Origin: Scilla litardierei
Lineage: Eukaryota > Streptophyta > Magnoliopsida > Asparagales > Asparagaceae
DNA: 64,000 nt
Assembly (NCBI GenBank): GCA_030789695.1
Contig: CM061140.1
Span: 79,050,422 to 79,114,421 of the forward strand
Direction: 5' to 3'
Numbering within the stretch: position 1 is the first letter of the stretch; every line of letters begins with the position of its first letter. Positions 1 through 64,000 of this stretch are shown here, piece after piece. The notes beneath the pieces were generated by a model. The model was not told the DNA's origin, did no database searches, and was given only the letters and a program-made list of their open reading frames with translations. A program made the translations under genes and the position numbers.

Positions 1-854
1 AAGAAGAGATAGAAATTCAGACCTAGAAATCTAGTCGGTCCAAGAAGACATTCTGACCGACTAGTTTCACAACTAGTCGGTCAGTCAGTGAACGAAGACC
101 GACTAAGAGGCAAAAGCAAATAGTCTGAATATAAATTGACTTAGTCGGTCCAAGAACAAAAGTTGACCGACTAGATTATCAACTAGTCGGTCACCAAACG
201 TTCTTAGACCGACTAACGATAAACAGTAGCTTAGGAGAAATTTGGCATGTACAGTAGATCACAACTAGTCGGTCAAAGAAGCATCACTGACCGACTAGTT
301 CACAAACTAGTCGGTCGGTGAGTCAACGTAGACCGACTAACTGTAAACAGTAAGGTGCAAGAAATTAAGGAAGTAAACTAGTCGGTCCAAGAAGCTCTTC
401 TGACCGACTAGATCACCATCTAGTCGGTCAGTACTTCTTCTTGTACCAACTAATATGCACAAACAAGTCCGAATCGAAGCGCGACGCTTCGAGAAAGTTT
501 GAATGAACTTGTACTAAGATCCTAGAGCTACGATATGAGCGTTATGAAGATAGAATCGTAAGATATACTCAAGGCTTAACATTTTATAGATCGAAGCTAA
601 AAGACTATAAATAAAACCTTAAAGAATGGTCTTCGAGAGCTTCGATTAATTCTTCATGACTTCCAAAACGGTCCAAGAGCTTCAACGAAGCTTTATGCAA
701 TGAATACGTGCTTTGAGAAGTCTTGAGATGTCGCTTTGATTGTTCTCGTGAATTTGGCGACGATCTCCAATACTGCGCTCACAAATTGTTAGTTCATGAA
801 TTATTTATGTTTGCTCATCATCAAAACCAAATCCGGGGAGTCCAATATTCAACA
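1..854 (-). mobile_element. SIRE/Maximus-type copia LTR, partial
   Basis: This is the 5' half of an LTR read on the minus strand; the rest lies left of the window. Its outer edge at 854 reads, on the minus strand, TGTTGAATATTGGACTCCCC, the same start as the LTR at 33924. Positions 15-460 are an array of CTAGTCGGTC and its reverse complement, as in the other SIRE LTRs here. No polypurine tract follows 854 in the orientation a 3' LTR would need, so this is the 5' LTR of a minus-strand element whose body is outside, or a solo LTR. Confidence 0.85.
15..460. repeat. CTAGTCGGTC/GACCGACTAG dyad array
   Basis: About four units, each built from alternating 10-mers CTAGTCGGTC and GACCGACTAG with spacers of about 8 and 14 bases, joined by linkers containing TAAACAGTA. 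It occupies the part of the LTR upstream of the transcription start and is the same array seen at 34340-34870, 43363-43893 and 53757-54275. Confidence 0.9.
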
Positions 855-857
855 AAT

Positions 858-871
858 AAGAGAGAGGGGGA
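858..871 (+). other. Polypurine tract before LTR at 872
   Basis: Purine run AAGAGAGAGGGGGA immediately 5' of a TGTGATTAAATTT start. This is the usual second-strand priming site, so the following LTR is a 3' LTR whose element body was displaced by the SIRE LTR at 854. Confidence 0.6.
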
Positions 872-907
872 TGTGATTAAATTTATGTAAGTGTCTTATT
901 AAGTCAT

Positions 908-948
908 TATTAATATTAATAATAATAATATTATTATTATTATTAAAG
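908..948. repeat. ATT/AAT microsatellite
   Basis: Run of TAATAATAATA turning into TTATTATTATTA, which can form a perfect AT-only dyad. It lies inside the gypsy LTR. Confidence 0.85.
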
Positions 949-1555
949 TTTTCAGTTATAAGTTATTATTATTAAGTTTTGGTTAGGTTATTATTATTAA
1001 GTGTTATAAGTTTCGTTAAAGATTATTAAGGTTAGAAATTAATATGCTTAAGATTAATTAAGTTAAGATTATTAAGTTAAATTACTTTATAGAATATTAA
1101 GTTAAGTTAGCTACCACACTAGTTTAAGTTAACAAATTTCTATTATTGTATTAGTTTAACTAAGTAAATGGTTAATGTTAGTAAGCTAATTTATAGTACT
1201 TTAACTGGTTAGTAACCATGGACCTGATATCACAATTCTTTGACGCAGATAAAACGTGCCTCACGTCACCACCACCTGGACACCCACACCCACGTCAAGG
1301 CAAGTATTTTTAGTAATGAATTGCAAATCTGGCCGTTCCAACTTAGTGCTAAATCTGATGTACTTGTTAATTTCGGGTAGCCCATTTAACTTGTTTTCAT
1401 TTTTGTTACTAATTTAAATGGACTTGTCATACTAATGTTGATCGTTTAGAACAATTGTCACATACTTGTAATTTAATTGAACTACTTTCACTACCTGCAT
1501 GCTAACAAGATAAATTAATTGGGAAAAACGAGTATGTTACAAACACACATGTGAT

Positions 1556-1627
1556 AACCATCGATTACAGATGGGGTATAACCATCGATTACAGATGGGG
1601 TATAACCATCGAATACAGATGGGGTGA
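1556..1627. repeat. 24-bp tandem repeat, three copies
   Basis: Unit AACCATCGATTACAGATGGG plus GTAT at 1556-1579, 1580-1603 and 1604-1627. The third copy has two or three changes. Each unit contains the inverted pair CCATC...GATGG. Confidence 0.9.
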
Positions 1628-2561
1628 AACTTAGTCAGTGAATAGACATACACAAAGAGCCGAGTTGGCTACTCCCATCGGTCATGTGTGACTAGTCTGG
1701 CTCGTGTTCCAGTAGGGTCACATATGACTAGTCTGACTCGTGTTCCAGTATATGGCGGTACACTTTGGGTGGGGTTGGTCCATTGCAGTAGGGTTTGTGA
1801 GTGTGTATCGAACACGATTACGGCCCCTCCGGTGGAGGCAGCCATTGTGTGGAGCGTCACGGTAAACCCTGGTGATAAGGTGTATCGAGAACATTTCACC
1901 TACCCAGGCATGGACTTATCACGAGCACAAACAATCAAATACTCAACATACAACTGTTTTACTTTACTTTTAACTGCAAAATATCCATGCATGCTCATAC
2001 TTTACTTTCTGCACATATTATTCATAACTATGTACTAACGCTCTTTTGTACTTTTCTAATTGTTCCACATTTCATTACTTAAAATATCTTGCCGAGCTTA
2101 TCTCTGACATATATTTCAATGTTTTATGAAATATATGTTAGGTTTAGAGGCAGAGTACCTTGAGGACCCTACTTTTGAGGATCCCATCTTAAAGGTGGAC
2201 ACCGCGGACCAGACTTATGAGGACACTGAGATCCTCCCTACAGAAGACTAGAGCGGAACATTTATATTTCAGTTTATTACTTGTATTGTTATTTTCAGGT
2301 GTGTTTGTTTTTAACAGATTGTACGGCCATGCTAGGCCTTAATTACTTGTGTATTCGCTTTGGACGCTGGTATTGTAATGTAATAAATATTTGTGTTGTT
2401 TCTGAGATATTCGCGTGCATAGACCTGCCTTCGCTAATTACGCTTATTGTGCTTAAGTCAAAGAAGAGAGAGAGAAAAATAAGCATCTCTTCTTTGCTTT
2501 ATGCACAAGCGGACCCGTTCGCGTCCTCGCCCCCAAGTATATTGGGAAGCGGTGCGTGACA

Positions 2562-4110
2562 CTAGGTAATCATGCACACCAATCACGCCACCCTTAAATA
2601 CCTTTTGAGCAAGAAGGAGGCTAAGCCGCGCCTCATAAAGTGGATTCTCCTCCTCCAGGAATTCGACTTGGAGATTAAGGACAAGAAGGGGACGGAGAAT
2701 GTCGTCGCCGACCACCTGTCTAGGTTGCCTACTCTCGATCCGGATGACACTCTTATTGATGACTCACTCCGTGACGAGCACCTTTTCTCTATCTCTTCTG
2801 TTTGGACTCCATGGTATGCTAACATCACCAACTATCTAACATGCGCCATCGTGCCCCACAATGTGAGCTACCAGCAAAAGAAGAAATTCTTTCACGAAGT
2901 CTGGAAATTTTACTAAGATGACCCCTATCTTTACAAGGCTTGCAATGATGGGGTGATACGGAGGTGTATTCTCGAAACAGTGGTGACCTTCGTAATTTCT
3001 CACTGCCATGATCAACAATGTGGAGGGCATGCGAGTACATATAAGACCACGACGAAGATCCTTCAGAGTGGATTCTACTGGCTGACTCTCTTCAAGGACA
3101 CCTATGCTTATGTCCAAGCCTATGACAAATGCCAGAGGACGGGGAACATATCCAAGAGAAACGAAATGCCTCAGCACTACATCTTGGAAGTCAAGATCTT
3201 CGATGTTTGGGGAGTCGACTTCATGGGGCCGTTCCCTTCTTCCTTTGGGAACCAGTACATTTTGTTGGCAGTGGACCATGTATCCAAATGGGTGGAGGCG
3301 ATAGCTAGCCCCACAAATGATTCCCGGGTGGTGGCTAAATTCTTTAAAAACAACATCTTCCCGAGGTTTGGCGTGCCTCGAGTCTTAATTAGCGATGGGG
3401 GAGCCACTTCATAGAAAAGAAATTCGAACCCCTTTTAAAGAAGTATTGAGTGCAGCATCGAATCAAGCGTGCTTACCACCTGCAAACTAGCGGCCAAGTG
3501 GAGGTTTCAAACAGAGAGATAAAGAGTATCCTGGAGAAGACCGTGTCTAGCTCTAGGAAGGATTGGTCATCGAAACTTTCTGATGCACTCTGGGCCTACA
3601 TGACCGCGTTTAAGACTCCGATCAGCATGACCTCATACTGACTTGTCTATGGGAAGGCATGTCATCTACCAGTTGAATTGGAGCATAAGACATTCTGGGC
3701 TGTCAAGAATCTGAACTTCGACGCCAAGGAGGTAGTGAGCCACCGAAAACTCCAGCTGAATGAACTTGACGAGATCCGGCTAGACGCTTACGAAAACGCC
3801 AGGATCTACAAGGAGAAGTTGAAGCGGTGGCACGACCGACGCATCCTGAAGAAAGAAATCAAGGAAGGAGACTTAGTTCTCCTATTCAATTCAAGATTAA
3901 GACTTTTTCCAGGGAAACCCAAATCTAGGTGGTCAGGACCCTTCCGAGTCACCAAGGTCTTCCCCTACAGTTGAGATCATGGGAAGGGAAGAATCCTTCA
4001 AAGTCAACGGGCAGCGTTTAAAGCATTATACAATCAGCGAGCCCGCAATCTCTCTGGCGGGAAGCCCAATGACCAACGACTCTGCTGCAAATCCTCTGAA
4101 TCCAAATTGA
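2562..4110 (+). pseudogene. Athila-type gypsy pol remnant (RNase H end plus integrase)
   Basis: The reading starts inside RNase H ([11 protein letters not shown], then [18 protein letters not shown] and VVADHLSRL). It continues through the integrase zinc finger (HCH near 3001, YDKCQRTG near 3121) and the core ([10 protein letters not shown], then ISDGG, then GQVEVSNRE carrying the E of DDE). The C-terminal domain ends with [17 protein letters not shown]. The Athila/Tat group is recognised from these strings. It is not functional: a stop at 2914, a frameshift near 3400 at the ISDGG motif, a stop near 3447 and stops at 3639 and 3972. The 5' part is cut off by the LTR ending at 2561. The segment around 4165, CATGGGAGGCAACCCATG, is typical just 3' of Athila pol. 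Confidence 0.85.
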
Positions 4111-4282
4111 GCACAAACTGAGGAGTCGAGCAAACGACTTTAAACAACAGCGCTACATGGGAGGCAACCCATGTTCTGAACCTTTGTCGTTATTTATAGG
4201 ATTAGATGAACTTTAACCTTTGTCGTTATTTACATGGGATTTTCGTTGGGAGACTTAGATGAACTTTATATTTGTGCAGGAG

Positions 4283-4637
4283 ATTACCTCCACCCGATCG
4301 GTTCATGCATCAACCGATCGAGCGGCCAGCATCTGATGATGGCCAGTATCAGCACGTGATTGAACCGATCGGGTGGCACATGCGGATGATCGGGTCGCTG
4401 ACCGGGTGGAAGTATAGAGCTATTGGGAATTTTGGTGAAAAACCAACCGATCTGTTGAGTTGAAGCTGTGACCGGGTAGCAGACCGGGTGAAGATCCAGA
4501 GCTCTCGGGAAATTTGTGAAGCGGTCAACCGATCGGGTGAAATCTCACCCGATCGGTTCTCCCGTAGCTGCATCCCAACAAGAAAATTTCGAAATCAACC
4601 CACCCGATCGGGTGAAGTCTCACCTGATCGGTTCGCC
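4283..4637 (+). repeat. Internal ACCGATCGGGT dyad array upstream of ORF3
   Basis: About ten copies of a dyad centred on CGATCG, with variants CACCCGATCGGTT, AACCGATCGGGT and ACCTGATCGGTT. The same family motif fills the LTR at 8239-8630 and 61633-62001. It ends 7 bases before a TATA-like TATATTTA, almost the same spacing as in the LTR. Confidence 0.85.
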
Positions 4638-4643
4638 GACCAC

Positions 4644-4651
4644 TATATTTA
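4644..4651 (+). promoter_or_regulatory. TATA-like box of candidate internal promoter
   Basis: TATATTTA directly downstream of the last internal dyad, about 450 bases before ORF3. Array then TATA is the layout seen in the LTR of the same family (array end 8630, TATA 8639). Confidence 0.45.
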
Positions 4652-5097
4652 CATAAACCCCTCACCCTACTTCATTCGCCCGACGTCCAGAATTCCTCTT
4701 CGAACGGTTGATTTTGCCTTCCTCCCAATCGATCTCTTTCCTCACTCCCACCACTCCAAATCGCCTTTCCCCACTTATTCCCACACTTCCCCACCATCAA
4801 AACCCTCCCATTGACCACATTCACCCGCAAATCAACCTAACCCTAACTATAGTCCCCAATTTTCGAAATTTCAATTTTTGTTGGTTTAGCGAGCGGCGGC
4901 TCCCCAAATCACTCCATCATACAACGTGGGATCTCTCGGGAGCTTGGACTTGCATCATTGTCGGGTAACCTCTTTCCAAACTTTATGTTTCTTTTCTCAT
5001 GAGCAATGTCTTGAATTTGTGTCTGCCTACTACATCTGTTTTATCATCATCGTAGACACCCTCCCCTATGTTCTTGTTCTTCCCCCGCGTCATTAAC

Positions 5098-6327
5098 ATG
5101 TCTAGGAAGGGAAAAGAGCCAGCATTATCATCACGCAGACACAACCTGCATGGCCCTTTTCCCCCTCTTACCTTGGCATTAATCCTTCATCTGAAGAACA
5201 ATCCGCACATTTGCACGCCCTTCTTCATCGCCCCATGCGACCTACCCTTTTTGCTGATCGCCACACACTCGAATCTCTCGGACTCCTTTGGGGGCATCGC
5301 CAAACTTTTCGAATGCATTGGGTGCAATTTCCTTCTGTGTGCTTTTGCCCACACGCATCGGAATCTCACACTCGAGTTCCTTTCTTCTCTCGAAGTGTAT
5401 GATTGGGGATTCGCTTTCCATGCTTTTAACTCTGACTTTACAATGACGTTTGCCAAGCTTAACAATTCGCTTAATTTCCCTCACCCCGATCGTTATGTTG
5501 AATGTTCAACTCATGATAGGTCTGACATCTATTCTTACTTCCGGGACGACGGCGTTTGGCAAAGATTCACCCGGTATCCATCCTTCCCATCGGAGGCACT
5601 TGCCTCCTACATCATTCACCCATGTTACCGCTTCACCCACTGCCTCTTTGCCAACACCATTTTTTCCTGCATGGATGTTTCCACGGTGTCTAGGGACGAG
5701 CTTTTCTTTTTGTATGCCATGTCTCACGACAGGATCCGTGGACATGACCCTTTACCCATCAACACCGACCATTGGATCATCCACAAAATTTTGTCTGTTA
5801 GCTGTGCAACTTCCGGACCAATTTGTTGCGGTGGGATGATCACCCTTATTGTCAGTCATTTTTTGAGGCTGCCGTCTGACCTACAAATTTTACCAGGACG
5901 TACCCATATCGATCGTGACTACTTGATCGATATCGGTATGATCTCTCCTTTTGGTCATGAACGCACAGTCTACCTTTATAGTCCTGACAATGCTCCATTT
6001 GCCGTCCTCCCACCATCATCTCTTCAGCGAATCCCCATTTGCATTTCTCATTTACCGTAGGAATTCTATCCAGATCCTTGGTACTCCTCACTAGTGCATT
6101 TTCCTCCCTTGGATCCTTCTGATTGGCACCCGTGTGTGGGTTCACCCGGAGCCATCATAATTCACCACGATCCACCAATCAATTTCGATCCACCTATGAT
6201 CCAGCCCGTTGCCCCTCCTTCTGCTGTCAGCACTCCCTCTCCATCGTCCACACCATCATCTTTTGTCCACTATTCACCTCCTTCTTCAACATCTCCCTAC
6301 TATTCCTCCGATGACAGCTCCGACTGA
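5098..6327 (+). pseudogene. Athila-type ORF3 (ATHILA ORF-1-like), one in-frame stop
   Basis: Long reading frame beginning MSRKGKEPA, also open back to 5068. A single TAG at 6058-6060 interrupts it; the same frame then stays open to 6327 with a Pro/Ser-rich tail. The stop could come from CAG by one C-to-T change. The central region has FTHCLFANTIF, DELFFLYAM, WIIHKI and GGMITLIVSHFLRLPSD. This pattern fits my memory of the ATHILA ORF-1 family and the position after pol. No signal peptide and no convincing membrane segment is visible, so an envelope role is not supported. The function is unknown. It is preceded by the internal dyad array and a TATA-like box. Confidence 0.65.
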
Positions 6328-7046
6328 TTTATGTTTTCCCCTAGCTATTTCTTCTGATTCACCACGATCAAATCTTTTCTCTAGCATTTTCTTGATCAGC
6401 TTGGGGGAAATCGATTTTTGTGCATATTGTCGTGTGATGTCATTATTGTGTGCCTGTTTATATGTGTTCTTTGGATGTGCTTTTCTTTCTTTTATTTTTG
6501 TGTTTCTTTTACTTTATTTTTCTGTTTCGTTTGTGTGTCCTTCATGTTTTTCATTTTTTGTGTCGGTGCGTACGTCCCCCCATTTTCCTTGCCCTCCTGT
6601 ATTCACTCTTATTACATTGAGGGCAATGCAAGATTCAGCTTGGGGGAGTTGCACTTTGTGCGTCAGTAATGTCTTTTTGACCATTTTGAGTCGTTTTCAT
6701 CGTGTTTTTCTTTTTTCTTCTCATCCTTTTGTTCTCCCTCTCCTAGAGATGACCCCACATGATGAATTGCCATGGATCTACACACACACACACTTTCTCT
6801 CTCTCTCTCTCTCTTAGCTTAGCTACAATAATTACTTTCACTAACCCTAGGAAGCCGAGTCCTATTGCATTTCATGCTTCGTGGGTTCACTTTGCTTTTG
6901 TGTGAGTTGTTTGTCGTGACTAGCTAATGGTGTGCTTCTACATTGTGATTCTGATTTATATACATGTCCTTGGTTGACCCCTAGATCATCATACTTCAAT
7001 TCCGAATATGCGGTATTTTACCTCACTGTCTGCTTCTCTATGCATG

Positions 7047-7087
<41 letters not shown>

Positions 7088-7990
7088 GCTTCAATTCGCA
7101 TGTGTCGGGACTCTATTAATAGGACTAGGATAACCCATTTTGCTTATGCTCTGATTTGCGAGGAAAACTTTCTTTTGCCCAAGTGTTTAGAATTCGATTT
7201 TTTTTGTTTTACTTGGTGCAAATTCCCTCGTCGTGTACCGTTCTCCCAGTTGGGAGAGTACACAAGTATATAGCCAAAAATCCAAAAGACCAAAAAATAA
7301 AAAAGAGAGAAGAAAGAAAAATTCAAAAAAAAAAGAAAAACAGAGGAAGAGATATGTATAGCCAAAAATCAAAAAAATAAATACAAATACCTAAACCCCA
7401 AAAAAATTCCCGTTGTGCATATCATTCCTATCCACCGTGAATAAAGGGAAGGCGAGAATTTACACCAAGTGTTCTACTCCACACCTTCTCAACCCCCTTT
7501 GTTTTCGAACACACTTGGCATAGGAATTTTCTAGCGATTATCTAGGCAATAGTGCGGTGATCTTCTAGTTCCTAGCAGTGGAGTCCCCGACACATGATAC
7601 GCTTCGTTTCTTATTCTACTCTCATGCATGCTTGAGCTTTTATTCACCGCTTATTCGAATTAAATCAATATTTGGGTCATTCCTTGGGTATGTGTATATG
7701 GAGCTCTATTGCACAATCTAGATAGTGACACCGTCTACTAGCTCACGACCTCACTCACTCGCGCTTCACTGCGTGGGCCCACGACACTTGTATGGACTCA
7801 TATTCCTGGGTTTACTGGTGTGTTTATCGCATACTTGCGTAGTGTGGCGTGATTGATTTCATTGGCTCTGACGGGGGATCTAGGATTCTGTTTTCTTTAT
7901 TTCTGTTTCTTCCTTTCTATTTTTTCCCTTTGAGCTCCTACTCTCACTCGTCTTCCTTGAGGGCGAGGAAGGGTTCAGCTTGGGGGATTT
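6328..7990 (+). other. Athila 3' non-coding region with repeated PPT-like modules
   Basis: No gene is seen. AGCTTGGGGGA occurs near 6399, 6637 and 7977, and the last copy primes the LTR. The second is preceded by ATTGAGGGCAATG and the third by TTGAGGGCGAGGA. Microsatellites: CA/CT at 6781-6815 and TA at 7051-7084. An A-rich block lies at 7260-7410. Confidence 0.7.
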
Positions 7991-8238
7991 TGACGTGCAT
8001 TTATATTTTATATATTCACGCACGTCTTCTTCGTGTTTTTCTGTTGTTTTCCTGTGTTTCGTATCCATTCTCTCGTGATTTTTAGTTTTCTTTCACTTTC
8101 TTTGTGTTTTTGTGCCGTTGCAGGAGATTGCCAGCGTTGGGGACATATATAGCAGATATCATGAGTCCCCAGAGCAACGGGAGGTGCCATGCGCGATCTC
8201 GAGGGCTAAACGTCGAAGAATGCCATATATCAGCCCTC

Positions 8239-8630
8239 AACCGATCGGTTAGACAGACCCAACCGATCGGTTCTTGCACGCGTATCTGACCCGGACAGAA
8301 GCAGCAATGAAGAAGAGCCCACCCGATCGGTTCAGTGATCGGGTGGAGCCACAGTCCTCTCTGTTTTTGGAGCTGCTTCCCAACCGGTCAGTCAACCCGA
8401 TCGATTCAGTGATTGGATGAAGCCGTAGTGCTCTCTGTCTTATGGAGCTGAATTCAAACCGATCAAGAGACATATCACCCGATCGGTTCATCTGTAGCCG
8501 AATTCTCCCAGCTCACGACCCGACGACATCAACCGATCGGTTCAGCGACCGGTTGATGTATCTCCAAAGCTAAAGATGAAGTTGACGTCCGTCTCACCCG
8601 ATCAGTTGATGCTTCAATCGATCGGGTGGA
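8239..8630 (+). repeat. ACCGATCGGTT/ACCCGATCGG dyad array in Athila LTR
   Basis: Roughly ten dyads centred on CGATCG (CAACCGATCGGTT, CACCCGATCGGTTC, ATCGATCGGGTGG) spaced by 15-50 bases. The last ends about 10 bases upstream of the TATA box at 8639. Some copies have decayed by C-to-T or G-to-A change. Confidence 0.9.
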
Positions 8631-8638
8631 CACGTATC

Positions 8639-8646
8639 TATAAATA
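8639..8646 (+). promoter_or_regulatory. LTR TATA box
   Basis: TATAAATA followed by CAACCCTAGG. The same box is at 62012-62019 in the related LTR. Confidence 0.75.
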
Positions 8647-9591
8647 CAACCCTAGGTTTTTCCCAGAACGCATCCCCAGTTATTTTTCTGTCTTTTTGGA
8701 ATTTTTGACGGCTCCGAATTTATTCTGTCTTGTAAGATTTCTGATTGTTCTGAAACTTTGATATTACGTTAATACAATTGTTAGCTCCGTATTTCTATTA
8801 CTTGATTTTGATTCTAATGGCTAAATTTTGTTGTGTTGATATTTTTGCTATGAATCGTGAGTAGTTCCCCAATCTAGGGCATTGGTGGAAGCCCCTTCGT
8901 GGGTTCTCCCTAGAACGACCATAGGATTAGGAATTCGATATGATTTAGGAATTTAGATGGTTATGCGGGGCGTTTCATTGTCATTGATAGGAGAAAGACC
9001 GCCTCTGACCGTCGGGCCAAGGGGAAATAAAACTGGCGTTTGATCCCCTAGCCACAGCTCACACCCCTAGCATAGACATTGAATACTAGCGCATGGGAAC
9101 AACAGGATGAAATGTTGGGAGTAATCGTTGCGAGCTTAGTGCTCCCGGAGTCGGTCGTTGTTAATGGACATGGGAATGCTCACCGCCTGAACCCGGGTAG
9201 ACCTAGCGTATCATCCTGGGCATCGACCGGAATATCGGGCCTATGGGATGCTAGGTATCACTCTTAGAGGCAACGTCTCACCACTAAACCCTAGAATCCG
9301 ATCGTATTCCTATCTGTTGGTCGTAATAGAGAGATGATAGGGTGGAAACCAAAGTCCTAGGTTCCCTTTTATATCTTACATCCTTCGTATTTCTATTTCG
9401 TGACAACCAACCGATTGATCGGGCTAGCTCACCCACCGGGTGATCCGGTTCCTCCTTGATAACAAGCACAACACATGCCTCACTGAGTTCGACTCCCAAG
9501 CCACACTACAACACCGTGCGCTTGTTGTTACAAATATTTAAATCTGGTATCCCCGATCCCACTGCATATATTGCTAAATCTAGGGACGTCA

Positions 9592-9888
9592 AAAATCCAT
9601 CTTGCATAGAATTTCATCAATCAAGAAAGAACCAAGCATATTGATACAAGGTATCACTTCATAAGAGAATTGGTTTTTGAAAAAGCAATTATGCTTCAGC
9701 ATTGCAAGTCATTTGATCAACTAGCTGATGGGTTTACAAAGGCTTTGGACATCAAACAATTCATCAAATTCAGAATTGAGCTTGGTCTTAGACCCAATCT
9801 GAAGCGCGATACAAAACTCAAATATGGCGTTAGAAACGCGATAATTTATGAAAATGTGGGTTTCGGAGGCAAATATGATATGGAATGA
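9592..9888 (+). pseudogene. Copia RNase H C-terminal fragment
   Basis: Reading from 9637 gives HIDTRYHFIREL, then FDQLADGFTKAL, the conserved end of copia RNase H, before a stop at 9888. Upstream is SRKNQA in another frame, so it is frameshifted. It is a remnant of an element into which the Athila element inserted. Confidence 0.7.
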
Positions 9889-9904
9889 TGCAATAAAAAT
9901 ATGT

Positions 9905-10055
9905 AAAATATGGACACATCATTGCTAAGTGGAAAGGACCTTACACAGTGATCGAGGTACTCAGTCCTACCACCTACCGGCTCGCTACCTTGGATGAGAG
10001 AGACTTACCTCATCCTTAGAACGCTGAGCACTTGCAGAAGTATTATCAATGATTG
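9905..10055 (+). pseudogene. Tat-type gypsy integrase C-terminal fragment
   Basis: Translates as GHIIAKWKGPYTVIEVLS, then TYRLATLDERDLPHP, a stop, and AEHLQKYYQ. WKGPY...AEHLKKYY is the end of Tat-lineage integrase. It fixes the plus orientation of the Tat element that continues to 22280. Confidence 0.65.
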
Positions 10056-10150
10056 TACCAGCGAGGGTAAATGATTGAAATCTATCTTTGTCTTTTACCT
10101 TATGTTGATTCATGACAAATGCAAAGTTAATTGTTTCGTTGATATCTAAC

Positions 10151-10735
10151 CCTAGTCGTCAGCCGTAAGCCAAGGGATCGCCCCTCGCCACTGAACAACC
10201 CACGACGGTCGTCGACCATAAGTCGAAGGGGCCTCTCCCCTCGTCACCAAATGACCCTAGTCGTCAGCCGTAAGCCGGGGAATCGTCCATTGCCACTGAA
10301 TGGCCCACGACGGTCGTTGGTCGTAAGTCGAAGGGGCCTCGCCCCTCACCACCGAACGACCCTAGTCGTCTGCCGTAAGCTGAGAAATCGTCCCTTACCA
10401 CTAAACAACCCACGACGGTCATCGGCCGTAAGTCGAAGGGGCCTCGCCTCTCGCCATGGAACGACCCTAGTCATTAGCCATAAGTCGAGGGATCGTCCCT
10501 CTCCACTGAACGACCCACGACGGTCGTCAGCAGTAAGTCGAAGGGGCCTTGCCCCTCGCCACCGAACGACTAGTCATCATCTGTAAGCCACGAGATCGTC
10601 CCTCGCCATTGAATGACCCTAGTCGTCAGCTGTAAGCCGAGGGAACGCCCCTCGACACTGAACGACCCACGACGGTCATTGTTGTAAGTCGAAGGGGCCT
10701 CACCCCTTGCCACCGAACGACCCCCAACTTTTGAT
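10151..10735. repeat. 105-bp tandem repeat in Tat element
   Basis: CCTAGTCGTC recurs at 10151, 10256 and 10361, with decayed copies near 10466 and 10569, giving a 105-base period. Each unit has two related half-units ending in CCGTAAGYCGA. The unit contains GACGGTCGTC and other short dyads. It is GC-rich against an AT-rich background. An open frame across it (10251-10586) is only a translation of the repeat. Confidence 0.85.
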
Positions 10736-11024
10736 TGACTCTTAAGGGCATTGCCCTTTGCTACTAAACGAAGCGTGATTTATGGTTTAAAAGGTTGTAT
10801 TCAATCTATTGAACGCACCTAACTTGTCAACGACCTAACTTATCATCGATCTCTACGAAACTGGAAGTTGATTCGTTGAGGGGCTATACACATGCATATA
10901 TTCAAGTAAAGGAAAATGCAAGAGTACGCCAAAGTTGCAAAAAGTTTTCATTTATTTTCATTTCAAAATGGAAAAGTAGTGAAAACAGGAAAATTGCAAG
11001 GAGCCTAAACTAAGGACTGTCGGC

Positions 11025-13272
11025 CTAAGAGGGAGGAGGAGCGCCTCCAGGTGTAAAGACGTTGGAGAAAGCTTCCATCTCCTTTGTAAACCTTGCCGCT
11101 AGCTCTGCCTTCTCCCTCGCAGCGGCCTCCTCGAGCTCGACGAATTTGGCTTGAAACTCAGCGGCCTCTGCCTTGCAAGCCTCTGTCCACCTCTCGGAGT
11201 CGGAAGTTTTGGCCTGAAGCTCGATTGTTTTCTTCTTAAAAGCATCAAGCTCTGCCTCGAGCTGAGCCTTCTCCATCCTCCACTAGAGCTCGGTAAACTT
11301 GCAGAGGTCCGACATGGACGAGAGACTATTCATAGCCTCTACAGCCACCCACTCAGCCACTGCCTTAGCCACGAGGGCTTTCTCTAGGTCCTCCTCTGTC
11401 TCCTTCGTCCAAGCCTCGAACTCAAACGCCTTGCGCTCTGCGTCTGTCACTGTCGATCTCCTTTGATTAAGTCGACGGTTTGACGACGCAACAAGGCACC
11501 GAGAACGGACATCTGCAGAAAAGATTAGTCAGGGACGACTAACTCGGGCGTCAATCGACAGAAGAAAGACGATGTACCAGGTATCCGCTCTCCATAAAGA
11601 AGTTGGCCACCCATTCGAGGTCCAACCTCTGAAGAAGCTCTAGGTCACTAGGGAGAATCGAGTTCTCCACCAATCAAGCAGTCGTCCCAAAGTCCAACAG
11701 GGCCGACTCCTCCCTTCCGACGGCGAATGGAGGTTGGTAAAGGTCACCTCGTACCGGCCATAAGGAGCAAGATGAAGTTGATTGAGCAGTAACGCTTGAT
11801 TAAACTCTGCAAAGATCGGTCCGACCAGAGGGTCGGAGACATGATACCGCCCCATGGCCATCGATCCAGGAGGAGCGTCACGAGAGCCTGAGATGCCGAA
11901 GAAGTCTCGATCACCCCCTGAGACTTGAGAGGGGCGACCCCCATACCCTTCTCCATGTGCGAAGGAAGAGGATCCTCCTCCTCCACTAGCCTCCTTTTTC
12001 CTGGCTCCTCCTCCCCTTGAGAGGGCATCTCCCGCTTTTGGTCGACAGCTTCGGTCGGCTCGGCGACATCGGCAACATCGACGTCAACCACCACCAGTGG
12101 CTTTGAGACCACAACGGAGGCAAGGGGTGCAGCAGTCTGCACTGGGGCTTGACTCAAGGCCTCTCTTGAGGGGGCACGGGAAGAAGGCCTCGAGGTCTGC
12201 CTAACCTCACCCCCTCAGAAGAAGATCTTTGGTTGATTGGGATGGGAGATCGAGAGCTCGACCCTTCAACATGAGCGCTCAACCTTTCAGCACGAATGCT
12301 CGACCTGTCAATGCTCCTCTTTTTCTTCCGTTGCTTCCTCCAGACCCGATCCACTCCAGAGTCACCGCTCTGACGATTTCTGTTCGGCATATCTGTAAAC
12401 AACAGACATAATTATCGTAAGTGGCTGTAATGAAGACAAAAAATCGAAATACATTACCCAGGCTTTATAGAAGGTTCTTTCCTTATGACCTCCAACAGAT
12501 ACTGAGTCGACCTCTTTCGCCTCGGTCGATCCAGAAGAAGCTTTGTCGCCTCAACCTCGCCCGGAGACAACCTTGCTTTGACCTCATCCGATGATAACTA
12601 GGACTCTTTAGCAAGCTTAGAATCCGGAGAACTCCAACTATTGAGCATCGGTCCCAGGTCAGGAAGGATGACAAACAAAAAGGTGTCTTTCCACCCAGGG
12701 TCGGAAATTGGAAGGTCGTGTATAAGCCTCACTGTCAGGCGAGCAACGATTTGGTACCACACTTGGCGAGGGTCAAGTATTGTCCGGAAGAAATACTTGA
12801 ATAGTCCAAGGGATAGTCAAACCCCACAGAGCTCACAAAGCACAATGAAGCCAACTAAGGGGGGAAAAGCTAGGGGAGCGAGTCTACAAATGGAAAGCTC
12901 CGAAGAGCATAGAACCTCTACGATGAAGGGATGAAGAGGGAATCGGAGTCCTAGGTGAAAAGATTTAAGATACGCCCCAACCTCATTCTTCCGTGGAAAA
13001 CACACTCTCTTATCCGAATTAGGCACCCTAACCCTAAAAGGATGGCAGAGACAACCTCGCCAGACCTCAGTAGTCAGATCGAGGGAAAACCTAGGGGCCA
13101 TCTCTAAGATAACTCCGGGAACCTTCAAGCTCAGATCCCTCCGATGGATGGGAAGGTCTAGTTCAATCCAAAACCATTTTCCCTTTCCAAGAACTTCCTT
13201 GTATTGAGGGGGCCGAAGGCACGCCATGAGCTCCTCGTAGATCGGCTCCTTCATTATGACTGGAGTGAACAT
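11025..13272 (-). pseudogene. Antisense ORF of Tat element (Transposase_28-like), broken
   Basis: Minus-strand coding remnant lying between pol and the 3' LTR of the plus-strand Tat element. The N-terminal block (13272-12817) has KEPIYEELMACLRPP and LRFPLHPFIVEVL, then PLVGFIVLCELCGV. This pattern fits the putative gypsy-type transposon domain (Transposase_28). A TGA at 12815-12817 is followed in the same frame by KYFFRTILDPRQ and PGWKDTFLFV, then a stop near 12598. Further open pieces lie at 12402-12154 (basic, Ser-rich), 12157-11744, and 11276-11025 (a coiled coil, Glu/Ala/Lys-rich). Antisense ORFs at this place are known in Tat elements such as Grande and RIRE2. The start may be the internal Met before KEPIYEEL. 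Intron boundaries, if any, are unresolved. Confidence 0.65.
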
Positions 13273-13420
13273 ACCTGACAGATCTAAAGAGAGTCAAGGT
13301 CGGTCAGGAGAGAATACCTTCGGAAGAGCAAGCGATCTCCAGGAAGGCGACGCTAGAAGCAAGCTTTCGAAATAAGGAAGAAGACGAAACAGAAAGATCT
13401 CTTCTTCTTCCTCGCTTTTC

Positions 13421-13471
13421 TTTTTATACGAAGGAATTCAACCGACTGACCGTCGATGGACGACACGTGTC
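13421..13471 (-). promoter_or_regulatory. Candidate promoter of antisense ORF: TATA plus G-box
   Basis: On the minus strand, TATAAAAA (13428-13421) lies about 150 bases before the antisense start. A perfect 10-bp palindrome GACACGTGTC with a CACGTG G-box lies 34 bases further upstream (13462-13471). Confidence 0.5.
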
Positions 13472-13632
13472 CGAAGCCAACCACAAGAAGCGGCGGTGAT
13501 CAATTCAAAGACGAAAGGGATTTGTCAGCACAAATCAAATCAAATGTTTCGAAAACCGTGCACATTTAAGGAGATTACACATCATTCGGTCTCAATCAGT
13601 GCAGTTTCTGAGGCACGAATTATGGGGGCTAT

Positions 13633-14149
13633 TGTTAGTATGTGGGCACGGACCATGGTGCGATATTCGCATACCCAGCCTGAATCATGCCAGTAACCAG
13701 ATACCCATTTCTCAGAGTAAGGTATTACCAAGTCAAGCAAACGGGTCACTCGACCATTAGGCTCCCACTGATATTCAGGGGGAGGTTAATGGGGCTGAGT
13801 AAATGGGCAGCTGTTATCTCGAATCCCGTAGGAGATCGTGCTCGAATCAATGAGGGACGGTTACATACAATCAAAGGTAAACAACCTATAAATAGACGAA
13901 AGGACAAATGTAAAGGGGTTCCAATTCTAAGGTACGAGATCTAAGACATAGAACTCTACTTTCTCTACTGATATTTCTTACATTACAGCGCTAGCGACGA
14001 CAGATCTGAGGAAAACCTCCGTGTGGTCGATCTCAGTTGCTCCTAGCTCCCTCTTATTCTTATGTTCCAATACTAACTTAAACAACAGAGGAGATTTGGG
14101 TCGAAAACCAGATCTGACCCCCTAACGTGTCTATGTGGTATAGATCGAC
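13633..14149 (+). mobile_element. Tat-type LTR, left part
   Basis: It begins TGTTAGTATG after the purine-rich ATGGGGGCTAT and runs to the insertion site of the element at 14150. The LTR resumes at 22150 and ends CTCCTAACA at 22280, so its ends form TGTTAG/CTAACA. Total length is about 650 bases. A TATA-like CTATAAATAG lies at 13889. Confidence 0.6.
14145..14149 (+). other. Target site duplication TCGAC, left copy
   Basis: TCGAC directly before the LTR start at 14150; the identical 5-mer is at 22145-22149 after the other LTR. Confidence 0.9.
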
Positions 14150-14455
14150 TGATCGGTACATATTTTACACCTTTTTTCTGCATATTTGCATGTCATTTCG
14201 GTTGCTCATATTGCGATTTTCGCGATTATTCGATGATATTGTGTTACTTTTCACTATTTCTTGTTTTCGTCGGATTTCAGGAAATATGAGCAATTAGGAG
14301 AAAAAATGAGCTTAAAGGACTTGCAGGCGTAACGGAGCCTCACTCATGGACTTATTGAGGACCTATCAGCGATAGAAGACGAGTGGAAGAAGAAAGAACG
14401 TCGTAGGAGTGACGAGGAAGCGAAATGATGAAGATTGGGCATTTTCAGCATGCCA

Positions 14456-15105
14456 CTCGGCCGAGTGAAGGAGTCACTCGGCCGAGCAAAGAAGCCTGCT
14501 CGACCGGCCAGATCGGACACGCAATTACTTGAAGATTAGCGTGCACTCGGCCGAGTGACGACATCCCACTCGGCCGAGTATGGATACACCACTCGCCCGA
14601 GTGGCACACGAACGACAGCATCCAAAAGAGCCGACTTACTGGAATTTTACAGTTGATCTCAAAGATCCTTTGGAGACCGACTCGGCCGAGTAGAGAAGCC
14701 CACTCGACCGAGTGGAGAAGTCCACTCGACCGAGTGATGCCGAGAACACGCAGCGCCCAGATTTTCAGATAGCCTTCTACTCTTTTGAAATCTGCTATCA
14801 TTCTAGAGGTCAAAGTATTTTTCTCATATTTTTTATGGATAGTATACTTCATGACGGTTCCAACGCCACCAAGAATGCATCAATCGGAAGTCGGATGAAA
14901 TCTGGGGAATTTCTGCAAGTCGATGCTGCAGTGCTGGAATTCGCATGTCAGTGTCACTCGGCCGAGTGACATTTCCACTCGGCCGCGTGAGATTCCCACT
15001 CGGCCGAGTGACTAGTTTTTGCCAGTTTTTGACAGAGTGCTGTTCTCTGGAAATTTTGCAGGAATTCCCACACGGCTGAGTGAGCTTTCCACTCGGCCGA
15101 GTCGC
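14456..15105. repeat. CACTCGGCCGAGTG palindrome array
   Basis: About fifteen full or partly decayed copies of the perfect 14-bp palindrome CACTCGGCCGAGTG, in two clusters (14456-14740 and 14953-15105). They lie upstream of the TATA-like box. The array is repeated in the other LTR at 20285-20935. Confidence 0.92.
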
Positions 15106-15196
15106 GACTGGCGCAGAACTTAACTTACGCGCAGAATTAGTTTCGGGCGCGGGTTTCGGGGGTTTTTGGGCAGTTTTGTTAGGGTTTTTTGGGGGC

Positions 15197-15204
15197 TATT
15201 TAAG
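15197..15204 (+). promoter_or_regulatory. TATA-like box of non-autonomous gypsy LTR
   Basis: TATTTAAG in GGGGGCTATTTAAGGGG, about 90 bases after the last dyad. The copy in the other LTR is at 21031. Confidence 0.5.
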
Positions 15205-15585
15205 GGGTTTGTAGCCACCATTAGAGGAGGTTCCCTTGATGTTTTCTTAGAGTTTATTTTAGAGGTTAGGCCATGCCCTAGGCCTCCTCTTGGATCAAAA
15301 AGCTTGTATTTGGATTGGAATTCTTCATCAAAGCTAAGTATTTCTATTCTTATTATTTTAATCTTTGATTTGCTATCTTTTTACATGCAAGCAATTGTTT
15401 TTATCGATTCCTATATCATTATTGCTATGCTTGAGTAGATTTGATGTTCTAGGGCATGGGGATGAACCCTATGGATCTAATTTCAGATTTGTGATGAATG
15501 AATTTCTAAATTGCTAGAATTGCTAGGAGGTTAGGTTGTGATTGATTTACTACGGATAGCTAGGGATTTCCATCGATTTGGGATT

Positions 15586-15862
15586 TGCAAGAGATTGGAT
15601 TCTAATCGATGGGAAGGCCTAGATATTCGATTTAGATTTACAATTGGATTTCTCTAGATTTGGTTTGCAAGAGATTGGACCAAAGCTAGGATTTTTAATT
15701 GTAAATCTATACACATATTCGTTTGCAAGAGATTGGACGAATACGAACTATCACAACCTAGATCGTAACTCGAGTTTGCACGAGAGTTGGCTCGAGGGGC
15801 GATTGAACGATGATGTCGATCCTAATGCTAGCGGCTTAGGCTAGGGTTTGCAAGAGATTGGG
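15586..15862 (+). repeat. TTTGCAAGAGATTGG dispersed direct repeats
   Basis: Copies occur near 15586, 15663, 15721 and 15846, with a decayed TTTGCACGAGAGTTGG near 15775. The spacing is irregular. The same set is found at 21418-21695. Confidence 0.85.
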
Positions 15863-16316
15863 CCCTACCTTAGGTTTGCTATAGACCGGCAATAGCGCGA
15901 GAGCGTGAGCTTGATTCTCTATTCAGTTACGACTAGTTCACCTCAACACAAGTCTAGTAATATTGAGATTCACTATTTACAATGATGTATGACGAGCCGT
16001 AGTGGGAATTCCCTAGCCCTAGACACTTTTATTATATTGTATTTGAATCGATATTTGACCGACTTCTCTATCTCCGACACCGACATCCATCACCATTGCC
16101 ATTATATCATACCATAGCCATCTCCACCAATAAAACCATCATAGTCAAACCAACCTAGGATAGATTGGAGCCAACACCACCTCCTCGTGTTCGATACCCG
16201 CTCGCCACTACGCCGTGCGCTTGCGGTAAAACTACAATCGTTCTCCGGGTGTATATCCGGGGCCGACCAAGTTTTTGGTTGTGCTCTTGGGTTGCATTTT
16301 GGAGCGATCAAGTTTT

Positions 16317-16334
16317 TGGCGCCGTTGCCAGGGA
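16317..16334 (+). other. Primer binding site, tRNA-Asp
   Basis: TGGCGCCGTTGCCAGGGA starts six bases after the LTR end. It is complementary to the 3' end of plant tRNA-Asp with one mismatch, as is common in Athila/Tat elements. Confidence 0.8.
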
Positions 16335-16503
16335 GGTGTTTCCCGTTGGTGCCAATGTGTCACAATTAGGTTGATTAGACTACACAAAAAAAATTTAACA
16401 AAAAAAAGAATTTTTCACCCCCGCCACCATTATTATCATTTCTATATTCTTTTGTACCACTGATATCCTTTCTCCAGGTATTTATCTTTGTTGATCAGGT
16501 GCT

Positions 16504-17804
16504 ATGGATTATACTACGTGGACCACAGATTTTGATCAGAGTGCTCAGATGGGAGAATACTTTTTTGAGGAGATGAACTGGCCCGAGCTTGATGAGAGAC
16601 AAAGGATTTTTTTGATGAGATGCATGCACACCAGGTTGAAATGCAAGCCGTGCTTGAAAAGAGTAACCTTCTATTGGAACGGGTGAAGAGGCAACTTGAA
16701 ATGAATGCGCTCATGTTTAAGGTTGCGACGATTCCCAAAGATATCAGTTCTGTTCCTTCATCTTATGGGCAAGAAGCATCTCCAATCATATTACCAGAGC
16801 CAGAATGTGCCGCTGTCGATCCCACATCCTACAATACAGCTGTTGCATATGAAGAGTGGATGGACGAAGGTACAGTGGAGGAAGCAGAAATTGAGCCACC
16901 AGCGCAGCCAGAGGAGGATGGATTTCAGAGATTATTGGAGGGTCTCTTGGAGTCAGTGAGGTTCACCGGTTCAGAGAGCATTACAGCAGGTGATGCATTT
17001 GAGTTACGATTTGCAGATTTTGTTATGAACCGTGTTTCAGCTGCAGGAACAATTGAGGAGCACATCCATGTCAGTCTTGAGGGGGATAGACTATATTTTC
17101 GGATTGCTTGCAGGCATTCCCCTCCACATGATACATCCCCACAAGCTGACACACTTGAGCAGCCAACATCACCATTCCAGAGAGAGCCCGCATTGATAAT
17201 TGATGAGAAGGCAAAGGAGCACACTGTCGAGCCAGAGCATATTGATGAGGAGGCCTCACATGCGGAGCCCGAGCATGATTTTGAGGAGGCCTTACATACA
17301 GAGCCAGAGCTTATCATCGAGGAGGTCGTACATCGGGATGAGGACATAGCCATTCATGAGGATCCCGAGCACTACCCTCCTCCATTAGAGCTTCCGCAGC
17401 CACCTCATCCTTCCACTGACGTCGAGGACTATTCCACAGAGCTTACTGCTCCCACTCAGGAAGATATTTTTACCCATTCCATTTCTGAATCATGTATTCC
17501 ATTAGATGTTTACTTTGATTCAGATATTTTTGACACGTCATACCTTTTGCAGTGCACGTACTATTATGGATCGGAGGTATGCTTGGACGTGTCACAGTTT
17601 GACGAGCCTATCGAAGAGGTCCACACCTATGATCCAGATTTACATGAGCAGCTGAGAGAGGACACCACGGAGATAGCTATCAAAGAACAAGAGGATATTG
17701 AATTATTTCCAGGGAAGTATCGTCCACCACTATTTATTTCATATATTTCTATAGACGATCCTCTTTGGAATACTTTTATTATGAGGGTGAAATTTTTACA
17801 GTGA
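16504..17804 (+). CDS. Acidic ORF of unknown function, frameshifted at a T run
   Basis: The only substantial ORF of the non-autonomous element. It starts ATG at 16504 (MDYTTWTTDF). A T7 run at 16607-16613 shifts the frame, and the frame opening at MHAHQVEMQ (16620) runs 394 residues to 17804. A missing T, or two extra, would explain the break; a sequencing error, mutation or programmed slippage are all possible. The N-terminal part is helical (VEMQAVLEKSNLLLERVKR). A central block follows (FQRLLEGLLESVRF, then LRFADFVMNRVS). Next is an acidic repeat region of EPEH..EEA..-type units (about residues 200-245), then a Pro-rich stretch. No zinc knuckle, aspartic protease, YxDD or DDE motif is visible. 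A further open segment 17827-18002 starts just after CTCTGCAG and could be a spliced extension. I do not recognise the family. Confidence 0.6.
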
Positions 17805-18002
17805 ATTGATGCATCCTATTCTCTGCAGGGTACAGGTGGAGTCCTTGTGAGAATGCTGGAGGATGCATTACTGGAGTTCGTTGGAGTCCGTGGACACATG
17901 CATCTGGCAGAGCCACGGAAAGAGCAGTTGGAGCAAATGCCTGCACCTGCAAAGATACTGGATCCGCCTTTTGCTATAGGTGATATCAATCCAGTAGTGT
18001 AG

Positions 18003-19983
18003 AAATTTTTATGCTTTAAATAAACTCGAATCCTGTCGACATCGAGAGGACCGTATAGATTTGCTTTAATAAATATCACCTCATATGACGGCAATAAAAA
18101 TCTTTTACACCCCAAACCCATTATATATATTAATTCCCCTCTCTATATTTTGATACGCCACATCCTTTTTGCTCACCACATTCGAGCATTTCTTTCAAGT
18201 GAAACCTTACTTTCTTATTCGTTTGACTTGATCACGCTTTGCAAAGCCGTGACATTTTTGATCGAGTCATTTGAATAGGATTGTTTGGTATAAGCTTGGG
18301 GGAAAGCACTCTCATGCATCATTGTATGTGCATGTAGTTGCATTAGGATTTCATGTCATCCATTTCATCATTTTTCATTCACCCCCTTATTATTATCGTT
18401 GTTCCTCATATTCTTTCATTATGATCACATTGAGGACAATGTGAAGTTTAAGCTTGGGGGAGTGCATTTCCATGCCATTTAGATGCATTAGTTGCATTTT
18501 TACTTTATTTTAGGTTTTTTTAAATTTTTCAAAATTTTGCATCATCTTTTTGAATTTTCCATCTTATTTTTCTTTTATGGGTGTTCATGCATCATATTGT
18601 GTGCTTGTTTTTCTTTTCTTTCCTCTCTTTTATCTTTTCTTATTTCTTTATTTTCCTTTCTCTTCTTTTGCTAGATGCGTTCCTTATGATGATATCTCTT
18701 ATTGCTTTAGCAACCATCACGATGCTTATTATTCCTTGCCATGCTACTTAGCATATTCCATAGTCTTACTATTCACATGTGCTTGCTTATCATTTCTTTT
18801 AATGATTCATCTACATGAATGCATGATATTAATTGAAGCTGAATGTATGGATTAGTGTTTGGTATGCTTTTGTTGGGAATGCACCAAGATTCACGCTTCA
18901 TTAGTATATCTGAAGCATCAGTTTTATTGTCCTATTCACCTTCTGTTGCATGCCTGATATGGTTGTAGACTTTACCGCTTGACTTCACTTTTTATTGAGA
19001 TGATTGAGAATATCCATGCTTACATATGAGTTTTAGTTGATGTATTATCTTATTGAACCGTTCGTGCGCACCTTAGAGTGAACCGAGTGTTACATTATTT
19101 CTTTCTCCACATATATCTTTTTATTCTCTACATGTCACTTGAGTTCACCTCCTAAAGCTACTTATATCGCATCTATTTCCCAAAAATCCACACAAAAGAA
19201 AAGTTAGCTCCAAAAAGTCCAAAAAGCCAAAAGGAGCCACAATCCAAAAATACAAATCAAATTGCTCCTACAAAAATCCAAGAAGAAAAATGAGAAACAA
19301 AGTCCAAAAGAAAAAATATATATATATTTCTCTATCTCATTATTGGAGCCACAAAATACTTGGGAAAACCAAGGCAAAAATCCCATTTTCCACTATCATA
19401 TTCCTTTAGATGTGATGCCTCAAGCTAAGCTTGGGGGGTGAATTCATTTGACCATATGAGTGAGTATGACATTAGAGTGGAGACGTGCATGAATGAGAAT
19501 ATTCGATAATGCTTAAACTTTGCAAAATATATTAGATATGGAGATTTTTCATGATTTGAAATAAATATGTGAATGCCATGACTCTTATTCTATTCTTTAT
19601 TGCATGCTTGGTGTGATTCCTATATGCTTTAGTTATAACTCTTGATTGAAAAGTGCATCGCCATCTTTTGTATATTAAATCCTATGAAATGCGTGACGTG
19701 GATATGAATTGATGGTATGAATTTAGAGAATCCCTTTTGTTGTTCTTAAAAGCTTGCAAGTACCATGTTTATGTAAGATATGAAATCCTTATAGCATGTG
19801 ATTCGTTTTTTTCCAAGTTATCGTGATGTGTAGCTTATGGCTTGAGATCTGAGAGAATAATCTAGCGACCCCTTCCACCTCGTGTTCTTTCTTCTTCATT
19901 TCATTTTCTTTATTTTCATCTCCCGAGTTCGTCTCTCTACTTATCTTCCTCGAGGACGAGTAAGAGGTAAGCTTGGGGGATTT
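18003..19983 (+). other. 3' non-coding region of non-autonomous gypsy
   Basis: No gene is seen. AGCTTGGGGGA-like tracts recur near 18294, 18450, 19429 and 19969. The second follows ACATTGAGGACAATG and the last follows CCTCGAGGACGAG. There is an A-rich block at 19180-19390. The last tract (19969-19983) precedes the LTR start. Confidence 0.75.
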
Positions 19984-22144
19984 TGATCGGTCCATATTTT
20001 ACACTTTTTTCTGCATATTTGCATGCCATTTCGGTTGCTCATATTGGGATTTTCGCGATTATTCGATGATATTGTGTTACTTTTCACTATTTCTTGTTTT
20101 CGTCGGATTTCAGGAAATATGAGCAATTGGGAGCAAAAATGAGCTTAAAGGACTTGCACGCGTAACGGAGCATCACTCATGGACTTATTGAGGACCTATC
20201 AGCGATAGAAGACGAGTGGAAGAAGAAAGAACGTCGTAGGAGCGACGAGGAAGCGAAATGATGAAGATTGGGCATTTTCAGCATGCCACTCGGCCGAGTG
20301 AAGGAGTCACTCGGCCGAGCAAAGAAGCCCGCTCGACCGACCAGATCGAACACGCAATTACTTGAAGATTAGCGTGCACTCGGCCGAGTGACGACATCCC
20401 ACTCGGCCGAGTATGTATACACCACTCGCCCGAGTGGCACACGAACGACGGCATCCAAAAGAGCCGACTTACTGGAATTTTACAGTCGATCTCAGAGATT
20501 CTTTGGAGACCAACTCGGTCGGGTAGAGAAGCCCACTCGACTGAGTGGAGAAGTCCACTCGACCGAGTGATGCCGAGGACACGCAGCGCCCAGATTTTCA
20601 AATAGCCTTCTACTCTTTTGAAATCTGCTATCATTCCAGAGGTCAAAGTATTTTTCTCATATTTTTTATGGATAGTAGACTTGATGACGGTTCCAACTCC
20701 GCCAAGAACGTGTTAATCGGAGGTCGGATGAAATCTGGGGAATTTCTGCAAGTCGATGCTACAGTGCTGGAATTCGCATGTCAGTGTCACTCGGCCAAGT
20801 GACATTTCCACTCGGCCGAGTGAGATTCCCACTCGGCCGAGTGACCAGTTTTTGCCAGTTTTTGACAGAGTGCTGTTCTCTGGAAATTTTGCAGGAATTC
20901 CCACTCGGCCGAGTGAGCTTTCCACTCGGCCGAGTCGCGACTGGCGCAGAACTTAACTTACGCGCAGAATCAGTTTCGGGCGCGGGTTTCAGGGGGGTTT
21001 TGGGCAGTTTTGTTAGGGTTTTTTGGGGGCTATTTAAGGGGTTTGTAGCCACCATTAGAGGAGGTTCCCTTGATGTTTTCTTAGAGTTTATTTTAGAGGT
21101 TAGGCCATGCCCTAGGCCCCCTCTTGGATCAAAAATCTTGTATTTGGATTGGAATTCTTCATCAAAGCTAAGTATTTCTATTCTTATTATTTGAATCTTT
21201 GATTTGCTATCTTTTTACATGCAAGCAATTGTTTTTATTGATTCCTATATCATTATTGCTATGCTTGAGTAGATTTGATGTTCTAGGGCATGGGGATGAA
21301 CCCTATGGATCTAATTTCAGATTTGTGATGAATGAATTTCTAAATTGCTAGAATTGCTAGGAGGTTAGGTTGTGATTGATTTACTACGGATAGCTAGGGA
21401 TTTCCATCGATTTGGGATTTGCAAGAGATTGGATTCTAATCGATGGGAAGGCCTAGATATTCGATTTAGATTTACAATTGGATTTCTCTAGATTTGGTTT
21501 GCAAGAGATTGAACCAAAGCTAGGATTTTTAATTGTAAATCTATACACATATTCGTTTGCAAGAGATTGGACGAATACGAACTATCACAACCTAGATCGT
21601 AACTCGAGTTTGCACGAGAGTGGGCACGAGGGGCGATTGAACGATGATGTCGATCCTAATGCTAGCGGCTTAGGCTAGGGTTTGCAAGAGATTGGGCCCT
21701 ACCCTAGGTTTGCTATACACCGGCAATAGCGAGAGAGCGTGAGCTTGGTTCTCTATTCAGTTACGACTAGTTCACCTCAATACAAGTCTAGTAATATTGA
21801 GATTCACTATTTACAATGATGTATGACGATCCGTAGTGGGAATTCCCTAGCCCTAGACACTTTTATTATATTGTATTTGAATCGATATTTGACCGACTTC
21901 TCTATCTCCGACACCGATATCCATCACCATTGCCATTATATCATACCATAGCCATCTCCACCAATAAAACCATCATAGTCAAACCAACCTAGGATAGATT
22001 GGAGCCAACACCACCTCCTCGTGTTCGATACCCGCTCGCCACTACGCCGTGCGCTTGCGGTAAAACTACAATTGTTCTCCGGGTGTATATCCGGGGCCGA
22101 CCAAGTTTTTGGTTGTGCTCTTGGGTTGCATTTTGGAGCGATCA
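19984..22144 (+). repeat. 3' LTR of non-autonomous gypsy
   Basis: Starts TGATCGGTCCATATTTTACA, ends GGAGCGATCA, and is 2161 bases long like its partner. It carries the palindrome array at 20285-20935, TATTTAAG at 21031 and the TTTGCAAGAGATTGG repeats. Confidence 0.92.
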
Positions 22145-22280
22145 TCGACGCATCTCCATCTACTGCGAAGGTCGTTACCGAGCTTCCCAGCCTCGAACGA
22201 GCGACACATCAGCTGTCCAAGGGTTGATTGAGCATCGCCTCATCATGTACATCCATCACTCGACCCAGGTTCTCCTAACA
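22145..22280 (+). mobile_element. Tat-type LTR, right part, with TCGAC duplication
   Basis: Begins with the right copy of TCGAC (22145-22149) and ends CTCCTAACA, the inverted match of TGTTAGTATG at 13633. Confidence 0.55.
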
Positions 22281-23579
22281 TAGGGTCCCAACTCACTCGC
22301 TAACGAGACTCCGACGCAGCGCGAAGGGCCCACGTCAGCCTGACAACTGTCTCGGTTATTTTTGGCCATAATACCTCCCAAGGTGGTAGTCAACTCGTAG
22401 AGAGTTTCTAGGGAGAAAGCAAAAACCAGGGTATTTGACTACTGGGTGTCTGTAGTTGACTACAAGTTGAAACTTATCTTTCTATGGAAAATATGCTCTC
22501 AAATATGTTTAAAATATGTTTAAAACCCATTTTAGAAAATCATTTAGTGTGTGTGCTTATTCTACCTTGGCTTTGACATGATCCTAAGAAAAATAAAAAC
22601 TACTCACACACTAGTCACTATAAAGAACTTGAAGCCATGGTTGAGCTAGAGCTAGTTGCATATGCTTCACTCGAATTTGAACTCCTCTTTAGCTTAAGCT
22701 TGAGCACAGTCTTTGAGCTTCATCTTCGAGCTCCAGGCTTCAGCTTTAGGCTCCTCTTGAGCTAGAGCTTAAGCTCCTCTTGAGCTAGAGCTTAAGCTCC
22801 TCTTGTGCTTAAACTAAAGCTTCAGAATGTAGACATGGAGTGCGAGCTCAATCTATCTACATCTTTTATGTGTGTAGTTACAATTCTTCTTCTTGGAATA
22901 TACTTCGAGCTTCGATTAGCTTGTTGCACAACCTACACACTTAAGCAATATAATTAGTACACACACCATTTGGTATGATCATCATCAAAACCACTTGGGG
23001 TGGGACTAGATTTCCTAACAGATTAAGTTCTTAAGGAATAACATCCTTAAGAGAGTTAGGCTAAATTTACAGGGTTTAAGTTTCATGTGTACTTGATTTT
23101 AAGAAACACTAATCATCCCATTATGTTTAGCTTGCTCATCACAGGATCCCCAACACTCCATAGTATGGATTTCAGCCTCACCGCTGGGCTCGCCGCCCTT
23201 GATCTTCTTGCCTTTTGCCAGTGATGACATGGACGAAGAGGATGCTGATGATGAAGATGCTAAAGAGATTGCTGTGATGAAAGCTTATGTGACGACATTT
23301 GCCATAATGACCCTCCTTCTAATGCCAATTATTGATGCAAAAACTGTGCACGTCATTTGATGCAAGGATCCCATACTAGTAGAGAGCCAAGATGCTCCTT
23401 TGTTATTCGGTTGGATAAATCTGAATGATTTTCCACTCATAACGGTCTGTAGAGGGGATCATCAAAGATCGAGTAACTTGAATGCACATGTCATTTATGT
23501 AAGCTGAGTTGTCAGGTAGGCATACCCTTGGATGATGCACTCAAAGGAATCGACCACGGGTGTTTGCCACTGGGCTCTT
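22281..23579. other. Unassigned non-coding DNA
   Basis: No gene is supported. A short direct repeat of GAGCTAGAGCTTAAGCTCCT lies at 22757-22802. The stretch up to 23021 ends CATCATCAAAACC...CTAACA, which read on the minus strand resembles a copia LTR start (TGTTAGGAAATC), but no second edge could be placed. From 23140 a few short acidic-codon runs are seen without an intact frame. Confidence 0.5.
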
Positions 23580-24070
23580 CTTGAGAAGCCATGTTGCTAA
23601 ATAGACGACCTCATGGAGGTCGTCCTCGCAGGGCGTTTGTTGTCAGTGCACCGACCTCATGGAGGTCATCCCTATGGAGCATAACTGCTGAGGGAGTCGA
23701 CCTCGTGGAGGTCATACATGTGGAGCGTAGCTGCTGAGGGAGCTGACCTCGTGAAGATCGCCTATGTGAAGCAATCACTGTTGAAGGGGACAACCTCATA
23801 GATCAGGTCGTTTTTGTAGGAGCATTGATGCTAAGGAGCTGACCTCATGGAGGTCATACTTGTGGAGTGTAGCGGCTATGGGAGCCAACCTCGTAGAGAT
23901 CACCTATGTGGAGCAATCACTGTTGAAGGGGACGACGTCGTGGAGGTCATATTTGTAGGAGCACTGGTGTTAAGTAGCCAACCTCGTGGAGATCGTCCTT
24001 GCCAGCGAGAGGGAGCCGACCTCATGGAGTTTGTCCTTGCTGGATGCTTGCCGACCTGAGTCGGGGAGAG
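23580..24070. repeat. 141-bp tandem repeat with GACCTC-GAGGTC dyads
   Basis: GCAATCACTGTTGAAGGGGA recurs at 23771 and 23912, and GGAGGTCATAC near 23708 and 23850, a period of 141-142 bases. Every unit has several copies of the dyad GACCTCRTGGAGGTC or decayed forms. No coding frame is convincing. Confidence 0.75.
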
Positions 24071-24414
24071 CAGTCTGGCTTTGCAGGGATGTGCCTGCAG
24101 CTCGATCGGGTTGACCTCCACAGTTGCTCTCGAGCAGTCCATATAGACATCTGTAGCTTTCGAACTTGGACATGGTAGGGTCATGTCGTCAGGTCTAGCT
24201 GGGACCCAACTCTGACGGGACTCAACCTAAAGTATCGCCAACAATTTCCTTACGTGCATTAATATCTCTCAAAACCTCTTTCTACAACCTATATATATAT
24301 CCAAGCCTAAGCCAAAACTCCGAATAAATTGTTGAATAATATATTCGTGTCTACCACATCACGAAGCATTTCGTTTTTATACGACAATTTAGAATGCAAC
24401 ATTGCAAATGACAA
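24071..24414. other. Non-coding DNA 3' of the DUF247 gene
   Basis: AT-rich segment with a TATATATAT tract at 24289-24299. It probably includes the gene's 3' untranslated region. No other feature is seen. Confidence 0.4.
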
Positions 24415-25634
24415 TTAAGATCTCGGATTATAATAAGGATAAATGGTGTAAAATGTCGATATGAGGGTGAGCACAAGGGCGATGAAGGCCGCAGTCAAGG
24501 AAGGAACGGCCCATGGATTGCTGAAGTAGTCGGGTATGAGCTTCTTCCTCCATTGAAAGAACATGACCCGATAGTAGTTTCGATCGTAGTAATCCCTCAA
24601 ATCGGCGAACATGCCGTTGAGATAGTGGTCGTCGTTGACGCCGAAGTCTTCGCAGAGGCGGGCAAACCTTCTGGCCCAAAATCTGTAATCCCCCACCCTC
24701 CCGTCGATGATGCCGGACTCCTTCAGTATGGCCACATCCTCTTCCGTGTCGACGAGGTAATCCATGAGCTTCAGGAAGCCAGCGACGCCACGTCTGTTGG
24801 TAGGTGGGCAACGCTCGAAGATTATGAGGTTCATCAACATGACGGGTGGGGTGCTATCCATGGACAGCGCTGGGATCTCGATCGTATTCCCCCTTCGGGT
24901 TACATAGGAGAAGCTTGACAGCGGCTCCTTCTTCCTGAACCTGAACCCTGTGTCTCGGAGATAGCTCGCGTTTGGGATCCCGGCCGATAAGCTCTGGCTG
25001 CGGACGCCACGTCTGGTATCGTTTTGGATGAGACCCAAATTCATTGCAAGAAGGTACATCAGCCGAAATAGGATCGACCACCAGATCTTCGATAGCAACC
25101 AGAACAGAGATCTGAAGGCAGCACGCAGGCAAGCCCGTGTAAGGTTGAGAAGGATGCGGGCGGATAGCAACAGGGAAGAGCACGACATCGGCTTCTCGAG
25201 GAGCATCCGGATAGACGGCGGCTCGTTGAGCCGCTTGGCGAAATCGGGGTCCAGGCAGATGAGATGGTGGAGATGGAGGAGGTGGTGAATCGTGACCGAC
25301 TTGTACTCCGAATTGCGGTAGCATTCCACCGCCATCTGGGCACCAACTCTGTCTCCCGAGAGATACGCGATGGCGAGCTCCATGATCCCGACACGGTCAT
25401 CAGCAGGGAGCTGAGGGATAGTGGAGGCTTTGAAAAATTCATCGAGGATGAAGAAGGGTATCTGGTTCTCCACCCGCAGCAGGTCCGTCCGTAGCGCCGG
25501 GAGCACTGACTTCTTGGCATCCGTCTTTAGACGCCGATCACTGAGGTACCATTTTGTCAGGAACTCGATGATGAAGCAGCCATCGGTCACCAGCATCCAC
25601 ACCAAATCAGAATCAGTGAGCTGAATCTCATCGG
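24415..25634 (-). CDS. DUF247 family protein, N-terminus lost in gap
   Basis: The frame is open on the minus strand from the gap edge to a stop at 24415, about 405 residues, with no internal stop. It begins mid-protein at DEIQLTDSDLVWMLVTDGC, then FIIEFL; the DGCFIIE motif is typical of plant DUF247. PALRTDLLRVENQIPFFILDE follows, then the conserved IPALSMDSTP near the C-terminal third and NLIIFE, then YFWAR-like GDYRFWARRFARL. The C-terminus is a single predicted membrane helix (residues of VPSLTAAFIALVLTLISTFY) and a short tail. Family members are usually 430-560 residues, so roughly 50-150 N-terminal residues are missing. The biochemical role is unknown; some grass DUF247 genes are self-incompatibility determinants, but nothing here points to that locus. 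It is the only host gene recognised. Confidence 0.92.
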
Positions 25635-26134
25635 NNNNNNNNNNNNNNNNNNNNNNNNNNNNNNNNNNNNNNNNNNNNNNNNNNNNNNNNNNNNNNNNNN
25701 NNNNNNNNNNNNNNNNNNNNNNNNNNNNNNNNNNNNNNNNNNNNNNNNNNNNNNNNNNNNNNNNNNNNNNNNNNNNNNNNNNNNNNNNNNNNNNNNNNNN
25801 NNNNNNNNNNNNNNNNNNNNNNNNNNNNNNNNNNNNNNNNNNNNNNNNNNNNNNNNNNNNNNNNNNNNNNNNNNNNNNNNNNNNNNNNNNNNNNNNNNNN
25901 NNNNNNNNNNNNNNNNNNNNNNNNNNNNNNNNNNNNNNNNNNNNNNNNNNNNNNNNNNNNNNNNNNNNNNNNNNNNNNNNNNNNNNNNNNNNNNNNNNNN
26001 NNNNNNNNNNNNNNNNNNNNNNNNNNNNNNNNNNNNNNNNNNNNNNNNNNNNNNNNNNNNNNNNNNNNNNNNNNNNNNNNNNNNNNNNNNNNNNNNNNNN
26101 NNNNNNNNNNNNNNNNNNNNNNNNNNNNNNNNNN
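25635..26134. other. Assembly gap of exactly 500 N
   Basis: 500 unknown bases, a round number suggesting a placeholder size. It removes the start of the DUF247 gene and the 5' LTR plus the gag start of the copia element to the right. Adjacency of the two sides rests on scaffolding only. Confidence 0.99.
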
Positions 26135-26137
26135 ACG

Positions 26138-27184
26138 ATGGATGATCTTAGAAATGCTAACTCTCAACTTTGGTCAAAATACACTAAGTTAGTAAATAGA
26201 TATACTAAGGTAAAAGATGACCTAGCTAGCATTCAAACATCGCCTAAGAATATCATCACCAACAACGACACCGTTGTTGAAGAGTTAAGAAATGAGATTG
26301 TGAATCTCAAATCTAAACTTGAACATGTTAGCATTGAGGATGCGGAAGAACATGAGATAGCGGATTTAACTTCTCAAAACTCGACTTTGAGTATTGAGAA
26401 CGAGAATCTTAAATCTCGTGTTTATGTGCTCACATCGCAAATATCCGCTTTGGATACTTCTTTGCGTTCTCTCAAAGAGAAATATGAGGACACATTGGGC
26501 CGAATCAACAAATTCAACAAGGGAAAGGGCCATTTGGATAATATCCTAAAAGATTTACTTCCGGCCAAACACCACATTGGCTTGGGGTATATGATGGGAA
26601 ATTCATCCAAGTCGGTCACTACTTTTGTTAGGCCAACTTCCGAAGCCTCAACGAGTGGGAGCAAACACTCTATTGGTAGTTCATCTACCAATGGTGCTTC
26701 CACCTCGTCCACACCCTCTTTCGGAAAGAAACCCACTTTGGGTGGACCTCCAAAGAAGGGGCATGCATACATGTACACAAATAACATGCCACGTAGGAAC
26801 ACACGTCCTACTCCACCGGCTCACACATATGATGATTTTTATGCAACACATTCTCGGGCACGTGCACACCAAGTGAGACACCCTCACGCACGTGTTCCCA
26901 CACATGCATATGTACACCCACCTCATCATATGAATAATTCTCGTCGTGCACCATTCCATCATGTCCCGTATGCCTATCCACAACATGCATCACGTAGAAA
27001 TCAACGTCGCATGCATGCACCCAGTAGGATGATGGCTCCCAAAATTTTCACTATTTGGAGCCCAAAGGACACAAGCATGGACGAAAAACAAATGTACATG
27101 AATGCTTATTTTTCGGATGTTGTGCATAGTAAGAATTATGTGGGAAAGTCTAAGTCCACTTGGACTTGGCTTCCAAAGGTCTAA
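26138..27184 (+). CDS. Copia gag, C-terminal part
   Basis: A 348-codon open frame entering from the gap. The first part is coiled coil with heptad leucines (MDDLRNANSQLW through SLKEKYEDTLGRINKF), then LLPAKHHIGLGY, a Ser/Thr-rich stretch, and a His/Arg/Pro/Tyr-rich tail (HTYDDFYATHSRARAHQ and PPHHMNN regions). It ends TWLPKV and stop TAA at 27182. In the sister element the missing N-terminal half has the UBN2-type gag core and a CCHC zinc knuckle. Gag forms the particle that packages element RNA. The stop lies inside a 59-nt GT-AG segment (27179-27237). Confidence 0.85.
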   Translation: MDDLRNANSQLWSKYTKLVNRYTKVKDDLASIQTSPKNIITNNDTVVEELRNEIVNLKSKLEHVSIEDAEEHEIADLTSQNSTLSIENENLKSRVYVLTSQISALDTSLRSLKEKYEDTLGRINKFNKGKGHLDNILKDLLPAKHHIGLGYMMGNSSKSVTTFVRPTSEASTSGSKHSIGSSSTNGASTSSTPSFGKKPTLGGPPKKGHAYMYTNNMPRRNTRPTPPAHTYDDFYATHSRARAHQVRHPHARVPTHAYVHPPHHMNNSRRAPFHHVPYAYPQHASRRNQRRMHAPSRMMAPKIFTIWSPKDTSMDEKQMYMNAYFSDVVHSKNYVGKSKSTWTWLPKV

Positions 27185-27237
27185 TCCCTTGGACCCAATG
27201 ACCTTGGGTACCATGATATGAAAGTGTCTATCTTTAG
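27179..27237 (+). other. Putative 59-nt intron at gag-pol junction
   Basis: Begins GT after CCAAAG and ends CTTTAG before GTACTC. Removing it joins the gag frame (phase 0) to the protease frame and eliminates both the gag stop (27182-27184) and the pol-frame stop (27235-27237). The sister element has a segment of the same 59-nt length and the same phase at 50692-50634. Confidence 0.6.
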
Positions 27238-30200
27238 GTACTCAAGGAAAAGAAAAAGAAAAGGAGCATCAAATTTAAATTTAGCTCCAAAGGGAATTGG
27301 ATACTCGATAGCGGGTGCTCCAAACACATGACGGGTGACGCTCGTTTGCTCTCCGGAGTGGTTCCCATTGCGAATGGAAACCGCGTCGTATTTGGAGGCA
27401 ACGAGAGCGGAACCATCATAGGTGTAGGTAAAGTCGGTAACCCTTCTAAACCATTAATTAGTGATGTTTATCTTGTTAGTGGTTTAAATCATAATCTTAT
27501 TTCAATAAGTCAACTTTGTGACAAAGGTTACAAAGTTAGCTTTGCGAAAGGATTGTGTCATATTTTAAGAAAGGAGAATGAAAAATTATTATTTTCCGGA
27601 ACTCGTCGTAAAGACATTTATATTTTGGATCTTCCTAAGTCATATGAACAATGTCTCGTTGCCAACACAAGTGAACAACACTTATGGCATCGACGCTTTG
27701 GACATGTGAACTTTGGAACACTATATAAGCTTTCAAAATTGAATTCTATTAAAGGTTTTCCGAAGCTTGTTTTTGAAAAGAAAAGTTTTTGTGATTGTTG
27801 TCAACGCGGCAAGCTTCCTAAATCTTCATTTAAACCTAAGAAAAGCATCTCTACTAAACGGCCACTAGAGCTATTACATCTAGATTTATTTGGGCCAACT
27901 AGAGTAGCTTCCTTAGGAAATGCAAGGTATGGACTTGTCATCGTAGATGACTATTCAAGATTTACTTGGGTATTTTCATTGTGTAATAAAAATGAAGCTT
28001 TTGAAAACTTCACAATTTTTGTTAAGAAAGTACAAAATCTCTTAGGAACCACCATTGTCACTATTCGTAGTGATCATGGAGGTGAATTTGAGAATGAGTC
28101 TTTTGAGACATTTTGTGATGAAGTTGGTATTACTCACACCTTCTCTTTCCCTCGTGCACCTCCTCAAAATGGTGTAGTTGAGAGAAAGAATAGGACTCTA
28201 GTGGAGTGTGCTCGCAATATGCTTGATGATAGCCAACTTGGCCATCAATTTTGGGCGGAAGCGGTACACACCGCTTGCTATGTGTTTAATAGAATACTTT
28301 TGAGGCCCGGCACTAAACAAACTTGTTATGAATTGTTGTTTGGTAGGTTGCCTCAAGTTAAACATTTTCGTGTTTTTGGTTCGAAATGTTTTATTAAGAA
28401 CACATATGGTAGTTTGGACAAATTCGATCCGAGATCCGATGAGGGGATTTTTGTTGGATATTCTACGCGTAGCAAAGCCTACCGGATATTCAACAAACGA
28501 ACCTCAACGATCGAGGAATCGCTTCATGTCTCATTTAATGAAGGATTTGTTCCAACTAGAATTTCAAATGATAATGATTCTATGGATGTTTTATGTGATT
28601 CGTTTGATAATTCTAAGTCTAATGATTCTATTGATTCTATTGAGACTAACCCAACTAATGAAGTTGTTGAGAATGTTCCAAGTGATCAAGGTATTCCCAA
28701 ACGGCTTCATTCGGTTCGTGACCATCCCCATGAGCAAGTCATTGGCAATATCTATGATAGTGTCAAAACGAGATCCCAAGTTCACCACTTCGCAAATTGT
28801 GCCTTTGCCTCATCGATAGAGCCAAAGAATATTAATGAAGCATGCGAAGATAGCGCTTGGATCTTAGCCATGGAGGAGGAGCTCATTCAATTCGAGAGGA
28901 ATGAAGTTTGGGAGCTTGTTCCATTGCCATCGAAGAACCACACCGTCATAGGGACAAAGTGGATCTTCAAGAACAAAACCGACGAAAACCAAGTCGTCGT
29001 CCGGAACAAAGCTCGGTTAGTAGCTCAAGGCTATCGTCAAGAGGAAGGTATCGATTTCGAAGAATCTTTCGCTCCGGTAGCTAGATTAGAATCAATTAGA
29101 TTACTTTTGTCTTTTGCATGCCATAAGAATTTTAAATTATTTCAAATGGATGTTAAAAGTGCATTTTTAAACGGAGATGTCGTTGAGGAAGTTTACGTTT
29201 CTCAACCTCCGGGCTTCGTAAATGAAAAATTTCCAAATCACGTTTTTAAACTAAAGAAAGCTCTTTATGGTTTGAGACAAGCTCCTCGAGCTTGGTATGA
29301 TCGCCTAAAGAATTTTCTTTTGGATTTGAATTTTAAAATGGGCGAAGCCGATTCAACACTTTTTATTAAGCATGCGAATAATGATATTTTATTAGTTCAA
29401 ATTTATGTTGATGATATCATTTTCGGTGCTACTAACTTCGCTCTTTGCGAAGAGTTTTCTAATGTGATGAAGGAACAATTTGAGATGAGCCACATGGGCG
29501 AACTCAAATATTTCTTAGGTCTCCAAATTCGCCAAATGAACGATGCAATCTTCATCCACCAAACGAAGTACACGGTGGAGTTGCTAAATCGATTTGGAAT
29601 GGAGAATGCCTCCGGGAAAAAGACTCCAATGAGCACGACTACGCATCTTGACAAGGATACGGGCGGTAAGGATGTAGACATTCGTCTATATCGAGGTATG
29701 ATAGGTAGTTTGCTTTATCTTACTGCAAGTAGGCCCGATATTATGTTTGTCGTATGTATATGTGCTCGTTATCAGTCTCAACCTAAGGAGTCTCACTTAG
29801 TAGCGGTAAAGCATATTTTTCGCTATCTAAGTTACACATTAGATTTTGGATTACTTTATCCGAGATCTAGCACATATGAGTTAGTCTCATATAGTGACGC
29901 TGATTATGCGGGATGCAAATCCGACGGGAAAAGTACTAGTGGCACTTGCCATTTTCTAGGAAATTCTCTTGTCTCTTGGTTTTCCAAGAAGCAAAATTCG
30001 GTATCACTTTCAACCACCGAGGCGGAATATATTGCCGCCGGTGCCGCGTGTGCCCAGGTTCTTTGGATGAGACACACATTGAAGGATTTTGGTATTCATT
30101 GTGATACTACCCCTATCATGGTGGATAACCAAAGTGCTATTTGTCTTTCAAAGAATCCGGTGCACCATTCCCGATCGAAACACATAGATGTCCGACACCA

Positions 30201-30354
30201 TTTCTTAGATGATCATGTTGCTAAAAAGGACATCATTTTAGTGTACGTTGAAACCCAAAAGCAAATCGCCGATATTTTCACGAAACCCCTAAAGGAGGAC
30301 TCCTTTGTGCGGCTGCGTCGAGAATTGGGGATTATGGGTGAATCCGAGATATAG
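27238..30354 (+). CDS. Copia pol polyprotein, intact
   Basis: Open for 1038 codons from 27238; the first downstream Met is at 27328, but the frame upstream of it encodes the protease site [11 protein letters not shown], so the true start is earlier, probably by fusion to gag. Counting from Met 27328: integrase zinc finger HLWHRRFGH (118-126) with CDCCQRG (155-161); integrase core D186, D249 (RSDHGGEF) and E285 (NGVVERKN) with a D-35-E spacing; reverse transcriptase with [11 protein letters not shown] (564-574), [10 protein letters not shown] (607-616) and YVDDIIFG (693-700); RNase H with SYSDADYAG (854-862), STTEAEY (895-901) and DNQSA (933-937). HIDVRHHFL and ADIFTKPL close the protein. All catalytic residues expected for integrase, reverse transcriptase and RNase H are present. 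No internal stop. Confidence 0.93.
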
Positions 30355-30598
30355 GATTCATATTTAAATTCAATCATCTTGCATGCTAATATATTTCACG
30401 ATATTTCATTCATGCTAGATTAATTGAATTTTTGGGAATTTTATGTGATTTATTTGAATTTATGATCGAATTCATATTTCAATGTCGTATTTAAGATTTC
30501 GACGTTTTATGGGGTAATTTAGATGACTAATGAGTGAGTTAGGATGTTTCATCCAAGTGGTTTGTGAAGAGAAATCAAATTTCTACTTTTGGACTCTT

Positions 30599-30981
30599 CT
30601 AGTCGGTTTCAGTTCACTTGTCAACCGACTAGATGCTCATCTAGTCGGTCAGCAAATGAACTCAGACCGACTAGATCAAGCCAATATCCATCTCCTATCA
30701 TTTTCTTTCGTTAGTCGGTCATAGTACACTTTCCGACCGACTAGATTGAAAACTAGTCGGTCAGTAAGTATACTGAGACCGACTAAATCTAGCCCTAAAA
30801 ATCACTCTGAGCTACTGTTTCGACTTAGTCGGTTCAAGCTCATTGACCGACCGACTAGATCGTAATCTAGTCGGTCAGTGCTTGAACTGTGACCGACTAA
30901 GTGTGTTAGGGCAGTTGAGTCTTTTCGCTTCCCGACCGACTTATACTCGATCTCGTCCGACTAAATTCTCATTTAGTCGGT
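30599..30981. repeat. Internal CTAGTCGGTC dyad array upstream of ORF3
   Basis: Alternating CTAGTCGGTC and GACCGACTAG with the same spacing rules as in the LTR array. It lies between the pol stop (30354) and the ORF3 start (31298). The sister element has one at the same place (47010-47283). The linkers differ from those of the LTR. Confidence 0.9.
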
Positions 30982-31297
30982 CTTCTCTTTTGCTCCAGCC
31001 CGAAAACCCCAAACCCCCTCTCGAAACCCTTCGTCTTCCGGCCGTTTCTCCGTCGATCGCCGCCGTCCGCCGCCGTCGACTCCACCCCCTAGGTATCTCC
31101 CTCCCTCTCCTAGGTCGATTTTCTATTCTAGGGTTGTCTCTCCTTGTTTTCAAGCTCTAGATCCTAGGGTTTCAATTTCTAACCTAGGGCTTGTGATTTT
31201 CGATTTCATTTGGTGTTCTAGGGTTTTATGCTAGCTTCTAGGTTTTGTGCTTAGGGTTGTTGAACCTCTGTGATTACTTGCTTGTGCTCGTAGTGCT

Positions 31298-32953
31298 ATG
31301 GCTAAGACTAGAATTCCGATCGCCTCTTCCGGGGCTTCTCCTATGACCGTAGGGCCTTCCGACCCTAGGAATCCCCCGAAGCCTAAGCGTCGTGCCAAGT
31401 CTACCTAAGGCTCTCCATCTTCGCCTCCTCCTAAGAATCCTAGGACTGCCATAGTTAAACCCCGTAAATCCAAGACCAAAAAGCCTATTCTTCACACTCC
31501 GGCTACTCCTCCCGATTCCGATACTGATTTTATCCCAGAGGATGAGCCTACTAGGGAACCTACCCCACCTCCGAAGACCCGTAAGGCCAAGGGTAAAGCT
31601 CCTATGCCAGTTGGCGGTGTAGACATATCATTGTGCCGCGATGACCCTCAGTGTCTCGCCGCGTACAACCGTATAGAACACTGTCCACTGTTGTTGGAGC
31701 ATTACGTTCAGTTCTCTGATTTTCTCGGCCTTGCTGATCTTCTGTCTTATAGTGGCCTTCTAGATTATCTCCGATACGACCCCAAGGCCAATCCCAAACC
31801 GTACCCTCGCCTCGTGAAATTGTTCTATGCCAACCGTATTCGAGGCCAGTACGACGCCAGTCACTCCATTGAGACGACTGTCTTGGGAACTCCTATAGTT
31901 CTCACGGCCGAAATCTTGGGGGAGATCCTTGGTTGTGCGTCGTGTGGTCTCCTCCCCTCGGACATTTCCGTAGACGACATTTCTTCCTTGGATCAGTCTA
32001 TTCTTTCAGAGATTTTCTAGGTTATCCCCTCCGCATTCATTGGTGTTCCATCGAAATCTTTTAAGCCGAATGCGTGGGTTCTTAACCTGATTTTGAAGTC
32101 GTGTCTCCTCCCTAAGTATGGATCCTCTTCACTCCCCTCTCAGCCGTTTTTGAAGCTCATATACGCTCTTTTCTTGGGGTGCGAGATAAATTGGGCTCGC
32201 GTGATACTCGATAAGATGGATTCTTTCGAGTGTATACGCAAGACCAATAAGTCTGCGCACATTCCATACCCCTGCTTGTTGACCCTCGTATTTCGTCATT
32301 TTCGAGTTCCCCTCCCTCCTGACGATGAGCGTCCTTTGGGTACGCCTCTGAACGCGACGGCCGTGAAGAAATCTCTAGCGGCTCTTCGTCACGTGCAGAG
32401 GTCTACCGCATCTGCTTCCCAGTCTACTCCGTCAGCTGCTGCAGCCTCGTCTTCCCCTGCTACTTTGGACGATGTCGTACGTCTACTTCGTCAGCACGAC
32501 TCCCGTTTGGCTCGTACTGAGGAGGTAGTCTGCCGTATGGCTCGTATGATGGGGATTGAGCTTCCTCCTTCGGTGTCTGAGGCCGAGGAGATGGACGATG
32601 AGGAGCTTGACGAGCTTGTCACTTCTCTTGCCCGTGGCGATGAGGCCACTGCTGCTGCTGTTACTGGTACTTCCACTTCTGCTCCTGGAGTTGGCACCAC
32701 TTCCGGTGTTCCAGAGCCTTCTGCTTCAGCACTTCAGTCTTCTGAGCCTGCTGTAGACCCTGTTGCTGAGCCTGCTGATATTCCTGCTGACACATCTGAT
32801 GTCGAGACCCATGCTGCTGTAGAGCCTGTTCCTGAGATCTCGACTCCTGCCCCGACGATTCCATCTGTTGAGACACCTCTACTCCCTGCAGATCCTGAGT
32901 CCACTCCGTCGACTGGACCCACGAACGCTGCAGATCCAGCCTCCTCCTCGTGA
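31298..32953 (+). pseudogene. SIRE-type ORF3, two in-frame stops
   Basis: One frame from ATG 31298 to the stop ending at 32953, broken by TAA at 31406-31408 and TAG at 32018-32020. The intact relative is at 45210-46757. It has a basic, Pro/Ser-rich N-terminus (KPKRRAKS), then KAPMPVGGVDISLC, LVKLFYANRIRGQYD, KLIYALFLGCEINWARVILD and LLTLVFRHFRVPLP, and a long Ala/Ser/Thr/Glu/Pro-rich tail. The pattern fits the putative plant transposon protein family often labelled envelope-like. No signal peptide or clear membrane helix is visible. Confidence 0.8.
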
Positions 32954-33923
32954 TCGTTGTTCCGAGGACTCTCCATATACATTCTGGATGATATATTTTA
33001 GTGAGAGTGTTTTGGGTTAGGATGGGGTTGAGAGATGCTTTGATGTATTTTTTTGTGCTTTCTGGTTGTCGGTGTTGGATTTTATGATATGACGATGGTG
33101 ATGATGATGATGATGTACTTTTTGTTGTTTATATAGATGATGTGTCTCACTTCATATGCTGTACCTCATATATTCGATGTGATATCTTTTTGGATGCACT
33201 CATGTTGTCTATATATATATATATATATGTTCATCAACGTTCACTTTGTCTTTTATTCGTCGTGCAAATTTTAATATTCGTTGAATATATTTGAAATGTG
33301 ATTTCGTCGCTCGACGCATAAAAACTTGGTTAAATGGATTTAAATTCTGTAATTTTATAGAATTGTTTTCCATGCACAAAATTAACCAAGAATATTGAAT
33401 ATTGAAGAGTATGTTTCTTTATTCAAGAAATGAATAATGATTTGGTGTTTTTGATGATTTTGATTTTTTTTTGATAATGGAAAATTTGGCACACCTTGTT
33501 TTGATTTCCACAAATTTTCCCTTGGTGTCAAGTTGGTCCATTGCCTTTGTCTACGACTCCCGATGTTGGATTTTACATTTCCTAATTGTTGTCGTTGTAT
33601 GCCCCCCCCATTTTTGGGATAATGCCAAAGGGGGAGAGATAATGATAATAAAATAGCGCAAATGAAAATTTAACTCAATTTCCAAGAATCTAGTTTGATA
33701 TGTTAGATTCAGGGGGAGTTAAGATACATATAAGGATTTTCAAAATCCGATATTTCAAAAATCAATTCATTTTATTTATCTTACTCGTCTGCTTGATGCA
33801 ATTCATTTATATTCATTTTGGAATTAACGTGTCATCAATGCAGGGGGAGTAAGTATTTTACATTTGAATTATTATCTTTGATTATTATTTATGTTGGTTT
33901 GTCATCACCAAAAAGGGGGAGAA
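32954..33923 (+). other. 3' non-coding region and polypurine tracts of SIRE element
   Basis: No gene is seen. It contains a TA microsatellite (33211-33229), purine tracts CAGGGGGAGTTAA (33709) and CAGGGGGAGTAA (33841), and the LTR-proximal tract AAAAAGGGGGAGAA (33910-33923), which immediately precedes the LTR. Confidence 0.8.
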
Positions 33924-34339
33924 TGTTGAATATTGGACTCCCCGGATTTGGTTTTGGATGATGAGCAAACATAAATAATTCATGAACTAACAATTTGTGA
34001 GCGCAGTATTGGAGATCGTCGCCAATTTCACGTGAACATTCAAAGCGACATCTCAACACTTTCCCAAGCTCATATTCATGCCTAAAGCTTCGTTGAAGCT
34101 CTTGCGACGCTTTGGATAATATGAAGATTCAATCGAAGCTATCGAAGACCGTTTATTAAGGTTTTATTTATAGTCTTTTAGCTTCGATATATAGAATGTT
34201 AAGCCTTGAGTATATCTTACGTCTATATCTTCATTACGCTCATTTCGTAGCTCTAGGATCCTTGCACAAGTTCATTCTAACTTCCTCGAAGCGTCGCGCT
34301 TCGATTCGGACTTTGTTGTGCATGTTAGTTGGTACAAGA

Positions 34340-34870
34340 ACAAGTACTGACCGACTAGATGGTGATCTAGTCGGTCGGCAACTGTTCTTGGACCGACTAG
34401 TTTGATTCCTTAAATTCTTGGACTTTACTGTTTACAGTTAGTCGGTCTACGTTGACTCACCGACCGACTAGTTTGTGAACTAGTCGGTCAGTGATGCTTC
34501 TTTGACCGACTAGTTGAGACTTACTGTTCACTCTAAAATTCTCCTAAACTACTGTTTACCGTTAGTCGGTCTAAGAACGTTTGGTGACCGACTAGTTGAC
34601 AATCTAGTCGGTCAACTTTTGTTCTTGGACCGACTAAGTCAACTTGCCTTCAGACTATGTTGTTTTGCCTCTTAGTCGGTCTACGTTCATTGGATGACCG
34701 ACTAGTTGTGAAACTAGTCGGTCAGACAGTGTTCTTGGACCGACTAGATTTCTAGGTCTGAAATTCTATCTCTTCTCAGATCTGCTCTTAGTCGGTCCAT
34801 GCTTTGTGACTGACCGACTAGTTGATGAACTAGTCGGTCAGTGAGTGTTCTTTGACCGACTAATTCTCAT
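34340..34870. repeat. GACCGACTAG/CTAGTCGGTC dyad array in SIRE LTR
   Basis: Five units of about 112-124 bases. Each unit is a large dyad: 10-mer, 14 bases, inverted 10-mer, 8 bases, 10-mer, 14 bases, inverted 10-mer. One 8-base centre is exact at 34349-34376 (GACCGACTAG, ATGGTGAT, CTAGTCGGTC). Linkers contain ACTGTTTACAGT-like sequence. Confidence 0.93.
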
Positions 34871-34917
34871 AGATTTCTTTCCGTTGGAGATTGACCTAAC
34901 TTGTTTTTATGGGACCC

Positions 34918-34925
34918 TATAAATA
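34918..34925 (+). promoter_or_regulatory. LTR TATA box
   Basis: TATAAATA in GACCCTATAAATACGAACC, about 55 bases after the last dyad. Confidence 0.7.
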
Positions 34926-35665
34926 CGAACCTAGGTCATTTCTATCTTCAATAGAGCTGCCATTAAGAGATTCATTGAGTTCTAAAGAGATAGCTATTCT
35001 CCCTCAAATCAAAAGCTCTCTTCCTCACAAGAAACACATTCTCTCTCATTTCTAGATCTAGAGAGAAGCTTGTTCTTGGTGAGCTCTTCAAGCTATTGCT
35101 TGATTCAAGTTTCCAAATCTTCCCTAGGCACCCATTGCTGCTCATTTCCTTGGTGCTAGGGTTTAGTGACTTCATCTTCCTCAAATCCTTCATTCCACCT
35201 ATTGGGTAAGAAAAACTCAAGGTATAGGATTTTGTGGTAAGAGTATTTATTTCATCTAAACTCTTTTATATTGCTTATTGGCTCTCTCGGTTGTGAGAGA
35301 AGTTTGTGATCCCGGGTTGTGGGATTCACTTTGCCATTGCATGTATGATTTGATCTTGTGAAGGTTTTTTCACAAGATATTCATAGTGGAAATCTTGAGT
35401 TAGGGTTTCTAACTCAAGTATCCGGAAGGGATCCGGGTGGTTGGGACGTAGGATCACCGGGAACAAGTCGGGGAGACTTGGGTGGATCCGAACCCATTAA
35501 CATCGTTTGTTAGCATTGTTAATTTCATTGTTGTCATTCAATTTAAGCTTCCGCAAATTGATTTGGTAGTTGTGTGCAATTTAATTTGGAATTATACGCC
35601 TTATTATTTTAAAGTACTATTCACCCCCCCTCTAGTACTTGTGCAGTAGCTGGTAGGGCATTACA

Positions 35666-36842
35666 CCGTGGGCCGAAGAGCTGCTGGCTCGGCCCAACAC
35701 AAAACACAAAAAAAGAGGTACGTCGTGGGCCTGAAGCCCACAGTGGCCTGTGGGCTCTGGCCCACAGACCGAGAAAAAAAAGAAGGTATTATGGTTGCGG
35801 GTTGCAGGCCCACACGCCTATTAATCTTGAAAAAAGGGAGACATTACCCAGTCTGCGGGCTTCACACCCGCTGGCCAACTATTTTTTTTGAAAAAAACAC
35901 AAAAAAAAAATAAAAAGGCGTTGTGTTTGTATAACTGTGGGCCTAGAGCCCATAGACCACAAAAATTCCAGAAATATGGGGGAGAAAACAAAGAAAAATA
36001 AAAAAGGAGGGGATTTTGGGCTTATAAATAAAATGGAAAAATATGGGGATTAACAAGGGGACAAATGTGGATATTTGGAGAATATGGAAGGGTCAAAAAA
36101 AGAAAATTTAATCCTTTTTCAAACCAAATTACTTGAGGGCACTATTCAATTTTATTTGAATTGGCCCATATACGCATAACTTTTTATAGCATTTTATCAT
36201 ATATGATGCATATGTTTAGGATCATAATTATATGCCTTGCATCACATTTTTCTATCACATATTCTGGGATAAATTTTATACTTAGTTGTGTGAGCATTAG
36301 CTTAATAATTATGAAGATCATGCGACCGCTCTGCCATTAGTTATCTAACCTAACGGTGTGTGACATCGTCTCGTTGTCCGATTAATTATTAAGCACTCAA
36401 TATGATGTATTTATCCTGTTTGAATCTGTGATGCATGTCATGCATTATAAACATGTTTTATGAGCACAAATTTTGCTTAAATGGATAATTGTGGTTTTGG
36501 ATCGGCTGTTTAGTCCCACATTTTACTTTCCTGCTCTTTTCCTTTTCTTTTGAGAGAAATTGTAATGAGGAAAAATATGTAATGTCCAAGACCGACGATA
36601 ATTTTCATGGAGGCGGAGGCCACTCCCGAAGATGAAGATTTTCATGGAACCAATGTGGTTTCCAAAGTTGTAATTTTCTCTTTCATTTGTATAAAACGGA
36701 CTATAATATGGAGTTTGGGACATTATTTTTTATGTGCTGACTAGCAATCCACGAAATTAGTTTATTCATTTAAAATTACCTCTACATCAAATAATGTTTT
36801 TAGTATTCTTAATTCATGCAAAAATTGTGTTTTCCTATATAA
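35666..36842. other. Non-coding DNA with GGGCC/GGCCC dyads
   Basis: Between the SIRE LTR and the next gag. Positions 35666-35960 hold repeated short inverted pairs such as GTGGGCCTGAAGCCCAC, TGTGGGCTCTGGCCCACA and GTGGGCCTAGAGCCCAT. The rest is AT-rich. It probably includes the decayed 5' LTR of the copia whose gag starts at 36843, but I could not match it to the LTR at 60100. Confidence 0.45.
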
Positions 36843-39705
36843 ATGGCAAAAATCGCAAGCATCGATTTCGAAATACTGGATGCATCAGGGAAGAATTATC
36901 TAAGCTGGCAGCTGGATGTCAAATTCCACCTGCGAGCTCAATCCCGCATAACTAAAATTACAAAAGACAAGCAGGCGACAGACATTGAAAAGGTGAAAGC
37001 CATTATATACATTCATCTCCACGTGGATAAGACCCTAAAGGGTGAATACCTTACAGTCGAAGATCCACTAGAGCTGTGAACTGCCCTTGAGGACATGTGT
37101 AAACATCAGAAGATGTTATACTCCAAGAGGGCACATTATGAGTGGGAGAACCTGAGACTTCAAGACTTTAAGTCGATAGCTGAGTACAACTCGGCTCTAT
37201 TCAGCACTACCTCACGCCTGAAGTTGTGTGGTGAAGAAGTCTCAGAGAATCACATGATGGAATAGACTTATACGACTTTCCAAGAAAAAGATGCAATATT
37301 TGTGCAGCAATACCGTGAACGAAAGTTCACTAGGTACTCTGAGCTGATGTTATGCTTTCTAATTGCTGAACAGAACAAAGAGCTTCTCCTAGCCACTCAT
37401 AACATGCGCCCCGCTGGCACGGCCCCCTACCAAAAGCTCATAAGGGATCTTCTTCTTTCAAGAAAAATAATAATAACAATAAAAGGAAAGGCAAGTTCGA
37501 CATGGGGGGACCAAACAAAAAGGCCAGATGACAAGTCCACCAGCAAAGAAATGAAGGGAGGCAGATGTTCACTTGGCGCAGAAATGATAACAATAGAAAT
37601 CAAGCACCCCCACCCTGAAAGGATTGGTAAGACCAGTGCCATAGTTGTGTCTTAAAAGGACACTCGTCTAAAGTGTGCAGAACTCAACGACACCTCCTAG
37701 ATTTGTACAAAGAAAGCTTGAAGAAGAAAGCTGAAACAAATCAGGTGTCCACCCACCCACATGATCTAGTCCAGTTCACTGCTAATGATTTCAAAAAAGA
37801 CAAATTGTTTGATTAGATATTTTTATCTTTGTTAAAAAATATTGTCGAAGATCTATTTATGTTTTTCATAACTATGCAGATTGTCATTTGAATAAAGTAG
37901 TTATATTTTTTTAATAAATGTGCTTATATATTTTATCTTTAATAGATGGACTGCTCGCATGACTGCTCAGTAGACAGTGCCTCAATACATATGATCCTTC
38001 AATACACATGCTATTTTCATTGCATTACACCATATGGTAGCCTGGTAAATACAATATCAGGGTCATCAAACATAATTGAATGTTCTTGAAAAGTAACATT
38101 GTTGCTCCCAAATGGTACAGAAATGAAAATAAAGGATGCATTATTCTCTCCGAATTCAAAAAGAAATTTATAAAGTTTCAAGGACACCCATTTAAACGGA
38201 TTTCACTTAGAAACTGCAAACATAAATAAAAAAGAATATTTGTATGTGACGTCTCAAGAAAAAGGAGTTAAATCCATACTTAAGCGTTTTAAGAGCCTTT
38301 CATTAGGCCTATACCATACAAAGATTCGAATAGATGAAGAAAATTTGACAGAGCACCTAAAGTACCCGATATCATCCAAGTTTCTACTTTGGCTGATAGA
38401 CTTGGCCACCCGGGATCGGTTATGATGCACCGCATCTTATCCCAATCCTATGGAGATGATTTGAAGATCCAGAAAATTCTTCAAACGGGTGAATTCCCTT
38501 GCATCCCTTACTACAAGGGAAAATTAATTACAAGGCCATCTCCACTAAAAGTAGACAAAGAATCTCCAAGCTTCCTCGAAAGAATACAAGAAGACATATG
38601 TAGACTAATCCACCCCAAGTGGTCCTTTTTGGTACTTATGGTACTAATTGATGTATCCTCAAAATATTTGTATGTGTGTCTACTATCGAACCGTAATCTA
38701 GCTTTTCCAAAGCAATTAGCACAAATAATAAAGTTGCAGGTGCATTTTCCAGACAATCAAATAAAGAAAATCCGTCTGGATAACGATGGGGAATTACCAC
38801 CCGGTCATTTCAATAATATTGCCAAGCAGTTGGGATAGAAATTGAACATCATGTGCCACATGTTCATACCCAAAATGGGTTAGCAGAGTCATTAATAAAA
38901 AGAATCCAATGGATTGCACATCCATTACTATTGAAATCCCGGTTACCGGTGACTGCAAGGGGACATGCAATATTACATGCTACTTTTTTAATAAAATCAG
39001 ACCCTCTGGAGGTCAAAGTCTTTCCCTAACGCAACTTGCATATGTAATACCATAGAACATCTCTCACTTGAGAATTTTTGGTTGTGCAGTCTATATCCGC
39101 ATAGCACCACCACATAGGACAAAAATGGGTCCTCAACATCGTCTAAGGATCTATGTAGTGTTTGATTCACCCTCAATAATAAGATACCTAGAACCCCAAA
39201 CAGGGTACGCATTCAAGGCATGTCTTAAAGACTGAATTTAATGAGACATCATTCCCCAAATTAGGCCCGGATACTACAAAGTCTGCAGCTACACATATAA
39301 TATCGTGGGATACCAAATCATTGACCCACTATGATCTGGTAACCAAGCAATGTGAAGATCAGATCCTGAAGATCCTCCACATTCAGAACACTGTTCATCA
39401 GTTACCGAATTCATTTACTGACAACCAAAAGATTGTCAAATCACACATCCTTGCTACAAATACCCAAGCTAGGATTGACATCCCCAAGAATGGATGCAAT
39501 CTACCAACATCAGAAGTGGTTGTTCCTCAACTGAAAAGAGGCAAACCACCAGGCTCCAAGAACAAAAATCCAAGAAAAAGAAAAACTCCTGGTGACCTTG
39601 TGACAAGACCACCACAGAAAAATGAGCTAATGTCCATACCATCACCTCTCCTGAATCCACTATAGAGGATAAGCCGAGAGAAAATGAAATTAAACTATGT
39701 ACGTA
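36843..39705 (+). pseudogene. Decayed copia gag and integrase, 5' part
   Basis: Gag starts MAKIASIDFEILDASGKNY, then LSWQLDVKFHL, with a stop at 37077 where LWT would be expected, and continues in several frames (LRLQDFKSIAEYNSALF, then QQYRERKFTRYSELM) to about 37700. Integrase parts appear at 38389-38838: ADRLGHPGSVMMHRI, then DVSSKYLYVCLLS and RLDNDGELPPGHF. HTQNGLAESLIKR follows after a stop. The linker to reverse transcriptase (RGKPPGSKNKNPRKRK near 39540) is recognisable. There are many stops and frameshifts. The element is interrupted at 39711 and resumes at 58217. Confidence 0.8.
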
Positions 39706-39710
39706 TAGTG
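39706..39710 (+). other. Target site duplication TAGTG, left copy
   Basis: TAGTG before the LTR start at 39711; the identical 5-mer is at 58212-58216. Confidence 0.9.
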
Positions 39711-40169
39711 TGTTAGTTATTGGTTTTTTAGACCAATATTGTTTTGATGGTGATCACAACATTATGTTGTTTATAATTACTCTCAATGTTTTAGTCTCAT
39801 GATTAACAATTGAAGAATAGTATTTTGGAGACCAAAAGCTTGGTGCAAGGATGGACATCAAGAGGAGCATTGCCAAAGCTTGGAACTTGATGAAAGAAAG
39901 CTCATCAAGTGGCGCCAGAGCTTGGAAGATGATGTGGAGATCAAGGATACTCATCCATGAGGACTCGGACTCTAGGAGAAGCAAATTGTAATCCATGTAA
40001 TTCTTATTAGTTGCTTTTCTCTTTTTGAGTTTAGGAATTTGTAATGCCTTGATTAGATGGTCTCATTCATTCATGCATATGCATCAACCATCTTAAAGAA
40101 CCTTAGGATCATCATAGAATCCAACCCAATTGGTTCCACATACCATGAACTCTTATTGGAGTCTCTGGC

Positions 40170-40700
40170 CTTCCTTCAGGCATCTGCTGATGGCAAGATA
40201 GGTAATTGGTGGTTCACGAGACCCCTAGCCAGCCTTCTACAGGCGGCTGATCTGCACAGCTCAAGTCAATATTTTCTGCACTCTTAATTGAGTTTTTGGT
40301 GCAAGCAAATGAAATAAAAAAGATAGGCGCATGCCAACCATCAGGCGCCTGAACATTGTTCATCAGTCGCCTATGTGCCAAAGTGCGTAATTTGTCAATT
40401 TTGAGCATCACTCCATCTTATGTGTCAGCCGACTGATGTAGAGTTTACAGTCGCCTGTCAATCCTCAGGTGCCTGGACTTTGTTCATCAGTCGCCTAAAT
40501 CCATAAGTGCGTAAGTTGACATTTCTCAGCTCCAATTCCATCCTATGTGACAGTCGCCTGACGAAGTCTTTACAGGCGTCTGCACAGTTGTTCAAGTGCC
40601 TTTGTAGTCTTCTACAGTCGTCTGTCCTGGCTCAGATTATAGTCGTCGGGATTTTTATAGCCGTTGATCAGGCGCTGACCATTGTTTTGCAAGCGCATGT
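40170..40700. repeat. CAGGCGCCTG/CAGTCGCCTG dyad array
   Basis: Full or decayed copies such as TCAGGCGCCTGAAC (40342) and CAGTCGCCTG variants, ten or so in all. They lie upstream of the TATA box and are repeated at 57015-57530 in the other LTR. The array is more degraded than those of the other families. Confidence 0.75.
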
Positions 40701-40784
40701 CCAAGCTGTTTTCTGCCAAATCTAGCCGTTGCAGATTTATTCCTTTGGATTTTTTGCTTTGGTTTAAGGGGTCTTGTGGCTTCC

Positions 40785-40792
40785 TATATATA
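40785..40792 (+). promoter_or_regulatory. LTR TATA box
   Basis: TATATATA in CTTCCTATATATAGGAG. The other LTR has TATAAATA at 57613-57620. Confidence 0.65.
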
Positions 40793-41374
40793 GGAGATGG
40801 CCTAGTTGTATTAGAACTCTTGGTTAACATTGAAGATCATTAATAATCTTTAAAGCCACTCCTATTTCTCATTTCCCTCTTTTGAGCCCTAATCCTCTTC
40901 ATGCATTGAAGCTAGCTCGGGAAATCCTCCAAATGCAATCAAAGCACATCTCAACAATTGGAGATCTTCTTTCATGCCTTGCATTCAACTTTTGAGTAAG
41001 TTCATCTCATTAAGGCATAGGTAAGAGTCTATTTATTTCATCTTTGTAATTGAAACCCTAACTCTCTTTGTGGGAGTTAGTTACTCTCTTTGTGTGAGTT
41101 TGGTACTCTCTTTGTGGGAGTTAGTTACTCTCTTTGTGGGAGTTCAAATCCATTGTGTAGGGTATCCCTTGTGTAGGGATTGTATTCACTACCTTGTGTA
41201 GGATCATAGTGAATATTGGAGTGGCTAGATGTACCCAAGTTAGGGAACCATGGTAAAATCACTTGTGTTTGCGTTTGCTTGATTGTGTGTAATAATTTCC
41301 CCTTGCACTTATTATTCTGCATTTGCAAGTTTAATTTTAATTACACAATTATTTCCATTACACTATTCACCCCC

Positions 41375-41376
<2 letters not shown>

Positions 41377-41425
<49 letters not shown>
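41377..41425. repeat. GT microsatellite
   Basis: About 49 bases of GT repeats. The equivalent position in the 3' LTR (58161-58177) has only about 17 bases. Confidence 0.95.
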
Positions 41426-41428
<3 letters not shown>

Positions 41429-41460
41429 GTTAGTATTGCAAGGTAGACGGTCCTTACAAT

Positions 41461-41475
41461 TTCTATCAGAGCGAG
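41461..41475 (+). other. Primer binding site, tRNA-iMet type
   Basis: CTATCAGAGCGAGG directly follows the LTR end. TATCAGAGC is the copia tRNA-Met priming core. Confidence 0.65.
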
Positions 41476-41506
41476 GTTGAAGCATACAAACATCGATGGC
41501 ATTCAA

Positions 41507-42552
41507 ATGTCTCAAGGAAAAAGTCTATCAACCGTTCGAATCACGCTCTTCAACGGAACAAATTATCCAAGTTGGAAGATCAAGATGATAATCTACTTGA
41601 AGGGTCAAGCCCTATTGGATGTCGCAGAGTGTCCTTTTGTGAAGCTTACTACACCTGTGGCTATAAGAACAAAGGCAGAGAAGGATTCAATCAAATCCAA
41701 TAAGAGGACAATGAACGTATTTCATTGTGCCATCACTCATAATGAGTTCAACCGCATCTCCATGTGCAAATCGACCAACGAGATTTGGCATACCTTGGAG
41801 ATTTCTCATGAAAGGACGTCAAAGGTAAAGAAACCTAAACAAATTGTGTTTAAATCTAAATATGAATTGTTTAAGATGCAGGAAGGAGAGAGCATCACAT
41901 AAATGTCCACAAGGTTCACGGATATTGTGAACACTTTGGAAGAACTTGGAAAGGTGATTTCTCAAAAGGATCGAGTGGAGAAGATCCTTGACTCTCTTAC
42001 ACCTCAATGGGAGTAAAGGCCAATGGTATTTTGGAGTTACATGACATGACCAAATAAAACATTGAGGAGTGCATTGGAAATCTTATGGCGTATGAAGTAA
42101 AGCGTCTACACATGAAAGAGATTCAACCATCCAAGCCCAAGAAGCTGGAGAAGCAAAAGGGGATTGCATTCTATGTCGCGAGGAGGTAATCATGTGAAGA
42201 AAGAAATTTCATCAAGAAGCCTCAAGTGAAGAAGATGGAGATGAGGGGGCAAGTGATGATGAAATCATGGAGCTCGCCAAGCAACTAAGGCATTCCTGAA
42301 GGACATGCAAGGCAAGTCTTTGTCAAAATTTAACTCTAAATCCAACAAGATTCCTACTTGTTACATTTGCAGTGGTAAAGGTCATCGCTCTATCGATTGC
42401 CGTTCCAAATCATCTAAAGAATCTTACAAATTAAAAGGGAAGAAATATTGGAAAGGCAACTCCAAATACAAGAACAAGAAGAAGGGTCTTGTTGGCATAT
42501 TTGATGACTCGAGTGAGGACTCATCAAATGATAAATAAGATAATGACAAGGA
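41507..42552 (+). pseudogene. Copia gag of gag-only element, 5' part
   Basis: Starts MSQGKSLSTVRITLFNGTNY, with an in-frame Met also at 41477. The UBN2-type gag core continues to a stop at 41900, then in broken frames (RFTDIVNTLEELGKVISQ). The zinc knuckle CYICSGKGHRSIDC is near 42355. It breaks off at the nested insertion, in an acidic Ser-rich stretch (IFDDSSEDSSNDK). Confidence 0.8.
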
Positions 42553-42557
42553 GGTAG
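42553..42557 (+). other. Target site duplication GGTAG, left copy
   Basis: GGTAG directly before the LTR at 42558; the identical 5-mer is at 54687-54691. Confidence 0.9.
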
Positions 42558-44288
42558 TATAATGCCCTACGAAGCTACTGCACAAGTACTAGAGGGGGGG
42601 TGAATAGTACTTTAAAAATAATTAAGAAGATGATTCCTAATTATCTTGCAAACTCAACCAACAATGCGGAAATGTAAATATTGTCAACAAAGAAATGCAA
42701 TCGCAAACAGACAATATAACGGGTTCGGATCCCCACAAGTCTCCCCGACTTGTTCCCGGTGATCCTACGTCCCAAACACCCGGATCCCCTCCGGATACTT
42801 GAGTTAGAAACCTCTAACTCAAATTTGCACTATGAAATACTTGTAGAAAACCTCTACAAAGTCAAATCATACACAAAAGAAATTGTGACTCACACAACCC
42901 GGGATCACAAACAAACTCTCACAACCGAGAGTAAATCACTTGCAATATTCAAAGTAAATGAAATGTGAAATTCTTACCGACAAAATCCTATGCCTCGAGT
43001 AAACTTACGAATTAGGGCAAAGAAGGATTTTGGTGAAGATGGAGGCACCAAACCCTAGCTCCAAGTAAATGATCAGCGATGGGAGGCTAGGAAGATGTTG
43101 GTGACCTAGAATCAAGCTCTCGGCTTGTAAGGCTCACAATCAATGAATCTCTTTTTTGAAATAAGAGTGAGTGAGAGATTCAAGTGAGAAATGAAAGAGC
43201 TTTGAATGAGGATTAAATGCTTCTCTTTGATTCTCTAAAGATCAATTAATATCAGCCTTGAATGCTATGAAAGTAGCACTCCAAGTATATATAGGATATA
43301 GGAAAGAGAGAGCAAAATTTGTGGCATTTAATGCTCCAACGACTCTATTCTGAAGCAGACTAGCCAGTCAAAGAAGGACCACTGACCGACTAGATTCACA
43401 TTTAGTCGGTCGGTGAAACAACATGGACCGACTAACAGGTGAACAGCCAAAAGAAGAAGTTCAGGGAAAGATGAACTAGTCGGTCTAAGAAGACTTGCCA
43501 ACCGACTAGTTTCACAACTAGTCGGTCGGTGAGTGTTCTTTGACCGACTAATAGCTGAAATAGAATAGGCTGTATCCAAAGACAGCTAGTCGGTTTAAGA
43601 ACAACTTCCAACTGACTAGTTTCTCAACTAGTCGATCGGTCGTTGTGCTTTGACCGACTAACTGTAAACAGTAAGTTAGGCTCAAAAAATGGAAGCTCAA
43701 CTAGTCGGTCTAAGAAGGATTCCTAACCGACTAGTTTCACAACTAGTCGGTCGGTGAACCTTCTTGGACCGACTAACTGTAAACAGTAACTGAGCTGAAA
43801 TTAAACAAGGCATTCTAGTCGGTTCAAGAAGCATTACCGACCGACTAGATTGCCATCTAGTCGGTTGGTTCTTCTTCTTGAACCAACTAACATGCACAAG
43901 AAGCCGCGATGAGAAGCATTAAGCTTCGGGAAAGATTCTATGGGCTTCTAATAAGATCCTAGCTCTAAGATATGAGCGTTATGAAGATAAAAATGTAAGA
44001 CCTATTCAAGTCTTAAAAATCTACGAAACGAAGCTAGAAGACTATAAATAAAACTTGACGAACCGTCTTCAAAAGCTTCAATCGAATCTTCTTGACTTCA
44101 ATAAAGGTCCTTGAGCTTCAACGAAGCTTCAAGCATACGATCACGCGCTTTGAGAAGTCTTGAGACGTCGCTTTTGATGTTCATAGAAATTTGACGACAA
44201 TCTCCATAACTGCGCTCACAAAGAGTTAGTTCACGATATTTATGTTTGTTCATCATCAAAACCAAATCCGGGGAATCAATACTCAACA
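42558..44288 (-). repeat. 3' LTR of minus-strand SIRE element
   Basis: 1731 bases. On the minus strand it starts TGTTGAGTATTGATTCCCC and ends GGGCATTATA; the partner ends in TACA. It contains the dyad array 43363-43893 and TATATATA at 43286-43293. Confidence 0.93.
43363..43893. repeat. CTAGTCGGTC dyad array in 3' LTR
   Basis: Five units of alternating 10-mers with C-to-T or G-to-A decay in some copies (for example ACTAGCCAGTC at 43358 against ACTAGTCGGTC in the other LTR). Confidence 0.92.
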
Positions 44289-44302
44289 TTCTCCCCCTTT
44301 TT
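44289..44302 (-). other. Polypurine tract of minus-strand SIRE
   Basis: Minus strand AAAAAGGGGGAGAA abutting the LTR start, identical to that at 33910-33923. Confidence 0.9.
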
Positions 44303-45209
44303 GGTGATGACAAACCAACATAAATAATAATCAAATATAATGATTCAAATGAAATTTACTTACTCCCCCTGCTTTGATGACACATTAGTTCCAAATTAAA
44401 TAATAATCATACGCATCAAGCAGATGAGGAAAGTATAAAATATGAATTCAATTATTGAAATTTAGGATTTGAGATCCATTTTTATATCTTAACTCCCCCT
44501 GAATCTAACATATCAAATTAGATTCTCGGAAAAATGCTTTAAATTATCATTTAGCACATCGTCATTATTAATTCTCTCCCCCTTTGGCATTAGCAAAAAG
44601 AGCGGGAGGAGATCAACGACAACAACAATGGCTATAATAAAAGCAAGGGAGTCGTAGAATATGACCATGGTCCAAATGACACCAAAGGAAAATACGAAGT
44701 AAATCAAAGCGTGCCAACAAAACCATAGTTGAAAATCGAAAATGAAATCATCAAAACTCAAATTAATTTTACATATTGAGTTATGAACATACTCTCCAAT
44801 ATCAACATTCTTGATGAATTTAGTGCATGGAAAACAATTCTATGTTTTCATAGAATTAATTTCTATTAAATCAAGATAATCGTCGAGCGACGAAGTCAAC
44901 ATCAGAGACAAAAATATAAGTAATGTGCACACAGAAATGAATGTCAACACGATGTATATATATATATATATATATATCAAAGATGGATACATCAAAAGCA
45001 TACATCTGCCAACAATAATATAAACGATCCTCAGATCGGGGCACATCATACAACATATATCACAGACATCAAAATGATCATACAACAGAAGTATAACATC
45101 AAAATACAAAAATACATCAAAACTCCAGAACCACCCAAACTATCCTACCCCACTCTCTCACAACAAAGTATATCATCCAATGTGCATAGGGAGAGTCCTC
45201 CAATCAAGC
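44303..45209 (-). other. 3' non-coding region of minus-strand SIRE
   Basis: No gene is seen. It contains a TA microsatellite (44954-44976) and repeated GGGGGAG purine tracts on the minus strand. Confidence 0.7.
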
Positions 45210-46757
45210 TCAGGAGGTGGAGGTAGGGTCAGTAGCAGCAGCAGGCTCTGCAGGAGGAGTGGTGGTCACTGGGTCAGCAGGAGTGTCCACAGACGGGAGA
45301 GTCGCTACGGGAGTGGCCTCGGGAGCACCAGACGAAGTATCCACTGAAGGTATGGTGACAGCAAGTATGCTCTCGGGGGCACCGGCAGAAGTATCAGCAG
45401 CAGCAGACGTACCCTCAGGGGCACGTGCATCAGATCGAATAAGCTCATAGAGCTCATCCTCATCCATCTCTTCCTCGTCAGAAATAGACGGAGGAATCTC
45501 AAGGTCCAAGTGATAGCAAATGCGAGCTAGCATCGCCTCAGAACGAGCACAACGAGACTCCACACGTCTCAACGAAAGTGCAAACTCAGCGAGAGTAGGA
45601 ACAGGAGGAGGAGCAGAAGCAGAAGCTGAAGGAGTCGTCTTCTGAACGTGACGAAGCGTCACAAGAGACTTCTTGACGGTCGTCGCATTTAGAGGAGGAC
45701 CAAGAGGACGCTCTTCATCGGGAGGGAGAGGGACCTTAAAGTGACGGAAGACGAGTGTCAAAAGGCAAGGGTATGGGATGTGAGCAGATTTTGTGGATGT
45801 CCTAATACACTCAAAGGAATCCATCTTATCAAGAATAATCCTAGCCCAATTGATCTCGCTCCCCATGAAGAGAGCGTAGATTAGCTTAAGGAATGGCTGG
45901 GATGGCAAGCTCGATGAGCCGTACTTCGGAAGGAGGCACGACTTCAGGATAAGATTTAAAACCCATGTGTTTGGCTTGAAGGACTTTGAAGGGATGCCAA
46001 TCATGGCGGGATGGATCACATGGAACATCTCGGCGAGCATCGCCTGATCAAGAGCAGAAATGTCATCGACAGAGATATCAGCTGGAAAAAGGACAGAAGA
46101 GGAGACACCTATCAAATCCCCTAAGATTTCTGTCGTGAGGACTATCGGTGTTCCCAAGACAGTCGTCTCAATGGAATGGGTCTTGTCATACTGACCATGA
46201 ACACGATTCGCATAGAAAAGCTTGACTAGACGGGGGTACGGGTGTGGGTTCACCTTAGGGTCATGGCGAAGATAATCTATGAGACCACTATGAGAAAGAA
46301 GATCGGCTAGATGTGGGAAGTCGGCGAAGTGCTCCAATAGCAGAGGACAGTGCTCAATACGGTTGTAAGCCGCGAGACACAACAGGTCATCGCGACACAA
46401 CGATATATCTACACCGCCCACTGGCATGGGAGCCTTCTCCTTAGGCTGACGAGTGCTAAATCGAGGTGGAGGAGTAGGATCTCTAGCGGTATGCTCGGTC
46501 TCCGGAATATATTCCGTGTCAGAGTCATCGAGAGGAGTGGGAGCATGGAAAGAAGCTGGAGACACAGTCTGCTTCCTAGGCTTAGGCTGAGATCTAGGCT
46601 TGGCGGTCGCCGTCCTCTTCTTCTTAAGAGGAGGCGAAGAAGACGATGGATGGGTAGATTTGGCACGGCGTTTGGGTTGCGGGGGGTCCGTAGGCGGAGA
46701 CTTTACGGTCATAGGAGACGGACTCGAGGGTCGGATGGGGATGCGTGTCTTCACCAT
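45210..46757 (-). CDS. SIRE-type ORF3, intact
   Basis: A 515-residue open frame downstream of pol. The N-terminal 110 residues are Pro/Ser-rich with two basic clusters (PKRRAKS about residue 29 and LKKKR about 45) that look like nuclear localisation signals. The core follows: KAPMPVGGVDISLC, YNRIEHCPLLLEHF, LVKLFYANRVHGQYD, VLGTPIVLTTEILGDLIG, KLIYALFMGSEINWARIILD and LLTLVFRHFKVPLPPDEE. A short coiled-coil-like helix comes next (ALSLRRVESRCARSEAML), then an acidic patch (SDEEEMDEDEL) and an Ala/Thr/Pro tail. This is the putative plant transposon protein pattern. No signal peptide and no strong membrane helix is visible, so the name envelope-like is positional only. The upstream internal dyad array lies at 47010-47283. 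Confidence 0.85.
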   Translation of the reverse strand: MVKTRIPIRPSSPSPMTVKSPPTDPPQPKRRAKSTHPSSSSPPLKKKRTATAKPRSQPKPRKQTVSPASFHAPTPLDDSDTEYIPETEHTARDPTPPPRFSTRQPKEKAPMPVGGVDISLCRDDLLCLAAYNRIEHCPLLLEHFADFPHLADLLSHSGLIDYLRHDPKVNPHPYPRLVKLFYANRVHGQYDKTHSIETTVLGTPIVLTTEILGDLIGVSSSVLFPADISVDDISALDQAMLAEMFHVIHPAMIGIPSKSFKPNTWVLNLILKSCLLPKYGSSSLPSQPFLKLIYALFMGSEINWARIILDKMDSFECIRTSTKSAHIPYPCLLTLVFRHFKVPLPPDEERPLGPPLNATTVKKSLVTLRHVQKTTPSASASAPPPVPTLAEFALSLRRVESRCARSEAMLARICYHLDLEIPPSISDEEEMDEDELYELIRSDARAPEGTSAAADTSAGAPESILAVTIPSVDTSSGAPEATPVATLPSVDTPADPVTTTPPAEPAAATDPTSTS

Positions 46758-47009
46758 AATCGAGATGAGACAACGCTCAATCGAACGAGAAATCGAAATC
46801 TAAACCCTAACATAAACCATAGGTCGAACTGAAATAGACGAAATCCTAACCCTAGAAGCTGAGATCAAACCCTAAACAGCTGAAATGGAGTGATACCTAG
46901 GAGGAGGAGAGGGATCGACGGAGAAGATGGCCGGAAATGGCCGGAAAAGTCGACAGCAACCGGCGAAGGAGAGGAGAAGTCGAACGGTTTTGAGCTGAGG
47001 AAAATTTTC

Positions 47010-47283
47010 GCACCGACTAGAAAGAGAACTAGTCGGTGCGGAGGGGGGTATAAGTCGATCGGAATGCGAAAAGATGCAACAGTCCATGTGCAATTAGTCG
47101 GTCACAGTTCAAGTGCTGACCAACTAGATGACGATCTAGTCGGTCGGCCAATGAGCTTGAACCGACTAAGTGCAAACAGTAACTGAGGCCAAAATTAGGG
47201 CTTGAGTTAGTCGGTCTGCATTCATTCACTGACCGACTAGAACGCAATCTAGTCGGTCGGTCAATGAACATGAACCGACTAAA
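47010..47283. repeat. Internal dyad array upstream of ORF3
   Basis: GCACCGACTAG...CTAGTCGGTGC pair at 47010-47041, then CTAGTCGGTC-type dyads to 47283, between the ORF3 start and the pol end. This is the same position as in the plus-strand element. Confidence 0.9.
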
Positions 47284-47531
47284 AGAGTCCAAAAATTTTA
47301 GAATTTGAAATTTTGAGTTCTCTCCTAATCGCACTTGGACGAAACATCGAAAATACTCTCACACATCATTATACTACCCCATTAAACATCGAAAATCTTA
47401 AATTTGGTTCATGAATAAATCGAGCATAAATTCTGAAAATTTAACCAAAAATCCAGAAAATCTCAATTAATCTAGCATGAGCATATATAAAGAAATTTTA
47501 ATATCATGCACGATTATTGAACATATGAATC

Positions 47532-50500
47532 CTAAAGCTCGGATTCACCCATAATCCCCAATTCTCGACGCAACCGCACAAAGGAGTCTTCCTTGAGTGG
47601 TTTCGTGAAAATATCGGGGATTTGCTTCTGGGTTTCAACGTACACTAATATGATGTCCTTTTTAGCAACATGATCATTTAAGAAATGGTGACGGACATCT
47701 ATGTGTTTAGAACGGGAATGGTGTACCGGATTCTTAGAGAGACATATTGCACTTTGGTTGTCCACCATGATAGGGCAAGTATCACAGTTTATACCAAAGT
47801 CTTTAAGAGTGTGTCTCATCCAAAGAACCTGAGCACACGCAGCACCGGCGGCAATATATTCTGCCTCGGTGGTTGAAAGTGATACGGAATTCTGCTTCTT
47901 GGAAAACCAAGAGACAATAGAATTTCCTATAAAATGGCAAGTGCCACTAGTACTTTTCCTGTCGGATTTGCATCCCGCATAATCTGCATCACTATATGAG
48001 ATTAACTCATATGTGCTAGACTTTGGATAAAGTAATCCAAAGTCAAGTGTGTAACTTAAATAACGGAAAATACGTTTTACCGCTACTAAGTGAGATTCCT
48101 TAGGTTGAGACTGATAACGAGCACATACACATACGACAAACATAATATCGGGCCTACTTGCGGTAAGATATAGTAAACTACCTATCATACCTCAATATAG
48201 ACAAATTTCTACATCTTTGCCGCCCGTATCTTTATCAAGATGTGTAGTAGTGCTCATTGGAGTCTTCTTGCCGGAATCATTCTCCATTCCAAATCGCTTT
48301 AGCAACTCCACCGTGTATTTGGTTTGGTGGATGAATATTGCATCGTTCATTTGGCGAATTTGGAGACCTAAGAAATATTAGATCTCACCCATGTGGCTCA
48401 TCTCAAATTGATCCTTCATAACATTAGAAAACTCTTCGCAAAGAGTGAAGTTAGTAGCACTGAAAATGATATCATCAACATAAATTTGAACTAAGATAAT
48501 ATCATTATTCGAATACTTAACAAATAATGTAGAATCAACTTCTCTCATTTTAAAACCCAAATCCAAAAGAAAGTTCTTTAGACGGTCATACCAAGCTCGA
48601 GGAGCTTATCTCAAACCGTAAAGTGCTTTCTTAAGTTTGAAAACGTGATTTGGAAATTTTTCATTTATAAAACTCGGAGGTTGAGAAACATAAACTTCCT
48701 CAACAACATCTCCGTTTAAAAACGCACTTTTTACATCCATTTGAAAGAGTTTAAAATCTTTATGACATGCAAAAGATAACAATAATCTAATAGATTCTAA
48801 TCTAGCTACCAGAGCAAAGGATTCTTCGAAATCTATACCTTCCTCTTGCCGGTAGCCTTGAGCTAGTAACCGATCTTTGTTCCGGACGACGATTTGGTTT
48901 TCGTCAGTCTTGTTCTTAAAAATCCACTTCGTTCCTATAACGGTGTGGTTCTTCGAAGGCAATGGAACAAGCTCCCAAACCTCATTCCTCTCGAATTGAA
49001 TGAGTTCTTCCTCCATGGCTAGGATCCAAGCACTATCTTCGTAATCTTTGTTAATATTCTTTGGCTCTATTGAGGAGGCAAAGGCACAATGAGCGAAGTA
49101 GTTGACTTGAGATCTCGTCTTGACACTATAATGAATGTTGCCAATGACTTGCTCATGGGGATGGTCACGAACTGTATGAAGCCGTTTGGGAATTCCCTGA
49201 TCACTAGGAACATTCTCAAAAGATTCATTAGTTGGGTTAGTATCAATAGAATCAATAGAATTAGAATTACCAATAGAATCACATAAGACATCCATGGAGT
49301 CATCATCATTAGTAATTCTAGTCGGGATAAAACCTTCATTAAATGAAACATGAAGTGATTCCTCGATCGTTGAGGTTCATTTGTTGTATATCCGGTAGGC
49401 TTTGCTACGGGAGGAATATCCAACAAATATCCCCTCATCGGATCTTGGATCAAATTTGTCCAAACTACCATACGTGTTTTTAATAAAACATTTTGCACCG
49501 AAAACTCGAAAATGTTTAACTTGAGGCAATCTACCAAACAACAATTCATAACAAGTTTGTTTGGTGCCGGGCCTCAAAAGTATCCTATTAAACACATAGC
49601 AAGCGGTATGTACCGCTTCTGCCCAAAATTGATGGCCAAGTTGGCTATCATCAAGCATAGTGCGAGCACATTCCACTAGCGTCCTATTCTTCCTCTCAAC
49701 TACACCATTTTGAGGAGGTGCGCGAGGGAAAGAAAAAGTGTGAGTAATACCAACTTCATCACAAAAATTTGAGAAAGACTCATTCTCAAATTCCCCTCCA
49801 TGATCACTACGAATAGTGACAATGGTGGTTCCAATGAGATTTTGTACTTTCTTAACAAATATTGTGAAGTTTTCAAAAGCATCATTTTTATTACTCAAGG
49901 AAAATACCCAAGTAAATCTAGAAAAGTCATCAACGATGACAAGTCCATATCGGGCATTTCCTAATGAAGCAACTCTAGTTGGCCCAAAAAGATCTAGATG
50001 TAATAGCTCTAGAGGCCGCTTAGATGAAATGCTTTTCTTAGGTTTAAAAGACGATTTTGGAAGCTTGCCTCGTTGACAAGAGTCACAAAAACTTTTCTTT
50101 TGAAAGACAAGCTTAGGAAAGCCTCTAATAGAATTTAACTTGGAAAGCTTAAAAAGTGTTCCAAAGTTCACATAACCAAAATGTCGATGCCATAAGTGTT
50201 GTTCACTTGTGTTGGCAATGAGACATTGTTCATGTGATTTTGGGATATCTACGATATATATATCCTTATGGCGTGTGCCGGAAAATAATAAATCATTATT
50301 ATCTTTTCTCAAAATATGGCACATTCCTTTCGCAAAGCTAACTTTGTAACCGTTGTCACAAAGTTGGCTTATTGAAATAAGATTGTGGTTTAATCCTTTA
50401 ACAATGTAAACATCACTTATTAGTGGTTTATAAGGATTACCTACTTTACCAACACCTATGATGGTTCCGCTCTCGTTGCCTCCAAAGACTACCCGGTTCC

Positions 50501-50633
50501 CATTTGCAATGGGCACCACTCTAGAGAGAAATTGAGCATCACCCGTCATGTGTTTTGAACACCCGCTATCGAGTATCCAATTCCTCTTGGAGCTAAATTT
50601 GGATTTGTTGCCCCGTTTCTTTTTCTTGAGTAC
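47532..50633 (-). pseudogene. Copia pol of minus-strand SIRE, four premature stops
   Basis: Same domain order as the intact pol at 27238-30354, including the integrase core and YVDDIIFS in reverse transcriptase. It is interrupted on the minus strand by TGA (49379-49377), TAA (48608-48606), TAA (48380-48378) and TGA (48194-48192). Both TGA codons align with CGA in the intact copy and the first TAA aligns with CAA, which are C-to-T changes. The fourth replaces a Lys codon. It starts at 50633 if the 59-nt junction segment is removed. Confidence 0.9.
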
Positions 50634-50692
50634 CTAAAGATAAACATATCATTCCATGGTACCCAAGGTCATTGGGTCCTAAAAGATTAGAC
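50634..50692 (-). other. Putative 59-nt intron at gag-pol junction (minus copy)
   Basis: Minus-strand GT (50692-50691) to AG (50635-50634), 59 nt, the same length and phase as in the plus-strand copy despite sequence differences inside. Joining 50693 to 50633 keeps gag and pol in one frame. Confidence 0.6.
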
Positions 50693-52930
50693 CTTTGGAA
50701 GCCAAGTCCAATTGGACTTAGACTTCTCCACATAATCATCATTATGCACGACATTCATGAAATACGAATTCATATAAACTTGTTTTTCATGCATATTTGT
50801 GTCCTTCGGGCTCCAAATAGTGAAGATTTTGGGAGCCCTATTCCTATTGGGAGCATGCATGCGTTGTTGATTTCTACGTGATGCATGTCGTGGATAGGCA
50901 TATGGCACATGATGAAATGGTGCATGATGATAATTGTTCATATGATGGTGTGGGTGAACATATGCATGTGGAGGAACACGTGCATGAGTGTGTCTCACAT
51001 GGTGTGCACGTGCTTGTGGACGTGTAGCATAAAAATCATCATATGTGTGAACATGTGGAGTAGGATGTGTGTTCCTACATGGCATGGTATTGGTGTACAT
51101 AAATGCATCACCCTTCTTTGGAGGTCCACCCAAAGTGGGTTTCTTTCCAAATGAAGGTGTGTACGAGGTAGAAGCACCATTGGTAGATGAACTACCAATG
51201 GAGTGTTTGCTTCCACTTGTTGAGGCATCAGAAGTTGGCCTAACAAAGGTGGTAGATGATTTGGATGAATTTCCCATCTTATACCCCAAGCCAATGTGGT
51301 GATTGGCCGGAAGTAAGTCATTTAGGATTTTATCCAAATGATCCTTACCCTTATTGAATTTATTAATTCGGCCTAATGTGCACTCATATTTCTCGGTGAG
51401 AGAACACATAGAAGCATTCAAAGTGGACACTTGCGATGTGAGCACATAAACACGAGATTTGAGATTCTCATTCTTAATACTCAAAGTTGAGTTTTGAGAA
51501 GTTAAATCCGCTATCTTGTGTTCCTCCGAATCCTCAATGTGAACATGCTCAAGTTGAGATTTGAGATTCACAATCTCATTTCTCAAGTCTTCAACAACGG
51601 TGTCGTTGTTGATGACGATAGGTTTAGGTGAGGTTTGGAGACTAACTAACTCATCTTTGGTCTTAGTATATCTATTTACTAATTTAGAATATTTAGACCA
51701 AATTTGCTCGTTAGCTAATCTAAGGTCGTACATAGTTACCTCATCACCTTCATCCTCGCTATCATCGGATGAAGATCCTTGATCATGTTCATCTCTTGCC
51801 ATGAAGCATATGTGTGCTTGCTCCACTTGCTCATCATCCGACTCTCCACTAGAGGAGTCATCCTCGGAGTCGGTGAATGTCCCGACAAGCCCTTTCGTGT
51901 ACCCTTTCTTGTACTTCTTTGACTTGTCGAACTTTGACGCCTTCCACTTCTCCTTGTGTTTGTTTTGAGGACAATCCGCTTTCATGTGTCCTGGCTTGTT
52001 GCATTTGAAACACAAAGGAGCGGAGGCGTTAGAAGAACTAAATTTAGACTTGTTCTTAAAATTACCTTTCCGGAAGAACCGATTGAACTTCTTTGCCATG
52101 AGGGCAATGGATTCTAAGTCCAATTCTTCTTCCGAGTCTTCATCATCAGTAGATGTACATGTAGATGGAGCTGCCTTGAACGCAATCGCCTTTTTCTTTG
52201 GCTTGTCTTGCTTCAAGTAAGACGTCATCTTGTCCTGCTACTTTAGTTTGCTATCCTTGAGTACCTCATAAGACATCAAGGTACCCATTAGTTGAATGAC
52301 GGTATACTTACTCATGTCATTACCTTCCTCGATGGCGAAGGTACGTTTCTCCCAACAAGAAGGAAGTCCGTCAATGATCTTTGAGACTTTCTCCTTTTGG
52401 GTGTAGGTTTTACCAAGAGCCTCCAACTCGTTGGTGATGTCGACGAAGCGAGCATAGTACTCCTTCATCTTTTCACCCAGTTGCATATGAAATAACTCGT
52501 AATCTTTATTTACATCTACGAGTTTGGAGTCTCTTACCCTACTTGTTCCTTCATGCAAGATGAGGAGGGAGTTCCAGATTTGATATGCACTCTTACATGT
52601 GCATATCTTATTGAAGTCTTCGGGCTCCAAAGCGCATTGCAAGGCATTCATTGCCTTGGCATTGCTTACCTCCGTGGCGACCTCTGCGGTAGTCCACTTC
52701 GCGAAATCTTCTTCTTCGGGCTCGACGTACTCCGTCAACGTGGCTCTCCATAGTGAAGCACTCCGGAGGAAAGTTTCCATCCGACATTTCCAGTACCCAT
52801 AGTTGGTACCATTGAAGAAGGGAGGCCTAGTCTAGGAGTGTCATTCCATCACCGAAGAAGCTCATTAACGGTTCTTGAAGGTGCTGCAGTCTGAAGGTGG
52901 ACGAATGTTCTTGTTGTCGTTGGAAGACAT
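50687..52930 (-). pseudogene. Copia gag of minus-strand SIRE
   Basis: A start ATG at 52930 (MSSNDNKNIRPPSD) just after the primer site is followed by clustered stops (52867-52830), then the gag core RPPFFNGTNYGYWKCRM and KMKEYYARFVDITNELEALG. A TAG at 52240-52238 is followed by CAGGAC. An open frame 52228-50687 then carries acidic stretches, the zinc knuckle CFKCNKPGHMKADC, a coiled coil and the His-rich tail ending TWLPKV. The TAG context does not fit the UAG-CAR-YYA readthrough rule fully. As written the gag cannot be made as one protein. Confidence 0.85.
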
Positions 52931-52940
52931 AGCTAGGTAC

Positions 52941-52957
52941 TTGGCTCCGATACCAAA
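52941..52957 (-). other. Primer binding site, tRNA-iMet type
   Basis: Minus strand TTTGGTATCGGAGCCAA next to the 5' LTR. It matches the TGGTATCAGAGC priming core with one change. Confidence 0.75.
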
Positions 52958-54686
52958 TGTAATGCCCTACGAAGCTACTGCACAAGTACTAGAGGGGGGG
53001 CGAATAGCACTTTAAAATAATTAAGAAGATAATTCTTAATTATCTTGCAAACTCAACCAACAATGCGGAAATGTAAATATTGACAACAAAGAAATGCAAT
53101 CACAAACAGACGATATAATGGGTTCGGATCCACACAAGTCTCCCCGACTTGTTCCCGGTGATCCTACGTCCCAAACACTCGGATCCCCTCCGGATACTTG
53201 AGTTAGAAACCTCTAACTCAAATTTGCACTATGAAATACTTGTAGAAAACATCTACAAAGTCAAATCATACACAAAATAAATTGTGACTCCCACAACCCG
53301 GGATCACAAACAAACTCCCACAACCGAGAGTAAATCACTTGCAATATTCAAAGTAATTGAAATGCGAAATTCTTACCGACAAAATACTATGCCTCGAGTA
53401 AACTTACGAATTAGGGCAAAGAAGGATTTTGGGGAAGATGGAGGCACCAAACCCTAGCTCCAAGTAGATGATCAGCGATGGGGAGGCTAGGAAGATGTTG
53501 GTGACCTAGAATCAAGCTCTTGGCTTGGAAGGCTCACAATCAATGAATCTCTCTTTTGAAATAAGAGTGAGGGAGAGATTCAAGTGAGAAATGAAAGAGC
53601 TTTGAATGAGGATTAAATGCTTCTCTTTGATTCTCTAAAGATCAATTCATATCAGCCTTGAATGCTATGTAAGCAGCACTCCAAGTATATATAGGATAGA
53701 GGAAAGAGAGAGCAAAATTGTGGCATTTAACGCTCCAACGGCTCTATTCTGAAGCAGACTAGTCGGTCAAAGAAGGACCACTGACCGACTAGATTCACAT
53801 TTAGTCGGTCGGTGAAACAACATGGACCGACTAACAGGTGAACAGCCAAAAGAAGAAGTTCAGGGAAAGATGAACTAGTTGGTCTAAGAAGACTTGCCAA
53901 CCGACTAGTTTCATAACTAGTCGGTCGGTGAGTGTTCTTTGACCGACTAACAGCTGAAATAGAATAGGCTGTATCCAAAGACAGCTAGTCGGTTTAAGAA
54001 CAACTTCCAACCGACTAGTTTCTCAACTAGTCGGTCGGTCGTTGTGCTTTGACCGACTAACTGTAAACAGTAAGTTAGGCTCAAAAATGGAAGCTCAACT
54101 AGTCGGTCTAAGAAGGATTTCTAACCGACTAGTTTCACAACTAGTCGGTCGGTGAACCTTCTTAGACCGACTAACTGTAAACAGTAACTGAGCTGAAATT
54201 GAACAAGGCATTCTAGTCGGTTCAAGAAGCATTGCCGACCGACTAGATTGCCATCTAGTCGGTTGGTTCTTCTTCTTGAACCAACTAACATGTACAAGAA
54301 GCCGCGATGAGAAGCGTTAAGCTTCAGGAAAGATTCTATGGGCTTCTAATAAGATCCTAGCTCTAAGATATGAGCGTTATGAAGATAAAAACATAAGACC
54401 TACTCAAGGCTTAACAATCTAGGAAACGAAGCTAGAAGACTATAAATAAAACTTGACGAACCGTCTTCAAAAGCTTCAATCGAATCTTCTTGACTTCAAT
54501 AAAGGTCCTTGAGCTTCAACGAAGCTTCAAGCATACGATCACGTGCTTTGAGAAGTCTTGAGACGTCGCTTTTGATGTTCATAGAAATTTGGCGACGATC
54601 TCCATAACTGCGCTCACAAAAAGTTAGTTCACGATATTTATATTTGTTCATCATCAAAACCAAATACGGGGAATCAATACTCAACA
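52958..54686 (-). repeat. 5' LTR of minus-strand SIRE element
   Basis: 1729 bases, near-identical to 42558-44288. Dyad array at 53757-54275 and TATATATA at 53686-53693. Confidence 0.93.
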
Positions 54687-54691
54687 GGTAG

Positions 54692-55653
54692 CCCACATGT
54701 GCTTCACGGCATTCGATGATATCTCTTCAAGCTCAAGTGATGAAGATGTGGAGGCTTGGCTCAACCCCAATAAAGGAGTGTGCTTCATGGAAAAAGGGAA
54801 AGATTCTTCATCAAGCTCTAGAGATGAGGAAAGCAAAAATGAGGATGACGAAGATGAGGAGGAGCCAAAGCTATCTTATGAGGAGCTTGAATATCGCTAT
54901 AACGTGATCTCCAATGGGGCAAGTAAATGCATCAATTCTTTCTCTAAATTAAAAGCAAAATTTGTTGATGTTAAGAGTGGGTTGCATGAATCTACTAGTG
55001 TAAATAATAATGTTTTGCATATTTTTGACACTAGTGAGAGAGACATACTTCTCTCTCAAGTTAAGGATTTGAGCATTTCAAATGAAAATTTGCTCACTCA
55101 AAATATTAGCTTAAAGTCTCGCATTCAACAACTAACGTTGAAATACAAAGAGAAATCCCAAAAGCTCATAAGCTTTGTGCATTCTAGGGATTCACTCCAT
55201 AGTTTGTTGGAAAAACAACATCCGACAAACCATAGATGAGGTTTGGGATGTATTCCAAGAGTGGTAACCAAACCCACCTCTAATTTTTTTATGGTACAAA
55301 ATCAAGACATATTGCTAAATCACCTAATAAGAATCACTATGCTTTCTTGTATAACAATAATCCTAACAAGATGTATGTAAATCACTAGGTGATGAGTGAG
55401 AATGAAAATTCTTCATTTTTTGCTAAGAAGCAAACCCCTCATTCTTTTCATGCCAAGAAATATTTTTCTACACCTCCCCTCTTGCAAAGGCAAAACCATT
55501 GCCTAGGAAATCTTTAAGTCTTTGGATTCCCACTAAAGTTAGTGTGCAAAAGAGAGATAGTTATATCAACTCTTTAGATAGGGATGTGATCACCTCATGT
55601 GATTACATTAGGAAATCAAACTCTTCTTGGGTTTGGTTTCCTAATGTTTAGGT
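54692..55653 (+). pseudogene. Copia gag of gag-only element, 3' part
   Basis: Resumes the interrupted gag after the right GGTAG copy: acidic Ser-rich (DDISSSSSDEDVEAW), then coiled coil (ISNENLLTQNISLKSRIQQL), a stop at 55239, and broken frames ending KSNSSWVWFPNV at 55650. This matches the C-terminal architecture of the SIRE gag. Confidence 0.8.
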
Positions 55654-56548
55654 CTCTCACATATGTGCATATTGCATGGGTATTTTGCTTTCATTTCTAT
55701 ATCTTAACATACCCATTGATTGTTTGTGATGTTCCATGGTTTTTGAAATTATTTTCAAATTATTTTTCATGAAAATAGGACATTGGGGATTTCATTGTCA
55801 TACATGCATTTGTTGATCTATGTGTATGACAATGGGGGAGTTAGTATGTTATGTATGTTTAAAAGTATTTTAAAACAGATTTTAACCCTCATTTTGGGTA
55901 ATTTTTTAGATCATTCTTACATTATTTACAATTGGTTATTGTGATCTCAAATTCAACCCATTAATGTTGCCAACATTTTTCAATATTTTCTCTTGGTAAT
56001 ATCATTTGTATCAATGATGCTTGATCCTTCTATATCCATGCATTGATACAATTTAGGCACATGGCTCCAATTAGTACTTACAATTGGTAAAGAATTTTAC
56101 AATTGGTATTAGATCATAGGAGTCAACATTTTGATCCTTTCTATGATCTAGTGGGAGCATGGGATAGTGATTGATACCTACTTAAGTTTTCAATTAGGTA
56201 TCAAACTTCTCTTAATCTCTTGGTTTTTGTCACATTTCTAAAGGGATTCATTGACAAGAATTATTTCTTGTATGGTGTGTCCACCTTTTTGACAATGACA
56301 AGGGGGAGAGATATGGATTATGTAAATCATGCATATACATATATGGGAGAGAGATATACATATATGGGGAGAAAGATATGAGAGATATATGGTTTATATA
56401 ATCCATACTTATTACCTGTCACAATTGATTTGAAGCTTTATTGGTTTATTTATTTCCAATTGGTGCATATAAGTAGGGGAGCTCATTAGCATTGTGCATT
56501 ATTTGTTTATGTTTTACATAATGTGTGTCATCATCAAAAGGGGGAGAA
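55654..56548 (+). other. 3' non-coding region of gag-only copia
   Basis: No pol is found where it would be expected. It contains purine tracts ATGGGGGAGTTAG (55832) and AAGGGGGAGAGA (56299), and the LTR-proximal AAAAGGGGGAGAA (56536-56548). Confidence 0.8.
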
Positions 56549-58211
56549 TGTCAGATATTGATGTTTTAGACCAATATTGTTTTGCTGATGATCACAACAT
56601 TATGTTGTTGCTAATGACTCTCAATGTTTTAGTCTCATGATTAAAAATTGAAGAATAGCATTTTGGAGCCCAAAAACTTGGTGCAAGGATGGACATCAAG
56701 AGGAGCATTGCCAAAGCTTGGAACTTGATGAAAGGAAGCTCATCAAGTGGTGCCAAAGCTTAGAAGATGATGGGAAGATCATGGCTACTCATTCATAAAG
56801 ACTTAGACTCTAGGAGAAGCAAATTGTAATCCATGTAATTCCTATTACTTGCTTTTCACTTTTTGAGTCTAGGAATTTGTAATGCCTTGATTAGATGGTC
56901 TCATTCATTCATTCATATGCATTAACCATCTTAGAGAACCTTATGATCATCATTGAATACAACCCATTAGGTTCCCCATGCCATGAACTCTTATTGGAGT
57001 CTCTGGCCTTCCTTCAGGCGCCTGCTAAAGGCATGACATGTGACTGGTGGTTCATCAGGCGCCTGGCCAGCCTTCTACATGCGGCTAATCTACAGAGCTC
57101 AAGTCAAACTCTAACTTGAGCTATTGATGCAAGCGACTGAAGTACAAAAGATAGGCATCTTCCATCCATCAGGCGCCTGGACATTGTTCATCAGTCACCT
57201 ATGTGCCAAAGTGTGTAACTTGTCAATTTTGAGCATCAATCCATTTTGTGTGTCAGTCGACTCATGTAGAGTTTGCAGTCACCTGTCATTCCTCATATTC
57301 CTGGAATTTGTTCATCAGCCGCCTGAATGCACATGTCTGTAAGTTGACATATATTAGTTCTATTTCCATCCCATGTGACCGTCGCCGGACGAAGTCTTTA
57401 CATGTGTCTGCACAGTTGTTCAGGCATTTGTAGTCTTCTACATCTGACTGTCCTGGCTCAGATTATAGTCGTTGAGATTTTATAGCCGTTGATCAGGCAC
57501 TTGACCCTTGTTCTATAGGCGCCTTTCCAAGCTGTTTTCTGCCAAATTCTAGCCATTGCAGATTTGTTCATGTGGACTTTTTGCTTGGGTTTAAGGGGGT
57601 TTTGTGTCTTCCTATAAATAGGAGATGGCCTAGTTCTATTAGAACTCTTGGTTAACATTTAAGATCATTAAGAATCTTTAAAGACACTCCTATTTCTCAT
57701 TTCCCTCTTTTGAGCCTTAATCCTCTTCATGCATTGAAGCTAGCTCAAGGAAAATCCTCCAAGTGCAATCAAACCACATCTCAACACTTGGAGATCCTCT
57801 TCCATGCCTTGCATTCAACTTTGAGTAAGTTCATCTCATCAAGGCATAGGTAAGAGTCTATTTATTTCATATTTTTGATTAAAACCCTAACTCTCTTTGC
57901 GGGAGTTAGTTACTCTCTTTGTGGGAGCTCAAATCCATTGTGTAGGGTATCCCTTGTGTAGGGATTGTATTCACTACCTTCTGTAGGATCATAGTGAATA
58001 TTGATGTGGCTGGATGTACCCAAGTTGGGAAACCATGGTAAAATCTCTTGTGTTTGTGTTTGCTTGATTATGTGTATTAATTTTATCTTGCACTTATTAT
58101 TCGGCATTTGCAAGTTTAATTTTTAATTACACAATTATTGCCATTACACTATCCCCCTTAGTGTGTGTGTGTGTGTATGTTATTCGTATTGCAAGGTAGA
58201 CGGTCCTTACA
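56549..58211 (+). repeat. 3' LTR of gag-only copia
   Basis: 1663 bases ending GGTCCTTACA and followed by TAGTG. It is shorter than the 5' LTR mainly because of a shorter GT tract and a missing copy of the CTCTTTG...GGGAGTTAGTTA repeat. Confidence 0.9.
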
Positions 58212-58216
58212 TAGTG

Positions 58217-60099
58217 GAGGTGTTGGATAGAAAGAGTATAATTGTCAATGATGACTTCGCGTTCCATATTGCCCTTCATGTCGCTGAAAGCAATGATGAT
58301 AATGATCCACATTTCGTTGCTGAATGCAAACGAAGAAATGATTGGCCAAAGTGAAATGAGGCAATAGTGGCAGAGCTGGACCCTCTTAAGAAATGAAAAG
58401 TCTTTGGACAAAATAGTCCAAACACCAAATGGTGTCAAACCTGTAGGGATATAAATGGGTATTTGTAAGAAAAAGAACGGAAAATAATGAGATCGCATGC
58501 GAAAAAGCAAGGCTGTAGCATATGGATTTTTCCAGATACCGGGTATAGACTATGAAGAAACATACTCACCGGTAATAGATGCGATCACTTTTCGATTCTT
58601 CATAAGCTTAACAGCAAAGGAAGAGTAGATATGTAGCTAATGGATATTGTGACTGCATATCAATATGGAAATCTTGATAAAGAGATATATGTGAAACTTC
58701 CTGATTGCTTTTCATTGCCTACAAATTTAAAAGATAGACCTCAGGACGTCTACTCTGTTAAGCTACAAATATCATTATATGATCTTAAACAATCGAGAAG
58801 GATGTGGTATAACAAACTCAACGAATTCCGTGTAAAGCAAGGTTCTTATAATAATGAAGTCTGTCCTTGCATCTTTATACGAGCAAAGGGAATATGATTC
58901 GTAATAATTTCAGTCTACTAGACGATCTGAATCATATAGGATCTTCTTAAGAGATCGCTGAGATATCTGTAAGCTTAACAAAAGAATTTAAAATGAAAGA
59001 CCTAGGCAAAACAAAATTCTTTCTTGTCTTACAGATTGAACATCTAAATGATGGAATCATACTACACCAAACTACATACACAAAGAAATTATTACAAAGA
59101 TTTCACATGGATCAATGTCATCCATTAAGTACACATATGATAGTACGCTCATTGGATGCATATAAAGACCCCTTCTGTCCACTAGAAGAGGGGGAGGATA
59201 TACTTGTTCCTGAAGTCTTTATCTGAGTGTTATTGGATCACTTCTATATCTGGCTAACAACACACGTCCCGATATAGCATTTGCAGTGAATTTACTAGTC
59301 AGATACAGTGCAGTACCCACAAAGAGCCACTGGACCGAGGTTAAGCATCTTCTGTGCTACCTCCAAGGGTCAACAGATTTCGGATTGTTTTACAAAAAGA
59401 ATCATCCTCCACACTTATTGGTTATGCTGATGCAGGATACAAGTCTGATCCCCATAATGAAAAGTCACAAATAGGGTACGTGTTTACCTACTGTGAGACA
59501 TCAATTTCCTGGAAATCTGTCAAGCAGACCATAATGGCGACCTCATCCAATCACTCAGAGATTCTCACCATCTATGAGGTAAGCAGAGAATGTGTCTGGT
59601 TACACTCAGTTGTACATCACATCCTGGTGATGACCAGATTGAAAACTGGTGACCTTGAACCTACCTCTATGTTCGAAGACAACATTGCTTGCATTGCCCA
59701 GTTATGAGGAGGCTACATCAAAGGCGACAGAACAAAGCACATCTCTCCTACATTCTTCTGGACATATGAATTGCAAAGAGATGGAAAAATCGATGTCAAA
59801 AAATACAATCCAGTAACAACATGGCAGACATGTTCACTAAGTCTCTTCCGACGGCCACTTTCAGGAAGTTTATTTAGAAGATTGGTATGGGGAGCCTGAG
59901 AAAGCCTAAGGGCTTGTGCAGATCAGGGGGAGTTAAAGGAATTTGTACTCTTTTTCCGTAACTATGGTTTTTTTCCACATGGTTTTCCATAACCAAAGGT
60001 TTTAACGATACAAATCTCATTAACTCAAGATCCTGAAGTATCCACCCCTTGTGATACTCATTTGAGCAGAGTTCACACTTATGGCAGGATAAGGGGGAA
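58217..60099 (+). pseudogene. Decayed copia reverse transcriptase and RNase H, 3' part
   Basis: Continues the element broken at 39710. The reverse transcriptase start GIDYEETYSPV is near 58540. Then come VKLQISLYDLKQSRRMWYNK (58759-58820), KDLGKTKFFLVLQIEHL (58996-59046) and NNTRPDIAFAVN (59258-59293). RNase H remnants follow (GYADAGYKSDPH, then ATSSNHSE and FEDNIACIAQ) and ADMFTKSLPT-like sequence near 59823. There are many stops and frameshifts. Purine tracts lie at 59924 and 60085-60099. Confidence 0.8.
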
Positions 60100-60296
60100 T
60101 GTTGTAAATAGGTTATCTGTGTGAGGGGATAAGAGTATATCTCTTTAAAGGATTGTATCATATCTATATATGAACTCTCCCATCCCCTATAAATAAAGGC
60201 CTTGGGTCTCCCCCAGAAATAAGTTTACAACAAAAAACTCAATTTCACATTTTTCTCACGAGGAATTTCTTTTGTGCGTGTGTGTGCACACACACA
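60100..60296 (+). mobile_element. 3' LTR of decayed copia, end uncertain
   Basis: Begins TGTTGTAAATAGGTTATC right after the tract AGGATAAGGGGGAA and contains TATAAATAAAGG at 60189. The right edge is not determined and no matching 5' LTR was found. Confidence 0.45.
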
Positions 60297-61384
60297 TATA
60301 TGAAAAGTTCTATTCATATAAAACCATTAAATTCCCATATCTGTAGCTCATGCAAGCAACCCTTTCCCCATTTTTTAACGATTGGACTCGTTTAATTTGT
60401 TCTGCATGTTCTATATCCCCGAACTATTAATTTTCAAGTGAAATCTTCAAGATTCAATCGTTCATCTAACCATTGCAAATGTTCTAATACGATGAAACTG
60501 TTAAACTTGCGACAAATAGATAAACGAGTAAAACTCCTTAGATTCACTGGAAAATTTATGTTTTAGAGTTATACAATATGAAAATCAAACAGAATGGTTC
60601 GGATCGAACGAAAATATAAAAAGGTGAGGTGTAACATCCATATCACATTCTCATCGATTTTCATGTAAAAAATAATTTTAAAATTAAATTTTATTTTTTT
60701 TGGTGATTTTCTATAATTTTTCATATTTTATTTTTATTATTCTTATCTCCTACCTGTTAACCCACTTAACTAAACCCGACCCGACCGTTCCTTAATCAAT
60801 ACCAGCTCTCTACATCTCTCTTATCTTTTTTCTTCTCGTTTTCTTTGCTTTTCTATCATGTCTTTCTTTTTCCCTCTTTCGTCGCATCACCACACCTCTG
60901 TACCAACGCATCAGCTCGTCGTTGCATGGTGATGTGGGGTGCAACGATGTAGCCTACGCTGACCCTACCTCCTACGTCCCTCTCTTTGACGTCTCTCTCA
61001 ATTCTTTTCCCAACTTTTTTTCTAAACTCTAACCGTAACTGAATTTCTTTTTCTGAGATCTCTCTCTCATTTTCTTGAGCTTGATCTCTCTCCATGCTTT
61101 CTAATCACCAATGTAGTCCCAATTCTATCTTGGTGGAGGCAATAGTAGCCGTAGATGTCCATGAGGTGGCAAGGTCACCCGACGATGATCAACAATTTTA
61201 TCTTCAACTCTAGTGACATGTAGATCCTTTGAAATTATTTTACGGTCTCGATAAACTTGGCCACTCTTAATGTTTATTGAATTTTGAAACATTTTAAGTG
61301 GTGATGAATTTATTGGACATCAACCCTATTTTCCATGATATGGGGTTTTCCCTTGCCATGATGCTTCATTGAGCTATTTGGGTT
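60297..61384. other. Unassigned AT-rich DNA
   Basis: No gene is supported. GTGTAACATCC at 60630 could be an LTR start (TGTAACATCC), with AT-rich DNA following. Nothing else is placed. Confidence 0.4.
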
Positions 61385-61632
61385 TGACGTGCGTTTATAT
61401 TTCATATATTCATGCACGTTTTCTTTTGTATTTCTCCGTGTTTTTCCGCCGTCTTTTATTCGTTTTCTTGTATTTTCTCGTTTTCTTTCACTTTTCTTTG
61501 TTTATCCATGTTTGCAGGAGATTGACCGTGTAGGGGACGTTTAACGACGATATCTCAAGTCCCCGGAGCAACGGGAGGAGTCACACGTGATCCAGGGGGT
61601 CAAACGCCAAAGAATACATCTTTCAACCCCTC

Positions 61633-62001
61633 ACCCGGTCGGTTGGTCATCTCCAACCGATCGGGTGATGCACGCGTGCACCACCCGGTCTCAGCCGGAG
61701 CTCATATGGAAGTCACCCGACCGGTTCACAGACCGGTTCAGCGGGGGCCTGTTCTCTGTTTTTTCGAGCAGAATTCCAACCGATCGGGTGACTCTCACCC
61801 GATCGGTTCATCTGTAGCTGATGATGAGAAGCTGAAGGCACGGGCACCCAACCGATCACCTCACCCGATGGCGCCAAGATCCAACCGGTCACTCCAAGAA
61901 CTCACCCGACCGGTTCATATGATCGGGTGAAAGCTCGCCTATTTCTGTTCATTATCTGTAACGGGTCACCCGATCGGTTGACTTGTCAACCGATCGGGTG
62001 A
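61633..62001. repeat. ACCCGATCGGTT/AACCGATCGGGT dyad array
   Basis: About twelve copies, including variants in which the central GATC is replaced (ACCCGGTCGGTT, CCGACCGGTT). The last two are separated by TGACTTGT and face each other. Confidence 0.9.
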
Positions 62002-62011
62002 TGCGAGAGTC

Positions 62012-62019
62012 TATAAATA
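62012..62019 (+). promoter_or_regulatory. LTR TATA box
   Basis: TATAAATA followed by GAACCCCTAGG. Confidence 0.75.
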
Positions 62020-62972
62020 GAACCCCTAGGGTTCCAGAAACGGGGAGCTGCTAGTTTTTTACTGTTTTCTCCTATTGTGACGGCTGTAATTGTTTCTCTT
62101 TTGTAAGTTTTCGGATCTTTCTCAAATTTTAGTATTGTCTTAATTACTCTATTACTTCCGCATTCCAATCGTCCGATTATGATTCCAACGGTTAATTTTC
62201 ATTTAGATCGCTTTTCAATGAATTTTTGTGAGTAGTTCCCAAATCTGGGATTTTGGTGGAAACCCCTTCGGGGGCTCTTCCCGATGCATCCATAGGGTTA
62301 GGAAATCGATAGGGATTAGGAATCTAACGGTTACGCGGGGTGTTTCATTGTCATCGGCGGGAAAAAGACCGCCTTTGACCGTTGGGCCAAGGGGGAATAA
62401 ACTTGGCGGTTGACTCCCTAGCCGTAGCTCACGCCCATAGCGTAGACGCCAAATCCTAGCACGCGGGAGCGACAGGATGAGACGTTGGGAGTTATCGTTG
62501 CGAGCTTAGTGCTCCCAGAATCGTTCAGTGTTAATGGACACGGGAGTGCCCACTGATCGAATCCGGGAAGTCCGGTGTATCATCCTGGGCACCGACCGGA
62601 ATATCGAGCCCATGGGATGCCGGTACCACTTTCAGAGGCAACGTCTCACCATTAGACCCTAATTCCGATCGCTATCCATACCCGTAGGCCGTATCGGCGA
62701 GAGTCTCTCGTTGGAGTGGAAACCAAAGTCCCGGGTTTATTTTCTTATTGTTCATACCCTTTATTCCTTACCGTGACAACCATCCACCGATTCGGGCTAG
62801 CTCGCCCTCGGGGTGATTTTGGTCCTACTTGACTCAATCACAACCTCGCCTCCTTGAGTTTGACCCCCAAGCCACACTACAACACCGTGCGCTTGCGGTT
62901 ACAAATTTCTAAACCCCCACGCGGGTCCCCCGGCTATTTGCGTATAGCAAGCCGGGGCACACGTCAAGTTTA

Positions 62973-62990
62973 TAACGCCGTTGCCGGGGA
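62973..62990 (+). other. Degenerate tRNA-Asp primer binding site
   Basis: TAACGCCGTTGCCGGGGA, six bases after the LTR end, differs from the expected TGGCGCCGTTGCCGGGGA at positions 2 and 3. Confidence 0.7.
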
Positions 62991-63170
62991 GGCAACGTGC
63001 TTGTTATTTTAGGATCTCCTGAACCCTCGTGTCTAGCTCTTATCCCTACCTCGCGATAATTTTCGCATTCACCTTTTTCTTTTTTCTTTTTCTTATTTTT
63101 ATTTCTTTTTTATTTCTTATTTTATCTGTTTCTCTCCCACTTGTCGCTTCACGGGTGTTTGTTGTTTTTC

Positions 63171-64000
63171 ATGCGCAGGAGTTCAAGAAGTCTCGACGAC
63201 TTGATTCCCGTCGATCCAGAGATAAACGCAACCCTTAGGCGTTTGGCCGCCGAGAAGCGAAGAAGAGAGGATCCCGAATCCATGGAGGAGAACACCCCGC
63301 CTCAAAAGTCTCTGCTGGAGTACTCGATGCCATCTATCGAGTCCACTTCCGCCATCCGTCCTCCAGCTATCACGGCCCAAAGCTTTGAGCTGAAGCCGTC
63401 TTTGGTGACATGGATCCAGCAGGATCAGTTTGCGGGTGCACCCATGGAGAGCCCGATTGAGCATCTAGACTCCTTCTTGGAGAAATGTGACACCTTCCAG
63501 ATTAATGGTGTCACGACTGAGGCGATCCGTCTGAAGCTGTTCCCCTTCTCGTTGCGAGACAAAGCCAAGCAATGGCTTAGGGGGAAGGACCCCAACACTT
63601 TCAATACCTGGGAGAAGCTCTCCAACGCTTTTCTGACAAAGTTCTTTCCTCCGGGGAAGACCATGAAGTTGAGGAGTGAGATCTCCTCCTTCTCCCAGGC
63701 CAGCCACGAGTCCTTGCATGAAGCTTGGACAAGATACAAGGAGATGCAAAGAAGATGCCCTCACCATGAGCTTCCGAAGTGGCAGATTATTAATCTGTTC
63801 TACAATGGGCTGAGGGATGACCTAAAATCTTCTATGGACGCCGCGGTTGGGGGTTCCTTCATGTCTAGGAGCGAGGAAGATGCCGGACATATTCTGTAAA
63901 ATATGGCATCCAACAATGAGCGGTGGTGTGACGAGAGTGCCACACCAAGGTCTGGGGGTATACACAGAGTCGAGGACGTCGACAAACTTTCAAGCAAGTT
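63171..64000 (+). pseudogene. Athila-type gag, one in-frame stop, runs off window
   Basis: Start chosen at ATG 63171 (MRRSSRSLDDLIPVDPEIN), which resembles Athila gag starts better than the upstream in-frame ATG at 63141. The retrotransposon gag core follows: VTWIQQDQFAGAPMESP, then HLDSFLEKCDTFQI, FPFSLRDKAKQWL, AFLTKFFPPGKT and SLHEAWTRYKEMQRRCPHH, and FYNGLRDDLKSSMDAAVGG. TAA at 63897-63899 is followed in frame by NMASNNERW to the window end, so a single change closes the frame. Confidence 0.85.

Follow-up and report, generated by a model that had tools for sequence, protein, structure and literature searches.

The window, by which we mean the whole stretch of 64,000 nt analysed here, comes from Scilla litardierei (GCA_030789695.1, CM061140.1:79,050,422-79,114,421, forward strand) and holds SIRE-type copia and Athila elements together with non-autonomous copia and gypsy elements, the LTRs of which carry arrays of short dyads. 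The SIRE and copia features are given below; the 12 kb SIRE element 42560-54686 is nested within the non-autonomous copia element 39711-58180, whose LTRs are 86% alike.

2..854, minus strand: SIRE LTR fragment, array at 32-429
30600..30982, plus strand: SIRE internal dyad array of 15 half-sites, in the linker between pol and the extra ORF
31298..32953, plus strand: SIRE extra ORF region, in which no single ORF of at least 200 aa runs from its ATG; the open piece 32093-32953 matches PF20167 at 30.6 bits (below the cut-off of 45)
33924..35665, plus strand: SIRE-type copia LTR, by BLAST to the LTR pair 42560-44288/52960-54686
34349..34862, plus strand: dyad array of this LTR, 19 half-sites GACCGACTA/TAGTCGGTC in quartets spaced 23-19-23
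34918..34925, plus strand: TATAAATA of the same LTR
39711..41399, plus strand: LTR of the non-autonomous copia element, CAGNCGNCTG array at 40240-40624, TATATATA at 40785
42560..44288, minus strand: SIRE LTR, pair 96.6% identical, array at 43384-43866
45210..46757, minus strand: SIRE extra ORF, 515 aa, PF20167 (Transposase_32) at 59.5 bits (cut-off 45)
47011..47281, minus strand: SIRE internal dyad array upstream of the extra ORF
52960..54686, minus strand: partner LTR of the same SIRE element (pair of 42560-44288), array at 53760-54264
56549..58180, plus strand: second LTR of the non-autonomous copia element, sites at 57015-57325, TATAAATA at 57613-57620

The Athila and gypsy features are:

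4293..4632, plus strand: Athila internal dyad array (ACCGATCGGT, core CCGNNCGG)
4643..4657, plus strand: TATA-like CTATATTTACATAAA after the Athila internal array
5068..6060, plus strand: Athila extra ORF, 330 aa, PF20167 at 24.1 and PF03078 at 19.2 bits, both below cut-off
7989..9542, plus strand: Athila LTR region, array at 8240-8626, TATAAATA at 8639-8646
14150..16310, plus strand: LTR of a non-autonomous, probably Athila-clade gypsy element, array at 14455-15102, TATTTAAG at 15197-15204
19984..22144, plus strand: second LTR of this gypsy element (97.4%), array at 20288-20935
61383..62913, plus strand: second Athila LTR region, array at 61634-61998, TATAAATA at 62012-62019

A little beyond the first Athila LTR lies a tandem repeat of ~105 bp units that are 75-80% alike (10149-10723), and a DUF247 ORF (24415-25605, minus strand, 396 aa, PF03140 at 196.6 bits) is situated between elements, beside a 500-base N run (25635-26134).

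A sequence-only reading of this DNA had named dyads and TATA boxes in SIRE, Athila, gypsy and copia LTRs, and both were found at the places it gave, with one amendment in copia, where CAGGCGCCTG occurs exactly once in the cited range and the looser CAGNCGNCTG is present instead. With site calls allowing up to 1 mismatch, all sites lie upstream of the TATA box in 11 of the 12 LTRs examined (SIRE, gypsy, copia, and one Athila), as that reading had it, and the exception is Athila LTR 61383-62913, where 2 of 12 sites are downstream. In SIRE LTR 33924-35665, 19 of 19 sites are upstream of the TATA box and none elsewhere in the LTR, which is the placement by which the RM boxes discussed below are recognised. 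For the array scan, the window was combined with a 200 kb sample, drawn as 20 stretches of 10 kb from fixed positions across ten contigs, and a 700-bp window was flagged when it held a 7-mer at least three times and the reverse complement of this 7-mer at least three times on the same strand. This flagged 71 of 718 such windows versus 1 of 3590 dinucleotide shuffles, an enrichment of palindromes over shuffled sequence; the 71 include windows in L012, L013, L018 (9101-9800), L019, L020, L025, and L027 that have no element assignment. Across 3.68 Gb of the genome, with the same pattern reversed as control, CACTCGGCCGAGTG was counted 130,572 times (1 reversed), CAGTCGACTG 173,485 times (1,500 reversed) and CCGACTAG-N4..14-CTAGTCGG 317,154 times (13 reversed), so the arrays are multi-copy and not restricted to single copies. 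The dyad words bear on the make-up of the genome, as the commonest 10-mers of the 200 kb sample, low-complexity words excluded, are SIRE and gypsy dyad words; CAGTCGACTG surfaced as a further dyad in this list. Among the contigs, G000:C13 measures 824.7 Mb, more than twice the next largest with a length shown (C4, 357.7 Mb).

The broader statements of the earlier reading had to be narrowed. It had every LTR family carrying an array, and this fails in two ways: L010, L013, L021, and L027 contain direct-repeat pairs, probably LTRs, that lie clear of all flagged windows, and one copia family, treated below, has an extra ORF but only a weak non-CpG motif. The four families had also been called unrelated, and most plausibly fall into two lineages, one of SIRE-type copia and the other of Athila-type gypsy. 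The gypsy family is not unrelated to Athila because its relative L028, whose LTR is 76–77% identical to that of the window non-autonomous gypsy, has a gag 45% identical to the window Athila gag; its extra-ORF piece matches PF03078 (ATHILA) at 24.0 bits (cut-off 20.2). On the copia side, L015 is a relative of the window copia LTR at 69–70% identity, and L024 is SIRE-type, with a pol of 77% DNA identity to the window SIRE and an extra-ORF piece of 41.7% protein identity. What L015 and L024 share is limited to 109 bp at and about the LTR start, plus the dyad with its spacing of 22 bp; otherwise unlike LTRs with one operator are what would be expected of a non-autonomous element and its partner. 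With two lineages involved, whose extra ORFs are possibly related (PF20167/PF03078), the proposed independent convergence of four families is not supported.

Besides the LTR arrays, the elements contain second, internal arrays that had been missed before (4293-4632, 30600-30982, and 47011-47281), and the dyads are almost confined to these two places, i.e., the LTR upstream of the TATA box and the linker preceding the extra ORF. In gag-pol, the extra ORF, the part of the LTR after the TATA box, and the interior of both non-autonomous elements they are absent or single, and 15,200 bp of background in the window contain 4 SIRE half-sites and 0 of the other three words. For instance, of the sites in the minus-strand SIRE element, 17 fall in one LTR and 10 in the linker, compared with 1 in 5658 bp of gag-pol and 0 in the ORF. 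L028 carries 11 LTR sites and 8 linker sites, with 0 elsewhere, while 0 sites were found in the 3673 bp interior of the non-autonomous gypsy and 0 in the 3022 bp interior of the non-autonomous copia, the only ORF-less SIRE relative examined. The LTR motif equals the internal motif in all four lineages that have both (GACCGACTA in SIRE, CAGTCGACTG in L024, ACCGATCGGT in Athila, and ACTCGGCCGAGT in L028), these lineages forming two related pairs in which L024 and L028 are each represented by a single copy and copies within one family are non-independent; in the SIRE array 30600-30982 the spacing also equals that of the LTR array.

First-look candidates for extra ORFs in the genome numbered 25,844 for PF20167, 33,173 for PF03078, and 45,543 for the SIRE protein, among which 150, 92, and 84, respectively, were scored. 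An internal array upstream of the extra ORF was present at 14 of 14 SIRE loci, taken from the 84 scored matches, and at 10 of 10 Athila loci, taken from the 92 (weaker at L051). The Athila order is dyads, TATATAAA or TATAAATA, and a leader whose borders look intron-like by eye, after which L042 has an ORF starting MAKDKDKGKGIMREEEPSRKRRK. The internal Athila array of the window counts 5 sites at 1 mismatch and 8 at 2 mismatches. In Athila and in the gypsy copy L028 the internal dyads adjoin a TATA box. In the 150 bp that follow the internal arrays of SIRE and L024, no consensus TATA could be detected.

Neighbouring sites are often 19–23 bp apart, which corresponds to two helical turns, and this recurs in all four families, with exceptions. 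The SIRE half-sites are arranged in quartets of the form R-23-F-19-R-23-F. In the window, the 200 kb sample and the 14 loci upstream of SIRE extra ORFs, 143 of the 147 R-to-F pairs stand 23 bp apart and the remaining four 22 bp, and the F-to-R distance is 19 bp in 87 of 142, the other 55 being variable gaps between quartets (43–60 bp, one of 83); 19 further neighbour pairs are same-strand. The short dyads have the order CCGAC-N-GTCGG, the order CGG..CCG occurring only in the 23-bp pairs, and their spacer is 8 nt in 21 of 21 cases in the window (4–14 allowed); among the genome matches listed, the first of the 317,154, the spacer is constant in length and varied in sequence. In five arrays each, compared with 2000 random placements, 19–23 bp separates 30 of 49 neighbours in gypsy (random mean 4.8, maximum 12), 18 of 37 in CAGTCGACTG arrays (3.8, maximum 13), and 10 of 26 in Athila (1.9, maximum 7). 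The exceptions are copia LTR 56549-58180, with 0 of 4 distances at two-turn spacing, and the Athila LTRs, which have neighbours at 12–13 bp too. The L024 quartets (two internal, one LTR) are spaced 22-19-22, i.e., they have the SIRE geometry with a different motif. From the last dyad to the TATA-like box there are 23–24 bp in 11 of 11 Athila internal arrays and 24 bp in L028, and to the TATA box of the LTR 22–23 bp in both Athila LTRs, 64 bp in SIRE LTR 33924-35665, and 97–106 bp in the LTRs of gypsy (window and L028), L015, and L024. In the two window copia LTRs no TATA lies within 150 bp after the sites, their TATA boxes being further downstream.

The helical spacing, the fixed Athila TATA distance and the second location are the reasons for which we favour DNA operators over hairpins in the transcript. 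The alternative is selection of the dyads for hairpins, of RNA or of single strands, at the U3 transcript end, as the sequence-only reading had also considered for RNA, or their persistence as small-RNA hotspots, which we regard as improbable. The arrays do fold far below shuffles (z −14.9 for SIRE, −5.1 for Athila, and −11.6 for gypsy) and adjacent palindromes are able to pair with each other, but folding follows from any array of palindromes and hence gives no independent support, and a loop-free palindrome is unable to fold alone. Covariation is present in the SIRE short dyads, where the first inner pair swaps A-T and T-A (53 of 65 complementary against an expectation of 31) and the fourth outer pair swaps A-T and G-C (34 complementary against 23), and this two-sided change is equally compatible with a hairpin and with a symmetric dimer; in the copia doublets the counts are 11 of 28 within dyads and 12 of 28 across dyads. 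A separate dyad, GCACCGACTAG-N8-CTAGTCGGTGC, is found downstream of the quartets near the SIRE extra ORF in L052-L065 (at positions ~390–460 of the oriented loci), and 7 of its 15 copies are fully symmetric, 2 of them via double changes (L052 and L062), which also counts for hairpins, with 8 one-sided; its position is where transcription might start, and it could be an autorepression site. Published work lends the hairpin account further weight, palindrome regions in maize being small-RNA hotspots according to the excerpts available (PMC5311732, PMC10760457). On the other side, the R-to-F pairs have no extra complementarity in their spacer, yet their 23-bp spacing is equally fixed, and a fixed distance to the TATA box has no role in a transcript hairpin.

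Conservation of the sites was analysed with a rule that calls a site wherever either or both of the sequences hold an exact word of 6 to 10 bases, a definition biased towards conservation; under the same rule, the SIRE LTR pair, which reflects change after insertion, gave no conservation signal (differences at 5 of 152 positions inside sites and at 50 of 1574 outside them). Between SIRE lineages (33924-35665 vs 42560-44288), in contrast, the differences amount to 4 of 152 site positions, 129 of 332 array spacer positions, and 330 of 1221 remaining positions, the spacer counts leaving out CpG positions, and the site contrast has a Fisher p of 0.001 when every non-site position serves as the reference and of 0.0001 when the array spacers do. 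Four other pairs of SIRE lineages show 0–5 site differences per 144–152 positions. Purifying selection on SIRE sites between lineages is thus supported, and the contrast within pairs versus between lineages indicates that the sites are free to mutate after insertion and are kept in the lines that reproduce. At the loci upstream of SIRE extra ORFs, diversity is 0.043 in sites, 0.191 in spacers and 0.317 from there down to the ATG, the site columns having been defined from the same sequences and being therefore biased to low values. Outside the sites of the SIRE pair, CpG positions changed in 12 of 98 cases versus 38 of 1476 other positions, as expected for methylated DNA.

SIRE is the only clean case. 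With CpG positions excluded from the spacers throughout, 34 of 121 site and 274 of 878 spacer positions differ in Athila, 32 of 132 and 112 of 316 in copia, and 43 of 138 and 174 of 365 between gypsy and L028; positional conservation of sites is thus little or none in these three comparisons, and in Athila, copia, and distant gypsy the motif persists as its sites turn over. The two gypsy LTRs against L011 gave 7 of 97 and 6 of 87 site positions, with 78 of 363 and 82 of 370 in spacers. Within LTR pairs, the figures are 5 of 129 sites and 18 of 456 spacer positions for gypsy, and 23 of 106 and 48 of 364 for copia.

These data also bear on the notion that tandem duplication produced the arrays incidentally and that they are carried along, without function, by elements that succeed. 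The SIRE short dyads recur every ~109–116 bp and the array stretches are 68–77% alike, as such an origin would have it, but the 0–5 site differences per 144–152 positions beside spacers that diverge by 24–39%, the lower site than spacer diversity near the SIRE extra ORF (0.043 vs 0.191, with the bias just mentioned), and spacer lengths that are fixed inside quartets and variable between them all argue against it. For SIRE this reading is disfavoured, and overall we judge it highly improbable.

The term env-carrying is customarily applied to the SIRE and Athila lineages. Against the Pfam cut-offs used (45 bits for PF20167 and 20.2 bits for PF03078), the SIRE protein P0001 (59.5 bits) and L070 (59.4 bits) exceed that of PF20167, and four Athila ORFs, L066-L069, score 97–108 bits with PF03078. 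The latter also match PF20167 at E 6e-5 to 5e-4, below cut-off, and the SIRE and Athila extra ORFs may be related through these two domains; a direct hhalign comparison detected no similarity, with 0.19% probability and 0.11% for the reversed control, on shallow profiles. The window Athila extra ORF (5068-6060) is 32–33% identical to Athila extra ORFs elsewhere in the genome. For the SIRE extra ORF, no homologue at E ≤ 0.001 was found in the protein collection (7999 candidates scored), and no solved structure matched at E ≤ 1. Basic clusters resembling nuclear localisation signals are seen in the sequences near the N-terminus, namely KKKR in SIRE, KRKK in L024, RKRRK in Athila L042, and KRKR in L028.

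We interpret the arrays as double-stranded DNA operators of a family-specific regulator, probably the extra-ORF protein, a reading in which our confidence is evenly divided. Each element lineage would have a short dyad of its own, arrayed upstream of the LTR promoter for the most part at intervals of two helical turns, and one sequence-specific nuclear protein would bind it as stacked dimers on one face of the helix. The same protein would control two promoters, that of the LTR and an internal one formed by the array before the extra ORF. Its presumed source is the extra ORF itself (PF20167/PF03078 type, with the basic NLS-like stretch), which is the most economical candidate because motif and ORF travel together in four lineages under a constant geometry. 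The product would be a self-specific activator or anti-silencer that also regulates its own gene, repression being the alternative sign of the effect, and non-autonomous relatives would retain the LTR operator and borrow the protein of a partner. The spacing, the geometry, the second location, and the selection on SIRE sites lend partial support to the dimeric, family-specific DNA-binding factor that the sequence-only reading had envisaged, and the pattern suggests that each family may make its own switch protein.

The dyads could instead be bound by host transcription factors, each family having become tuned to its own host regulator and the internal array bringing the same factor to the extra gene, which we consider unlikely. 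Most of the observations are compatible with a host factor. Location, spacing, and selection fit it equally well, and LTR arrays persist in families in which the copies inspected revealed neither an internal array nor a matched extra ORF; moreover, Sirevirus boxes matched mainly stress-factor sites in PLACE, as far as the excerpt available states (PMC2829016). One geometry (19–23 bp) serving at least four motifs is nevertheless easier to obtain from one diverging protein family, and motif identity tracks the element lineage at both locations.

The existence of a PF20167 carrier family without CpG arrays also favours host factors, and this family is a counter-example to the pairing of operator and ORF. 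It is a copia family with a long extra ORF directly after pol and has the highest PF20167 scores, and 0 of 10 of its loci (of the 150 scored) have a native CpG dyad array upstream of the ORF, the upstream array at L030 being inserted SIRE DNA. The 3 kb downstream stretches expected to hold the LTR (LTR ends judged by eye) contained arrays in 0 of 3 cases, with a small AGTCGAC cluster at 2590-2720 of L039, beyond the expected LTR. Instead, TGTTG words, some of them in 12-bp direct repeats, occur before and inside the LTR (L039-L041; upstream in L032-L037), and TGTTGCAACA precedes the ORF in several copies; these words may constitute a second, non-CpG motif system. At L030 1-2101, two SIRE-derived pieces lie inside and beside a PF20167 ORF, and one LTR tail is 97.6% identical to that of L014.

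Parts of this picture are established, and the comparisons made here rest on excerpts of the cited papers. The RM boxes of Sireviruses (Bousios et al. 2010) are described there as palindromic, with a CGG-CCG core, forming CpG islands, and with one consensus per element in 8–32 copies; they lie upstream of the LTR TATA, elements that have the 'ENV' ORF carry further copies in the linker preceding it, and among copia elements the boxes are called specific to Sireviruses (PMC2829016). The SIRE arrays in LTR and linker are of this kind, the CGG..CCG order being confined here to the 23-bp pairs, so that SIRE boxes and their ORF-linked linker copies are already known (PMC2829016). The Athila extra-ORF loci and the gypsy with Athila-like gag share the layout, yet are not Sirevirus boxes, and relative to that excerpt the two-turn spacing, the Athila unit of dyad and TATA, and the geometry kept under motif change are features of the present arrays; here the ORF in the SIRE 'ENV' position matches PF20167. 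In maize, Sirevirus palindrome arrays in the LTR cis-region were characterised as hairpin-capable and as small-RNA hotspots (Bousios et al. 2016, via PMC5311732 and PMC10760457), an account based on RNA structure and small RNAs, whereas the spacing and second location seen here point rather to DNA binding. Extra ORFs between pol and the 3' LTR, as in our elements, are also found in sunflower Athila, whose aORF matches PF20167 and is predicted to be nuclear (PMC11728184), in Retand, whose TRP28 ORF has a domain predicted to bind DNA (PMC11963269), and in Grande, whose gene23 has a reported promoter of its own (PMC7264820), the last two being antisense; compared with the excerpts on these systems, dyad arrays matched to the LTR and tied to the ORF are the feature of the present case. 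The function of such ORFs is called unproven or unknown in this literature (PMC2829016, PMC7264820, PMC11728184). In open-access full text, with subscription literature mostly outside the search, we found no prior description of Athila arrays or of matching LTR and internal motifs, and in the same open-access text none of an internal dyad-TATA unit, the two-turn geometry, geometry under motif change, or the conservation contrast.

VANDALs are DNA transposons. The VANC/VANDAL anti-silencing system is the nearest working analogue, on the excerpt available: arrays of a family-specific short motif in non-coding DNA, also at the elements' own genes, with VANC binding and demethylation shown experimentally, and with VANC6 and AT9TSD1 as an unrelated element with a common target motif (PMC5735166). 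Family-specific non-coding arrays that include the presumed regulator's own gene are alike in both systems; the VANDAL motifs stand in one orientation (PMC5735166), whereas the arrays here are palindromic or strand-alternating and are putative binding sites. By this analogy we propose, tentatively and with somewhat less than even confidence, that the env-position ORF of the two env-carrying lineages would encode, instead of an envelope, a self-specific, dyad-reading regulator with its own operator promoter, a counterpart of VANC that would activate or un-silence the LTRs of its family, and whose two-turn dimer array, with freely evolving recognition, would keep co-resident families and their non-autonomous hitch-hikers on private channels. 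If a self-specific regulator of this kind exists, the pairs of dyad and ORF would provide a matched set of proteins and targets from one genome, with hundreds of thousands of operators, and would show how many retrotransposon families coexist in a nucleus without cross-activation and how non-autonomous families attach to a partner, in addition to offering an explanation of Sirevirus palindromes by DNA binding in place of hairpins.

Some sampled arrays are of other kinds. That all of them are LTR-borne was considered and rejected, as the L016 array appears by eye to consist of subterminal repeats of a DNA transposon, with GTTCGTGAACAAGCTCG-like words at 8050-8800 between inverted ends GGGCTGTTGATGAAC. 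Arrays of the GC-rich palindromes GGCCATGGCC and CCCCTGCAGGGG, without element assignment, occur at L019 3950-4500 and L020 6130-6400.
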